The position numbers and the translations under genes are program-made. Positions 1 to 45,944 of a stretch of DNA of 45,944 bases are shown here, piece after piece. The DNA comes from Methylobacillus sp. GTDB lineage: Bacteria > Pseudomonadota > Gammaproteobacteria > Burkholderiales > Burkholderiaceae_C. The DNA is taken from contig JABBAS010000016.1 in the NCBI GenBank assembly GCA_018607835.1, positions 1-45,944 on the forward strand. Direction: 5' to 3'. Numbering within the stretch: position 1 is the stretch's first letter; every line of letters starts with the position of its first letter. Below the pieces are notes generated by a model. That model was given only the letters and a program-made list of their open reading frames with translations, made no database searches and was not told where the DNA came from.

Positions 1-139
1 GTGCACTGGGCCAAGACCACTGAATGCCCATGGCCTTCAGCATGGCCCGGGCGCGCCTATCCAACTGCAAGGTGTCTTGCATCAGCGGCGGTGTTGGCGC
101 CTCGTCTTTATCGTTTTCGCTTGGCAAGGGATCCTTCAT
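1..139 (-). CDS. Probable uracil-DNA glycosylase (N-terminal fragment, clipped by window)
   Basis: Only the first 46 codons are present; the gene runs off the left edge. The readable N-terminus is acidic and proline-rich, followed by a helix rich in Arg, Ala and Leu with the string RRARAMLKAMGIQWSWPSA. A family 4-type uracil-DNA glycosylase commonly follows tsaB-rimI in Burkholderiales and begins with a variable linker and a helix of this kind, which is the main reason for the call. The catalytic motifs lie outside the window, so the function is inferred from position. The ATG at 139 lies 10 bp after the rimI stop codon, consistent with one tsaB-rimI-udg operon read leftward. It could be another protein with a similar leader. 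Confidence 0.5.
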   Translation of the reverse strand, partial: MKDPLPSENDKDEAPTPPLMQDTLQLDRRARAMLKAMGIQWSWPSA

Positions 140-149
140 GACAATGGCT

Positions 150-710
150 TTATTTTTCCGTTTGCTGGGGGATTGGCGCATCGGTGTCACCCACCGTCCA
201 ATGGGTTAGCGCTAACTGCATCACCACGGCGTCCTCTCGGCGGGTGCCATCTAGAGGATAGTAACCTTTACGATGCCCAACGGTGGTGAAGCCCAAGCGC
301 TCGTAGAGACCTTTCGCCCCGGTATTGCCCTCACGGACCTCCAGCAACAGCCGCTCAGCAGACAGGCCTTGCGACCAAACAGCCAGCGATGACAGCATGA
401 GCGACGCCCAGCCTTGGCGCCGGTGCGCGGGTGCCACCGTGATGTTGAGCAGGTGCACTTCATCCACCCCTTGCAGGGCGACAAAGTAGCCCAAAATGTA
501 GGCACCACTCTCGTGCTGCCACCCGCTGACCTCGCCAGGTAGCGGCGTGCTCAATAAAAGCTGCGCGTGGTTTAAGTGATGTACCGCATCCATGAGATTG
601 CCCGGCGTCCAAGGATGGCTGTAAGCGGCCTTTTCGAGCTCGGACACGATAGCCACGTCGCTCACCTGCATCGGTGCAAAACGCACCTGACGATCCAAGG
701 GCATGCTCAT
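150..710 (-). CDS. rimI: Ribosomal protein S18 alanine N-acetyltransferase RimI
   Basis: A cytoplasmic GNAT-fold enzyme that, in the known family, uses acetyl-CoA to acetylate the N-terminal alanine of ribosomal protein S18. The acetyl-CoA loop is visible as VAPAHRRQGWASLML (about residues 92-106). The family signature LLLEVREGNTGAKGLYERLGF follows at about 121-141, with Glu124 and Tyr136 spaced 12 apart like the catalytic Glu and Tyr of E. coli RimI, and then a Tyr-Tyr pair at 150-151. At 186 residues it is longer than the usual roughly 150, with extra residues in the N-terminal third and a charged tail. The start overlaps the tsaB stop by 4 bp, so the two are probably translationally coupled. 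Confidence 0.93.
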   Translation of the reverse strand: MSMPLDRQVRFAPMQVSDVAIVSELEKAAYSHPWTPGNLMDAVHHLNHAQLLLSTPLPGEVSGWQHESGAYILGYFVALQGVDEVHLLNITVAPAHRRQGWASLMLSSLAVWSQGLSAERLLLEVREGNTGAKGLYERLGFTTVGHRKGYYPLDGTRREDAVVMQLALTHWTVGDTDAPIPQQTEK

Positions 711-1540
711 GGCTGCAGCGGGTCTTTGGCAGCCTGCACGGCCTTCAGGTGCAATCGCTCAGCGGTCGTTTGCGCCACCTTATCGCGCACATACAACGGC
801 ACGGCATCTGACGCAGCAACCGCCGCACCACTGGCCCACAAAGCGGGCGACAGGTGCAACAATGCGGCTGCGGTGGGCATGGCGTCCTGCCACATCTCAA
901 ACCCGGGCGCATCAACCCACTGTGCGCCGTACGCCGCATAGGCGTTACCCACCACGTGACCGCGCTCACGGTCTGCCACCCACGCCTTTAGCGCCGTCGG
1001 CGTCAGCAATACCGGCGCTTGGGTGCAGGCAGGCACCGCCGTCGGCGTCAGCGCCGACGTAAACACATAACGCGCCACGTACACCTCGCCCATACGCGCG
1101 TCCATCACCGCCGTCCATGGCCCCGCTAAAGCCGTTGCGCTCACGTCACCGCGCGCCGCCGCTGCGAGGCGTGCGGCCTGTGCAACCGCCAGCAAGGTGT
1201 TCACCGGGATCACCGGAACACCACCCGGCCGCAGCGATGCCGCCAAGCCCTGCGTGACCGCGCATGCCGTGCGCAGGCCCGTGAACGCACCCGGGCCTTG
1301 GCCAAAGGCGATGGCATCCACCTGCGAGAGTGCAATGCCCGCATCAGCTAGCAGCGCTTGTATGGCAGCGACCATGCCTGCCGAGGCCTTTGCACCGCTC
1401 TCGCCACTGAACGCCCAGACATCCCACGTCGCGGCGTCCACGGAGCCGTGCGTCGTGGCGACGGCCAGCGACAACTGGTCGGTGCTGGTATCCATGGCCA
1501 GAATGTGGCGAAAGAAAGGAGTCTGCGAAAAATTCGACAT
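707..1540 (-). CDS. tsaB: tRNA threonylcarbamoyladenosine biosynthesis protein TsaB
   Basis: An ASKHA-fold pseudo-kinase that, in the known pathway, pairs with TsaD and TsaE to move threonylcarbamoyl from TC-AMP onto A37 of ANN-decoding tRNAs. The N-terminal strand ILAMDTSTDQLSLAV (about residues 13-27) and the diagnostic GPGAFTGLR (82-90) are both present. Length is 277 residues, somewhat above E. coli TsaB (231), including about 12 residues ahead of the first strand. It is the first gene of the leftward tsaB-rimI-udg set. The enzyme supplying its substrate, a Sua5-type TsaC, lies about 1.6 kb away at 3156-4181. A GACAAT -10-like hexamer lies 36 bp upstream of the ATG. An internal ATG at 1495 would remove the extension but would also trim the start of the first strand. 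Confidence 0.93.
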   Translation of the reverse strand: MSNFSQTPFFRHILAMDTSTDQLSLAVATTHGSVDAATWDVWAFSGESGAKASAGMVAAIQALLADAGIALSQVDAIAFGQGPGAFTGLRTACAVTQGLAASLRPGGVPVIPVNTLLAVAQAARLAAAARGDVSATALAGPWTAVMDARMGEVYVARYVFTSALTPTAVPACTQAPVLLTPTALKAWVADRERGHVVGNAYAAYGAQWVDAPGFEMWQDAMPTAAALLHLSPALWASGAAVAASDAVPLYVRDKVAQTTAERLHLKAVQAAKDPLQP

Positions 1541-1575
1541 CGAGGAGGTTGGGAGCGTCCAACGGACAACGCCCT

Positions 1576-1581
1576 ATTGTC
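1576..1581 (-). promoter_or_regulatory. Putative -10 element for tsaB
   Basis: The minus strand reads GACAAT followed by AGGG, 36 bp before the tsaB ATG. The same hexamer type recurs at a similar distance before def and purB in this window. No good -35 box is visible, so this is tentative. Confidence 0.35.
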
Positions 1582-1697
1582 GCCCAGCCCCCGCAGGCAC
1601 ATGCCCCAAAGGGTTAGGACTTGATTTAGCATGGGGGCACGACTAAAAGCCCGCGCTCGTTGCGTTGGTTACCTGGTTACCACTACGCCCTCACATT

Positions 1698-3131
1698 ATG
1701 TTTCGCTATCGCACTTGGCTGCTCGCATTGACGTTTTTTAGCAGCCTCTCGTCACCGGCGCTTGCCGGCATACAGAGCACACTGCCCGTCACTGTGAGCG
1801 CATTCTTGAAGACCGTTTCCGTGCCAGAGAGTGCACTGAGCGCCACGATCTTGCCCGTGGGCAACCGCACGTCGCCACTGCTCACCTGGCAAAGTGATGT
1901 GCCACGTAACCCAGCATCGGTCGCCAAGCTGTTGACGACCATTGCGGCCTTAGACACCTTGGGCGGCGACTTCACCTGGTTTACCGACTTCTACTACACC
2001 GGGTACATCGCGGGTGATACCTTGCATGGCAACTTGCATATTCGCGGCGGTGGCGACCCAAAATTTGTCATTGAGCGCATACAAGAAACCATGAACACCC
2101 TGCGCGCCCGGGGCATCAAGACAGTGAAGGGCAATATGGTTTTGGATAACTCGGCCTTTGACTTGCCCCGCTTGCCGGTTGGCGAGTTTGATGGCGAGGT
2201 ACTGCGCCCGTATAACGTGCAGCCAGACGCGTTGATGGTGAACTTTAAGTCCGTCATCTTAAAGTTCACGCCCGACCGCAAGCGCGGCGTCGCACACGTT
2301 GCAGTTGAGCCACCCATGGCAGGCCTGCGCGTGCCCAGCAAGGTGCCCCTGCGGCGTGGCCGTTGTGGCGATTGGCGCACCGGCTTGCGCGGCACGTTTA
2401 TGCAAGCTGCGCGCTACCAGTTTCGCGGCACCTATCCAAGCGCTTGCGGTGAACGGTCGTGGCCTATTGCCTACATTGCGCCGGATCAATATGCATCAAA
2501 AGCGTTGCTGGGCATTTGGCAATCGCTTGGCGGCAAAGTCTCGGGCAAGGTCATCAGCGGTCCCGTTCCATCGCACGCACAGCTGCTCTACCGTGCGCCG
2601 TCGCTGCCTCTGCGCAGCATCATCGCAGACGTGAACAAAATGAGTAACAACATGATGGCGCAACAGGTGTTCCTAACGCTTGCGATGACACCCAACCAGC
2701 CCGCAACCATCGAAAAAGCGCGCGCGCGCATACTCGCGTGGTGGGAGCGCGCTTTGGGCAGCGAGATGGCAAAGCCCGTAATTGACAATGGCTCTGGCCT
2801 GTCGCGTGACGGGCGTATCAGCGCCGACGCCTTAATTGCGCTGCTGCAACATGCCGCCCAAAACCAAGACTTCACAGACTTCTACGAGTCGTTGGGCATC
2901 GCCGGCATTGACGGCACCGTGCGCAACATGGGGCGCGATGGCACCACCCCCTTATCGATTGGCAATGCACACCTCAAGACAGGTTCGCTCAAAGATGTGA
3001 CCGCCCTTGCCGGCTATGTGACCGGCGTCAGTGGCCAGCGTTATGCCATTGCCGCGATGATCAACCACGATGATGCGCCCAAAGCACGTGGTGCCCTCTA
3101 CCGCTTGGTGGAGTGGGCAGCGCAGCACTAA
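1698..3131 (+). CDS. dacB: D-alanyl-D-alanine carboxypeptidase/endopeptidase, PBP4 family
   Basis: A periplasmic class C penicillin-binding protein that trims pentapeptides and cuts cross-links in peptidoglycan. All three active-site motifs are present. Counted from an upstream in-frame start at 1665 (subtract 11 for the start used here), they are SVAK at 85-88 with the nucleophilic Ser, SNN at 327-329 and KTG at 438-440. The wide gap between SxxK and SxN fits the inserted domains of PBP4. The ATG at 1698 is preferred because it begins directly with a signal peptide (MFRYRTWLLALTFFSS, cleavage near ALAG); the 1665 start adds a Pro-rich stretch before it. Mature size matches E. coli DacB. It stands alone between two minus-strand units, with a short hairpin in the gap to sua5. 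Confidence 0.93.
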   Translation: MFRYRTWLLALTFFSSLSSPALAGIQSTLPVTVSAFLKTVSVPESALSATILPVGNRTSPLLTWQSDVPRNPASVAKLLTTIAALDTLGGDFTWFTDFYYTGYIAGDTLHGNLHIRGGGDPKFVIERIQETMNTLRARGIKTVKGNMVLDNSAFDLPRLPVGEFDGEVLRPYNVQPDALMVNFKSVILKFTPDRKRGVAHVAVEPPMAGLRVPSKVPLRRGRCGDWRTGLRGTFMQAARYQFRGTYPSACGERSWPIAYIAPDQYASKALLGIWQSLGGKVSGKVISGPVPSHAQLLYRAPSLPLRSIIADVNKMSNNMMAQQVFLTLAMTPNQPATIEKARARILAWWERALGSEMAKPVIDNGSGLSRDGRISADALIALLQHAAQNQDFTDFYESLGIAGIDGTVRNMGRDGTTPLSIGNAHLKTGSLKDVTALAGYVTGVSGQRYAIAAMINHDDAPKARGALYRLVEWAAQH

Positions 3132-3155
3132 CGTACAACGCGGGCTACCGCGTCC

Positions 3156-4181
3156 TCAGACCGGGGTACTGGCGCGCTGCAAACGGTCTCGCACACCATC
3201 CCACAGCAAGCCCTCTGGTGGAGCTTCCACCCAGATATGCGCCGCATTGATCGCGTCTAGGGCGCGCAATGCTGAGAACAAGTCGTGGGCGCAGGCGTGG
3301 GCATCGCGAGGCATCTCGCGTCGTGGCATGTCAGGCGATAGACGCTGTAAAACCGCTGACGACGCATACACCGCGTGCACCCCGTGCCCACCCTGCGCCG
3401 ATATGGCCGACAACAACGCGTCTGCCGCGCACACGTGCACCTGCGCATTCGGCGCGTAGTGCGATGCCAGCGAGCCCGACACCTGAGGTGAGTGGCTTTG
3501 TACACCCAACACGCGCAGGCCTGTGACCGCGCTGATTTGTTCAGATGTCACGATGCCAGGGCGTAGCAATACAGGCCATTCGCCGCAGACATCCACGATA
3601 GTGGACTCGATGCCGACCTCGCAATCGCCGCCATCCACCACCAACAGCTCGGTGTCATCCAGCGTGTCGGCAAACTCGCTCATGACATGCGCCGCTGTGG
3701 TGGGACTCACACGGCCAAAGCGATTGGCACTGGGTGCGGCCACTCCCCAGACGCCCACACCATGGGCCGCTTGCAACACGGCTTGCGCTACGGGGTGGGC
3801 GGGGCAACGCAGACCAATCGTGGCCTGACCGCCCGCCGCCGCATGACAGACCTCGGGAAGGCGTGGCAGTATCAGCGTTAACGGTCCCGGCCAAAACGCA
3901 TCGATCAGTGGCCACGCCATATCGGGCACCTGTGGCGATAGCTGTGAAAGCGCGCGCTGCCAAGCTACCCGCGATGCCTGCGCCGCCACATGGACAATCA
4001 AAGGGTGGTTGGCTGGGCGACCTTTGGCCGCGAATATACGCGCCACCGCTGCGGGGTTGTTGGCGTCAGCGGCCAAGCCGTAAACGGTTTCTGTGGGCAA
4101 GCCCAGCAGGTGTCCCGCAGCAAGCACGCTAGCCGCTTGCTGTGCGGTTGAAGGGCTGCTAGATGCGATGTAGCGCGCCAT
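3156..4181 (-). CDS. tsaC: L-threonylcarbamoyladenylate synthase, Sua5 type
   Basis: It makes threonylcarbamoyl-AMP from threonine, bicarbonate and ATP, the first step of tRNA t6A formation. The YrdC domain is clear: LPTETVYGLAADA at about 28-40, then the Lys-Gly-Arg-Pro..His-Pro-Leu element at about 53-61. Length is 341 residues, so this is the long Sua5 form with an extra C-terminal Sua5 domain (from about residue 215), not the short TsaC form. GGAG lies 7 bp before the ATG and supports the start. It follows purK on the same strand with a 36-bp gap, the usual purE-purK-sua5 order in Burkholderiales. The partner TsaB is nearby at 707-1540. Confidence 0.92.
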   Translation of the reverse strand: MARYIASSSPSTAQQAASVLAAGHLLGLPTETVYGLAADANNPAAVARIFAAKGRPANHPLIVHVAAQASRVAWQRALSQLSPQVPDMAWPLIDAFWPGPLTLILPRLPEVCHAAAGGQATIGLRCPAHPVAQAVLQAAHGVGVWGVAAPSANRFGRVSPTTAAHVMSEFADTLDDTELLVVDGGDCEVGIESTIVDVCGEWPVLLRPGIVTSEQISAVTGLRVLGVQSHSPQVSGSLASHYAPNAQVHVCAADALLSAISAQGGHGVHAVYASSAVLQRLSPDMPRREMPRDAHACAHDLFSALRALDAINAAHIWVEAPPEGLLWDGVRDRLQRASTPV

Positions 4182-4217
4182 AAGGGTCTCCGGGTAGGCC
4201 GCTAAACGCGCTCGCGT

Positions 4218-5435
4218 TCAGTGCCACAGACCCAAAATAGACTGCACCTCTTGGGCGACGCCACGGGCGTCCTCGATGCGAGTCGCCGTGATGGTGATGT
4301 GCCCCATCTTGCGTCCCTTACGCGCCTCTAACTTGCCATACAAATGCAAATGGACGCCAGGCAACGCCAACACCTGGTCCCATTCGGGCGTGCGTAACTC
4401 GCCGGAGTTAAACCAAATATCCCCCAGCAAATTCAGCATCACCGCAGGTGCCAGCAGGCGCGGTTGTACCAACGGCAACCCGGCCAAGGTGCGCACTTGC
4501 AACGAAAATTGCGACACATCGCAGGCCTCAATACTGTAGTGGCCGCTGTTATGGGGTCGTGGCGCTATCTCGTTAACCACCAAGCCCGGCTTTCCGTCAT
4601 CGCCTGTGACGACAAAAAACTCCACACACAGCACGCCAACGTAGCCGAGCTCCCGTGCGATTTTTTTGGCAGCATCAACGGCTCGCGCGGTTAAATCCGG
4701 GGCCAAATTACCGTCAAACACCTCGGTGCGCGCCAAGATGCCCTCGACGTGGGTATTGAGCTGAACGGGTAAGTTCACGCAATCGCCTTGGCGCGACCGT
4801 GCAACCAATACCGAGCATTCGGCGATCAAGGGCATGCGCTTTTCCAACACGCAGGGGACTTGTTGCAACGCTTGCCAAGCACTGGCCAACGCCTCAGCGG
4901 ACGCCACACCCAACTGGCCTTTGCCGTCGTAGCCCATACGCGCTGTTTTCAAAATGGCGGGAAACAACGCGTCAGGCACTCGGGCTAAATCGCTGTCAGT
5001 CGTGAGCACCGCGTAGGGCACTGGCCCCACACCACTGCTCGCGGCGCTGGCTTGAAAGTGGGCTTTCTCCACAACCCGATCTTGGGCGACAGCAACGGCA
5101 TGGGCCTGCGGTGAGACCGGCGTCGTTTTCGCAAGCGTTTCTAAGGTGTGCGCGGGCACGTTTTCAAACTCTGTAGTCACCGCATCGCAGACCCGTGACA
5201 TGGCGGCCAAGGCTTGCGCATCGTCGTAGCCAGCCTGAAAGTGGTGGTGGCTTACCAAGCCCGCCGGGCTGTTGGCATCGGGGTCTAAGACAGCCGTTCG
5301 GTAGCCCATGCGTTGTGCCGCTTGCACAAACATAAAGCCCAACTGGCCACCGCCCAAAACCCCCAAGGTCGCGGGGCGGCCTTCGGTAGCTGCGAACGCG
5401 GGTAACAAAACGAAGTGGTCTGGGTTAGGCGGCAT
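4218..5435 (-). CDS. purK: N5-carboxyaminoimidazole ribonucleotide synthase PurK
   Basis: An ATP-grasp enzyme of purine synthesis that carboxylates AIR with ATP and bicarbonate to N5-CAIR, the substrate of PurE, which is encoded just upstream. The nucleotide-fold opening LGVLGGGQLGFMF lies near the N-terminus. The ATP-grasp core includes the long acidic segment ending in EIAPRPHNSGHYSIEA, which carries metal- and ATP-binding residues of the PurK family. The start is uncertain: ATG at 5435 is used here, and a GTG at 5477 would add 14 residues; neither has a clear Shine-Dalgarno sequence. Purine genes purC and purB are also in this window. Function is secure; only the N-terminus is open. Confidence 0.95.
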   Translation of the reverse strand: MPPNPDHFVLLPAFAATEGRPATLGVLGGGQLGFMFVQAAQRMGYRTAVLDPDANSPAGLVSHHHFQAGYDDAQALAAMSRVCDAVTTEFENVPAHTLETLAKTTPVSPQAHAVAVAQDRVVEKAHFQASAASSGVGPVPYAVLTTDSDLARVPDALFPAILKTARMGYDGKGQLGVASAEALASAWQALQQVPCVLEKRMPLIAECSVLVARSRQGDCVNLPVQLNTHVEGILARTEVFDGNLAPDLTARAVDAAKKIARELGYVGVLCVEFFVVTGDDGKPGLVVNEIAPRPHNSGHYSIEACDVSQFSLQVRTLAGLPLVQPRLLAPAVMLNLLGDIWFNSGELRTPEWDQVLALPGVHLHLYGKLEARKGRKMGHITITATRIEDARGVAQEVQSILGLWH

Positions 5436-5508
5436 GCGAAAGGGGGTGGGGAACAGCGGAGAGTTGGAAGATAGCACGCAAGCGACGTGGCGTTAGCAAG
5501 GCGGGCGC

Positions 5509-6003
5509 CTAGGCGCTGGGCGGCAGGGTCATGGCCGTCGCCAACGCGGTTTGTTTGTCGCGGAATGTCTTCAAAGCATCGGCCATCGCGGGTTGATGCA
5601 CCGCCAACATGGCCACGGCGAATAGCGCGGCGTTGGCTGCACCCGCCGCCCCGATGGCAAACGTAGCGACCGGAATACCTTTAGGCATTTGCACAATGCT
5701 GTGCAGGGAGTCAACACCACTTAAATGTTTGGACGCTACAGGAACCCCCAGAATGGGTACCGTGGTCTTGGCAGCCAACATGCCGGGCAAATGGGCCGCG
5801 CCGCCCGCGCCCGCGATGATGGCTTGCAGGCCACGCGCCGCGGCCTCGTCCGCGTAGGCAAACATCGCGTCGGGCATGCGGTGTGCAGAAATGACCTTGG
5901 CCTCGAAACCGACGCCAAATTCTGTCAAGATATCCGTGGCATGCACCATGGTGTCCCAGTCACTGCTAGACCCCATCACAACGCCCACCTGAATTGTTTG
6001 CAT
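5509..6003 (-). CDS. purE: N5-carboxyaminoimidazole ribonucleotide mutase PurE (class I)
   Basis: It converts N5-CAIR to CAIR in de novo purine synthesis. The small Rossmann-like fold shows GVVMGSSSDWDTM near residue 8, ISAHRMPD around 40 with the family's catalytic His, and AIIAGAGGAAHLPGM around 68, all hallmarks of class I PurE. At 164 residues it is full length. GGAG lies 6 bp upstream of the ATG. It precedes purK on the same strand. On its other side is a plus-strand cnoX-like gene, which separates it from purC; the 86-bp gap between purE and cnoX must hold both divergent promoters. Confidence 0.96.
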   Translation of the reverse strand: MQTIQVGVVMGSSSDWDTMVHATDILTEFGVGFEAKVISAHRMPDAMFAYADEAAARGLQAIIAGAGGAAHLPGMLAAKTTVPILGVPVASKHLSGVDSLHSIVQMPKGIPVATFAIGAAGAANAALFAVAMLAVHQPAMADALKTFRDKQTALATAMTLPPSA

Positions 6004-6089
6004 GCCAACTCCGTTAAAGTTGTAATTTTACGACCCGTCCCCAAGTAACTGACGTGTATTGCCAACGAAACCATACCGCGAGCCATTGA

Positions 6090-6968
6090 ATGATTGAAGT
6101 AACCATTGCCAATTTCGAAGCCGAAGTCATCGAGGCATCCAAAACCACGCCTGTTTTAGTGGATTTTTGGGCCCCTTGGTGTGGTCCCTGTAAAACCCTG
6201 GGCCCATTGCTTGAGCGGGTTGAGACCGATTACGCTGGACGCTTCAAGCTGGTAAAAATTGACTCTGACCAAGAACAACAGCTGGCCGGGGCCTTCGGCA
6301 TCCGAAGCATCCCAACGTGCGTCTTACTCATGAATGGGCAGCCGGTGGACGGCTTCACGGGCGCCATTCCCGAAGGGGAAATCAAGGCGTTTTTGGACAA
6401 GCATCTCCCCGCGGGCGAGCCCGAAGCAGAGGCCGCCCCAGAAGAAGACCTGCCCCCAGCGTCAGAGGAAGACGCACTCGCTGCGCTGGCGCAGGCTGCC
6501 GTGGCCGAGCCCAACAACGATGACGCCCAGTTTGCCTACATCCGCGCCCTGTTGCTGATGGACAACCTCGCCCAAGCCAAGGCCGTGTTTGAGCCACATA
6601 AAACCAAGGCTTTGGCGGTACAGCGCTTGGCCTCAATCGCTTTGTGGCTAGAGATTCTCGAGGGCACGCCTGCCGACGAGGCGAGCTTGCGTGCCCACAT
6701 TGACGCCAACAAGCGTGATTTTGCCAGCCGCTACGCCTTGGCTCAGCAAGCGGTGCGCGCGGGTCGCTGGACGGACGCGATGGATGAATTGCTAGAAATT
6801 TTGATGCGTGACAAGTCATGGGAAGACGAGCGGGCACGACGCCTCTTTGTCGCCGTGCTCGACATCATCACGCCCGAGCCGCCAAAGGTCGCTGAGGGGC
6901 AAACACCACCGGAAGACCCGATAGTGGTGCGCTACCGACGCCGCTTGAGCAGCGTTGTACTGAGCTAG
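6090..6968 (+). CDS. cnoX: Thioredoxin-TPR protein, CnoX/YbbN-like
   Basis: An N-terminal thioredoxin domain (about 1-110) carries WCGPCK at 30-35 and a cis-Pro segment (SIPTCVLL), followed by an acidic Glu/Pro-rich linker and a helical C-terminal half resembling the TPR repeats of YbbN/CnoX. E. coli CnoX is a chaperedoxin that holds unfolded proteins and passes them to GroEL, and it lacks the CxxC pair. The protein here keeps the full CGPC motif, so it should be redox active. At 292 residues it fits the family. It lies on the plus strand between two purine genes transcribed the other way, so it forms its own unit. The start follows a weak GCGAG site; the fold begins at once, so little upstream sequence can be missing. 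Confidence 0.85.
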   Translation: MIEVTIANFEAEVIEASKTTPVLVDFWAPWCGPCKTLGPLLERVETDYAGRFKLVKIDSDQEQQLAGAFGIRSIPTCVLLMNGQPVDGFTGAIPEGEIKAFLDKHLPAGEPEAEAAPEEDLPPASEEDALAALAQAAVAEPNNDDAQFAYIRALLLMDNLAQAKAVFEPHKTKALAVQRLASIALWLEILEGTPADEASLRAHIDANKRDFASRYALAQQAVRAGRWTDAMDELLEILMRDKSWEDERARRLFVAVLDIITPEPPKVAEGQTPPEDPIVVRYRRRLSSVVLS

Positions 6969-6997
6969 CACCCAACCACTGCGCGGGTGCGGCACGC

Positions 6998-7903
6998 TCA
7001 GGCCAATAGCTGGCTGAGCGCCTCTTGGTATTTGGCACCGGTTTGCGCGATCACGTCGGCTGGCAAATCCGGCGCTGGTGCTGTTTTGTCCCAAGGCACG
7101 CCCTGTCGCTGGGCGGTGCCTAGCCAATCGCGCAAAAACTGCTTGTCGTAGCTCGGTGGGTTGCTGCCCAAGGTGTATTGGTCTGCAGGCCAGTAGCGTG
7201 ATGAGTCGGGCGTGAGCACCTCATCCATCAACACCAACTGGTCATCGCTATCCAGCCCAAACTCGAACTTGGTGTCCGCAATGATGATGCCTTTGCTTAG
7301 CGCAATCGCGGCGGCGGCATCGTACAGTTGCAAGCTGATATCGCGAATTTTCACGGCCAAGGGCTCTCCGATCATCGCCACGGTTTGCTCAAAGCTGATG
7401 TTCTCGTCGTGCGCCCCCATCTCCGCTTTCGCAGCTGGGGTGAAAATGGGCTCAGGCAGTTTGGCCGCGTTGACCAGCCCTGCCGGCAAAGGCACGCCGC
7501 AGACCGACTGCGTTGCTTGATAGGCCTCCCAACCACTGCCTGCCAAGTAGCCACGCACAACGGCCTCAACCGGTATGGGGCGCAAGCGCTTGACCAGCAT
7601 GGCGCGGTTTTGCACCAAGGGTTTGTCGACGTCGCTGACGACTGACAAGGGGTCATCACCGGTCAGGTGGTTGGGACAAATATCATGCAACTGATCGAAC
7701 CAAAACAAGGCCATCTGCGTCAGCAACGCCCCTTTACCGGGGATCGGTTGCGTCATGATCACGTCATAAGCACTGATACGGTCGCTGGCCACCATCAAAA
7801 TACGGTCATCGCCCACCGCGTAGTTATCACGAACCTTGCCTCTCGCCAAAAGCGGCAGAGACGTTAACGTAGAGGTGTGCTGGGCATTAGCGGGTAGTGA
7901 CAT
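6998..7903 (-). CDS. purC: Phosphoribosylaminoimidazole-succinocarboxamide synthase PurC
   Basis: The SAICAR synthase of purine synthesis joins CAIR and aspartate using ATP. The signature strings are present: [19 protein letters not shown] near the N-terminus, [10 protein letters not shown] in the middle, and [15 protein letters not shown] in the last third. The ATG at 7903 gives 301 residues, close to the family length. A further ATG at 7951 would add 16 Arg-rich residues that do not resemble other PurC N-termini; neither start has a good Shine-Dalgarno site. It follows fba on the minus strand, but the intrinsic terminator at 8024-8060 lies between them, so its expression depends on readthrough or a promoter of its own. 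Confidence 0.94.
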
Positions 7904-8023
7904 GGCGGACAAGGCTTGGCGGCGGGTTAGGCGATGCAAACGCATCGTCATCGGTTAATCGGAACACCGGGTATTTAAACCGAAACGGTAGGGACTCTCT
8001 GGAATTGAGAGGGAATGAGGCAA

Positions 8024-8060
8024 CAAAAAAGCGCGACAGGTTGACCACCCGTCACGCTTT
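8024..8060 (-). terminator. Intrinsic terminator after fba
   Basis: On the minus strand a 12-bp stem containing two G-U pairs (arms at 8048-8059 and 8029-8040) encloses a 7-nt loop and runs into six consecutive T residues. It lies about 20 bp past the fba stop codon. A short T-run on the other strand makes weak bidirectional action possible. Confidence 0.75.
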
Positions 8061-8079
8061 TAAAGACAGCTAACGCAAT

Positions 8080-9144
8080 TTACGCGACGACTTGCGCTAA
8101 CTGCCCAGCGGCGTACTGTCCCGCGACGACGGACAAGGTGTCACCCTTGATTTTAGCGCCCTGACCCTCGCAGCCAAACTCCACGTAACGCTGCTTGCAA
8201 ATAGCTTGCGCCGCGGCGCGGGCGGGCTTCAACCACTCGCGGGCATCGAACTTCTCTGGGTTTTCATGAAGGAACTTGCGCACGGCACCTGTCATGGCCA
8301 AGCGGATATCGGTGTCAATGTTGATCTTGCGCACGCCAAACCGGATGGCCTCTTGAATCTCCTCGACGGGCACACCGTAGGTCTCCTTCATGTTGCCGCC
8401 GTAGGTTCGGATGATTTCCAACAGCTCTTGCGGGACACTTGACGAGCCGTGCATCACCAAATGCGTGTTGGGGATGCGTGCATGAATGTCTTTCACACGG
8501 CTAATCGCCAAGATGTCACCTGTGGGCTTGCGCGTGAATTTATAGGCGCCGTGGCTGGTGCCAATGGCAATCGCCAACGCATCCAATTGGGTGGACTTTA
8601 CGAAGTCAGCGGCCTGCTCAGGATCAGTCAACATATCCGCCATTTCGAGCTTGCCAACGGCTCCAATGCCGTCCTCTTCACCGGCCTCACCCGTTTCTAG
8701 TGAGCCCAAGCAACCCAGCTCGCCCTCGACCGTGACGCCCACGCGGTGCGCCAACGCAACCACACGGCGCGTTACGTCTACGTTGTACTCGAAGGAGGCG
8801 GGGGTCTTCCCGTCCTCCTCTAGCGAGCCGTCCATCATGACCGACGAAAACCCCAGATCAATCGCGCCTTGGCAAATCGCCGGGCTTTGGCCGTGGTCTT
8901 GGTGCATGACCAAGGGAATATGAGGGTAGGCCTCCACTGCCGCTTGGATCAGATGCTTGATAAAGCTCTCGCCGGCGTACTTGCGCGCGCCAGCGCTGGC
9001 TTGCAAAATCACGGGCGCGCCGACCTCGTCTGCGGCGGCCATGACCGCTTGCACCTGCTCAAGATTGTTCACGTTGAAGGCAGGGATGCCATAACCATTG
9101 GCTGCTGCGTGATCGAGTAACTCACGCATTGAGACGAGCGCCAT
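8080..9144 (-). CDS. fba: Fructose-bisphosphate aldolase, class II
   Basis: A zinc-dependent aldolase that cleaves or forms fructose-1,6-bisphosphate in glycolysis and gluconeogenesis. The zinc-site segment MHQDHGQSP lies near residue 80 and [17 protein letters not shown] near 230, typical of the long class II subtype; a Lys/Arg-rich phosphate-binding region follows. The ATG at 9144 gives 354 residues, the usual Burkholderiales length, and has AAAGGAC with 7 bp spacing; the upstream in-frame extension to 9207 runs into a -10-like TACAAT and is rejected. It lies downstream of pgk and pyk on the same strand, so three enzymes of lower or central glycolysis are clustered here. Confidence 0.96.
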
Positions 9145-9206
9145 CGGGGTGTCCTTTGTAAAAATGATTGGTAACCGGCTGGTAACTTCGCCGGCGAATA
9201 CCATCA

Positions 9207-9212
9207 ATTGTA
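9207..9212 (-). promoter_or_regulatory. Putative -10 element for fba
   Basis: The minus strand reads TACAAT 63 bp before the fba ATG, with a TTGAGC box 15 bp further up. The spacing is shorter than the ideal 17, so confidence is limited. Confidence 0.4.
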
Positions 9213-9326
9213 GCCAAAACCCCGAAGGCTCAATCTACCCGCTCCTCTGTAGCCCTCTCATTTAGACCTACTAGACACCGAAACCGCGATGTAACTCGGC
9301 TCTGGGCGAGCGGTCTAGGCCGCGAC

Positions 9327-10760
9327 TTACTTAACGCGGCAAATTTTCAACAAATTGGTACCCCCTGGCTCTCCCAAGGGTTCTCCGCAGGTAATGGCGT
9401 AGATGTCACCACTTTGCACAATGCCGCGCTTAATCAAGTGGCGCTCCGCATCCAGTAAGGCCGCGTCGCGGTCGGTACTGTTGTCCATAAGCAGTGGGCG
9501 CACGTTCCGGTACATCGCCATGCGCCGCTGTGTTGCCAAGCGCGTCGTTAGCGCATAGATGGGCATGTGCATATCGAATCGGCTCATCCAGAGTGCGGTT
9601 GAGCCGGAGTCCGTCATGGCCACAATGGCTTTCGCCCCGCAGTGATGGGCGGTAAACAGCGCACCCATCGCGATGCTCTGGTCAACGCGGCGGAAGCTTT
9701 TGTTGGTCGTGGTGAGGTTCAACTCCGCCTCGTTCGCCTCTTCAGCCGCCAAACAAATGGCCGCCATCTGGCGCACCGTTTCTAGCGGGTACTTACCGGC
9801 AGCCGTCTCGGCGCTGAGCATCACCGCATCGGTACCATCGAGCACCGCGTTCGCAACGTCACTCACCTCAGCCCGCGTCGGGACGGGCGCCAAGATCATG
9901 GACTCCATCATTTGGGTCGCCGTGATCGCCACTTTGTCTAACTCGTGGGCCATGCGAATCATGCGCTTTTGCAAAGCGGGCACGGCCGCATTGCCGACCT
10001 CTACGGCCAAGTCGCCTCGGGCCACCATGATGCCGTCGCTGGCCTTCAAGATACTCGCCAAATGGGGAATCGCCTCTGCACGCTCAATTTTGGCAATCAA
10101 ACTGGCTTTGTGCTTAAACGGCTCCCCAGCCACGTTACACAACTGGCGTGCCAGCTCCATGTCGGTGGCGCTCTGCGGAAAGCTCACCGCCACATAGTCA
10201 GCCCGCAGGCTCATGGCGGTCTTGATGTCATCCATGTCTTTGGCCGTCAAGGCAGGCGCAGAAAGTCCACCGCCCTGTTTGTTGATGCCCTTGTTGTTAG
10301 ACAGTTCGCCGCCCACCACCACCTTGGTGTGGACCTGCTCACCGCGCACAGCCGTCACATTCAAAACGATCAAGCCATCGTTGAGTAACAAGACATCACC
10401 GGCCTTTACGTCACGCGGCAACTCTTTGTAATCTAGGCCGACCGCATCGACATCACCGAGCTCCGTACGATCACCATCTAGGACGAATGCCGCCCCTTCA
10501 AGCAGTTCGATCTTGCCTTTGGCAAATTTACCAACGCGGATTTTGGGCCCTTGCAGGTCGGCCATGATGGCGACCTCACGGCCAACGATTTTTGCTGCCT
10601 CGCGCACAGCCGTCGCACGATCAATGTGGTCTTGTGAGACCCCGTGGGAGAAATTCAAGCGCACCACATTCACGCCCGCGCGCAACATCTCAATGAGTAG
10701 CGCTGGGTCACTGGATGCAGGACCGAGGGTTGCAACGATTTTGGTAGCGCGTGTGGCCAT
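9327..10760 (-). CDS. pyk: Pyruvate kinase
   Basis: It converts phosphoenolpyruvate and ADP to pyruvate and ATP. The N-terminal catalytic barrel starts with TKIVATLGPASSDP and VVRLNFSHG. The middle carries the metal- and substrate-binding segment GIMVARGDLAVEVG, followed by ITATQMMESMI and DAVMLSAETAAGKYP. A C-terminal allosteric domain completes 477 residues, the normal length for the bacterial tetramer. The ATG at 10760 has GGAG about 10 bp upstream. It lies between pgk and fba on the same strand; gaps of 178 and 182 bp on its two sides leave room for separate promoters. Confidence 0.96.
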   Translation of the reverse strand: MATRATKIVATLGPASSDPALLIEMLRAGVNVVRLNFSHGVSQDHIDRATAVREAAKIVGREVAIMADLQGPKIRVGKFAKGKIELLEGAAFVLDGDRTELGDVDAVGLDYKELPRDVKAGDVLLLNDGLIVLNVTAVRGEQVHTKVVVGGELSNNKGINKQGGGLSAPALTAKDMDDIKTAMSLRADYVAVSFPQSATDMELARQLCNVAGEPFKHKASLIAKIERAEAIPHLASILKASDGIMVARGDLAVEVGNAAVPALQKRMIRMAHELDKVAITATQMMESMILAPVPTRAEVSDVANAVLDGTDAVMLSAETAAGKYPLETVRQMAAICLAAEEANEAELNLTTTNKSFRRVDQSIAMGALFTAHHCGAKAIVAMTDSGSTALWMSRFDMHMPIYALTTRLATQRRMAMYRNVRPLLMDNSTDRDAALLDAERHLIKRGIVQSGDIYAITCGEPLGEPGGTNLLKICRVK

Positions 10761-10895
10761 GGTGGAAAATCTCCGTTGGTGTCAGGCGCTCGCGAGGCAA
10801 GCGCACATGTAATCTAATTTCACATTGTGACGCAAATAAGTTACCGAGAGGTTACCAAGTTGCAAGGTTTCAATTGGCACAACAAACGACAAACG

Positions 10896-10907
10896 GGCAC
10901 CGGTGCC
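10896..10907. repeat. 12-bp perfect palindrome in the pgk-pyk gap
   Basis: GGCACCGGTGCC lies 31 bp past the pgk stop. An alternative 7-bp inverted repeat (TTGGCAC at 10874-10880 with GTGCCAA at 10903-10909) overlaps it. No proper T-run follows, so this could be a weak terminator or a protein-binding site for pyk control. Confidence 0.35.
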
Positions 10908-10938
10908 AACACCTTTGCCCACTTGTGCCTGTAGACAC

Positions 10939-12132
10939 TCAGGCGTCTGCGCGCCGCGCCAACACCTCGAAGGCTGGCAAGGTCTTGCCTTCAAGCACTT
11001 CTAAAAATGCACCGCCACCCGTGGAGATATAGCTGACCTGCTCCGATATGCCATATTTCGCGATCGCCGCCAGCGTGTCGCCGCCACCCGCAATACTGAA
11101 GGCATCACTTTGCGCAATCGCCTGCGCCAGCACCTTGGTGCCATTCTCAAACGCGGCAAACTCGAACACCCCCACCGGACCGTTCCACACAATGGTGCCC
11201 GCGCGCTTCAGCTGCTCCGCCAGTAGCGCGGCGGTTTCAGGGCCAATATCCAAAATCAGGTCGTCGGCTTCCACGTCAGTCGCTTTTTTAACGGTCGCAA
11301 TCGCGTCGGGCGCAAAGTGCTTCGCAGTGACCACATCGGTGGGAATGGGCACGGCCGCACCGCGCGCTTGCATACTGGCCAACACCTGACGGGCCGCCTC
11401 CAACAAGTCGGGCTCGGCCAGGCTTTTACCAATTGGCAAGCCAGCGGCCAACATGAAGGTATTGGCGATGCCACCCCCCACGATCAAGTTGTCTACGTTT
11501 TTCGAGAGCGCGTCCAGAATGGTTAGCTTGGTCGAGACCTTGCTCCCAGCGACAATCGCAACCAACGGGCGCTTAGGCGCTTGCAAGGCTTTGCCGATCG
11601 CGTCCATCTCCGCTGCCAACAGGGGGCCGGCACAGGCAATGGGTGCGTGCTCGGCAATCCCATAGGTCGACGCCTCAGCTCGGTGTGCGGTACCGAACGC
11701 ATCATGCACAAACACATCACACAGCGCGGCCATTTTTTTGGCGAGTGCCGTGTCGTTCTTTTTCTCACCCACGTTGACGCGGCAATTCTCCAAGAGCACC
11801 ACCTCACCCGCGGCCACACTCACCCCATCTATCCAATCCGATGCCAAGCGCACCGGTTGACCCAGTAGGGCAGACAGACGCTCGGCCACGGGCGCAAGGC
11901 TGTCGATTGCCTGAAAGGCCCCCTCTGTCGGGCGCCCCAAATGACTGGTCACCATGACGGCAGCACCGGCTTTGAGCGCCATCTCTATGCACGGAACGCT
12001 GGCACGCACCCGCGTGTCCTCGGTAATACGACCATCCGCATCTTGCGGCACGTTCAGGTCGGCACGAATAAACACCCGTTTACCCGCCACCGCTCCCTGT
12101 GCACATAAGGTTTGAAAACGCTGAAATTTCAT
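10939..12132 (-). CDS. pgk: Phosphoglycerate kinase
   Basis: It transfers phosphate between 1,3-bisphosphoglycerate and ADP in glycolysis. Recognisable elements are [17 protein letters not shown] near residue 20, [10 protein letters not shown] near 60, the nucleotide-site segment [12 protein letters not shown], and [12 protein letters not shown] near the C-terminus. The ATG at 12132 gives 397 residues, the usual length, with AGGA 5 bp upstream. The in-frame start at 12192 would overlap the eptA stop codon and add a hydrophobic leader foreign to this cytosolic enzyme, so it is rejected. It lies 38 bp after eptA on the same strand and begins the glycolytic run pgk, pyk, fba. Confidence 0.96.
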
Positions 12133-12170
12133 AAAAATCCTATTGCCTTCTTGGCGTAAAAATAAAAAGG

Positions 12171-13832
12171 CTACTGCGGTGCCTGTCTGCAACTGGCGGT
12201 GATATCTAATTGCGGTTGATACAGCGCGGTTGACACATCAGCCAAGCCGAGCAGGGTGTGAAAGAGGTTGTCGTGCGAATACGGCTCTCCGGCCTTCGCC
12301 TGCAAGCAAGCGGCCGTTAGCCCAAGCCGCGTTTGCATATTGCCTGATAGCCAGGAAATTTGAGGAACATGCTTTTGCTCAATCGGCGCCAAGCTGTAGG
12401 GCAGACCATGCAAAAACAAATTATTCTCCCCCAACGACTCGCCGTGGTCGCTCACATACCAAAGCGCCGCATCGCTCTCGGATTGTTCTGACAACCATGC
12501 AATGGCACTGGCGAGCAGGTGGTCGGTGTAGCGCACAGTGTTGTCATAGGCGTTAATCAGCGATGACAGCTCACAGCTTTGTAACGCCGCGCTCTCGCAC
12601 TCTGGTCTAAAGTCTTTAAACGCGTCTGGCGTGCGCTTGAAGTAGGCGGGCCCGTGGCTACCCATTTGATGCATCACCAACACCACCCCCTTGTCACGTT
12701 GCGCTTGCGGCAACGCGTTGATACGGGCATCAATGTCATCTAGCATCACCGCATCAAAACATTCCCCGGCTGAGCATAACTCGGGGTGGGTCGCCGCGCG
12801 GGTATTGACGTTGGGCACGCGATCGCATGCCCCTTTGCAGCCCGACTGGTTGTCTATCCATAAAACCGCTAAGCCCGCCCGTTGTAATACATCCAGCAAC
12901 CCCTCACTGGGGCCATTGGACGGGCTGTAATCGCCACGCCCTAGCGCGGAAAACATACACGGCAGTGAGGTGGCGGTATTGGTCCCGCAAGACATGACAT
13001 CCCGGTAATACTGCACCTCGCCGCGAGCGGCCAAGGCACTTAATTCTGGGTTGGTCGCACGCGCGTAACCACCCAGCTGCCAATTCGCGGCGCGACTGGT
13101 TTCTCCCACGACCAAGACCAAACGCAATGGCCGTGCACCGGCGTTATACGAGGTGCCTAGCGCCGCATCTTCGCCAATCACCGCGAGCGGTTTACGGTGT
13201 TGAGGCAGTTGCTGCGCTGCCAAATTAATCGCCGCGTACACACCATTGAGCGGGTTGATCATGTAGCGCACCTCTTTGTGGTTACGCATGACCGAGGCGA
13301 GGTCCTGAAACACCCACAGCGCCGACAGCACGGCCACCGCTAAGCCCAAGAACGCCGCCAAGCTGTTTTGCCAAAGACGCCTAAACAAGGGCGCCGGCGT
13401 CACGCGACGTGTCACCACCCAGAGCGCAGGGAGGACGCCCACTGCGCTCAGAAAGGCGATCATGCGCCACGTCATCAGGTCGGCGGCTTCCCGCGCGTCT
13501 GTGGCCACCACATTGGCCAGCATGCTGGTATCTATCACAATGCCATAGCTCAACATGAAGTGGCTGCTAGCAGCGGCACTGATGAGGAAAAATGCCGCGA
13601 CCAGCTGGAATACCCCGCGCCAAGCGCTCAATGCCAAGAGCGCAAAGGTGGCACCCGCAATACCGACGCCGAACACCACACCAAACCACAATCCTCGCGC
13701 GCCCGCTACGCCAGGTAGCGCGGCGAGCGTTTGCCACAAGTTGATGTTGCCCACCGTAATTAGCCAAAGACAGACGATGGCAGCAAGCGTAAAACGCGAC
13801 CATGCGGCAGGGTGTTTGGATGGGGTTGTCAT
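12171..13832 (-). CDS. eptA: Lipid A phosphoethanolamine transferase, EptA/MCR family
   Basis: An inner-membrane enzyme of the alkaline phosphatase superfamily that, in the known family, adds phosphoethanolamine to lipid A and lowers sensitivity to cationic peptides. About five membrane helices fill the first 200 residues. The periplasmic domain holds [18 protein letters not shown], then [15 protein letters not shown] with the catalytic Thr, [13 protein letters not shown] and [17 protein letters not shown], which supply metal and substrate ligands. Paired Cys residues suit the family's disulfides. The ATG at 13832 is chosen; a GTG at 13922 would add 30 residues but would cover the TATACT -10-like box at 13879-13884. 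Divergent from a PAP2 phosphatase, a pairing also seen next to mcr genes. The exact lipid substrate is inferred. Confidence 0.88.
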
Positions 13833-13899
13833 GGGTGTGGGTTGCGCTGTCGCGGTTTCAGTGGGGTTAACCGATCCAAGTATATGGGCTTTGGATGTG

Positions 13900-13916
13900 G
13901 CCGCCGTTACGGCGGC
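13900..13916. promoter_or_regulatory. 17-bp palindrome between eptA and pap2, possible operator
   Basis: Two 8-bp arms, GCCGCCGT and ACGGCGGC, flank a single central T. The minus strand reads TATACT at 13884-13879, 47 bp before the eptA ATG, and the palindrome covers where a -35 box for that hexamer would lie. A repressor or activator site is a reasonable guess; no regulator gene is adjacent. Confidence 0.4.
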
Positions 13917-13960
13917 ACCCACACCCGTTTAAGATAGCGTGCTGCGGTTACCGATACATG

Positions 13961-13981
13961 CACTTGGCACTTGACACTTGG
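13961..13981 (+). repeat. Three tandem 7-bp direct repeats upstream of pap2
   Basis: CACTTGG, CACTTGA and CACTTGG follow one another without a gap, then a partial fourth copy (CACC). The run lies about 35 bp before the favoured pap2 start. It may be a regulator-binding array, or N-terminal coding sequence if pap2 starts at 13958. Confidence 0.4.
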
Positions 13982-14014
13982 CACCAGCGTTCCCACCTTT
14001 ACGCACCGACTTCT

Positions 14015-14740
14015 ATGCCACCACTTCTGCGCCCAATTAACGCGACACGTACCCGCCTTGGCGCTTGGCCATGGCGTGCAATGGCCGCCACCGCGCTCGC
14101 GCTGTTGCTGTGGGATGCGAGCGACCTCGACCTACTGGTCATGCGGCACCTCGGTTCGCCTAACGGGTTTCCTCTGCGCATGAACTTCTGGCTAGAGAAC
14201 CTCCTGCACATAGGCGGGCGCAATCTGGCGATCGCCCTGTATCTGACACTGTGGGTACTGGCCTTGGCCTGGCCAGCACGCAGCCACCCTGTGATCGGCA
14301 CACGGAAGCAGCGAAGCGTGTGGCTGCTGGGCGTCCTGATGTGCCTAACGCTGATCAGTGGCCTGAAGGCAGTGAGCACCACCAGTTGCCCCTGGGACCT
14401 TCAGGCATTTGGCGGGCCCGCCACCTACGTATCGCACTGGGCGTTTGGTATGACGGACGGCGGGGGCGGTCACTGCTTTCCCGGAGGCCACGCGTCTAGC
14501 GCATTTGCCTTTTTGGCGCTCACTCCGGTTTGGTTGGCCGCAGCAGACCCCGCGCACAGGCGCTTAGGCCGCCAACTTACCTGGGCAATTGTGATTACCG
14601 GCATCCTATTTGGTGCCGCCCAAACCTTACGTGGCGCGCACGAACCCAGCCACACCGCTTGGACCGCATGGCTATGCTGGGTTGGGGCGTGGGCTTGGTT
14701 TACCGCTTACCAAGCCATCAACAGGTGCAGGGGTAGGTAA
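14015..14740 (+). CDS. PAP2-family membrane phosphatase
   Basis: A multi-pass membrane protein with about six hydrophobic helices and the PAP2 catalytic pattern in altered form. The first motif appears as LKAVSTTSCPWDLQAFGG, with CPWD in place of Arg-Pro. The second is CFPGGHASSAFAF with the conserved His. The third is LRGAHEPSHTAW, keeping Arg and His but lacking the usual final Asp. As I recall them, PAP2 proteins encoded beside eptA and mcr genes share this pattern, so it is probably a lipid or undecaprenyl-phosphate phosphatase working with the divergent phosphoethanolamine transferase; the substrate is not shown by sequence. The start could also be 13958 or 13895. Its 3' end overlaps convergent azlD by 34 bp. 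Confidence 0.8.
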   Translation: MPPLLRPINATRTRLGAWPWRAMAATALALLLWDASDLDLLVMRHLGSPNGFPLRMNFWLENLLHIGGRNLAIALYLTLWVLALAWPARSHPVIGTRKQRSVWLLGVLMCLTLISGLKAVSTTSCPWDLQAFGGPATYVSHWAFGMTDGGGGHCFPGGHASSAFAFLALTPVWLAAADPAHRRLGRQLTWAIVITGILFGAAQTLRGAHEPSHTAWTAWLCWVGAWAWFTAYQAINRCRGR

Positions 14741-15063
14741 ACACACATCCCACACACAATGGTTCCCAGCACGCCACCGCGGGTAAAGAACCACAGCAAG
14801 CCGGCGGCCGCACCGTATAAACGCGCGTCCTGCCAGGTGCTGATGAGCGCGCCATTTTGCATCACGATTTCGGGCACGATCACCGCGGCCATCGCCGCGA
14901 CAGGCGCGTAATGCAAGCCACGCTGAAACCATGGGGGAATGGGCATTTTTTCTTCAGACCAGAGAAAGAAGGAGCGGGTCACCACAGTCAGAACGGTCAG
15001 GCCCAGAATGGCCAGCATGGTCCACGGGTCGGTTTCACCAATCGCTTGCATGGATTCAGCCAC
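14707..15063 (-). CDS. azlD: AzlD-family branched-chain amino acid exporter small subunit
   Basis: A small membrane protein with about four hydrophobic segments, including MLAILGLTVLTVVTRSFFLW, PVAAMAAVIVPEIVM and VLGTIVCGMCVYLPLHLLM. AzlD proteins pair with AzlC to export branched-chain amino acids. The GTG at 15063 is chosen because GGGGGAG lies 6 bp upstream and the start overlaps the azlC stop by 8 bp, a coupling arrangement; the result is 118 residues, normal for the family. A longer reading frame to 15141 adds only basic residues from within azlC. Last gene of def-fmt-azlC-azlD. Its end overlaps the convergent PAP2 gene. Confidence 0.88.
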   Translation of the reverse strand: MAESMQAIGETDPWTMLAILGLTVLTVVTRSFFLWSEEKMPIPPWFQRGLHYAPVAAMAAVIVPEIVMQNGALISTWQDARLYGAAAGLLWFFTRGGVLGTIVCGMCVYLPLHLLMAW

Positions 15064-15853
15064 GTTTTTCTCCCCCACTCCTGTCCGCATCACCCGCGTC
15101 CACATCCAACGCGTCCTGACCTGCGTAGGCCGAACGGCCACTTTTTTCGATCAATACGCTCATCGCAACGGCGACCCCAACAGCGACCAAGATATTGAGC
15201 TTCATCGGCATAGAAAAGGCCATCACGGCCGCCGTACCAGACAAAGTTGCGGCCAACGCCCGTAAACGGGTGGTCACCAAGGAGCAAGAAATACCCATCA
15301 GCGCCAAGATGCCTGCGAAGCTGAGACCCCACGTCAATGGGATGACGCTGGACAACGCAATCCCCAAGAAACTACTGCCCATCCAAGCAACCCACGTCAC
15401 AAAGCCCAGCGCCCGCCAGTACGACTCCATGTGCGCGCGCTGGGCGTCTGTTTCTGGCACCGTCGGATAGCGCTTAATGAACACCACGTAGGAGGTATCA
15501 GTGAGGAGATAGGCATACACCGTACGCCTCAACAAAGGGAAGCGCATAAAGAACGGGCGCACATGCGCGCTGAACACCGCAAAGCGCAAGTTCACGCACA
15601 GGGCGGTGAGCCAAACAACCCACAGCGGCGCGCCCGACATGATCAGTGGCGTCGCGGCAAGTTGCGAGCTACCCGCAAACACAAACAAGGTCATGGCACT
15701 GGCCTCTACCAAGCTCAAACCAGAGTTGGCAAGCGCCACACCCGTGGTGATACCCCACGCGGCAATGCCCGGCGTGACAGGCAACATATCGCGAACCCCT
15801 TCCGTGAAGGCCGGGTTCGTCGCTTCGCGCTTCACGTCGCGCCAGATGCTCAC
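15056..15853 (-). CDS. azlC: AzlC-family branched-chain amino acid exporter large subunit
   Basis: A membrane protein of 265 residues with the AzlC opening [19 protein letters not shown] followed by [16 protein letters not shown] and a cytoplasmic-side segment [14 protein letters not shown], all typical of AzlC/YgaZ. The complex with AzlD exports branched-chain amino acids and, in some bacteria, methionine or analogues. The GTG start overlaps the fmt stop by 4 bp, and its end overlaps azlD by 8 bp, so translation along the operon is probably coupled. The C-terminal 25 residues are polar and rich in Asp and Gly. Being placed in an operon with initiator-tRNA formylation genes is a positional fact; I see no functional link in the sequence. 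Confidence 0.9.
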
Positions 15854-16872
15854 GACGGCTCTCCCGCCGACACCAAAAAGGTCTCTCCGATGTGTACCGT
15901 GAAGCCGTTTAGCAAAACGGCGACAGGCAAGCGCTTGCCCCCGGCGCGCTGCAACACAGTTAGACGCAAGACCGGTAGCTGCCCATCCGCTGGCGTGTCT
16001 CCGCAGCGGATATCCAGGCCCTGATCACTCACGCCCACCACCGTCCCCGCGAGGGCATGGCTTAGCGCGCCAGTGACCGGCAGGTGCACGGTTTCGGCAT
16101 CCCATATTTTCAGTAGCTCGCCTGACGGGCTACCCAACCATTGGCCCGTCGCACCCGGAAACGGGTTAAAGGCCTTGACCTGACGCCGCAGCGCATCAGC
16201 CGGTTGCGTCCAGTCGATTGCGGCCTCCTGCTTCTCAATTTTGTGTGCGTAGGTTACGCCTTCGGTGGGCTGAACCGTTGGCACGAGTTCGCCGGCCAAT
16301 TGCCGTCTCAAGGCGTCCACCAGTAGCGTCGCACCGAGGCTTGCTAACGCGTCGTGCAGCGTCGCCGTGTCATGGTGCGGCGCGATGGGCAGGGCCGCTT
16401 GTAACAACATATCGCCCGTATCCAAACCCGCATCCATTTGCATGATGGTGATCCCTGTCTCTGTATCACCAGCCTCTACTGCGCGATGTATCGGCGCAGC
16501 GCCACGCCAGCGTGGCAATAGCGAGGCGTGGACGTTGAGACACCCCAAACGCGGCGCATCTAAAACCCATTGAGGCAGAATCAAGCCATAGGCGGCAACC
16601 ACCATGACGTCAGCCTGTGCGGCGTCAATGCGGGCGCGCGCCGCCGCGGCATCGTCACTGTAGCGGCCGTCTAGGCGCAGGCCTTGGGGTTGGGCAATGG
16701 CCAACCCATGTGCCAACGCACGTGTTTTAACAGCGGACGGCTGCAATCGCATACCCCGCCCTGCTGGTCGGTCGGGCTGCGTGAGCACGAGAACAACCTC
16801 ATGACCGGCTTGGACCAACGCGTCAAGACTCGCGGCTGCGAACGCGGGCGTACCGGCGAAAATAACCCGCAT
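15850..16872 (-). CDS. fmt: Methionyl-tRNA formyltransferase
   Basis: It formylates Met-tRNA for initiation, using 10-formyltetrahydrofolate. The N-terminal formyltransferase domain starts [20 protein letters not shown] and contains the binding loop [14 protein letters not shown], then [20 protein letters not shown] with catalytic Asn and His, and [13 protein letters not shown] with the catalytic Asp. A C-terminal tRNA-binding domain of about 110 residues completes 340 residues, slightly longer than E. coli Fmt (315). It lies 14 bp downstream of def, the usual pairing of formylation and deformylation, and overlaps azlC by 4 bp. Confidence 0.96.
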
Positions 16873-16886
16873 GCGCTAAACGCCCT

Positions 16887-17402
16887 TTACCGCGCGTCGC
16901 GCTGTTGTTTTTGTAATTTGGTCTTGATGCGGTTGCGCTTCAAGGGCGATAAATACGCAACGAATACCTTACCCATTAAATGATCCATTTCATGCTGGAT
17001 ACACACCGCCAGCAAGTCATCGGCCTCAATCTCACGGCTAACGCCGTTGTCGTCCAGTGCACGCACGGTCACGCGCTCAGCACGGGGCACACCATCGTAA
17101 ATACCCGGCACCGAGAGGCAGCCCTCTTCCGCCAACTTACTCTCTGCACTTTGCCAGAGCACTTCGGGGTTAATCAGCACCAGCGGCGTATCGCGCGCCT
17201 CACTCACGTCGATCACGATGACGCGCTCATGCACATCAACTTGTGTGGCCGCCAGACCGATGCCATTGGCGTCATACATCGTCGCCAGCATGTCTTTCAC
17301 CAACTGCTTGACGCGCGCGTCCACGACCGCAACCGGTTTCGCAACAGTGTGGAGCTTGGGATCTGGATAACAAAGAATGGGCAGGAGATGTGGCTGAGAC
17401 AT
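16887..17402 (-). CDS. def: Peptide deformylase
   Basis: A metalloenzyme that removes formyl from the N-terminal Met of new proteins. All three motifs are intact: GIGLAATQ at 47-54, EGCLSVPG at 93-100 with metal-binding Cys95, and QHEMDHLMG around 136-144 with the two His ligands and catalytic Glu. At 171 residues it is full length. It leads the def-fmt-azlC-azlD operon. A GACAAT hexamer 33 bp upstream of the ATG resembles those before tsaB and purB. The divergent dprA gene starts 121 bp away. Confidence 0.97.
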
Positions 17403-17434
17403 GGCAACAAAGAGTCTTAAGAGTTAACCCCAAT

Positions 17435-17440
17435 ATTGTC
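17435..17440 (-). promoter_or_regulatory. Putative -10 element for def operon
   Basis: The minus strand reads GACAAT followed by ATTGGGG, 33 bp before the def ATG. It matches in sequence and position the elements proposed for tsaB and purB. No convincing -35 box is seen. Confidence 0.38.
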
Positions 17441-17523
17441 GCGTTTTTTTTGCCGCTTCGCTAACTACCGCCCCGGCATACCCCTATGCCTATTTCTGGG
17501 GTGCACGCGCACACTCGACAGCT

Positions 17524-18699
17524 ATGGCCCCTACACCGTCAGACAACACCCCTGCGTGGCCGCTCTGGCTTCGGCTACTACGCGTGCCGGGCCTAGGGCC
17601 TGCCCGCATCAAACGCGTGTACCTCGCGATGCAAATGGACGGCGCGGTGGAGGCGGGTGCGCTCGCCCAAGGACCTGACGCGTTGCAAAACAACCCCTTG
17701 CTCGGGTTGCGTTACGGACTAAGCGCTGCGCAATGTCATGCCTTTGGCGACCACAGCCCGGAATGGCAGCACACCCTAGACCAGACGCAGCGCTGGTTAG
17801 CGCAGGGAGAGACACGGTTCATCGTCACGTTGGGCGAGCCCGACTATCCACCGCAGCTCATGGACATCAGTGATCCGCCGACGCTGCTGTTCGGAGAGGG
17901 CTGCCGCGGTCTGCTGACGGCCCCCCCAGCGCTCGCGATCGTCGGCAGCCGAAACCCCAGCGCACAAGGTCTGCGCAATGCCAACCGCTTCGCCGCCACC
18001 GCCGCCGAAAGCGGCTTGACCGTTGTCTCTGGCATGGCTTTGGGTATTGACGGCGCGGCGCACGCTGGCGCCCTGAGCGTCGCCGCACAGACGGGCCCCA
18101 ACACAATAGCCGTTCTGGGAACCGGTATCGATGTGGTCTACCCTCGCCAGCATCAGCAGCTGGCGGGCGATATCGCCGAGCAAGGCTTGTTACTGTCCGA
18201 GTTCGTCTTGGGTGCGGGGCCGCAACGCATGCACTTTCCCCGGCGTAACCGTCTCATTGCTGGCCTAGCGCTTGGGACACTTATCGTTGAAGCGGCGCCA
18301 GCATCCGGCTCACTCATAACGGCGCAAATGGCCGTCGATATGGGGCGCGAGGTGTTCGCGATTCCGGGGTCCATACATGTGACACAGTCCAAGGGCTGTC
18401 ACTTGCTGATTAAGCAGGGAGCCAAACTCGTGGAGTCGGTCGCCGACATACTCGATGACCTGCCCCCATTGCCACCCCGCCCCAACCGAACCAGCCGACC
18501 CAACGGTACTGCGGAAGCGGCCGACGACGTCTTACATCCCGGGCTGTGTCAGCACATGGGGTTTGATCCGCTCAGCTTGGACGACTTACTGAGCCGCACA
18601 CAATGGGATGTGGCAAGTCTGCAAGTCGCGTTATTTGAGCTAGAGCTCGCCGGGCGGGTGGCGCGTATGCCGGGCGGGCTCTTCCAGCAGCTCGCGTAA
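17524..18699 (+). CDS. dprA: DNA-processing protein DprA
   Basis: In natural transformation DprA binds incoming single-stranded DNA and loads RecA. An N-terminal helical region (about 1-110) is followed by the Rossmann-like core: ALAIVGSRNPSAQG, then GLTVVSGMALGIDGAAHAGAL, then NTIAVLGTGIDVVYPRQH, HFPRRNRLIAGLALGTLIVEA, and GREVFAIPGSIH, all conserved in the family. A C-terminal winged-helix (about 330-391) completes 391 residues. It starts 121 bp from divergent def. A dprA gene near def and fmt is common in proteobacteria. Presence suggests, but does not prove, competence. Confidence 0.95.
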   Translation: MAPTPSDNTPAWPLWLRLLRVPGLGPARIKRVYLAMQMDGAVEAGALAQGPDALQNNPLLGLRYGLSAAQCHAFGDHSPEWQHTLDQTQRWLAQGETRFIVTLGEPDYPPQLMDISDPPTLLFGEGCRGLLTAPPALAIVGSRNPSAQGLRNANRFAATAAESGLTVVSGMALGIDGAAHAGALSVAAQTGPNTIAVLGTGIDVVYPRQHQQLAGDIAEQGLLLSEFVLGAGPQRMHFPRRNRLIAGLALGTLIVEAAPASGSLITAQMAVDMGREVFAIPGSIHVTQSKGCHLLIKQGAKLVESVADILDDLPPLPPRPNRTSRPNGTAEAADDVLHPGLCQHMGFDPLSLDDLLSRTQWDVASLQVALFELELAGRVARMPGGLFQQLA

Positions 18700-18721
18700 G
18701 CGCGCTGGCAGGTGCGCGACG

Positions 18722-19684
18722 TTAGACCATTGCCCCGGCATTCGGGTCATCCGGGTCGGTGTCATTGCCAGCGCCCGGTGCTTTGGCCTTGATAAGGTCT
18801 TCGCGGCGAATACCTAACCACATGCCCACCGCAGCGGCGACGAACACCGACGAGTAGATGCCGAACAGAATACCAATCGTGAGCGCCAGCGCAAAGTAGT
18901 GCAACGTTGGCCCACCAAAAAACAGCATGCTGAGCACCATGATCTGGGTCGACCCGTGGGTAATGATGGTGCGACTAATGGTCGACGTGATGGCGTGGTT
19001 GATGGTTTCAACCGTGGTGAACTTGCGATAGCGGCGGAAGGTTTCACGAATACGGTCAAAAATCACCACGGACTCGTTCACCGAGTAGCCAAGCACGGCC
19101 AACACAGCGGCCAACACCGCCAACGAAAACTCCCATTGGAAGAAGGCGAAAAACCCCAGAATGATAATGACGTCATGCAGGTTCGCAATGATGGCGGACA
19201 CCGCGTACTTCCACTCGAAACGCACCGCCAAATAGATCATGATGCCGATGATCACGGCGGCCAGCGCCATCAAACCATTGACGGCCAGCTCATCACCCAC
19301 TTGTGGCCCGACGTACTCCGTGCGACGCAACGTCACGGTGGGGTCAGCGGCCCTTAGCGCTGTCAGCACCACCTCACTCTGTTGGCCAGAGGTTTGTCCG
19401 GTGACGGTGGGTAGTCGCATCAACACGTCACGCGCTGAGCCAAAGTTTTGCACCGGCACATCAATGTAGTTCAGCGTGGTCAACACCTCTCTAACGGCCT
19501 GCACGTCCGCAGGCTGTTCATAGGCGACTTCGATCACCGTGCCACCCGTAAACTCCACAGACAAGTTGAGGCCATTGGTGATTAAGAAAAACACCGATGC
19601 AATAAAAGTCGCAAACGACACCGCATTCAGCGCCAACGCATGGCGCATGAAAGGGATGTCTTTTTTAATTCGGAAAAATTCCAT
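18722..19684 (-). CDS. secF: Protein translocase subunit SecF
   Basis: An inner-membrane subunit that, with SecD, uses the proton gradient to complete protein export through SecYEG. The N-terminal helix is followed by a periplasmic segment starting LSVEFTGGTVIEV, then five helices carrying GYSVNESVVIFDRIRETFR, the family signature with the conserved Asp-Arg pair. Length is 320 residues, normal for SecF. It lies 46 bp after secD on the same strand. The C-terminal tail is polar and rich in Asp, Pro and Gly. The convergent dprA stop is 22 bp away. Confidence 0.97.
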   Translation of the reverse strand: MEFFRIKKDIPFMRHALALNAVSFATFIASVFFLITNGLNLSVEFTGGTVIEVAYEQPADVQAVREVLTTLNYIDVPVQNFGSARDVLMRLPTVTGQTSGQQSEVVLTALRAADPTVTLRRTEYVGPQVGDELAVNGLMALAAVIIGIMIYLAVRFEWKYAVSAIIANLHDVIIILGFFAFFQWEFSLAVLAAVLAVLGYSVNESVVIFDRIRETFRRYRKFTTVETINHAITSTISRTIITHGSTQIMVLSMLFFGGPTLHYFALALTIGILFGIYSSVFVAAAVGMWLGIRREDLIKAKAPGAGNDTDPDDPNAGAMV

Positions 19685-19730
19685 GACGTGGTTTCCGTGT
19701 TTCTATATTTTTAACAAGCTGTCGGGGTGC

Positions 19731-21608
19731 TTACGCATCCGCATCTTTGGTGACCTTGGCATTCCAAACGGTACCAATCGATAGTTTTTTCAATTTCTTC
19801 TGACGTCCGTACCAGAAATTCACGATGCCGCGCGAGAACATGACAGCGGAGAACATGCTGGTCAAAATACCCACACAATGCACCACCGCAAAACCGCGCA
19901 CGGGGCCAGAGCCAAACGCGAGCAAGGCGATGCCCGCAATCAGCGTCGTGATGTTGGAGTCAAAGATGGTGCCCCAGGCACGGTCGTAACCGGCATTGAT
20001 CGCCGCCTGCGGCGCCGCGCCCGCGCGTAACTCCTCGCGAATACGTTCATTGATCAACACGTTGGCATCAATCGCCATACCAAGCGCCAGCGCCATCGCG
20101 GCCATACCAGGAAGGGTGAGCGTCGCCTGTAGTAGCGACAAAATAGCCACTAACAACAGTAAATTAACCGCCAAAGCCACGCTGGAAAACATACCGAACA
20201 CAGCGTAGTAGGCACACATAAACAGAATGATGACCAAGAAGCCCCAGGTCACGCTGTCAAAACCTTTGGCAATGTTTTCTGCACCCAAGGACGGGCCAAT
20301 GGTCCGCTCCTCAATGATTTCCATGGGCGCCGCCAGTGAGCCAGCGCGCAACAGCAAGGCAACATCCGCCGCTTCTTGCGTGGTCATGCGCCCTGAAATT
20401 TGCACGCGACCTCCGCCAATTTCGCTACGAATGACGGGCGCAGTAACCACCTCGCCTTTGCCTTTTTCGAATAGCACGATGGCCATGCGCTTACCGATGT
20501 TTTCGCGCGTCACGTCCTTAAAAATGCGCGAGCCCTTGGCGTCTAAGTTCAGGTGCACGGCCGGCTCTTGTGACTGGCTGTCAAATCCTGGTTGCGCATC
20601 GTCTAAGTTGTCACCCGTCAGCACCACTTGGCGCTTCACGATAACGGTGCGGCCATCCCGCTCTAGAAACCGCTCTGAACCAAACGGCACATTACCTTGA
20701 CCACGCTCCGCGGCTCGGCCCTCGGCGCTTTCGTCAACCAGTCGAACCTCTAGGGTCGCCGTGCGACCCAATATGTCTTTGGCTTTGGCCGTGTCCTGCA
20801 CGCCAGGGAGCTGCACGACAATGCGGTCGAGTCCCTGTTGCTGTATGACCGGCTCGGCCACACCCAGCTCGTTGATGCGGTTGTGCAGCGTCGTGATGTT
20901 TTGTTTGAGGGCAGCGGCTTGCACCGCTGTCGCCGCGGCGGGCAACAAACTCAAATCTAAGCGCAAATCCGTCGGCACACCTGCGGGTATCACCGCAAGT
21001 TCGGGAAAGGCCGTACGAATCGCTAATTGCGCGGCGTCTTGGGTGGCCTGATCACGCACACGCAAGATCAACGACTGGTTCTGACGATCGATGCCACTGT
21101 GGCGGATAGATTGGTCACGCAAGGTCGTGCGGATGTCCCCCGCAATCGAATCGATTTTCTGAGTGAGGGCGGCAGCCATGTCAACCTGCAACATGAAGTG
21201 CACACCACCACGCAAGTCCAGCCCCAGATACATGGGGGCGCCACCTAGGCTGTTGAGCCAAGCGGGGGTACGTGGCACCAAGTTGAGTGCCACCACATAA
21301 CTGGGATTGTTGGCATCTGGGTTCAACGCCTCCTCGACCGCATCACGGGCCCGCAGTTGGTCATCGGTATTGGTGAAGCGCGTCTTGATGGAGTTGGTGT
21401 CGAATTGGACGCGATCAGCCTGCAAGCCCGCTTCTTGCAAGGCCAACTCCACACGCGTTACCGTCTCACTGCTCAGTCGCACGGTGGCCTTGCCCGGCGA
21501 CACCTGTACCGCAGGGGCTTCGCCGTAAAAATTGGGCAAGGTGTACAACGCGCCAATTAACAGCGCGAACACGATGACCACATACTTCCACAAAGGGTAA
21601 CGATTCAT
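19731..21608 (-). CDS. secD: Protein translocase subunit SecD
   Basis: The larger RND-type partner of SecF. The ATG at 21608 gives the typical opening MNRYPLWKYVVIVFALLIG and 625 residues. A start at 21701 would add 31 residues and read through the terminator hairpin at 21689-21714, so it is rejected. The periplasmic P1 domain contains YLGLDLRGGVHFMLQVD, followed by a second repeat and six C-terminal helices with GMAAMALALGMAIDANVLIN and the family Asp. The gene follows yajC, but an intrinsic terminator lies in the 154-bp gap, so secDF may have its own promoter or be uncoupled from yajC. Confidence 0.97.
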   Translation of the reverse strand: MNRYPLWKYVVIVFALLIGALYTLPNFYGEAPAVQVSPGKATVRLSSETVTRVELALQEAGLQADRVQFDTNSIKTRFTNTDDQLRARDAVEEALNPDANNPSYVVALNLVPRTPAWLNSLGGAPMYLGLDLRGGVHFMLQVDMAAALTQKIDSIAGDIRTTLRDQSIRHSGIDRQNQSLILRVRDQATQDAAQLAIRTAFPELAVIPAGVPTDLRLDLSLLPAAATAVQAAALKQNITTLHNRINELGVAEPVIQQQGLDRIVVQLPGVQDTAKAKDILGRTATLEVRLVDESAEGRAAERGQGNVPFGSERFLERDGRTVIVKRQVVLTGDNLDDAQPGFDSQSQEPAVHLNLDAKGSRIFKDVTRENIGKRMAIVLFEKGKGEVVTAPVIRSEIGGGRVQISGRMTTQEAADVALLLRAGSLAAPMEIIEERTIGPSLGAENIAKGFDSVTWGFLVIILFMCAYYAVFGMFSSVALAVNLLLLVAILSLLQATLTLPGMAAMALALGMAIDANVLINERIREELRAGAAPQAAINAGYDRAWGTIFDSNITTLIAGIALLAFGSGPVRGFAVVHCVGILTSMFSAVMFSRGIVNFWYGRQKKLKKLSIGTVWNAKVTKDADA

Positions 21609-21688
21609 GGTTTCACTCACAACCCAGAACGCATAACGCGCGCTCATGGGCGACAACAGGGCCTGCAACAGCAGGCGTAATAAAAGCG

Positions 21689-21714
21689 AAAAAAGCGGCA
21701 CCGTTGGCCGCTTT
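21689..21714 (-). terminator. Intrinsic terminator between yajC and secD
   Basis: Two perfectly complementary 8-base arms (21707-21714 and 21692-21699) enclose a 7-nt loop. On the minus strand the stem is followed by T residues to give TTTTTT, then CGC and TTTT. It lies about 48 bp past the yajC stop. A second, tight 6-bp hairpin with an AACA loop (21661-21676, as read on the plus strand) follows. Confidence 0.8.
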
Positions 21715-21762
21715 AGTCATGGCATGACCCGAACACGCGGACCATGCCACTGCACTAACCGA

Positions 21763-22080
21763 TTACTTAACCGAGCCCTTTGGCAAGACCTGCGCCACAG
21801 AGACGCGCTGCATCTGTACTTCAACGCCGGGGGCAATTTCAACGGTAATGACCGTATCACCTAGCTTCGTGACCTTGCCGAAAATACCACTGCCCGTTGA
21901 GACCTCGTCCCCTTTTGACAGGGCTTCGATCATGGCTTTGTGCTCTTTTTGACGCTTCATTTGGGGACGAATCATCACGAAGTACAAGACCACAAACATC
22001 AACAGCAAAGGCAAGAGGCCCATGAGAGAGGCGGTGGTGTCACCACCGGCAGCTTGCGCGTAAGCGTTAGAAATAAACAC
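21763..22080 (-). CDS. yajC: Preprotein translocase accessory subunit YajC
   Basis: A single-pass inner-membrane protein that co-purifies with SecDF. It opens FISNAYAQAAG, then the membrane helix LMGLLPLLLMFVVLYFVMI, then the conserved RPQMKRQKEHKAMIEAL and GDEVSTGSGIFGKV. The GTG at 22080 is chosen because GGAG lies 6 bp upstream and the resulting 105 residues match the family; the frame extends to 22134 but adds a poorly hydrophobic leader. A TACAAT hexamer lies 60 bp upstream. In many bacteria tgt and queA precede yajC; here the upstream neighbour is an indolepyruvate oxidoreductase. Confidence 0.95.
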   Translation of the reverse strand: MFISNAYAQAAGGDTTASLMGLLPLLLMFVVLYFVMIRPQMKRQKEHKAMIEALSKGDEVSTGSGIFGKVTKLGDTVITVEIAPGVEVQMQRVSVAQVLPKGSVK

Positions 22081-22139
22081 AGGAATCTCCAAATTCAAGT
22101 TCACGTGGGCACAGTTGAATACCGTACCTGCCACTGCGC

Positions 22140-22145
22140 ATTGTA
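22140..22145 (-). promoter_or_regulatory. Putative -10 element for yajC
   Basis: The minus strand reads TACAAT 60 bp before the GTG start of yajC, inside the gap after the oxidoreductase gene. A TTGTCC box lies 20 bp further up, longer than ideal spacing. Confidence 0.38.
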
Positions 22146-22188
22146 CGGTGAGGGCGGGGGCAACTGGACAATAGCGGTGATGCCCCGT

Positions 22189-25100
22189 TTAGGCGTCAGT
22201 CCACTGCGACAGCAAACTGTCCCAGCGGGCCCGTGCTGCGGCCATATTGCGAGCCTTCACATGGCCAAAGCCCTTCACGTTGGCGACCACCGTGGCCAAC
22301 TCGACGGCCAGCGCGTGTCGCTCAGGCGTTAAGCCCTTGCTTATGCGCGCCACTAGCGCCATATAGTCGGCGCGAAGTGCGCGCTCACTTTTTCTTTCCT
22401 CAGTCAAGCCAAAGATATCCAAAGCCGTTCCACGCAGGAAGCGCAAGCGCGCCAAGACACCAAAAACCGGCATCATCCAACCACCAAACTGTGACTTAAC
22501 CGGGCGACCAGAGGCGTCCTTTTTGCCAATTATTGGCGGCGCCAAATGGTATTCCCGCTTAAATTGATCTCCAAATGTGGCTTTTAGGCGCGCATTAAAA
22601 GCGGGGTCTCGGTGCAAGCGTGCCACCTCATACTCGTCTTTGATCGCCATCACGCGATACAACTGCTCAGCGACAACACGCGTCAGCGCCAAGGTTTTTC
22701 CAGGTGCCAGAACCGCCGACTCAGCCGCCTGAACCGCGCTAACACGCGCCGCATAGTCCGCAGCGTAAGCCGCATCTTGATAGGCCGTCAGCAAGTTGAC
22801 CCTCAGGCCAATCACCCCTTCCAAGCTACTTTGTTGCACCCAAGTGACGGGTTGGGCGGGCGTACGCGCCGCCTTGAGCGCGGCCAATTCAGCCTGTACG
22901 TCGGCCCAGTCGTGGGCGCAACGACGCCCCCATGCAAACGCCGTTTGGTTGGCCTTCACCTGCACGCCATTCAACTCAAAGGCACGCAACAAGGAGGCTT
23001 CACTCAACGGGATCCAGCCCTTTTGCCACGCGAAGCCCAACACCACTGGATTGACGAACAAGCTGTTACCTAGCAACTGGGTCGCCACCTGCTCGGCATC
23101 AAACGTCTGCAAATCACCGGGCGCCACCGCCGCAGCAATTTGCGCGGCACAGGCCTGCGCTGGGTTTTGCCAATCGGTGTTTTGCACAAACGCCGCCGTC
23201 GGCGCACTGTGGCCATTCAGCGCCACATGGGTGCGTGACGCGTGCATACGCAACATGGTTTCTTTGCTTGCCGTTACCACGGGGTCACAGCCCAACACGA
23301 GGTCGGCCGCGGCCGCGTCTACCCGCGTGGCATGCAAGGTGTCTTGGTCGCGTGCGATGGTGATATGGCTCCAGGTCGCCCCACCTTTTTGCGCCAGCCC
23401 CGCAGAGTCCAGCGTGACCACGCCCTTTGACTCCATGTGGGCTGCCATGCCAATTAACTGGCCGATGGTAATTACCCCGGTACCGCCCACACCCGCAACG
23501 AGAATACGCCACGGGGCATCGGTGCCTAGGGAATTAGGAACGGGTAACTGCTCTGAGCGCGGCTCTGGCGCCACCAGCGCCGCCGCCTGCGGCCGGGCTT
23601 CCTGCACGCGGCGCGAGCTATCCGCGCCCTTCAGCGTCACAAAGCTAGGGCAAAACCCTTTCACGCAACTCTGATCCTTATTACAAGAGTTTTGGTTGAT
23701 CGTGCGCTTGCGACCCAACGGCGTCTCTAACGGCTCGATAGACAAGCAATTACTCTGCACGCCACAATCGCCGCAGCCTTCGCAGACAGCTTCGTTGATA
23801 ACGACACGCACGTCAGGATCCGTCAGGGTGCCGCGCTTGCGACGACGGCGCTTTTCGGTGGCACAGGTTTGGTCGTAAATAATGACCGTGGTTCCGGACT
23901 TCTCTCGAAACGCGATTTGCACCCGTTCAAGTTCGTCGCGGTGTTTCACATCAACCCCTTTGGGAAGCGCAGCGCCCGCATACTTCTCGGGTTCGTCAGT
24001 TACCACCACCACCTCGGTGGCGCCCTCTGCCGTCACACTGCCAGCTATTTGCAACACGGTGTGGCCCTCTTGGCGCTCACCGATACGCTGTCCGCCAGTC
24101 ATGGCCACCGCGTCGTTGTACAACACCTTGTAGGTGATGTTTACACCCGCGGCAATGCTCTGGCGAATCGCCAGCAAGCCGCTGTGGAAATAGGTCCCGT
24201 CGCCAATATTGGCAAACACGTGCTGCTCCCGCGTAAACGCGGATTGACCGACCCACGGCACACCCTCACCGCCCATTTGGGTAAAGCCCACAGTTGCCCT
24301 ATCCATCCAAACCGACATGAAGTGGCAACCAATACCAGCCATCGCACGAGAGCCTTCTGGCACCTTGGTCGACGTGTTGTGCGGGCAACCCGAGCAAAAC
24401 CAAGGGATGCGATCTGCCACACCACCGCCCGCCAGCGTCGCCATCGCGCCGTCTTTGCTGTCCAACACCGACAGGTATTGGCTAATCCGCGCCTGCACAT
24501 CTAGGGGCAAATCCAACGCCTCAAGCCGGGTCGCCAACGCACGGGCGACCAAGGAAGCGCTCAGGTCCGCGTTACCACGGACCAACGTTACCGCCTCACC
24601 GCCAGCGTTAGGCGCCGTCTTACCCACTACACGGGGACGCTGGGCGTCGGACAAGTCAAACAAAATGTCTTTCACTTGCGGCTCAATGAGTGCCCGCTTT
24701 TCCTCGACCACGACGATTTCCTGCAAGCCGTGCGCGAAGGCCTTCACCGTCTCGGGTACCAGCGGCCACACCGCCAACACCTTGTGCACCCGCACGCCAA
24801 TGCGTTGGCAGGTTGCGTCATCCAAGCCTAGGTCTTGTAGCGCTTGGCGTGTGTCGTTGTAGGCCTTGCCGCTGGCAATGATGCCCAAGCGGTCTTTTGG
24901 TCCCTCTACAACGTTGTGATTGAGGGCGTTGGCTTCAATGTAGGCGCGCACTGCAGCCCACTTGACATCAAACAAACGCTTCTCTTGGTCCAGCGCGGGG
25001 TCTGGCCAGCGGATGTGCACGCCCCCCTCGGGCATCTTGAATTCAGGCAAACGAACCTGAACGCGATGGGCGTCTACCAACACGGTTGCACTAGACTCCA

Positions 25101-25752
25101 CGATTTCTTGGATGGTCTTCATGCCCACCCAGACACCGGCGAATCGGCTCATGGCGAAGGCGTGTAGACCCGCATCCAAAATATCTTGCACCGAGGCAGG
25201 GAAGAGCACGGGGAAGCCGCAAGCCTGAAAGATTTGGTCGCTTTGGTGCGCAACCGTTGAGCTCTTGGACACATGGTCATCACCCGCTACAGCCAGCACG
25301 CCACCCAACGGTGCCGTACCCGCCATGTTGCCGTGCTTGAAGACGTCCGATGAGCGATCAACGCCCGGACCCTTGCCATACCAAATGCCAAAAACGCCGT
25401 CGTGCGTTTGCGCCTCTTTGGGTGCGAAGTGCAGTTGCTGCGTCCCCCAAACAGCCGTTGCAGCCAACTCCTCGTTGACGCCAGGCTGGAAAACAATGTC
25501 GTTTTCTTTGAGGTATTTCTGCGCCTTCTGCAACGCCTGGTCGTAGCCGCCAAGCGGCGAGCCGCGGTAACCACTGATAAACCCCGCTGTGTGATGGCCT
25601 GCCTGCAGGTCACGCTCGCGTTGCAGCATCGGCAAACGCACCAAGGCGTGGACACCGCTCATGAAGACACGCCCTGAAGCCAGGGTGTATTTATCCTCTA
25701 AGCTAGCCGCACGGATCGCTTGCAAAATATGATCGGGCAAAGGTGCATTCAT
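22189..25752 (-). CDS. Indolepyruvate ferredoxin oxidoreductase, fused alpha-gamma form
   Basis: A thiamine diphosphate enzyme that oxidatively decarboxylates aryl or branched 2-oxo acids to acyl-CoA, passing electrons to ferredoxin. The 1187-residue chain combines parts that are separate in archaeal IorA and IorB. The N-terminal domain has FISGYRGSPLGGYDQAL; the thiamine-binding half has WFCSGCPHNTSTKVPEG and GDGTYFHSGLLAIRQS. Near residue 655 is a CEGCGDC cluster motif and near 690 a further Cys-rich CNKDQSCVKGFCPSF segment, together able to hold Fe-S clusters. From about 750 a gamma-type domain begins VAGVGGTGVITIGQLIGMAA. The last part matches the extra C-terminal domain of the proteobacterial fused form. 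It stands between mltA and yajC. Exact substrate cannot be read. Confidence 0.9.
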   Translation of the reverse strand: MNAPLPDHILQAIRAASLEDKYTLASGRVFMSGVHALVRLPMLQRERDLQAGHHTAGFISGYRGSPLGGYDQALQKAQKYLKENDIVFQPGVNEELAATAVWGTQQLHFAPKEAQTHDGVFGIWYGKGPGVDRSSDVFKHGNMAGTAPLGGVLAVAGDDHVSKSSTVAHQSDQIFQACGFPVLFPASVQDILDAGLHAFAMSRFAGVWVGMKTIQEIVESSATVLVDAHRVQVRLPEFKMPEGGVHIRWPDPALDQEKRLFDVKWAAVRAYIEANALNHNVVEGPKDRLGIIASGKAYNDTRQALQDLGLDDATCQRIGVRVHKVLAVWPLVPETVKAFAHGLQEIVVVEEKRALIEPQVKDILFDLSDAQRPRVVGKTAPNAGGEAVTLVRGNADLSASLVARALATRLEALDLPLDVQARISQYLSVLDSKDGAMATLAGGGVADRIPWFCSGCPHNTSTKVPEGSRAMAGIGCHFMSVWMDRATVGFTQMGGEGVPWVGQSAFTREQHVFANIGDGTYFHSGLLAIRQSIAAGVNITYKVLYNDAVAMTGGQRIGERQEGHTVLQIAGSVTAEGATEVVVVTDEPEKYAGAALPKGVDVKHRDELERVQIAFREKSGTTVIIYDQTCATEKRRRRKRGTLTDPDVRVVINEAVCEGCGDCGVQSNCLSIEPLETPLGRKRTINQNSCNKDQSCVKGFCPSFVTLKGADSSRRVQEARPQAAALVAPEPRSEQLPVPNSLGTDAPWRILVAGVGGTGVITIGQLIGMAAHMESKGVVTLDSAGLAQKGGATWSHITIARDQDTLHATRVDAAAADLVLGCDPVVTASKETMLRMHASRTHVALNGHSAPTAAFVQNTDWQNPAQACAAQIAAAVAPGDLQTFDAEQVATQLLGNSLFVNPVVLGFAWQKGWIPLSEASLLRAFELNGVQVKANQTAFAWGRRCAHDWADVQAELAALKAARTPAQPVTWVQQSSLEGVIGLRVNLLTAYQDAAYAADYAARVSAVQAAESAVLAPGKTLALTRVVAEQLYRVMAIKDEYEVARLHRDPAFNARLKATFGDQFKREYHLAPPIIGKKDASGRPVKSQFGGWMMPVFGVLARLRFLRGTALDIFGLTEERKSERALRADYMALVARISKGLTPERHALAVELATVVANVKGFGHVKARNMAAARARWDSLLSQWTDA

Positions 25753-25782
25753 GTCAGTGAACTCCTGCTATTTTCAAAAGTC

Positions 25783-25805
25783 GTAGCTTCCTACGAAAAA
25801 GCTAC
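25783..25805 (-). other. Stem-loop between mltA and the oxidoreductase gene
   Basis: Seven-base arms GTAGCTT and AAGCTAC pair perfectly around a 9-nt loop. On the minus strand a modest T-run (CTTTTG) comes a few bases later. It could be a weak mltA terminator or a leader structure for the gene downstream. Confidence 0.35.
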
Positions 25806-25857
25806 CGCGACAGTCCCCAGCTTTACGCTAAGAGACACGTCCGGCCATTTAACGGAT

Positions 25858-27207
25858 TTATGAGCGCGGCCACAACACCCATAGGTGCAGGGGCTGCTTC
25901 AAACCACCCGCCAGCCGCGCCGCCTCATCCCCCCAGCCTGCAAAAAAGTCTGCCCGCACGGCGCCAACAATCGCACCGCCCGTGTCTTGTGCCATCACCA
26001 GCCGCGCCCCACGCATCGTTGGGCCCGCCGTGGTCATCCAAACGGGTGTGCCGTAGGGGATACTCCGCCGGTCCACCGCGATGGAGCGCATCGGTGTCAG
26101 GGGGACGCCTTGGGCGCCACGCGGGCCCGCCGCGGCATCGATCTCGCTCAAGTCCTCCTCTTGGAAAAAGACCGTTCGGGGGTTACGCCACAGCACGCCC
26201 TGCACCGCGTCTGGCTTCTGCGCGGCCCAGGCCTTGATGGCTGGCCACGACGGCTCCGTAATGTCTCCCGAGTCCAACAAGCCGCGGGCCACGCTCTGAT
26301 AGGTGTGGCCGTTGTGCGCGGCAAAGGCCAAGCGCGCGACCTGAACACGCCCATCAGGCTCGGTAATTTCTAAACGGCCAGAGCCCTGTATTTGAATAAT
26401 CAACGCATCGATGGGATTCGCCATCCAAACCAACTCGCGCCCTTGCAAGGCGGCCAGGGCACGGGGATCGGTCTCCATTTCTTCCCGTGTAAACCAAGGG
26501 CTGCCCGAGGTCAACCCCGGCGGCGGCGCATACATCGGCGTCTGATGGGTCGCTGTTTTAATGCGGCTAGCCCGCATCATCGGCTCAAAGTAGCCGGTGA
26601 GTAGGCCGCGCCGCTGACCGTCAAGCGCCGTCACGCGATAGGGTTGCCATGTGCGCATGATCCACTCGTAGCGTTGCGCATTGTCGCCAATACTTAAACG
26701 TCGGATGGCGTCGCATTGCGACGCCAGTGCGCGCGCTGGCCGCTCACAGCTGCGTACCCATGCCGCCCAAAAAGACTCTAAGTCATCACTTCCCCAACCC
26801 GGCACTTGACGCCAGTAAACCGGTTGCCAAAGCGCCTCCTTGCGGCGAACCACAACCGGCAAAGCTTGCGCCTCGTCCCATGCCAGCCCGTCACGCAACG
26901 CCGTATCAGCAGGCGGCGACGGCAGGGCATCGATGACGGCATCACTGGGCTCCGCTGTGACCGCCTCGGTCACTGCAGCCGTCGCCCCTTCTTTCGGGGC
27001 ATCGCTTGGCGTCGACATGGGGGGGGCGGGCGGTGATGGGGTCGCGACGGCCGCTGGCGATGTCCCCGGAGGCAGGGCGGCCAATACGCCACGCACCGGT
27101 GCGCACCCGCTTACGTTTCCTACAATGGCAGCAACCAACGCCCATCGGACTAAGGCTCGCTGCCTGTGTTTAACGTCAAAAATTGCTGTTCGCAAAAAAT
27201 TCTCCAT
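25858..27207 (-). CDS. mltA: Membrane-bound lytic murein transglycosylase A
   Basis: An outer-membrane lipoprotein that cleaves peptidoglycan glycan strands, leaving 1,6-anhydro ends. From the ATG at 27207 the chain has a basic N-terminus, a hydrophobic stretch WALVAAIVGNVSGC and a lipobox with Cys35, then a long Pro/Ala/Thr-rich linker before the catalytic region. The double-psi barrel part contains RGLLTGYFEPMMRAS and the insert domain; the C-terminal 3D domain has LVMAQDTGGAIVGAVRADFF with the catalytic Asp. In-frame starts up to 27342 exist but give a chain without a normal signal peptide. Its ATG shares two bases with the ATG of the divergent 48-residue gene. Confidence 0.9.
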   Translation of the reverse strand: MENFLRTAIFDVKHRQRALVRWALVAAIVGNVSGCAPVRGVLAALPPGTSPAAVATPSPPAPPMSTPSDAPKEGATAAVTEAVTAEPSDAVIDALPSPPADTALRDGLAWDEAQALPVVVRRKEALWQPVYWRQVPGWGSDDLESFWAAWVRSCERPARALASQCDAIRRLSIGDNAQRYEWIMRTWQPYRVTALDGQRRGLLTGYFEPMMRASRIKTATHQTPMYAPPPGLTSGSPWFTREEMETDPRALAALQGRELVWMANPIDALIIQIQGSGRLEITEPDGRVQVARLAFAAHNGHTYQSVARGLLDSGDITEPSWPAIKAWAAQKPDAVQGVLWRNPRTVFFQEEDLSEIDAAAGPRGAQGVPLTPMRSIAVDRRSIPYGTPVWMTTAGPTMRGARLVMAQDTGGAIVGAVRADFFAGWGDEAARLAGGLKQPLHLWVLWPRS

Positions 27208-27352
27208 GACTCTGCTTTTGCTTGAAGCGCTAGGCGCCTTGCTCATTTTCGTTTTCATTATCTGGTGGACCATGTTCTCTGGGAGAAAAAATGGCGAGCC
27301 TATCGATCCCCCCGCCGATGAGCGCAAGGAATCCGAGAACAAACCGAAGTAA
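27206..27352 (+). CDS. Small single-pass membrane protein, 48 residues, unknown function
   Basis: A short gene starting MTLLLLEALGALLIFVFII, a strong membrane helix followed by a Trp-Trp interface, basic residues (SGRK) and a charged, Pro- and Glu-rich tail of about 20 residues. The hydrophobic helix with a positive cytoplasmic flank looks like a true protein, and I recall similar short proteins upstream of mltA in Burkholderiales. The same frame stays open upstream to 26840, but that part lies inside mltA and has no protein-like character. A TACAAT hexamer lies 80 bp upstream within the mltA coding region. Its start codon overlaps that of mltA by two bases in a CATG palindrome. It ends 30 bp before the yhdP stop. 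Function unknown. Confidence 0.65.
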   Translation: MTLLLLEALGALLIFVFIIWWTMFSGRKNGEPIDPPADERKESENKPK

Positions 27353-27382
27353 GGCGCGACGCCAAGGCCATAGCGCCAGTGC

Positions 27383-30300
27383 CTACTTCGGCGTTGAAGC
27401 CGGTATCTTCTGCTTCATAGCGTCATCCACTTTCACGTCCGCAACGTCTGGGTCTGCCCACGAGCCCGTGACATGAAAGCCCTTCACCGTCACCCGGTTA
27501 ATCAAGCCATCGAGAAACTCGTTGGCAAAGTAGGTCACCACGCCCACCACAGGGTTGGCCGCTGCGGCCAATAAAGCCAGCGTTCCGTTATCAACTTTGG
27601 GAACGACCACCACGTTTAGGTCTTGTGTCTCGGCCTTCATGTCCGCCGACCCCTCCATTAAAACCAATGCGCCCAGCCCCTGCATCGTAAGGTTATTGGT
27701 CGTCAACACCCCGTCGCGTATGGTGGCACTTCCGCGTACGCCATCAAAAGAGAAGCCTTGAAAAAACACGTCACTGAAATCAAGGGTCAGGCGCCTTGGT
27801 AACGACTGCAGGCTGAGGACGCCAAGCAACTTAGACAAGCCCGGATCGGCTTTAAGGAACTGACCCTTTTGCATGTCGACGTTAAGCGCCCCACTCAGGC
27901 TAGGCGTATGAAAGCGCGTGGGGGCACCCAACCATGCCAACTGGCCCGACAGGCTGCCGCTACCCGCTCGCAACACGCCCGGCATACCGAACCGCGTCAG
28001 CAAGGCACCCCCATCGCGCACGGTCAAATCCACATCCAAATACGTCCGACGTGCGGCGGTCTCTGCCGGCAGCTTGGCCTTACGAGCCACCGGGGCCCAC
28101 TGACCCGTCGCCTGAAAGCTGGCTTCGGCCATATCCAAACGTAAGACCTCAATTTGCCACTCATTCGCCACCTTGCCCCCCTCTTGACGCGCAAGGCGGT
28201 TGCTGGCTTGCAATTGGAAGCGGCCGAGATCCCGCCCGCTAAGGGTGAGCTGGTCAACGGCTACATCCAATGCAGGCATGGCTTTTGGCTGGTTGCTGAG
28301 CAGATCGACCACGTCGTTGGTTTGGGCTTCGGCCAAATTAAGCATCGCCAGACGTGCGTAGAGCTTGTCTTGCGCTCCCTGCTGGCCGAAGTTGTACTGG
28401 ACGTAGCCATTTAGCTCCTCAGCCAGTACGTTGGCACGCCACAGCGGCCCGGCGCGACTGCCGCCCAGAACGACTTGGTGAAAGCGCCGTCCCGATACCG
28501 TCACGAGATCAGCGGCACCCACAATCGTCGTCGGCAAGTAGGCCTCAAACGCCGCCAACATCGACGCCGCGTTGACGCCACCGCTGGTGGTCACCGGGCG
28601 CGCGGGTAGCGCAACACCGACACGAACCGGCGGTGTTGTTGGTTCAAATACAGCCATCCATGCGTCGGCGTTAAACGCGGGCATACGAATGTCCGCGGCC
28701 ACGCCACTCTCCGGGAGAGTCACGGGCACGGCGTCGGTGCTACCGAATACATAGGCGCCCCTCACCACATCAGGCTCACGCAGCGCCAAGCTGATGGGCC
28801 GCACGTCCGGTGTAGCGGCGGCATAAGCGCGTTGCACGCGCGCGCGCAACAAGGGTGCACCCACCGGTCCGATGTGTAACCCAAATTCTTGACCACGCAC
28901 CATGTCTGTGGGCAACGCACTGGGTGGTGCTGTTTGTAACACCGCCTGCAAATCCCAAGGCGTTCCGCTAAGCTTATTGAGCGGGGCTGGCAAATCAATC
29001 GCCATCTCGGTCAGCGGTGCATTCAGTTTCAGCTCGAACCCAGACTCAGGGGTCTGCCGAACAGAGGCGACGAAACGGGCTTCTCCACGCGCCTTTCGCG
29101 CGGCCAACGCCAAGCGGCCTAACGCAGGCGTTCGGGCAATGGATTCTGCCCGCAGGCTACCCCGCACTTGCGCTTGCAACATCGACTCCCCCGTCGGCGA
29201 CAGCCGCCACGTGCCCTCGCCCGTCATCGGACCACCCAACCACGTGGCGGAGGCGTTGGACACCGTGATCGACTGGTCTGTAAACGCAATGCGCGTGCTG
29301 AGGTCTTGCAACGGCGGCAAAGAAGGGAAGGGTCTTAGCCCCACTTTAGACAGGCTGACCCCGCCCCGAACACCGACGGGCTCCACCGCACTCGCTGCCA
29401 GCGGCACAGCGAGCTCAAGACGCAGTGTGGCCTCACCATCACCCTGCCAGTCACGCATATACCCTTGGGTCTTGGCGGCCAGTGGGCTTTTATTTAATTG
29501 AGACAGCCAAGCGCTGAATGGTCCCCTCGCGTCGAGTACGACGGTCATGGGTTTTTGGCCACTGATCTGGGGTATCTCAAACGACCCATCCGTCAACACA
29601 ATGGCTGGCGCGTCGCGCAGGCGGCCCGTCGCTTTTGAGAAGCGAATGGCGTTGTCCCGCATCTCAAATTGCCCGGCCAATTGCGTCAGTGCCGGCCACG
29701 CCAGTTCTGGCCCCAACTGGCGTCCAACATCAAAGGTCGCCTGCGTAATATCCGCGCGAATGTCCAAGTGCCCCTCTTCTCTGGACGCAAAGGGGAAAGC
29801 GTCCAGCGCGCCATCAAACGCCACACGGACGTCGTTGGCGCGCCCTGCGAGCAAATGGGTCGCCAAGTAATCACGCACACCCGCGTCTTTCAAGGTCAAT
29901 GGGAAGTAACGCGGCAAACCGTTCAGGTCCACGTGATCCGCATTAAGGGTCAGCGTTAGACGACCGGCCGGGTCGGGGCCAGAGCGCCAGAGCACCGCTC
30001 CGTCAAGGCGGCTACCACCCGTGGTCAGCGTCAGAGCGTCCGTCCGCACGGTCCACTCATTGGCGGGTGCCTGCGGGGCGGTCCACTGCATATCCGCCGC
30101 CAAACTGTCCACGCCTAACACCGGGTCAGCCCACAAGCCGGGTAAGGTCCAGCGCCCCGCCGCCATCTGCAGTTGGAGACGTCCGCCGAGTTGGTCGCCG
30201 GTCCACGTCACATCCAGCCCATCCACGCCCGGGCGGCCCAAAGGCGCATCTCCCTCTGGCGAAGCGGCTAACCACGAGACACCGCTGGCTTGCCCATTGG

Positions 30301-31600
30301 TCTTGAACGCCAGCGGTGCCGCGAGGTCACCGGTCCACGCCACGCTCGCTTCGCGCACCAAGCCTTGTGGCGCATAGGTGCGCAAGGCCCCTAACGCGGT
30401 AGGGCCCAACGGCAAGCGGTTACCCAACTCACCCAGTAATTTGAGATCTAAATAGGTCCCGGTTAGCCGCCCTTTGCCGGGTTGGTTGCCATCGCTCGCC
30501 TGCCAATCGAGTTGGGCGTTGCCGCCCGGCCAACGCAAGCCATCACGCGTCTCAAATGCCAAGCCCTGTGTGCGCAGCGTCCAGTCCGTGTCGGTCTCTG
30601 ACCAATCCAGCTGCCCGGCGAGACGCTGCAGTTGCAGTGGCGCCAAGTCGGCACCTAACTGCACATCGAGGTCCGTCAGGGCGATCTCGTTGCGAATGGA
30701 TTGAATGCGCACGCCGCGTCCCACGGCCAACTGGGCACGCCAAGACCCCTCGCCACCGCGAACCCAATTCGACGGGAGATTCAAGGCGCCATGGGTGGGC
30801 CAACGGTCTGTTGGGATAAACCGAGACAACAGGGCGCGCAATGCTTCTAGGCGCACCGATGGAATTTGCGTCTCTACGTCGCCTTCCCAATCGGCAAAAT
30901 CGGTCAGTGATGAAGAGAAATAGCCGCCACGCATGCGCGCTGACGAGGTCATACGGGCACCCAGGTCACTCGGCGGTGTTACCTCTAACTGTAAGGCGTG
31001 GTTGCGGCCGTTATTGGCAAACGTCGCATCAATCGCCGTAAAGAGCCACTGCTGCGGTTCACCCTGCCCGTCCCGCAATGCGAGGGTGCCACCAGAAACG
31101 GCTATCCGCGGCTGGGCAAGCAACCAGTTTAGCCACCGCGGTGGCTCGGTCGTCGTCGCGGCGGTGTAGGGTAGCCCTGCGATAACCCATGCACCCGAGG
31201 CTTGCCGCGCCGCCTGCACGACAGGGGCCGTGATTTGCACGTCCGCCAATTCCAGCTGCCAAAGGGACGCCAGAGAGAAGCGCAGGTCGACTTGGGGAAT
31301 GGACAATGCGGGCCCACCATCCGCCCCATCGATACGTATCCCTTTAACGCGCAGATGCGTGGTGCCGTTTTGGCTGTCGCCTTCAATCCCGCCAATATGA
31401 ACCGGCAATCCGAGTGAATCACTCAGCTTGACCTCAATACGCGCACGCCAATCGTCCACACGGGGCACAATCGTGGTGTGTATCAGCCAATAGGCGGCAC
31501 CCACTACCCCACTAAAAATCAAACATGCAAGCAACAACCACTTCAGCACAGCACGAAGCCAGCTGCGTGATTGGACGGTCGGTTGATTGGTCTGTTGCAT
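27383..31600 (-). CDS. yhdP: YhdP-family AsmA-like envelope protein
   Basis: A giant protein of 1405 residues with one N-terminal membrane helix (VLKWLLLACLIFSGVVGAAYWLI, about 18-40) and a very long periplasmic part. The start of that part, with the LSDSLGLPVHIGGIEG segment, and the C-terminal segment with QGLGALVLMEGSADMKAETQDLNVVVVP match the YhdP family. The family forms long hydrophobic grooves and, in E. coli, helps move phospholipids to the outer membrane. The ATG lies only 11 bp from the divergent glnE ATG, the typical arrangement in Burkholderiales. Its length slightly exceeds E. coli YhdP (1266). Confidence 0.92.
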   Translation of the reverse strand: MQQTNQPTVQSRSWLRAVLKWLLLACLIFSGVVGAAYWLIHTTIVPRVDDWRARIEVKLSDSLGLPVHIGGIEGDSQNGTTHLRVKGIRIDGADGGPALSIPQVDLRFSLASLWQLELADVQITAPVVQAARQASGAWVIAGLPYTAATTTEPPRWLNWLLAQPRIAVSGGTLALRDGQGEPQQWLFTAIDATFANNGRNHALQLEVTPPSDLGARMTSSARMRGGYFSSSLTDFADWEGDVETQIPSVRLEALRALLSRFIPTDRWPTHGALNLPSNWVRGGEGSWRAQLAVGRGVRIQSIRNEIALTDLDVQLGADLAPLQLQRLAGQLDWSETDTDWTLRTQGLAFETRDGLRWPGGNAQLDWQASDGNQPGKGRLTGTYLDLKLLGELGNRLPLGPTALGALRTYAPQGLVREASVAWTGDLAAPLAFKTNGQASGVSWLAASPEGDAPLGRPGVDGLDVTWTGDQLGGRLQLQMAAGRWTLPGLWADPVLGVDSLAADMQWTAPQAPANEWTVRTDALTLTTGGSRLDGAVLWRSGPDPAGRLTLTLNADHVDLNGLPRYFPLTLKDAGVRDYLATHLLAGRANDVRVAFDGALDAFPFASREEGHLDIRADITQATFDVGRQLGPELAWPALTQLAGQFEMRDNAIRFSKATGRLRDAPAIVLTDGSFEIPQISGQKPMTVVLDARGPFSAWLSQLNKSPLAAKTQGYMRDWQGDGEATLRLELAVPLAASAVEPVGVRGGVSLSKVGLRPFPSLPPLQDLSTRIAFTDQSITVSNASATWLGGPMTGEGTWRLSPTGESMLQAQVRGSLRAESIARTPALGRLALAARKARGEARFVASVRQTPESGFELKLNAPLTEMAIDLPAPLNKLSGTPWDLQAVLQTAPPSALPTDMVRGQEFGLHIGPVGAPLLRARVQRAYAAATPDVRPISLALREPDVVRGAYVFGSTDAVPVTLPESGVAADIRMPAFNADAWMAVFEPTTPPVRVGVALPARPVTTSGGVNAASMLAAFEAYLPTTIVGAADLVTVSGRRFHQVVLGGSRAGPLWRANVLAEELNGYVQYNFGQQGAQDKLYARLAMLNLAEAQTNDVVDLLSNQPKAMPALDVAVDQLTLSGRDLGRFQLQASNRLARQEGGKVANEWQIEVLRLDMAEASFQATGQWAPVARKAKLPAETAARRTYLDVDLTVRDGGALLTRFGMPGVLRAGSGSLSGQLAWLGAPTRFHTPSLSGALNVDMQKGQFLKADPGLSKLLGVLSLQSLPRRLTLDFSDVFFQGFSFDGVRGSATIRDGVLTTNNLTMQGLGALVLMEGSADMKAETQDLNVVVVPKVDNGTLALLAAAANPVVGVVTYFANEFLDGLINRVTVKGFHVTGSWADPDVADVKVDDAMKQKIPASTPK

Positions 31601-31611
31601 GACAGTTAATT

Positions 31612-34377
31612 ATGACCCCGAGCGCACCCGAAACAGATAAGCTCCCGCAAACGGGCGCAGGGGCGAACGTGCGGCCCGGGCTAGCCGCACATTCGCGGTT
31701 TGTCCAACGCATTCGGCGTCGGTACGCCAATGAGCTTACTTTATTGGCGCCTGGCCTGCCAAGCCAGGCCCATATGGTCAGCACCCTGCAAGTCCTCAAC
31801 GACAAAGGCTACGACCTAGGGGCCAGCCTGCGCATCTTGCGCCAATTGGTGATCGAACGCCTCGCGGTTTTAGACTGCGAGTGCGCAGCATCTGCACAAG
31901 ACGTCACGCAAACCGCCACCACGTTGGCAGAGTTCACACTAGACAAAGCCGTCACCGCGGCCCAGCAATCGCTCAAAGAGATTCACGGCGCCCCCATGAT
32001 TGACCCGGACAACGAGACCGCGGACGAACCCAAGGAAGCCACCCTCTGGGTCGTTGGCATGGGCAAACTAGGGGCGCGCGAGCTGAACGTATCCAGTGAC
32101 ATCGACCTGATCTACGTCTACGACGGTGACGGCCGCACCACAGGCAACGCACACGGTTTGCAACGCATTAGCAACCAGGCTTTTTTTGCCAAAGTCGTTC
32201 GGCAGGTCTATCAGCTCATTGGAGAGTCCACCGAACATGGCTTTGTATTTCGCGTGGATTTGGCGCTGCGACCCAACGGTAGCGTGGGGCCCGCCGCAAG
32301 TGCACTGGATGCACTGGAGACCTACTTCGTGGTTCAAGGGCGCGAGTGGGAGCGTTTTGCCTGGCTCAAGAGCCGTGTGGTGGCACCCGCTGAAGCGCGT
32401 AAAGCCGAGACCGTTTTCTCTTTGCGCGACGTCGTTTTGCCTTTTGTGTTTCGGCGCTACCTAGACTACAACGTCTTCGAAGGCCTACGCCGTCTGCACC
32501 AGCAGATACGCGTGCACGCGACCAAGCGCGCCAGCGGCCACCCAGAGCGGGCGAATGATGTGAAGCTCTCGCGCGGTGGCATCCGTGAGATTGAGTTCAC
32601 GGTGCAGTTGTTACAAGTGGTGCGCGGCGGGCGCTTCCCCGAGTTGCGCACCCGCTCAACGCTTGATGCGCTTGACCGCTTGGCCAAGGCAGACCTCATG
32701 CCGCCAGAAACGGCGACTGCGCTGGCACAAGCCTATGTGTTTTTACGACAAGTGGAACACCGTGCGCAGTATCTAGACGATCAGCAGACCCATATGCTGC
32801 CAGTCGATGACGGTGACTTAGCGTGGATCGCACAATCCATGGCATACCCCCAAACCACCGACTTCCTGTGTGCACTCGCCGCACACCGCGAGACGGTTGC
32901 ACAAGAATTTGACCGCCTCCTCGGTAACGATGCGCCCTGCACCAACTGCGATGGCTCGCAACGGCTAGAGGGCGACCTTGATGCGGTTTTTGACACGCTG
33001 ACGGGGGCCTTCAAGGAGCGTATCGACACGTGGCGCGCCAACCCACGCGTTTTGGGTCTGCGCGAAGACGTGCGTATTCGACTGGCACGTCTCATCCAAC
33101 GCACACACGCTTGGCTAGTCGATGGACATGTCTCAGAGACGGGTGCCGTGCGACTCGCCGACTGGCTAGAAGCCCTGATGCGCCGGGACAGTTACTTGGC
33201 CCTGCTACACGAACGGCCAGGCATTCACGAGCGCTTGCTGCGCTTGCTCAGTGCGGCGAAATGGCCGGCACGCTATTTGATACAGCACCCCAGTGTGATC
33301 GATGAGCTCGCCAACGCCACGATGCTGGATGAGCGCTTCGACGCCGCTCAATTCGAATCGGAATTGGAGTCCCGACGCGCCGCATTGATCCGAACCGGCG
33401 AGGACGGCGAGGAAGAGTTGCTCAACCTGCTACGACGCGCCCACCACAGTGAGGTGTTCAGAACGCTCGCCAGAGACGTCGAAGGCCGCCTAAGCGTCGA
33501 ATGGGTTGCCGATGACTTGAGTGCCTTGGCCGACACGGTTCTTAAAGTCGCCATGCGGTGGTGCTGGGCGCTCATTCGTCAGCGGCACCGCGAGGTGCCA
33601 GCCATCGCCATATTGGCCTACGGAAAACTTGGCGGCAAAGAGCTGGGCTATGGCAGTGACCTGGATATTGTGTTCGTCTACGAAGACCCGCATGACGACG
33701 CCCCAGTCGCTTATGCCGCGTTGGTGAGAAAGCTAATTAATTGGCTCACCGTAAAGACAGCGGAAGGCGACTTGTTCGAGATCGACACCGCGCTGCGCCC
33801 GAATGGCAACTCGGGCATGTTGGTGACCCGCATGGACAGCTATGCGGACTACCAACAGCAACGCGGTAGCAATACCGCTTGGACGTGGGAGCACCAAGCC
33901 ATCACGCGGGCGCGGTCTGCGGTGGGTGATCCTGCCCTAAAAGATGCGTTCGATGCCGTACGCGAGGCCGTCATGATCGCGCCGCGTGACTTAGCCCGTC
34001 TGCGCGAGGAAATCACCTCCATGCGCGCGCGCGTGCGTCAGGCGCATCCGGTGCCTGCTGGCCTGTTTGATGTCAAACACAGTGTGGGCGGTATGGTCGA
34101 TGTTGAGTTTGTGGTGCAGTACCTGTTATTGGCACACAGCAAAGACCACCCCGCACTGCGCCCCAATGTGGGCAACATCAAGCTGCTCAGAATCGCACAG
34201 ATGGGCGGCTTGCTACCTGAGGCGATCAGCGATAGCGCTGCTGACGCCTACCGGTCGCTTCGGCAAATTCAGCACCGTGCACGCCTAGACGAGACCGCAA
34301 CACAAGTTCCTGTTCAGGACGCGCGCGCTTACCAAGAGGCGATTACCGCCTTGTGGCGAACGGTGTTTGGGCCCTAG
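31612..34377 (+). CDS. glnE: Bifunctional glutamine synthetase adenylyltransferase/deadenylase
   Basis: It controls glutamine synthetase by attaching and removing AMP in response to PII and glutamine. Two nucleotidyltransferase domains are visible, each with an acidic metal site: NVSSDIDLIYVYDGDGRT around residues 160-178 (deadenylase half) and GYGSDLDIVFVYEDP around 680-694 (adenylylation half). Both are followed by the DLALRPNGSVGP or DTALRPNGNSGM element, and each half contains an R-G-I-R-D/E-I-E-F or V-G-G-M-V-D-V-E-F segment. Length 921 residues is normal. Start ATG at 31612 is 11 bp from the divergent yhdP start. glnA is not in this window. The stop lies 7 bp from the end of the convergent desaturase-like gene. 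Confidence 0.96.
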   Translation: MTPSAPETDKLPQTGAGANVRPGLAAHSRFVQRIRRRYANELTLLAPGLPSQAHMVSTLQVLNDKGYDLGASLRILRQLVIERLAVLDCECAASAQDVTQTATTLAEFTLDKAVTAAQQSLKEIHGAPMIDPDNETADEPKEATLWVVGMGKLGARELNVSSDIDLIYVYDGDGRTTGNAHGLQRISNQAFFAKVVRQVYQLIGESTEHGFVFRVDLALRPNGSVGPAASALDALETYFVVQGREWERFAWLKSRVVAPAEARKAETVFSLRDVVLPFVFRRYLDYNVFEGLRRLHQQIRVHATKRASGHPERANDVKLSRGGIREIEFTVQLLQVVRGGRFPELRTRSTLDALDRLAKADLMPPETATALAQAYVFLRQVEHRAQYLDDQQTHMLPVDDGDLAWIAQSMAYPQTTDFLCALAAHRETVAQEFDRLLGNDAPCTNCDGSQRLEGDLDAVFDTLTGAFKERIDTWRANPRVLGLREDVRIRLARLIQRTHAWLVDGHVSETGAVRLADWLEALMRRDSYLALLHERPGIHERLLRLLSAAKWPARYLIQHPSVIDELANATMLDERFDAAQFESELESRRAALIRTGEDGEEELLNLLRRAHHSEVFRTLARDVEGRLSVEWVADDLSALADTVLKVAMRWCWALIRQRHREVPAIAILAYGKLGGKELGYGSDLDIVFVYEDPHDDAPVAYAALVRKLINWLTVKTAEGDLFEIDTALRPNGNSGMLVTRMDSYADYQQQRGSNTAWTWEHQAITRARSAVGDPALKDAFDAVREAVMIAPRDLARLREEITSMRARVRQAHPVPAGLFDVKHSVGGMVDVEFVVQYLLLAHSKDHPALRPNVGNIKLLRIAQMGGLLPEAISDSAADAYRSLRQIQHRARLDETATQVPVQDARAYQEAITALWRTVFGP

Positions 34378-34384
34378 AGACGCC

Positions 34385-35218
34385 TCACGTCAGGCCAGCG
34401 TTGATCTGTTTCCTGAAGCGGTTCAGTTCCTGCACCGACTTGAACGACTCATTCATCAGCAAGCTGAGGTTGTGCAAGATACGGTCCACCACTTTGGTCT
34501 CCCAGCTTGCGTCAAACCGGATTTGCGTGTCCAACCAGTTCTCCAACCACTCGGGGTTGGGCATGCGGCTTTGAATCGTATCGTTTGGAAACAACGACTT
34601 GTTAACGTGCAGATTGGTTGGGTGTAGCGCCTGCGCCGTTCTACGTGCACTGGCCATCAAAACGCCTACTTTGGCGAAAGCAGCCCGGGCCTCATCACCA
34701 AAGTTGTTTATGGCACGTCGCATGTACCGTAAGTAGGCGCCGCCGTGTCGTGCCTCGTCTTGACTCAATGTGGTGTAGATCTGCTTAATCACCGGCTCGG
34801 TGTGCCACTCGGCTGCGCGCCGATACCAATGGTTCAAGCGTATCTCGCCGCAAAAATGCATCATCAAGGTTTCGAGCGCAGGGGCGGGATCAAACTCAAA
34901 GCGTACCGCGTGTAGTTCGCTCTCGGTTGGCATCAGGTCTGGGCGAAAGCGGCGCAGATAGTCGATGAGCACCAAGGCGTGCTTTTGCTCTTCGAAAAAC
35001 CAAACCGACATAAAGGCAGAAAAGTCCGAGTCGTGACGGTTGTCACGCAAAAACATTTCCGTTGCGGGCAGCGCCGCCCATTCCGTGATGGCATTCATCT
35101 TGATGGTCTGCGCTTGCTCATCCGTCAGCTGGGCCGCGTCAAAGTCACCCCAAGGGATGTCCTTCTCCATGTCCCACCGGACCGCCTCTAGTTGCTTGAA
35201 CAACTCCGGGTACAACAT
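34385..35218 (-). CDS. Diiron protein of the acyl-ACP desaturase/ferritin-like superfamily
   Basis: A 277-residue helical protein with all the metal-ligand positions expected of an acyl-ACP desaturase: Glu46 in TEWAALPATE, Glu77 and His80 in WFFEEQKHALVLIDYL, Glu125 in FCGEIRLNHW, and Glu155 and His158 in LSQDEARHGGAY. In plant stearoyl-ACP desaturases the same series reads E-LP, EExRH, E and DEKRH. It should bind a diiron centre and could put a double bond into an acyl chain, but the substrate is unknown and other ferritin-like functions are possible. The ATG at 35218 has AGGAG 6 bp upstream; a GTG one codon earlier is less well spaced. It follows the CarH-like regulator on the same strand after 106 bp, so it may be part of the same response. 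Confidence 0.75.
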   Translation of the reverse strand: MLYPELFKQLEAVRWDMEKDIPWGDFDAAQLTDEQAQTIKMNAITEWAALPATEMFLRDNRHDSDFSAFMSVWFFEEQKHALVLIDYLRRFRPDLMPTESELHAVRFEFDPAPALETLMMHFCGEIRLNHWYRRAAEWHTEPVIKQIYTTLSQDEARHGGAYLRYMRRAINNFGDEARAAFAKVGVLMASARRTAQALHPTNLHVNKSLFPNDTIQSRMPNPEWLENWLDTQIRFDASWETKVVDRILHNLSLLMNESFKSVQELNRFRKQINAGLT

Positions 35219-35290
35219 CACTGACTCCTACGCAAAAATTACAAATCAAATTTTAATTAAGGCCACACGTCAGACACGATACCTTCCCAA

Positions 35291-35317
35291 GATACCCACT
35301 TCTTCGCGGCGGGTATC
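35291..35317 (-). other. Stem-loop between the CarH-like gene and the diiron gene
   Basis: Seven-base arms GATACCC and GGGTATC pair perfectly around 13 nt, 8 bp past the regulator's stop codon. No T-run follows on the minus strand, so it is not a standard terminator; it could be a partial terminator or a leader structure for the diiron gene. Confidence 0.35.
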
Positions 35318-35324
35318 GACAACG

Positions 35325-36242
35325 CTAGTGCGATGCGCGCCAGACATCTATCGCCGACCGGATGTCGCTCGCCGATGTAAAGGCACGCGCAACCGCGATA
35401 TCCGTCACGAGACGCAACGCCACGGCGCTACCGCCGACCCACACCTCCGTGGCGGGTGGCAACATGCCACGCAGCTGCTTCAGTTGCGACAGTACTTCGC
35501 GCGGTGCATTTTGCCCAGAGAAGCTTAGCGCAAAGATGTCTGGCTTGACAGCGAGGCACGCCGCCACGGCCTCGTTCAACGGCATACTGGTACCGAGTGA
35601 CAAGCGATCGCAGCCCGCCTGAGCGAACATGGACTCCGCCATAAGTAGACCAATCTCGTGGCGCTCATTACCCAAGGTCGCCAGCAACACCAACGGGGGC
35701 TGGGCAGCTGACTGCAGTGGTAATTGTTCCATCGCTTGGATCAACACACTTCGAATCACCGCCGTAAACAAGTGCTCTTGATAAATCGCGATTTGGCCAC
35801 TCAACCAAAACTCACCAACGCGTGCACCCAAGGGCGCGATCACACGCTCTATGACCGCCGAAATGCCACGCTCGCTGATTAAGTGCATCAGTCGCCCATG
35901 CAAGGCTTTGCGGTCAGTCGCCTTGATCATGACGACCAAGTCATTTAGCAACGCATCGCTGGCCTCATCAAGCACACGGCCAGTCAGTGGCCGCACCGCA
36001 TTGTCCACACGCCGCTGCAGTTCGTCCACCGCCATCGGCACCACGCGCCCTGCGCGCTCCCCAAGGTCTAGCAGGCGCTTAATCAGTCGGAGACGAAACA
36101 ACTGGGCGTCATCGTAAAGACGTTCATCGGTATCATCGCGCTGCGGCTCCGGAAAACCGTAGCGCCGCTCCCAAACACGCAACCGATCCTTGGCGATGCC
36201 CGTGTCGCGTTCGATGTCAGATATGGTGTGTATCCAAGTCAT
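35325..36242 (-). CDS. MerR-family cobalamin-binding photoreceptor regulator, CarH/LitR-like
   Basis: An N-terminal MerR winged helix (about 1-70; ISDIERDTGIAKDRLRVWERRYGFP) is joined to a helical bundle and a C-terminal cobalamin-binding domain, 305 residues in all. The bundle shows the CarH motif Wx9EH exactly: Trp146, Glu156, His157. The cobalamin domain has ExHxxG as Glu193-Arg-His195-Glu-Ile-Gly198, where His195 should be the lower cobalt ligand, then LSLGTSMPLNEAV and a Gly-Gly pair (270-271). CarH proteins bind adenosylcobalamin in the dark, repress as tetramers, and release DNA when light breaks the Co-C bond. The residue after Trp146 is Leu; in Thermus CarH that place is His132, which ligates cobalt in the light-exposed state. 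It is divergent from the lipid operon at 36380, its probable target. Confidence 0.85.
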   Translation of the reverse strand: MTWIHTISDIERDTGIAKDRLRVWERRYGFPEPQRDDTDERLYDDAQLFRLRLIKRLLDLGERAGRVVPMAVDELQRRVDNAVRPLTGRVLDEASDALLNDLVVMIKATDRKALHGRLMHLISERGISAVIERVIAPLGARVGEFWLSGQIAIYQEHLFTAVIRSVLIQAMEQLPLQSAAQPPLVLLATLGNERHEIGLLMAESMFAQAGCDRLSLGTSMPLNEAVAACLAVKPDIFALSFSGQNAPREVLSQLKQLRGMLPPATEVWVGGSAVALRLVTDIAVARAFTSASDIRSAIDVWRASH

Positions 36243-36244
36243 TG

Positions 36245-36313
36245 GGTTAAAGTGGTTAGGCTTTTAAAAGATTTGTCTAAGACAAGATAGTTTTAAGCTT
36301 AATGGCTTTAACC
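36245..36313. promoter_or_regulatory. Nested dyad operator region between the CarH-like gene and lipid operon
   Basis: A perfect palindrome TTGTCT-A-AGACAA (36273-36285) is centred on 36279. An outer inverted repeat, GGTTAAAG (36245-36252) with CTTTAACC (36306-36313), has the same centre. Counting all 34 base pairs out from the centre, 23 match. Two further palindromes lie inside: CTTTTAAAAG (36261-36270) and TTAAGCTTAA (36293-36302). The layout suits a multimeric repressor shared by both divergent genes, autoregulating the regulator and controlling the operon. A GATAAT -10-like box for the operon lies just beyond at 36315-36320. Confidence 0.65.
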
Positions 36314-36379
36314 AGATAATGGGGTCTTGCCAAGGGTTTCCACTAGGTATTTCTGCGCTTTACGTTACACAACTGCAAC

Positions 36380-37771
36380 ATGACCACCACTGACCAACCC
36401 ACAACGCCCAGCGCCCCAAGCACCCAGCCACGTGTTGCCATCGTTGGGTCTGGTATCGCTGGTTTGTCAGCTGCTTATCACTTAGCTGACAGTGCCGCAT
36501 TAACCGTATTTGAGGCCAACGACTACTTTGGTGGCCACACCCATACCGTTGATGTCACGCTGGACACGGCAAACGGCCCCAAGACCTGGGGCATTGACAC
36601 CGGCTTTTTGGTGCTCAATGAGCGCACCTACCCAAGACTGCTGGAATTATTTAAAGAACTCAACATCCCCTTGGCCGAGTCCGACATGTCTTTTTCGGTG
36701 CAAGTCCCCAACGCGCGTGGCGATGGGCGGGCGCTGGAGTGGAGCGGGACCTCACTGCGTGCTGTCTTTAGCCAAACAAGCAACCTGTGGTCCTTAGACT
36801 TCTGGCGCATGCTGCGAGACGTGCTGCGTTTCAACAAAATTGCCACGGGTATCGCTAGACAGCAAGCGCAAAGCGGCGGCCTGAGTGACGCCACCAGTTT
36901 GCGCGACTTCCTAGAGGTGCATGCGTTTTCAACACCGTTTCGCGACTGGTACTTACTGCCGATGCTCGGTAGCATTTGGAGCTGCCCAACGCCGCAGATG
37001 CTGGCCTTCCCCATTGGGACGCTGGTCCAGTTTTGCGACAACCACGGCCTACTGCAAATTGTGAATCGGCCCAAATGGTTCACCGTCGCTGGCGGCGCGC
37101 GACAATACGTGGACACCATCATCGCGACGCTTGCCGACGCGCGACTGAACACACCCGTGACGCATATTGCCCGCCACCCACACGGCGTCACGATCACGAC
37201 CGCCACGGGCACCGAGACGTTTGACGCCGTGGTACTCGCCTGTCACAGCGATCAGGCCTTGCAGTTACTGAGCGCGCCCTCCGCGTCGGAATCCACTGTT
37301 TTAGGCGCCATCCAGTTTCAAGACAACGTGGCCGTGCTACACACCGACCCGCAGGTGTTACCCCAAGAGCAGCGCGCATGGTCCGCATGGAATTACGAGC
37401 GCGCACCGGAGTCAGCCCAAGAGGATGCGCGCGTCTGCCTGCACTACCTCATCAACCACCTCCAACCCTTGCCCTTCACCCAACCGGTCGTGGTCTCGCT
37501 CAACCCAATAAACCCCATAGACCCCGCACAGATACTGGGCCAGTACGACTACGCACACCCCGTATTCGACGAGGCGGCTATCGCTGCTCAAAAGGAAATT
37601 GCGCAATTGCAAGGGCAAAACCGAACGTTTTTCTGTGGCGCGTGGTGCGGTTATGGCTTCCATGAAGACGGGCTAAAGGCGGGAATCCGTGCCGCGGCCT
37701 TAGTGAAGTCTGCGCTCGTAAATGGCTTTCCAGCGGCGGATGTGCCGCCAGCGGGCGACCTGGATGGCTAG
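36380..37771 (+). CDS. FAD-dependent amine oxidase-like oxidoreductase, lipid operon
   Basis: A 463-residue flavoprotein. The FAD-binding fold opens at about residue 18 with RVAIVGSGIAGLSAAYHLAD, then FEANDYFGGHTHTVDV, matching the flavin-containing amine oxidase and phytoene-desaturase-like group. The C-terminal FAD segment reads FFCGAWCGYGFHEDGLKAGIRAA. Proteins of this kind sit beside CFA-family genes in light- and singlet-oxygen-responsive clusters, and in Rhodobacter sphaeroides a related flavoprotein takes part in furan fatty acid synthesis, so oxidation of a methylated acyl chain is a fair guess. It is the first gene of a five-gene operon facing the CarH-like regulator. The DUF1365 gene overlaps its end by 8 bp. 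Confidence 0.85.
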   Translation: MTTTDQPTTPSAPSTQPRVAIVGSGIAGLSAAYHLADSAALTVFEANDYFGGHTHTVDVTLDTANGPKTWGIDTGFLVLNERTYPRLLELFKELNIPLAESDMSFSVQVPNARGDGRALEWSGTSLRAVFSQTSNLWSLDFWRMLRDVLRFNKIATGIARQQAQSGGLSDATSLRDFLEVHAFSTPFRDWYLLPMLGSIWSCPTPQMLAFPIGTLVQFCDNHGLLQIVNRPKWFTVAGGARQYVDTIIATLADARLNTPVTHIARHPHGVTITTATGTETFDAVVLACHSDQALQLLSAPSASESTVLGAIQFQDNVAVLHTDPQVLPQEQRAWSAWNYERAPESAQEDARVCLHYLINHLQPLPFTQPVVVSLNPINPIDPAQILGQYDYAHPVFDEAAIAAQKEIAQLQGQNRTFFCGAWCGYGFHEDGLKAGIRAAALVKSALVNGFPAADVPPAGDLDG

Positions 37772-38558
37772 CGCCTTATTGGCACGCGTTGCGCACATTG
37801 GGTTTGGCGAGGTGCGTCATGCAAGACACCGACCTAACACCCACCGCTTTGCCTACGCCAACTACTTTGTGTGGTTGCCCATGCGCCAAGCACGCGTGGC
37901 ACCTAGCGCATTCGATACAGCCATTGCACGTAATCGCTGGTCGAGTTTGTCTTTCTATGACGTGGACCACGGCGATGGCTCAAGCGACGCCTTGGCGTGG
38001 TTGGACGAGCTGCTTTCGCAAAACGACATCAGCGATTGCGACGGCGAGGTGTGGCTACACACCTACCCCCGGGTCTTTGGCTACGCCTTTAAGCCGGTCA
38101 GCTTTTGGTACTGCCACACGACAGATGGCGACTTGCGCGCCGTTGTCGTTGAAGTAAACAACACCTTTGGCGAGCGCCACATATACCTGTTACGTGACGT
38201 TCAGTTGGGCGTCACACAAGACCGCGAAAAGGTCTTCCATGTCTCCCCCTTCTGCGCGGTTCAAGGGGCTTACCGCTTCACATTCATGTGGCGACCCGCC
38301 CTCGCCGGTAATCCGCCACGCGTCGTCGCTCGTATCGATCACACCGACACCGACTGGGATGCGGGCCCCTTGTTGTGTACCAGCGTCAGCGGTTCGCTGA
38401 CCCCGCTCAATGCCGACAGTCGCCGTCGAGCCTTGCTGCGATACCCGCTGATGACGTGGGGCGTTATCCTACGTATTCATTGGCAAGCCTTGCAACTCTG
38501 GCGCAAGCGCATTCCTTTTTTCCGCAAGCCCGAACCGCCCGCTGATTTAGTGAGCTAA
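37764..38558 (+). CDS. DUF1365 family protein, lipid operon
   Basis: A 264-residue protein of unknown activity. It starts near ARVAHIGFGEVRHARHRPNTHRFAY and carries the conserved DUF1365 features LHTYPRVFGYAFKPVSFWYCH, VEVNNTFGERHIYLL and KVFHVSPFC. No signal peptide is obvious; the pattern of aromatic and basic residues suggests association with a membrane or lipid. DUF1365 genes almost always lie between an FAD oxidoreductase and a CFA-family gene, as here, so a role in acyl-chain modification is likely though unproven. The ATG at 37764 overlaps the previous stop by 8 bp; a longer frame to 37722 is wholly inside the previous gene and is not favoured. Confidence 0.88.
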   Translation: MASALLARVAHIGFGEVRHARHRPNTHRFAYANYFVWLPMRQARVAPSAFDTAIARNRWSSLSFYDVDHGDGSSDALAWLDELLSQNDISDCDGEVWLHTYPRVFGYAFKPVSFWYCHTTDGDLRAVVVEVNNTFGERHIYLLRDVQLGVTQDREKVFHVSPFCAVQGAYRFTFMWRPALAGNPPRVVARIDHTDTDWDAGPLLCTSVSGSLTPLNADSRRRALLRYPLMTWGVILRIHWQALQLWRKRIPFFRKPEPPADLVS

Positions 38559-38607
38559 GGTTAAATAACTTTTTGACGTACCGACACCTCGCAATAGGCC
38601 CTCTACC

Positions 38608-39840
38608 TTGACTACCAACCTATCCACTACCGCCGACTTGGACCGCATCGATGCGCCCTTTGCTGCCAAGCGTTTGCTTAAGCTGCTGTCAAAAATGACG
38701 CATGGGCAATTGCACGTGCAATGCCCCACCGGTGAATGGCTTCAATTTGGCGAGCCGGGTGGCTTACAAGCCCACCTAAGCCTAAATAACTGGCGTGTGT
38801 TCTCGGCCTCTTTAAAGAGCGGCGATATCGGCTTTGCCGAAACCTATATTGCGGGCGACTGGCAGACACCACAGCTCGCGCACCTGCTGCAAGTACTGAT
38901 ACAAAACCGAGCCGCCATTGAGAGCGCCATCTATGGTCACTGGGCGGGTCGCCTGGCCTATCAGGTGAAGCACTGGCTGAACCGGAATACCAAGGCCAAC
39001 AGCCGAAAGAACATACACGCGCACTACGATCTGGGCAATGCGTTTTACAGCCTCTGGCTGGACCCGACCATGAACTACTCCAGCGCCCTGTACGCGGGTG
39101 GTCTGAGCGACATGAGTGCGGCCCAAGACGCCAAGGTGAAGCGGGCGTTAGAGGCGGTCAACTTACAACCCGGTCAGCGGCTGCTAGAGATTGGTTGCGG
39201 CTGGGGCGCGCTGGCCGAGATGGCCACACGCGACTTTGGCAGCCACGTCGTTGGACTGACGCTATCCACAGAGCAACTCGCATGGGCAAATGAGCGCCTA
39301 GCCGCCACCCCTAACGGACACTTGGCTGATCTGCGCTTACAGGACTACCGTGACATCGGCGTCACCCGCCCTGAGCCGGCATTTGACGCGGTGTGTTCCA
39401 TAGAAATGATTGAGGCGGTGGGTCAGGCGTATTGGCCGACCTACTTCGATACCATTGCCGCGCGACTCAAGCCCGGCGGCAAGGCCTGCATTCAGTCAAT
39501 TGTGATTGATGACGCCCTGTTTGATCGCTACATCAAGGGCACCGATTTCATACAACAGTACATCTTTCCGGGTGGCTGTTTACCCAGCCCCGCCATCTTC
39601 CGCGCGCAGGCGGAACGCGCCGGCTTACAGGTGGTGGACGCACACGCATTTGGACGGGACTACGCCCAAACGCTACAAACGTGGCGTCACGCGTTCTTAA
39701 AGCAAGAGCCTGCCGTTCGGGCGCTAGGCTTTGATACCCGCTTTATTCGCATTTGGGAGTTCTACCTCGCTTACTGCGAAGCGGCTTTCTTGGAGTCCAA
39801 CACCGACGTCGTTCAATTTACGCTTGAAAAGGTGGGCTAA
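38608..39840 (+). CDS. Cyclopropane-fatty-acid synthase-family SAM methyltransferase
   Basis: It transfers a methylene or methyl group from S-adenosylmethionine to the double bond of a phospholipid acyl chain. The 410-residue protein has the family's N-terminal lipid-binding domain, then HYDLGNAFYSLWLDPTMNYS (139-158) and the SAM site LLEIGCGWG (192-200), followed by IEMIEAVGQAYWPTYF. The start is a TTG at 38608 with a modest AGG upstream. A 49-bp gap separates it from DUF1365, the only gap in the operon large enough for an internal promoter. In E. coli Cfa makes cyclopropane rings; relatives in light-response clusters may make methyl-branched or furan precursors. Which reaction applies here cannot be read from sequence. 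Confidence 0.9.
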   Translation: MTTNLSTTADLDRIDAPFAAKRLLKLLSKMTHGQLHVQCPTGEWLQFGEPGGLQAHLSLNNWRVFSASLKSGDIGFAETYIAGDWQTPQLAHLLQVLIQNRAAIESAIYGHWAGRLAYQVKHWLNRNTKANSRKNIHAHYDLGNAFYSLWLDPTMNYSSALYAGGLSDMSAAQDAKVKRALEAVNLQPGQRLLEIGCGWGALAEMATRDFGSHVVGLTLSTEQLAWANERLAATPNGHLADLRLQDYRDIGVTRPEPAFDAVCSIEMIEAVGQAYWPTYFDTIAARLKPGGKACIQSIVIDDALFDRYIKGTDFIQQYIFPGGCLPSPAIFRAQAERAGLQVVDAHAFGRDYAQTLQTWRHAFLKQEPAVRALGFDTRFIRIWEFYLAYCEAAFLESNTDVVQFTLEKVG

Positions 39841-39844
39841 CCGC

Positions 39845-40642
39845 ATGCCGTCATCTCGCCGCTGGTTCCAACCGATGAACCCTCCTCTGCGCGACTGGAA
39901 GGACAAGGTGGTCTGGGTCATTGGTGCCTCGTCAGGCATTGGCTATGCCGTGGCACAACGCTTGGCGGAACAGGGGGCCCACGTGACCGTCTCAGCACGC
40001 AAGCCGGCACCGCTCGAGGCGTTTGCAAACAGGTACCCGACTGGCCGGGCATTGCCCCTAGACGTGACGGATGTGCATGCCCTGCGCGATGCCTGTGCCG
40101 CGCTGGTGGCCAGAGCGGGGCACATCGACCTGGTGCTTTTCGCGGCAGGTGTCTACACCCCCATGCGCGCGCAACAGTTTGACCTCGCCGTGATGCGCCA
40201 GCACGTCGATGTGAACTTACTGGGGGCCTACCATGTGGTTGATGCCGTGCTCGCGACGCTGCGGGCTCAGGGGCATGGTCACATCAGCTTCATCAGCAGC
40301 GTGGCAGCCTGGCGCGGCTTACCCAACGCGCTCGCCTACGGCCCAACCAAAGCAGGGCTGACGCACTTGGCCGAGGTGTTGTATATGGACCTGGCACGCG
40401 AAAATATTGGCATCAGTGCGGTACACCCCGGGTTTGTCGAAACCCCACTGACCGCCCAAAACGCCTTCAGCATGCCGGCCCTGATCACGCCTGACGCAGC
40501 GGCCGATGCCATGCTAGCAGGCTGGCGTGACGGCTTGTTTGATATCCACTTCCCAAGGCGCTTCACGTGGTGGCTCAAGGCGATACGGCTGTTGCCCTTT
40601 CGTTGGGCACAAGCCCTTGTCTTGCGATTAACAGGCCTATGA
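39845..40642 (+). CDS. Short-chain dehydrogenase/reductase, lipid operon
   Basis: A classical SDR of 265 residues. The NAD(P)-binding turn GASSGIG lies at 27-33, and the active site has ISSVAAWRGLPNALAYGPTKAG with Ser, Tyr and Lys in order. The ATG at 39845 is preferred: AAGGTGGG lies 8 bp upstream and the gene starts 4 bp after the cfa stop. An in-frame ATG at 39875 is possible; the open frame back to 39731 is inside cfa. The C-terminal part holds a hydrophobic and basic stretch suggesting membrane contact. It may reduce or oxidise a carbonyl or alcohol on the modified acyl chain, an inference from location only. Confidence 0.9.
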   Translation: MPSSRRWFQPMNPPLRDWKDKVVWVIGASSGIGYAVAQRLAEQGAHVTVSARKPAPLEAFANRYPTGRALPLDVTDVHALRDACAALVARAGHIDLVLFAAGVYTPMRAQQFDLAVMRQHVDVNLLGAYHVVDAVLATLRAQGHGHISFISSVAAWRGLPNALAYGPTKAGLTHLAEVLYMDLARENIGISAVHPGFVETPLTAQNAFSMPALITPDAAADAMLAGWRDGLFDIHFPRRFTWWLKAIRLLPFRWAQALVLRLTGL

Positions 40643-41073
40643 ACACCCAACCAGAAGTGAGCGCACACACCCAAGCATTGGTTGCGTGGTTTGAAGACCT
40701 GAAAGCGACTGACGTCGCGCATATGGGCGCTCACTACGACACGATGGTGTTTTTTAAAGACCCCTTCAACGAGGTCAACGACCTCGCAAGCGTGCAGGCA
40801 ATTTTCCATGAGATGTTCAAGCGCGTGCAACACCCGCGCTTCATCGTCCACGACGTGCTCGAGCAAGGGGCGTCCTGCTTCCTCACATGGGACTTCACCT
40901 TTGAAACGGGTAGCCCGCAACCGTGGTGCATACGGGGTGCCAGCCACCTGCGTTTCAACACGGAAGGGCGGGTGGTCTACCACCGCGATTACTGGGACGC
41001 CGCCGAGGAACTATACGAAAAGCTGCCCGTCATTGGCAGCCTCATGCGGTGGTTAAAGCGGCGGGTCGGCTAA
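40639..41073 (+). CDS. SnoaL-like/nuclear transport factor 2-fold protein, lipid operon
   Basis: A 144-residue protein with the NTF2-like cone: a helix pair (ALVAWFEDLKATDVAHMGAHY), then MVFFKDPFNEVNDLASVQAIF and the sheet half ending GRVVYHRDYWDAAEELYEKLP, the order seen in SnoaL-like proteins encoded beside CFA genes. Such folds act as isomerases, hydratases or cyclases on small polycyclic or lipid substrates; no substrate can be named here. The ATG overlaps the SDR stop in the sequence ATGA, so translation is coupled. It ends the operon; a short hairpin at 41077-41090 follows. Confidence 0.85.
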   Translation: MNTQPEVSAHTQALVAWFEDLKATDVAHMGAHYDTMVFFKDPFNEVNDLASVQAIFHEMFKRVQHPRFIVHDVLEQGASCFLTWDFTFETGSPQPWCIRGASHLRFNTEGRVVYHRDYWDAAEELYEKLPVIGSLMRWLKRRVG

Positions 41074-41076
41074 GCG

Positions 41077-41090
41077 CAACGGCGCCGTTG
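41077..41090. other. Short stem-loop between convergent operon end and GST gene
   Basis: The 14-bp perfect palindrome CAACGGCGCCGTTG lies in the 23-bp gap after the SnoaL-like gene. It is followed by a T-containing but interrupted tract, so it would make at most a weak bidirectional terminator. Confidence 0.3.
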
Positions 41091-41096
41091 GTTTAG

Positions 41097-41711
41097 TTAG
41101 CTGTGGTTTGTCGCAGCGAAACTGGAGCGCGTCGCTAAGGCGCTCTGCCATGCCGCCAGTCGTGGCGACCGATCGCGCCAACCTAGACTTGGAAAGCGGA
41201 AGTCAAGATAGCCCAAGGCACTGACCACCGCGATGTCAGCCAAGCTAAAGGTCTTGCCGCAACAAAAAGGCTTTTCTGCCAGACCCTGTGCAATCGCCTC
41301 AATGGCGCTCTCCACCTTGCCCAACTGTCTATCAATCCAAGCCTGTGAGCGCTCGCTGTCTGCACGACCGGCCCAGCCCGCCTCCAAGCGCGCAAGGATA
41401 GACGCGTCCATGATGCCATCAGCCAGTGCTTCCCAGGTTTTAACCTCGGCACGCTCCCGACCACTTTGTGGGATCAAGCGCCCAACGGGGGACAGCCCGT
41501 CGAGATACTCGACGATGACACGCGAATCAAACATGGCTTCGCCGCCGTCCAAAACCAAGCAAGGAATTTTCCCCAACGGGTTAGCTGCCTTGATGCCGGT
41601 ATCTGCAGCCCACACGTCCTCGGTCATCAGCGTGTAGTCCAAACGCTTTTCTAACATCACAACCCGCACTTTGCGAACGTAGGGACTGGTCACTGAGCCG
41701 ATGAGTTTCAT
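41097..41711 (-). CDS. Glutathione S-transferase family protein
   Basis: A 204-residue protein with the thioredoxin-like N-domain: SVTSPYVRKVRVVMLEKRLDY with the active-site Ser region, then NPLGKIPCLVLDGGEAMFDS holding the cis-Pro and the glutathione-contacting Asp-Ser. The C-domain has the buried FSLADIAVVSALGYLD motif (conserved Asp capping box). Members conjugate or reduce substrates with glutathione; the substrate is unknown. The ATG at 41711 fits the family; a frame to 41792 adds residues with no resemblance to GSTs. Divergent from purB, an arrangement I recall in other Burkholderiales. Confidence 0.9.
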   Translation of the reverse strand: MKLIGSVTSPYVRKVRVVMLEKRLDYTLMTEDVWAADTGIKAANPLGKIPCLVLDGGEAMFDSRVIVEYLDGLSPVGRLIPQSGRERAEVKTWEALADGIMDASILARLEAGWAGRADSERSQAWIDRQLGKVESAIEAIAQGLAEKPFCCGKTFSLADIAVVSALGYLDFRFPSLGWRDRSPRLAAWQSALATRSSFAATNHS

Positions 41712-41814
41712 AATTGATAAAACGAGTAGTGGAGCGCCGATTCTAGCGACAGAATGCCTTGTGCGCTGACGCGGCCAACACCCGCTGGACATCCCGCCGC
41801 CGTATAGGCGCTAA

Positions 41815-43709
<1,895 letters not shown>

Positions 43710-43820
43710 GGAACTCGTTATTACTGCTTTTTGCAACGCGGTGGTTGCTTAGATGAACGCATATTATCTTGCCCGCAATGCACTTGCATGCAGCAAGGTA
43801 CCCGGTCCGTTCGTGGCCCA

Positions 43821-45464
43821 CTAAGGCCTGACTGCGGATGCGTCTGCAATCGCTTGTAAAACCCAACGCTCACGCGCATAAATAATCGCTGCGTCCGTCT
43901 CGTTCACCGCCCCCTTTGAGCGTGCAATTAAGTCGCGTGCCGCCTTTAGTCGATCGCGCGCACTGGGCAACAGCTCCCGCGTAATATAAAACTCAGCGTC
44001 GGCACGCAACGCCGCCAGGGGCCTATTTTGAGCCGTCTCTAGGCGTGACATCAGCTGCCACGCCAAGCCATCTTGTGGGTAACGTACCAACCAGGACCGC
44101 AACAGCTGCACGGCGTCATCGACCCTCACCTGCGCGGCGTCCGCACCCAACAAGTTTGAGGCAGCCGGCGCGGCAACCAGCCCGGCAAGCACCAGCAGTG
44201 CGGCGCGACGCCCAGCCTGCGCATCCCCTTGCGCGGCGGCTAACCAGCCCTCTACGGACTGCCTCACGCGTACGGCGACCTCCGGTGGCAGCGCATGGGG
44301 TTCCGCCAACCAACCGATTGCCGTTTCTCTCAGCACTTGTTGCACCGCTTCAGGGGTGTCGGTAGCGCCTAACAGCGCCAACAAGGGGGGCCAGGCGTCC
44401 GCGTGGCGCTGCGCAGCCCAGGCGGCAATGGCGCGTTGATAGCCTACTTGCCATCGAGTTGTTGCGGGCACTGACCCGGCGGGCGGCGTCACACTGGCCA
44501 ACGCCAACAACGCCTCCGTGGAGTCGGTCATGAGCACCTGCGCGCGCAGGCGCAGCAAGGCGGATGCGTCTGGGTTGAGCAATCCGGGAGGGGCGGTGCT
44601 TGCCGTGGTGTCAGGCAAACCAAACAGCCTAGCCTGCATATCGGCAACGCGTTGGCTGGTTAATGGGTGACTGCGGAGATACGGAAATGCACCGTCGTCG
44701 TTCAGGCTGTTGGCCCGTTGCAGCTCATCAAACAAGCGCACAAAGCCCTTTGGATCAAAGCCCGCATCCGACAACACCATCAGGCCCTGCCGGTCCGCCT
44801 CTTGCTCCATTTCGCGAGAGAAATTCAGCTGCCCCTGTATCGCGGCCGCTTGGCCTCCCACCACCAAGGCGGTGCCCACATCGGCGTTGGCGCCGACCGT
44901 CGCGACGCCCAATAACATCGCAGCCAACACCCAAGGCGCCTGACTTTCTTGGCGGGCAATAATGCGCGCAATGTGGCGCTGCGTTACGTGGCTAAGTTCA
45001 TGCGCTAGCACGGACGCCAATGCCGCATCGTCTGGCGCAGACGCCAGTAGGCCCAAATGAAATCCGAAGTACCCGCCGGGCAGCGCAAAAGCGTTAATCG
45101 ATGGCGCGTTCAACAGCCACAGTTGCCACGCAAATTGCGCCTGCATATCCGATGCAAGGTCACCCCTCGCCACGGCGGCATTAAATACGGGTTGCCACAG
45201 GTCATACAGGTATTGATTCAGTAAAGGGTCTTCAACCACCAAGCCAGACCCATGCAAATTAGGCATGACCTGCTGACCCAGACGACGCTCGTCGCCCAGA
45301 GACAGGTCGGCCCCACCGCCTAAGTTTGGCAACCCATTGGCGGCGCGCACGGGGGCGTACATGCAGCAGAGGAGAAGCCCAACTACGGTGACGAACACGC
45401 CCGCTCGAAAGCGGCGGGCAAGCGACGCCCCACGAGGATAGGCGGCAGACAAAGGGCGGTGCAT
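43821..45464 (-). CDS. Periplasmic M48 metalloprotease with TPR tail, BepA-like
   Basis: A 547-residue exported protein. The signal peptide has a basic start and the core VFVTVVGLLLCCMYAPVRA. The M48 domain carries HELSHVTQRH with zinc ligands His155 and His159 and catalytic Glu156, and EMEQEADRQGLMVL with the third ligand Glu further on. The rest is helical, TPR-like. E. coli BepA assists or degrades the outer-membrane protein LptD; a similar quality-control task is likely. The ATG at 45464 is preferred; the frame extends to 45497, overlapping the moaC leader. The gene is divergent from moaC, an order I recall in Burkholderiales. Confidence 0.9.
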   Translation of the reverse strand: MHRPLSAAYPRGASLARRFRAGVFVTVVGLLLCCMYAPVRAANGLPNLGGGADLSLGDERRLGQQVMPNLHGSGLVVEDPLLNQYLYDLWQPVFNAAVARGDLASDMQAQFAWQLWLLNAPSINAFALPGGYFGFHLGLLASAPDDAALASVLAHELSHVTQRHIARIIARQESQAPWVLAAMLLGVATVGANADVGTALVVGGQAAAIQGQLNFSREMEQEADRQGLMVLSDAGFDPKGFVRLFDELQRANSLNDDGAFPYLRSHPLTSQRVADMQARLFGLPDTTASTAPPGLLNPDASALLRLRAQVLMTDSTEALLALASVTPPAGSVPATTRWQVGYQRAIAAWAAQRHADAWPPLLALLGATDTPEAVQQVLRETAIGWLAEPHALPPEVAVRVRQSVEGWLAAAQGDAQAGRRAALLVLAGLVAAPAASNLLGADAAQVRVDDAVQLLRSWLVRYPQDGLAWQLMSRLETAQNRPLAALRADAEFYITRELLPSARDRLKAARDLIARSKGAVNETDAAIIYARERWVLQAIADASAVRP

Positions 45465-45475
45465 ATCGGTATGAT
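45446..45475 (+). promoter_or_regulatory. Possible promoter for moaC
   Basis: CAGACA (45446-45451) and TATGAT (45470-45475) are 18 bp apart on the plus strand. Transcription would start near 45482. The region overlaps the first codons of the divergent M48 gene. Confidence 0.35.
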
Positions 45476-45528
45476 GCCTTAAGTTGCCGCACACCATGTC
45501 GGAAATACTTTTATCGGAGATCGATTCT

Positions 45529-45944
45529 GTGTCCAGCCCAAGCTCAAGCCCATCACCACTTACCCACTTTGACCCACAGGGTCAGGCCCACATGGTGGAC
45601 GTTGGCGAAAAAGCACATACACGCCGCATAGCCACCGCAACGGGCATCATCAACATGCACCTAGACACCTTGGCCCTGATCGAAGGGGGCCACGCAAAGA
45701 AGGGCGATGTGTTGGGTATTGCGCGCATTGCAGCGATTCAAGCCGCAAAAAAAACCAGTGACCTCATCCCGCTATGCCACCCCCTGGCGTTGACCCACGT
45801 GCGTGTCGCCTTGGAAACGGGCCAACAACCACCCCACGTGCGCTGTACCGTCACCACAGAAACCACTGGCCCCACGGGCGTAGAGATGGAGGCCTTGACC
45901 GCCGTGCAAGTCGGCTTACTCACCATTTACGACATGTGCAAAGC
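45529..45944 (+). CDS. moaC: Cyclic pyranopterin monophosphate synthase MoaC (3' end outside window)
   Basis: With MoaA, it makes cyclic pyranopterin monophosphate, the first intermediate of molybdenum cofactor synthesis. The visible 138-residue part starts [19 protein letters not shown] and shows [18 protein letters not shown], then the hallmark [16 protein letters not shown] and the [13 protein letters not shown] segment of the active site. The gene runs past the right edge, so the C-terminal end is missing. The GTG at 45529 has GGAG about 9 bp upstream; an in-frame ATG at 45496 would add 11 residues, and cannot be excluded. Confidence 0.93.

Follow-up and report, generated by a model that had tools for sequence, protein, structure and literature searches.

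Divergent CarH/LitR-like regulator and furan-fatty-acid-type operon in Methylobacillus, with a conserved diiron gene alongside

The published genes for furan fatty acid synthesis are ufaD, ufaO and ufaM, which carry the consecutive locus numbers RPA2571-2569 in R. palustris and correspond to RSP1091, RSP1090 and RSP2144 in R. sphaeroides (PMC7380195). As that paper describes the pathway, the R. palustris proteins UfaM, UfaD and UfaO suffice for the furan product without any diiron enzyme being needed, and the desaturase among them is the FAD protein UfaD and not a diiron enzyme. R. sphaeroides cells that are unable to make the furan fatty acid are killed by singlet oxygen, and the loss of ChrR raises its level (PMC7380195). 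In Pseudomonas, the genes linked to LitR include ufaM, a FAD gene, an SDR gene and phrB, and both ufaM and phrB are light-inducible in P. putida (PMC9758184). The class II LitR proteins described there keep one of two B12 domains, have a LOV partner and use TGTACA operators.

We analysed a stretch of 45,944 nucleotides from Methylobacillus sp. (contig JABBAS010000016.1), which is called the window here, and focused on seven genes and one palindrome (Table 1). Re-inspection of the open reading frames returned the seven genes with the strands and spacings given in the initial annotation, i.e. within the operon an 8 bp overlap, a 49 bp gap between the DUF1365 and CMAS/CFA genes, a 4 bp gap between the latter and the SDR gene, and a 4 bp overlap of the SDR and SnoaL_2 genes. 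The 8 bp overlap with the FAD gene follows from the ATG at 37764, while the mechanical DUF1365 frame begins at 37722. The diiron frame at full length occupies 34385-35221(-), and the ATG at 35218 is its likely start, because all 20 aligned relatives begin at the following Met; they start with MLYP or close to that. The MerR stop codon is separated by 106 nt from the diiron ATG, and the MerR start by 137 nt from the FAD gene start. A consensus scan listed no terminator-like site between the MerR and diiron genes, and neither of the two intergenic stretches has a listed promoter-like site. In the profile search, the Pfam matches of the cluster proteins were beyond chance.

Table 1. Features of the locus, with positions in the window
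Feature	Positions	Strand	Evidence
Diiron (ferritin-like) protein, acyl-ACP-desaturase superfamily, 277 aa	34385..35218	-	Pfam FA_desaturase_2, alignment, fold
MerR/B12-binding regulator, CarH/LitR-like, 305 aa	35325..36242	-	Pfam; PDB CarH match; AdoCbl residues
Palindrome TTGTCTAAGACAA, candidate regulator operator	36273..36285		Perfect copy in divergent promoter region
FAD/NAD-binding amine-oxidase family protein, UfaD-like	36380..37771	+	PF01593 6.7e-25; place as in UfaD-UfaO-UfaM
DUF1365 protein, UfaO-like	37764..38558	+	PF07103 4e-74
CMAS/CFA-family SAM methyltransferase, UfaM- or CFA-like, TTG start	38608..39840	+	PF02353 1.1e-80
Short-chain dehydrogenase/reductase (SDR)	39845..40642	+	ATG start; PF00106 4.8e-41
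SnoaL_2 family protein	40639..41073	+	ATG start; PF12680 1.7e-12

A mobile or viral origin of the locus was rejected, with no phage match, no PHROG match and 4 plasmid records. A structured RNA lies beside the locus in relatives, but not in the genus of the window. It matched no Rfam family at three loci (E up to 1), and no known RNA family was found at positions 30000-45944 of the window.

The operon facing the regulator has the order FAD-DUF1365-CMAS-SDR-SnoaL, and its DUF1365 protein is the sole DUF1365 match in the genome. The FAD, DUF1365 and CMAS-type genes are adjacent and co-directional as in the furan fatty acid operon, and share the three protein types, and the order as given by locus number, with the R. 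palustris Ufa set (PMC7380195). The initial annotation had tied such gene sets to light and singlet-oxygen responses and had noted that Rhodobacter uses such proteins for furan fatty acids. Related sets are light-inducible in Pseudomonas (PMC9758184). The Pseudomonas regions around pmlR1 and PplR likewise combine a MerR-type LitR with a FAD oxidoreductase, ufaM and an SDR (PMC9758184). The regulator and its facing operon are an already known kind of gene set.

Some features set the window apart. The operon faces a CarH/LitR-like regulator, whereas the R. sphaeroides product is raised by ChrR loss (PMC7380195). SDR and SnoaL genes follow directly and a diiron gene adjoins. In contrast to class II LitR as described in Pseudomonas, the regulator here is of the B12 type and the palindrome is TTGTC-N3-GACAA, and among the Pseudomonas LitR-region genes taken from PMC9758184 there is no diiron gene.

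The third operon gene leaves room for another product. If it were an ordinary CFA synthase, the operon would yield cyclopropane or methyl-branched chains instead of furans, with the UfaD- and UfaO-like proteins altering the product differently. Its best score with the CFA equivalog models of NCBIfam is 250.5 bits with PRK11705, and this comparison, made against PF02353 and the CFA models, does not tell UfaM from CFA. However, the score stays below the cut-off of 400 bits, as do those with the other CFA equivalog models, and the gene order is that of the R. palustris set that suffices for furans. We consider this alternative reading of the operon's product unlikely.

The regulator exceeds the Pfam cut-offs for MerR_1 (PF13411, 7.2e-12, 45.7 versus 21.6 bits) and B12-binding_2 (PF02607, 1e-6, 29.2 versus 23 bits), and its C-terminal B12-binding (Rossmann) domain scores 24.9 bits against a PF02310 cut-off of 32.1. 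It matches solved CarH with an E-value of about 5e-23 in an alignment that runs through residue 228. With CarH of Thermus thermophilus (PDB 5c8d/3whp) it probably shares the domain layout and, in the alignment, it has the same four key AdoCbl residues W131, E141, H142 and H177, which are named as such in PMC11796333. All four are present in 40 of 42 aligned regulators, a set that includes the window's own, one duplicate of it and TtCarH. The published signature GxxW, EH, GxxH, GxxxP is matched by GEFW, EH and GTSMP, while the GxxH position reads NERH; its first residue is G in only 19 of the 42 sequences. Because of this NxxH, the regulator is filed as CarH/LitR-like and not as a member of class I, and it reaches 110.2 of the 400 bits set for the NCBIfam CarH equivalog. 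Its earlier identification as CarH/LitR-like, facing a furan-fatty-acid-type operon, is supported by Pfam, the PDB match and the AdoCbl residues. T. thermophilus CarH faces carotenoid genes, whereas the window regulator faces lipid-type genes.

Alternatively, the regulator might not sense light via cobalamin here and might answer a partner protein or oxidative stress. Class II LitR, which has a LOV partner, works without B12 according to PMC9758184, and a model from V. cholerae has ROS acting on MerR (PMC5241685). The NxxH would fit this behaviour, as would the finding that no BtuR/CobA-type adenosyltransferase was found in the genome. The retained W, EH and H and the likeness to CarH through residue 228 argue for a cobalamin-dependent sensor instead, and the genome does encode a PduO-type corrinoid adenosyltransferase (5.1e-54). 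A regulator that bypasses cobalamin is judged improbable.

The palindrome between the regulator and the facing operon recurs widely. Allowing at most one mismatch, 29 of 41 MerR homologues have TTGTC-N3-GACAA upstream, where shuffled sequences predict 0.25, and so do 12 of 42 GPx genes that adjoin the operon (0.05 expected); in these counts divergent layouts can score the same site twice. Its conservation before homologous regulators makes it a candidate operator. When the genome was searched for TTGTCTNAGACAA with at most one mismatch, no further regulon sites were found: two sites appeared beyond the one in the window, one between ORFs that we take to resemble ruvA and ruvB, the other before an ORF presumably resembling a substrate-binding protein, and both were judged to be chance. 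No palindrome with at most one mismatch was found upstream in the stretches around the three photolyase domains, and one such site sits inside a photolyase ORF (L221). Diiron upstream stretches are not enriched for it, with 2 of 161 cases at up to one mismatch (0.55 expected) and 14 of 161 at up to two (9.8 expected), and control of the diiron gene by the regulator through a palindrome of its own is not supported by these counts.

The diiron protein matches FA_desaturase_2 (PF03405) with 1.2e-7 and 31.4 bits against a cut-off of 22.7, over profile positions 174-224 only. Soluble acyl-ACP desaturases carry a pair of (D/E)EXXH motifs and, on other helices, two more carboxylates, and the putative ligands here are E46 (or E54), E77/H80 (EEQKH), E125 and E155/H158 (DEARH). 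EEQKH, DEARH, E46/E54 and E125 are invariant in the 21 aligned diiron sequences, the window's included, and these residues presumably bind iron. The best of five AlphaFold models has a pLDDT of 79.4 and a pTM of 0.79, the pLDDT falling to 47.9 across the five. Its best fold matches are stearoyl-/acyl-ACP desaturases, with a top Z of 16.9 over 236 residues; such entries take ranks 1-9 (Z 16.0-16.9), nearly tied with VlmB (15.8) and R2lox (15.6). The predicted ferritin-like diiron fold and the (D/E)EXXH pair would be common to this protein and the desaturases of castor (4v0j/2xz1) and M. tuberculosis (DesA2, 1za0), although identity to soluble acyl-ACP desaturases is only about 15% and no desaturase in the PDB is matched significantly by sequence (E 0.24 for DesA2). 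The protein is a distant relative of fatty-acid desaturases.

The sole annotated record seen names the family ferritin. The diiron protein might instead be an encapsulated ferritin or an N-oxygenase of the AurF kind, with no tie to lipids. Sub-threshold matches to AurF (PF11583, 23.7 of 29.6 bits) and to encapsulin-associated ferritin (TIGR04535, 27.9 of 125 bits) point that way, as does the VlmB fold score. Both memberships were rejected at these scores, whereas FA_desaturase_2 exceeds its own cut-off. Moreover, nine acyl-ACP desaturase entries head the fold ranking, and a paralogue (58%), seen in one genome only, heads an operon with CMAS, thioesterase, acyl carrier protein, alpha/beta hydrolase, two FA_desaturases and patatin. 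Either identity is very improbable. A role of the diiron protein in acyl-chain oxidation is likely; a step in the furan pathway is no more than a candidate role.

Within the order Burkholderiales, the diiron gene is present in 147 of 399 genomes, and it lies at most 15 kb from DUF1365 in 50 of 77 placeable cases, covering 15 of 23 families, against a chance figure of 0.66 that assumes 3.5 Mb genomes. The distances run between match starts; five DUF1365 places came from a separate DUF1365 search, and a further 24 diiron loci, from genomes that have both genes, fall outside the 77, which were placed among the DUF1365 matches listed. The two genes are on opposite strands in 40 of the linked cases and on the same strand in 10, and 27 of the 77 are unlinked. 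DUF1365 is missing from 47 of the 147 diiron genomes, and in 93 others DUF1365 is present but the diiron gene is missing. In a set of 72 loci, 12 of which (L086, L187-L197) had entered the set on account of a link or second copy already noticed, a Ufa-like pair is near the diiron gene in 38 and the unrelated gene rfaE2 in 29, i.e. in 15 and 16 of 30 family labels that split two families by gene copy. Genomes were counted as sampled, uncorrected for phylogeny, and neither loci nor upstream stretches equal independent lineages, because two collections partly repeat genomes (e.g. L110 and L041). The initial annotation had named a lack of conserved linkage in relatives among the outcomes that would refute its proposal; instead, the diiron gene recurs with the operon, and in part with regulator and photolyase genes. 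The initial reading is supported in part, and its sequence of desaturation, methylation and oxidation after light exposure is a conjecture. It had also suspected a new element of the module, and we found no printed report of the linkage in the open-access literature.

Since rfaE2 is linked about as often, part of this linkage is old synteny, and linkage as sole proof of the diiron role was rejected. The diiron gene could be an independent housekeeping or iron/oxidative-stress gene left in place by inherited order, with the operon alone making the lipid. Several Variovorax and Ramlibacter loci that have the diiron gene but no operon next to it (the operon being checked elsewhere in those genomes only where DUF1365 searches cover them), the genomes without DUF1365, the upstream regions without palindrome and a high conservation that fits a general role all agree with this. 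Against it, the diiron gene directly follows SnoaL at six loci with gaps of 16-138 nt, one genome has a copy in the operon besides a separate copy beside rfaE2, a diiron gene outside the order lies 2 nt before a photolyase ORF, and the paralogue belongs to an ACP/desaturase/CMAS operon. We regard such independence as a serious alternative, albeit one with less than an even chance.

On balance, we favour, with some reserve, a light or photo-oxidative-stress module in which a CarH/LitR-like regulator and a furan-type lipid operon are joined by an acyl-active diiron protein supporting the same programme. The genes, motifs, conserved linkage, fold class and conserved palindrome provide its basis. 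Our account of how light acts, what is made, which promoters serve and what the diiron enzyme works on is inferred from these, as follows. In the dark, the regulator, probably with adenosylcobalamin, would occupy the palindromic site of the shared promoter, keeping both the operon opposite and the regulator gene repressed, and light would free it from this site. Acyl chains of the membrane would then be methylated, desaturated and oxidised by the UfaD-, UfaO- and UfaM-like enzymes, with SDR and SnoaL helpers, to yield furan-type or methyl-branched fatty acids able to quench singlet oxygen. The diiron gene probably has its own promoter, and transcripts of the regulator gene may run on into it as well. 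Its product, a putative soluble desaturase/oxygenase of the acyl-ACP-desaturase superfamily, would act on acyl chains (acyl-ACP or acyl-lipid) and aid the same membrane programme. More tentatively, and with considerable doubt, the protein may found a Burkholderiales-centred desaturase/oxygenase family, a further and so far unnoticed enzyme of light-controlled furan or methyl-branched fatty acid synthesis that prepares the substrate of the UfaM-like enzyme or oxidises its products, with the paralogue in a separate ACP-dependent lipid pathway.

If the module is real, a B12-type light sensor would drive the remodelling of acyl chains in the membranes of common Burkholderiales, and a diiron enzyme family with strong conservation would gain a testable lipid role, offering a new enzyme for making unusual fatty acids. 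Given the protection that furan fatty acids offer against singlet oxygen, such a module would connect the sensing of light with DNA photorepair and the protection of membranes in non-phototrophs.

The seven genes that the initial annotation grouped as a candidate light-responsive lipid-modification island were borne out by the genes found in the window. Its spacings within the operon (an 8 bp overlap, gaps of 49 bp and 4 bp, and a 4 bp overlap) are reproduced when the ATG codons at 37764, 39845 and 40639 are taken as starts. The regulator and the operon are of a known kind, and the diiron gene is an addition to that kind.

Features of the cluster, its neighbours and one distant gene in the window
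Feature	Position	Strand	Remark
EptA/EptB-type phosphoethanolamine transferase gene	12171-13922	-	identified by Pfam
glnE	31612-34377		neighbour of the cluster
Diiron protein, 277 residues	34385-35218	-	likely start ATG 35218; 106 nt past the regulator stop
MerR/B12 regulator	35325-36242	-	
Palindrome TTGTC-N3-GACAA	36273-36285		perfect copy
FAD amine-oxidase-type, DUF1365, CMAS methyltransferase, SDR and SnoaL_2 genes		+	begin 137 nt from the regulator start
CMAS-SDR junction	38608-40642		4 bp gap
GST and purB	41097-43278		neighbours of the cluster

By locus number, RPA2571-2570-2569 of R. palustris (UfaD, UfaO and UfaM) follow the same order as the FAD-DUF1365-CMAS genes of the window. In a triple mutant of R. 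sphaeroides, these R. palustris genes are reported to be enough to yield the furan, and cells that cannot make it are killed by singlet oxygen (PMC7380195). The Pseudomonas pmlR1 region is described as containing phrB, SDR, FAD oxidoreductase and ufaM genes, and the light-inducible genes of P. putida include ufaM and phrB (PMC9758184). Many relatives carry a longer operon with genes for GPx, FAD, DUF1365, CMAS, a chalcone-isomerase-like protein, an MFS transporter, DUF3833, SDR and SnoaL. Because the chalcone-isomerase-like, MFS and DUF3833 genes separate CMAS from SDR in the same-genus loci L041, L046 and L053, the five-gene operon of the window looks like a shortened version.

The regulator matches the solved CarH structure over residues 3-228 (E about 5e-23), and the W, EH and cobalt-ligand H residues are retained in 40 of 42 aligned regulators, a set that includes the window, its duplicate and Thermus CarH. 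The exceptions, at loci L052 and L084, are MerR homologues adjoining the diiron gene that have lost these residues and, to judge from their sequences, are possibly B12-independent versions. The published light signature of CarH-type regulators comprises GxxW, EH, GxxH and GxxxP (PMC11796333). The GxxH element is not matched in the window regulator, which reads NERH, and its G is found in only 19 of the 42 aligned regulators; its score for the NCBIfam CarH equivalog also falls short of the cut-off (110.2 of 400 bits). Because of the NERH reading and the missed cut-off, the regulator is classified from its sequence as CarH/LitR-like. A search of the genome found no BtuR/CobA-type adenosyltransferase; a PduO-type enzyme is present (5.1e-54), which makes synthesis of adenosylcobalamin from a corrinoid plausible.

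With up to one mismatch allowed, the palindrome TTGTC-N3-GACAA precedes 29 of 41 MerR homologues, where block shuffles predict 0.25. The observed and expected numbers are 12 of 42 and 0.05 for operon-side GPx genes, 7 of 77 and 0.60 for FAD genes, and 2 of 161 and 0.55 for diiron genes; in these counts one site can serve two divergent neighbours, and some stretches represent the same genome twice. The regulator would bind the perfect copy in the window, which differs from the TGTACA-type sites described for Pseudomonas LitR (PMC9758184).

A conserved RNA-like element of about 110 nt is found in 67 loci of relatives (e.g. L141:9004-9114, L089, L095 and L102). It is placed past the diiron, GPx or MerR gene and ahead of FAD, GST or CorA, and lies on the FAD strand in 64 of the 67 loci. 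Compensatory changes occur in 19 of the 24 pairs predicted from 34 aligned copies. A C-rich, anti-Shine-Dalgarno-like loop with CUCCUCCUCCCUCCCUCCCU caps the last helix, which is followed by a U-rich tail. This predicted element resembles sRNAs of the anti-Shine-Dalgarno type, and copies from three loci matched no Rfam family at E up to 1. Its covariance model matched 20 of 60 relatives, namely 19 genomes of the window's family and, weakly (E 4e-4), one elsewhere, and none of 10 genomes of the window's genus.

The diiron gene lies within 15 kb of DUF1365 in 50 of 77 placeable cases (27 unlinked; 24 further cases not placeable), while about 0.66 cases would be expected by chance, assuming random placement in 3.5 Mb. 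The linked genes are on opposite strands in 40 cases and on the same strand in 10, and 15 of 23 families contain at least one linked case. Among 72 examined loci with 30 family labels, an Ufa-like pair is near the diiron gene in 38 loci (15 labels), MerR in 23 (10 labels), GPx in 19 (7 labels), glnE in 17 (1 label) and a photolyase-related gene in 6 (5 labels). The unrelated neighbour rfaE2, used as a linkage control, is near it in 29 loci and 16 labels. Part of the linkage between the diiron gene and the operon is therefore old gene order, as is also seen in several Variovorax and Ramlibacter loci that retain the diiron gene and lack the operon at that place.

Evidence beyond synteny comes from other arrangements in relatives. 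In loci L187, L189, L190, L191, L069 and L071 the diiron gene comes directly after SnoaL, co-directional with it and separated from it by 16-138 nt, and genome G262 holds two copies, one at the operon end (L187) and one on the rfaE2 side (L188). Outside the Burkholderiales, the diiron ORF stops 2 nt ahead of a photolyase ORF at L179, and at L180 SDR-diiron lies opposite photolyase-FAD-DUF1365-CMAS. The third ORF in the tight series at L179 (8161-10983) presumably encodes a dihydrofolate reductase-like protein, judged by a motif. In the same-genus genome G001 (L086:7766-13970), a diiron paralogue (58%) is the first gene of a tight operon, followed by CMAS, a 4HBT thioesterase, an acyl carrier protein (presumed from a sequence motif), an alpha/beta hydrolase, two FA_desaturases and a patatin. 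This is apparently a dedicated fatty-acid pathway and, although from a single genome, the strongest clue hinting that the diiron family acts on acyl chains.

The diiron protein scores 31.4 bits against Pfam FA_desaturase_2 (cut-off 22.7) over a short stretch only; AurF and encapsulin-ferritin identities were rejected with scores under their model cut-offs. All 21 aligned sequences, 20 of them from relatives 58-84% identical to the window protein, retain two (D/E)EXXH motifs and additional carboxylates unchanged. The best AlphaFold model, built with 36 sequences, has a pLDDT of 79.4 and a pTM of 0.79 (pLDDT 76.7 to 47.9 for the other four). Its best fold match is to acyl-ACP desaturases, both in Foldseek (top E 7e-4, the sole match under 0.001) and in VIA-align (Z 16.9, 236 residues, 3.6 A). 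VlmB (Z 15.8) and R2lox (Z 15.6) match nearly as well, and thus the predicted model makes the fold class clear but not the reaction.

Of 100 relatives, 54 carry the diiron gene, as do 147 of the 399 genomes in a sample of the order. Among 323 genomes of the class it occurs in 11, and nine of these fall outside the order (six families, 66-73% identity). The best 80 named loci of at least 583 confirmed belong mostly to Ramlibacter, Polaromonas, Variovorax, Hydrogenophaga and related Burkholderiales. Both the diiron gene and DUF1365 occur in 100 genomes of the order sample, the former alone in 47, the latter alone in 93 and neither in 159 (Fisher 2e-9, a statistic that ignores kinship). The corresponding numbers are 44, 10, 21 and 25 in the 100 relatives (p 3e-4), and 11, 7, 6 and 16 with one genome per other family (p 0.053). 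A record titled Cytophagales bacterium MAG19 (L165), a title that is probably wrong, contains an 83% identical diiron gene adjoining rfaE2. An 81% identical diiron gene annotated as ferritin lies on the Methylibium petroleiphilum plasmid RPME01, which is typed as conjugative (L167:8291-10843); there it follows genes for an iron-containing redox enzyme and a crotonase.

The diiron gene is probably transcribed mainly from its own promoter, because TAAAAT boxes precede its start by 20-59 nt (72 boxes in 161 stretches, counted without a control). A consensus scan of the window found no consensus promoter ahead of the diiron gene and no terminator-like site between it and the regulator, so that read-through from the regulator is possible. 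For the cluster as a whole, we infer light control, the operon product and the diiron substrate. In the likeliest scheme, the cobalamin regulator would respond to light by releasing the divergent promoter, and membrane acyl chains would be oxidised by the Ufa-like enzymes to singlet-oxygen quenchers. The diiron enzyme would contribute acyl-chain desaturation or oxygenation within the same programme. Myxococcus CarF, described as a lipid desaturase tied to photo-oxidative signalling, offers a precedent for such a link (PMC9131029).
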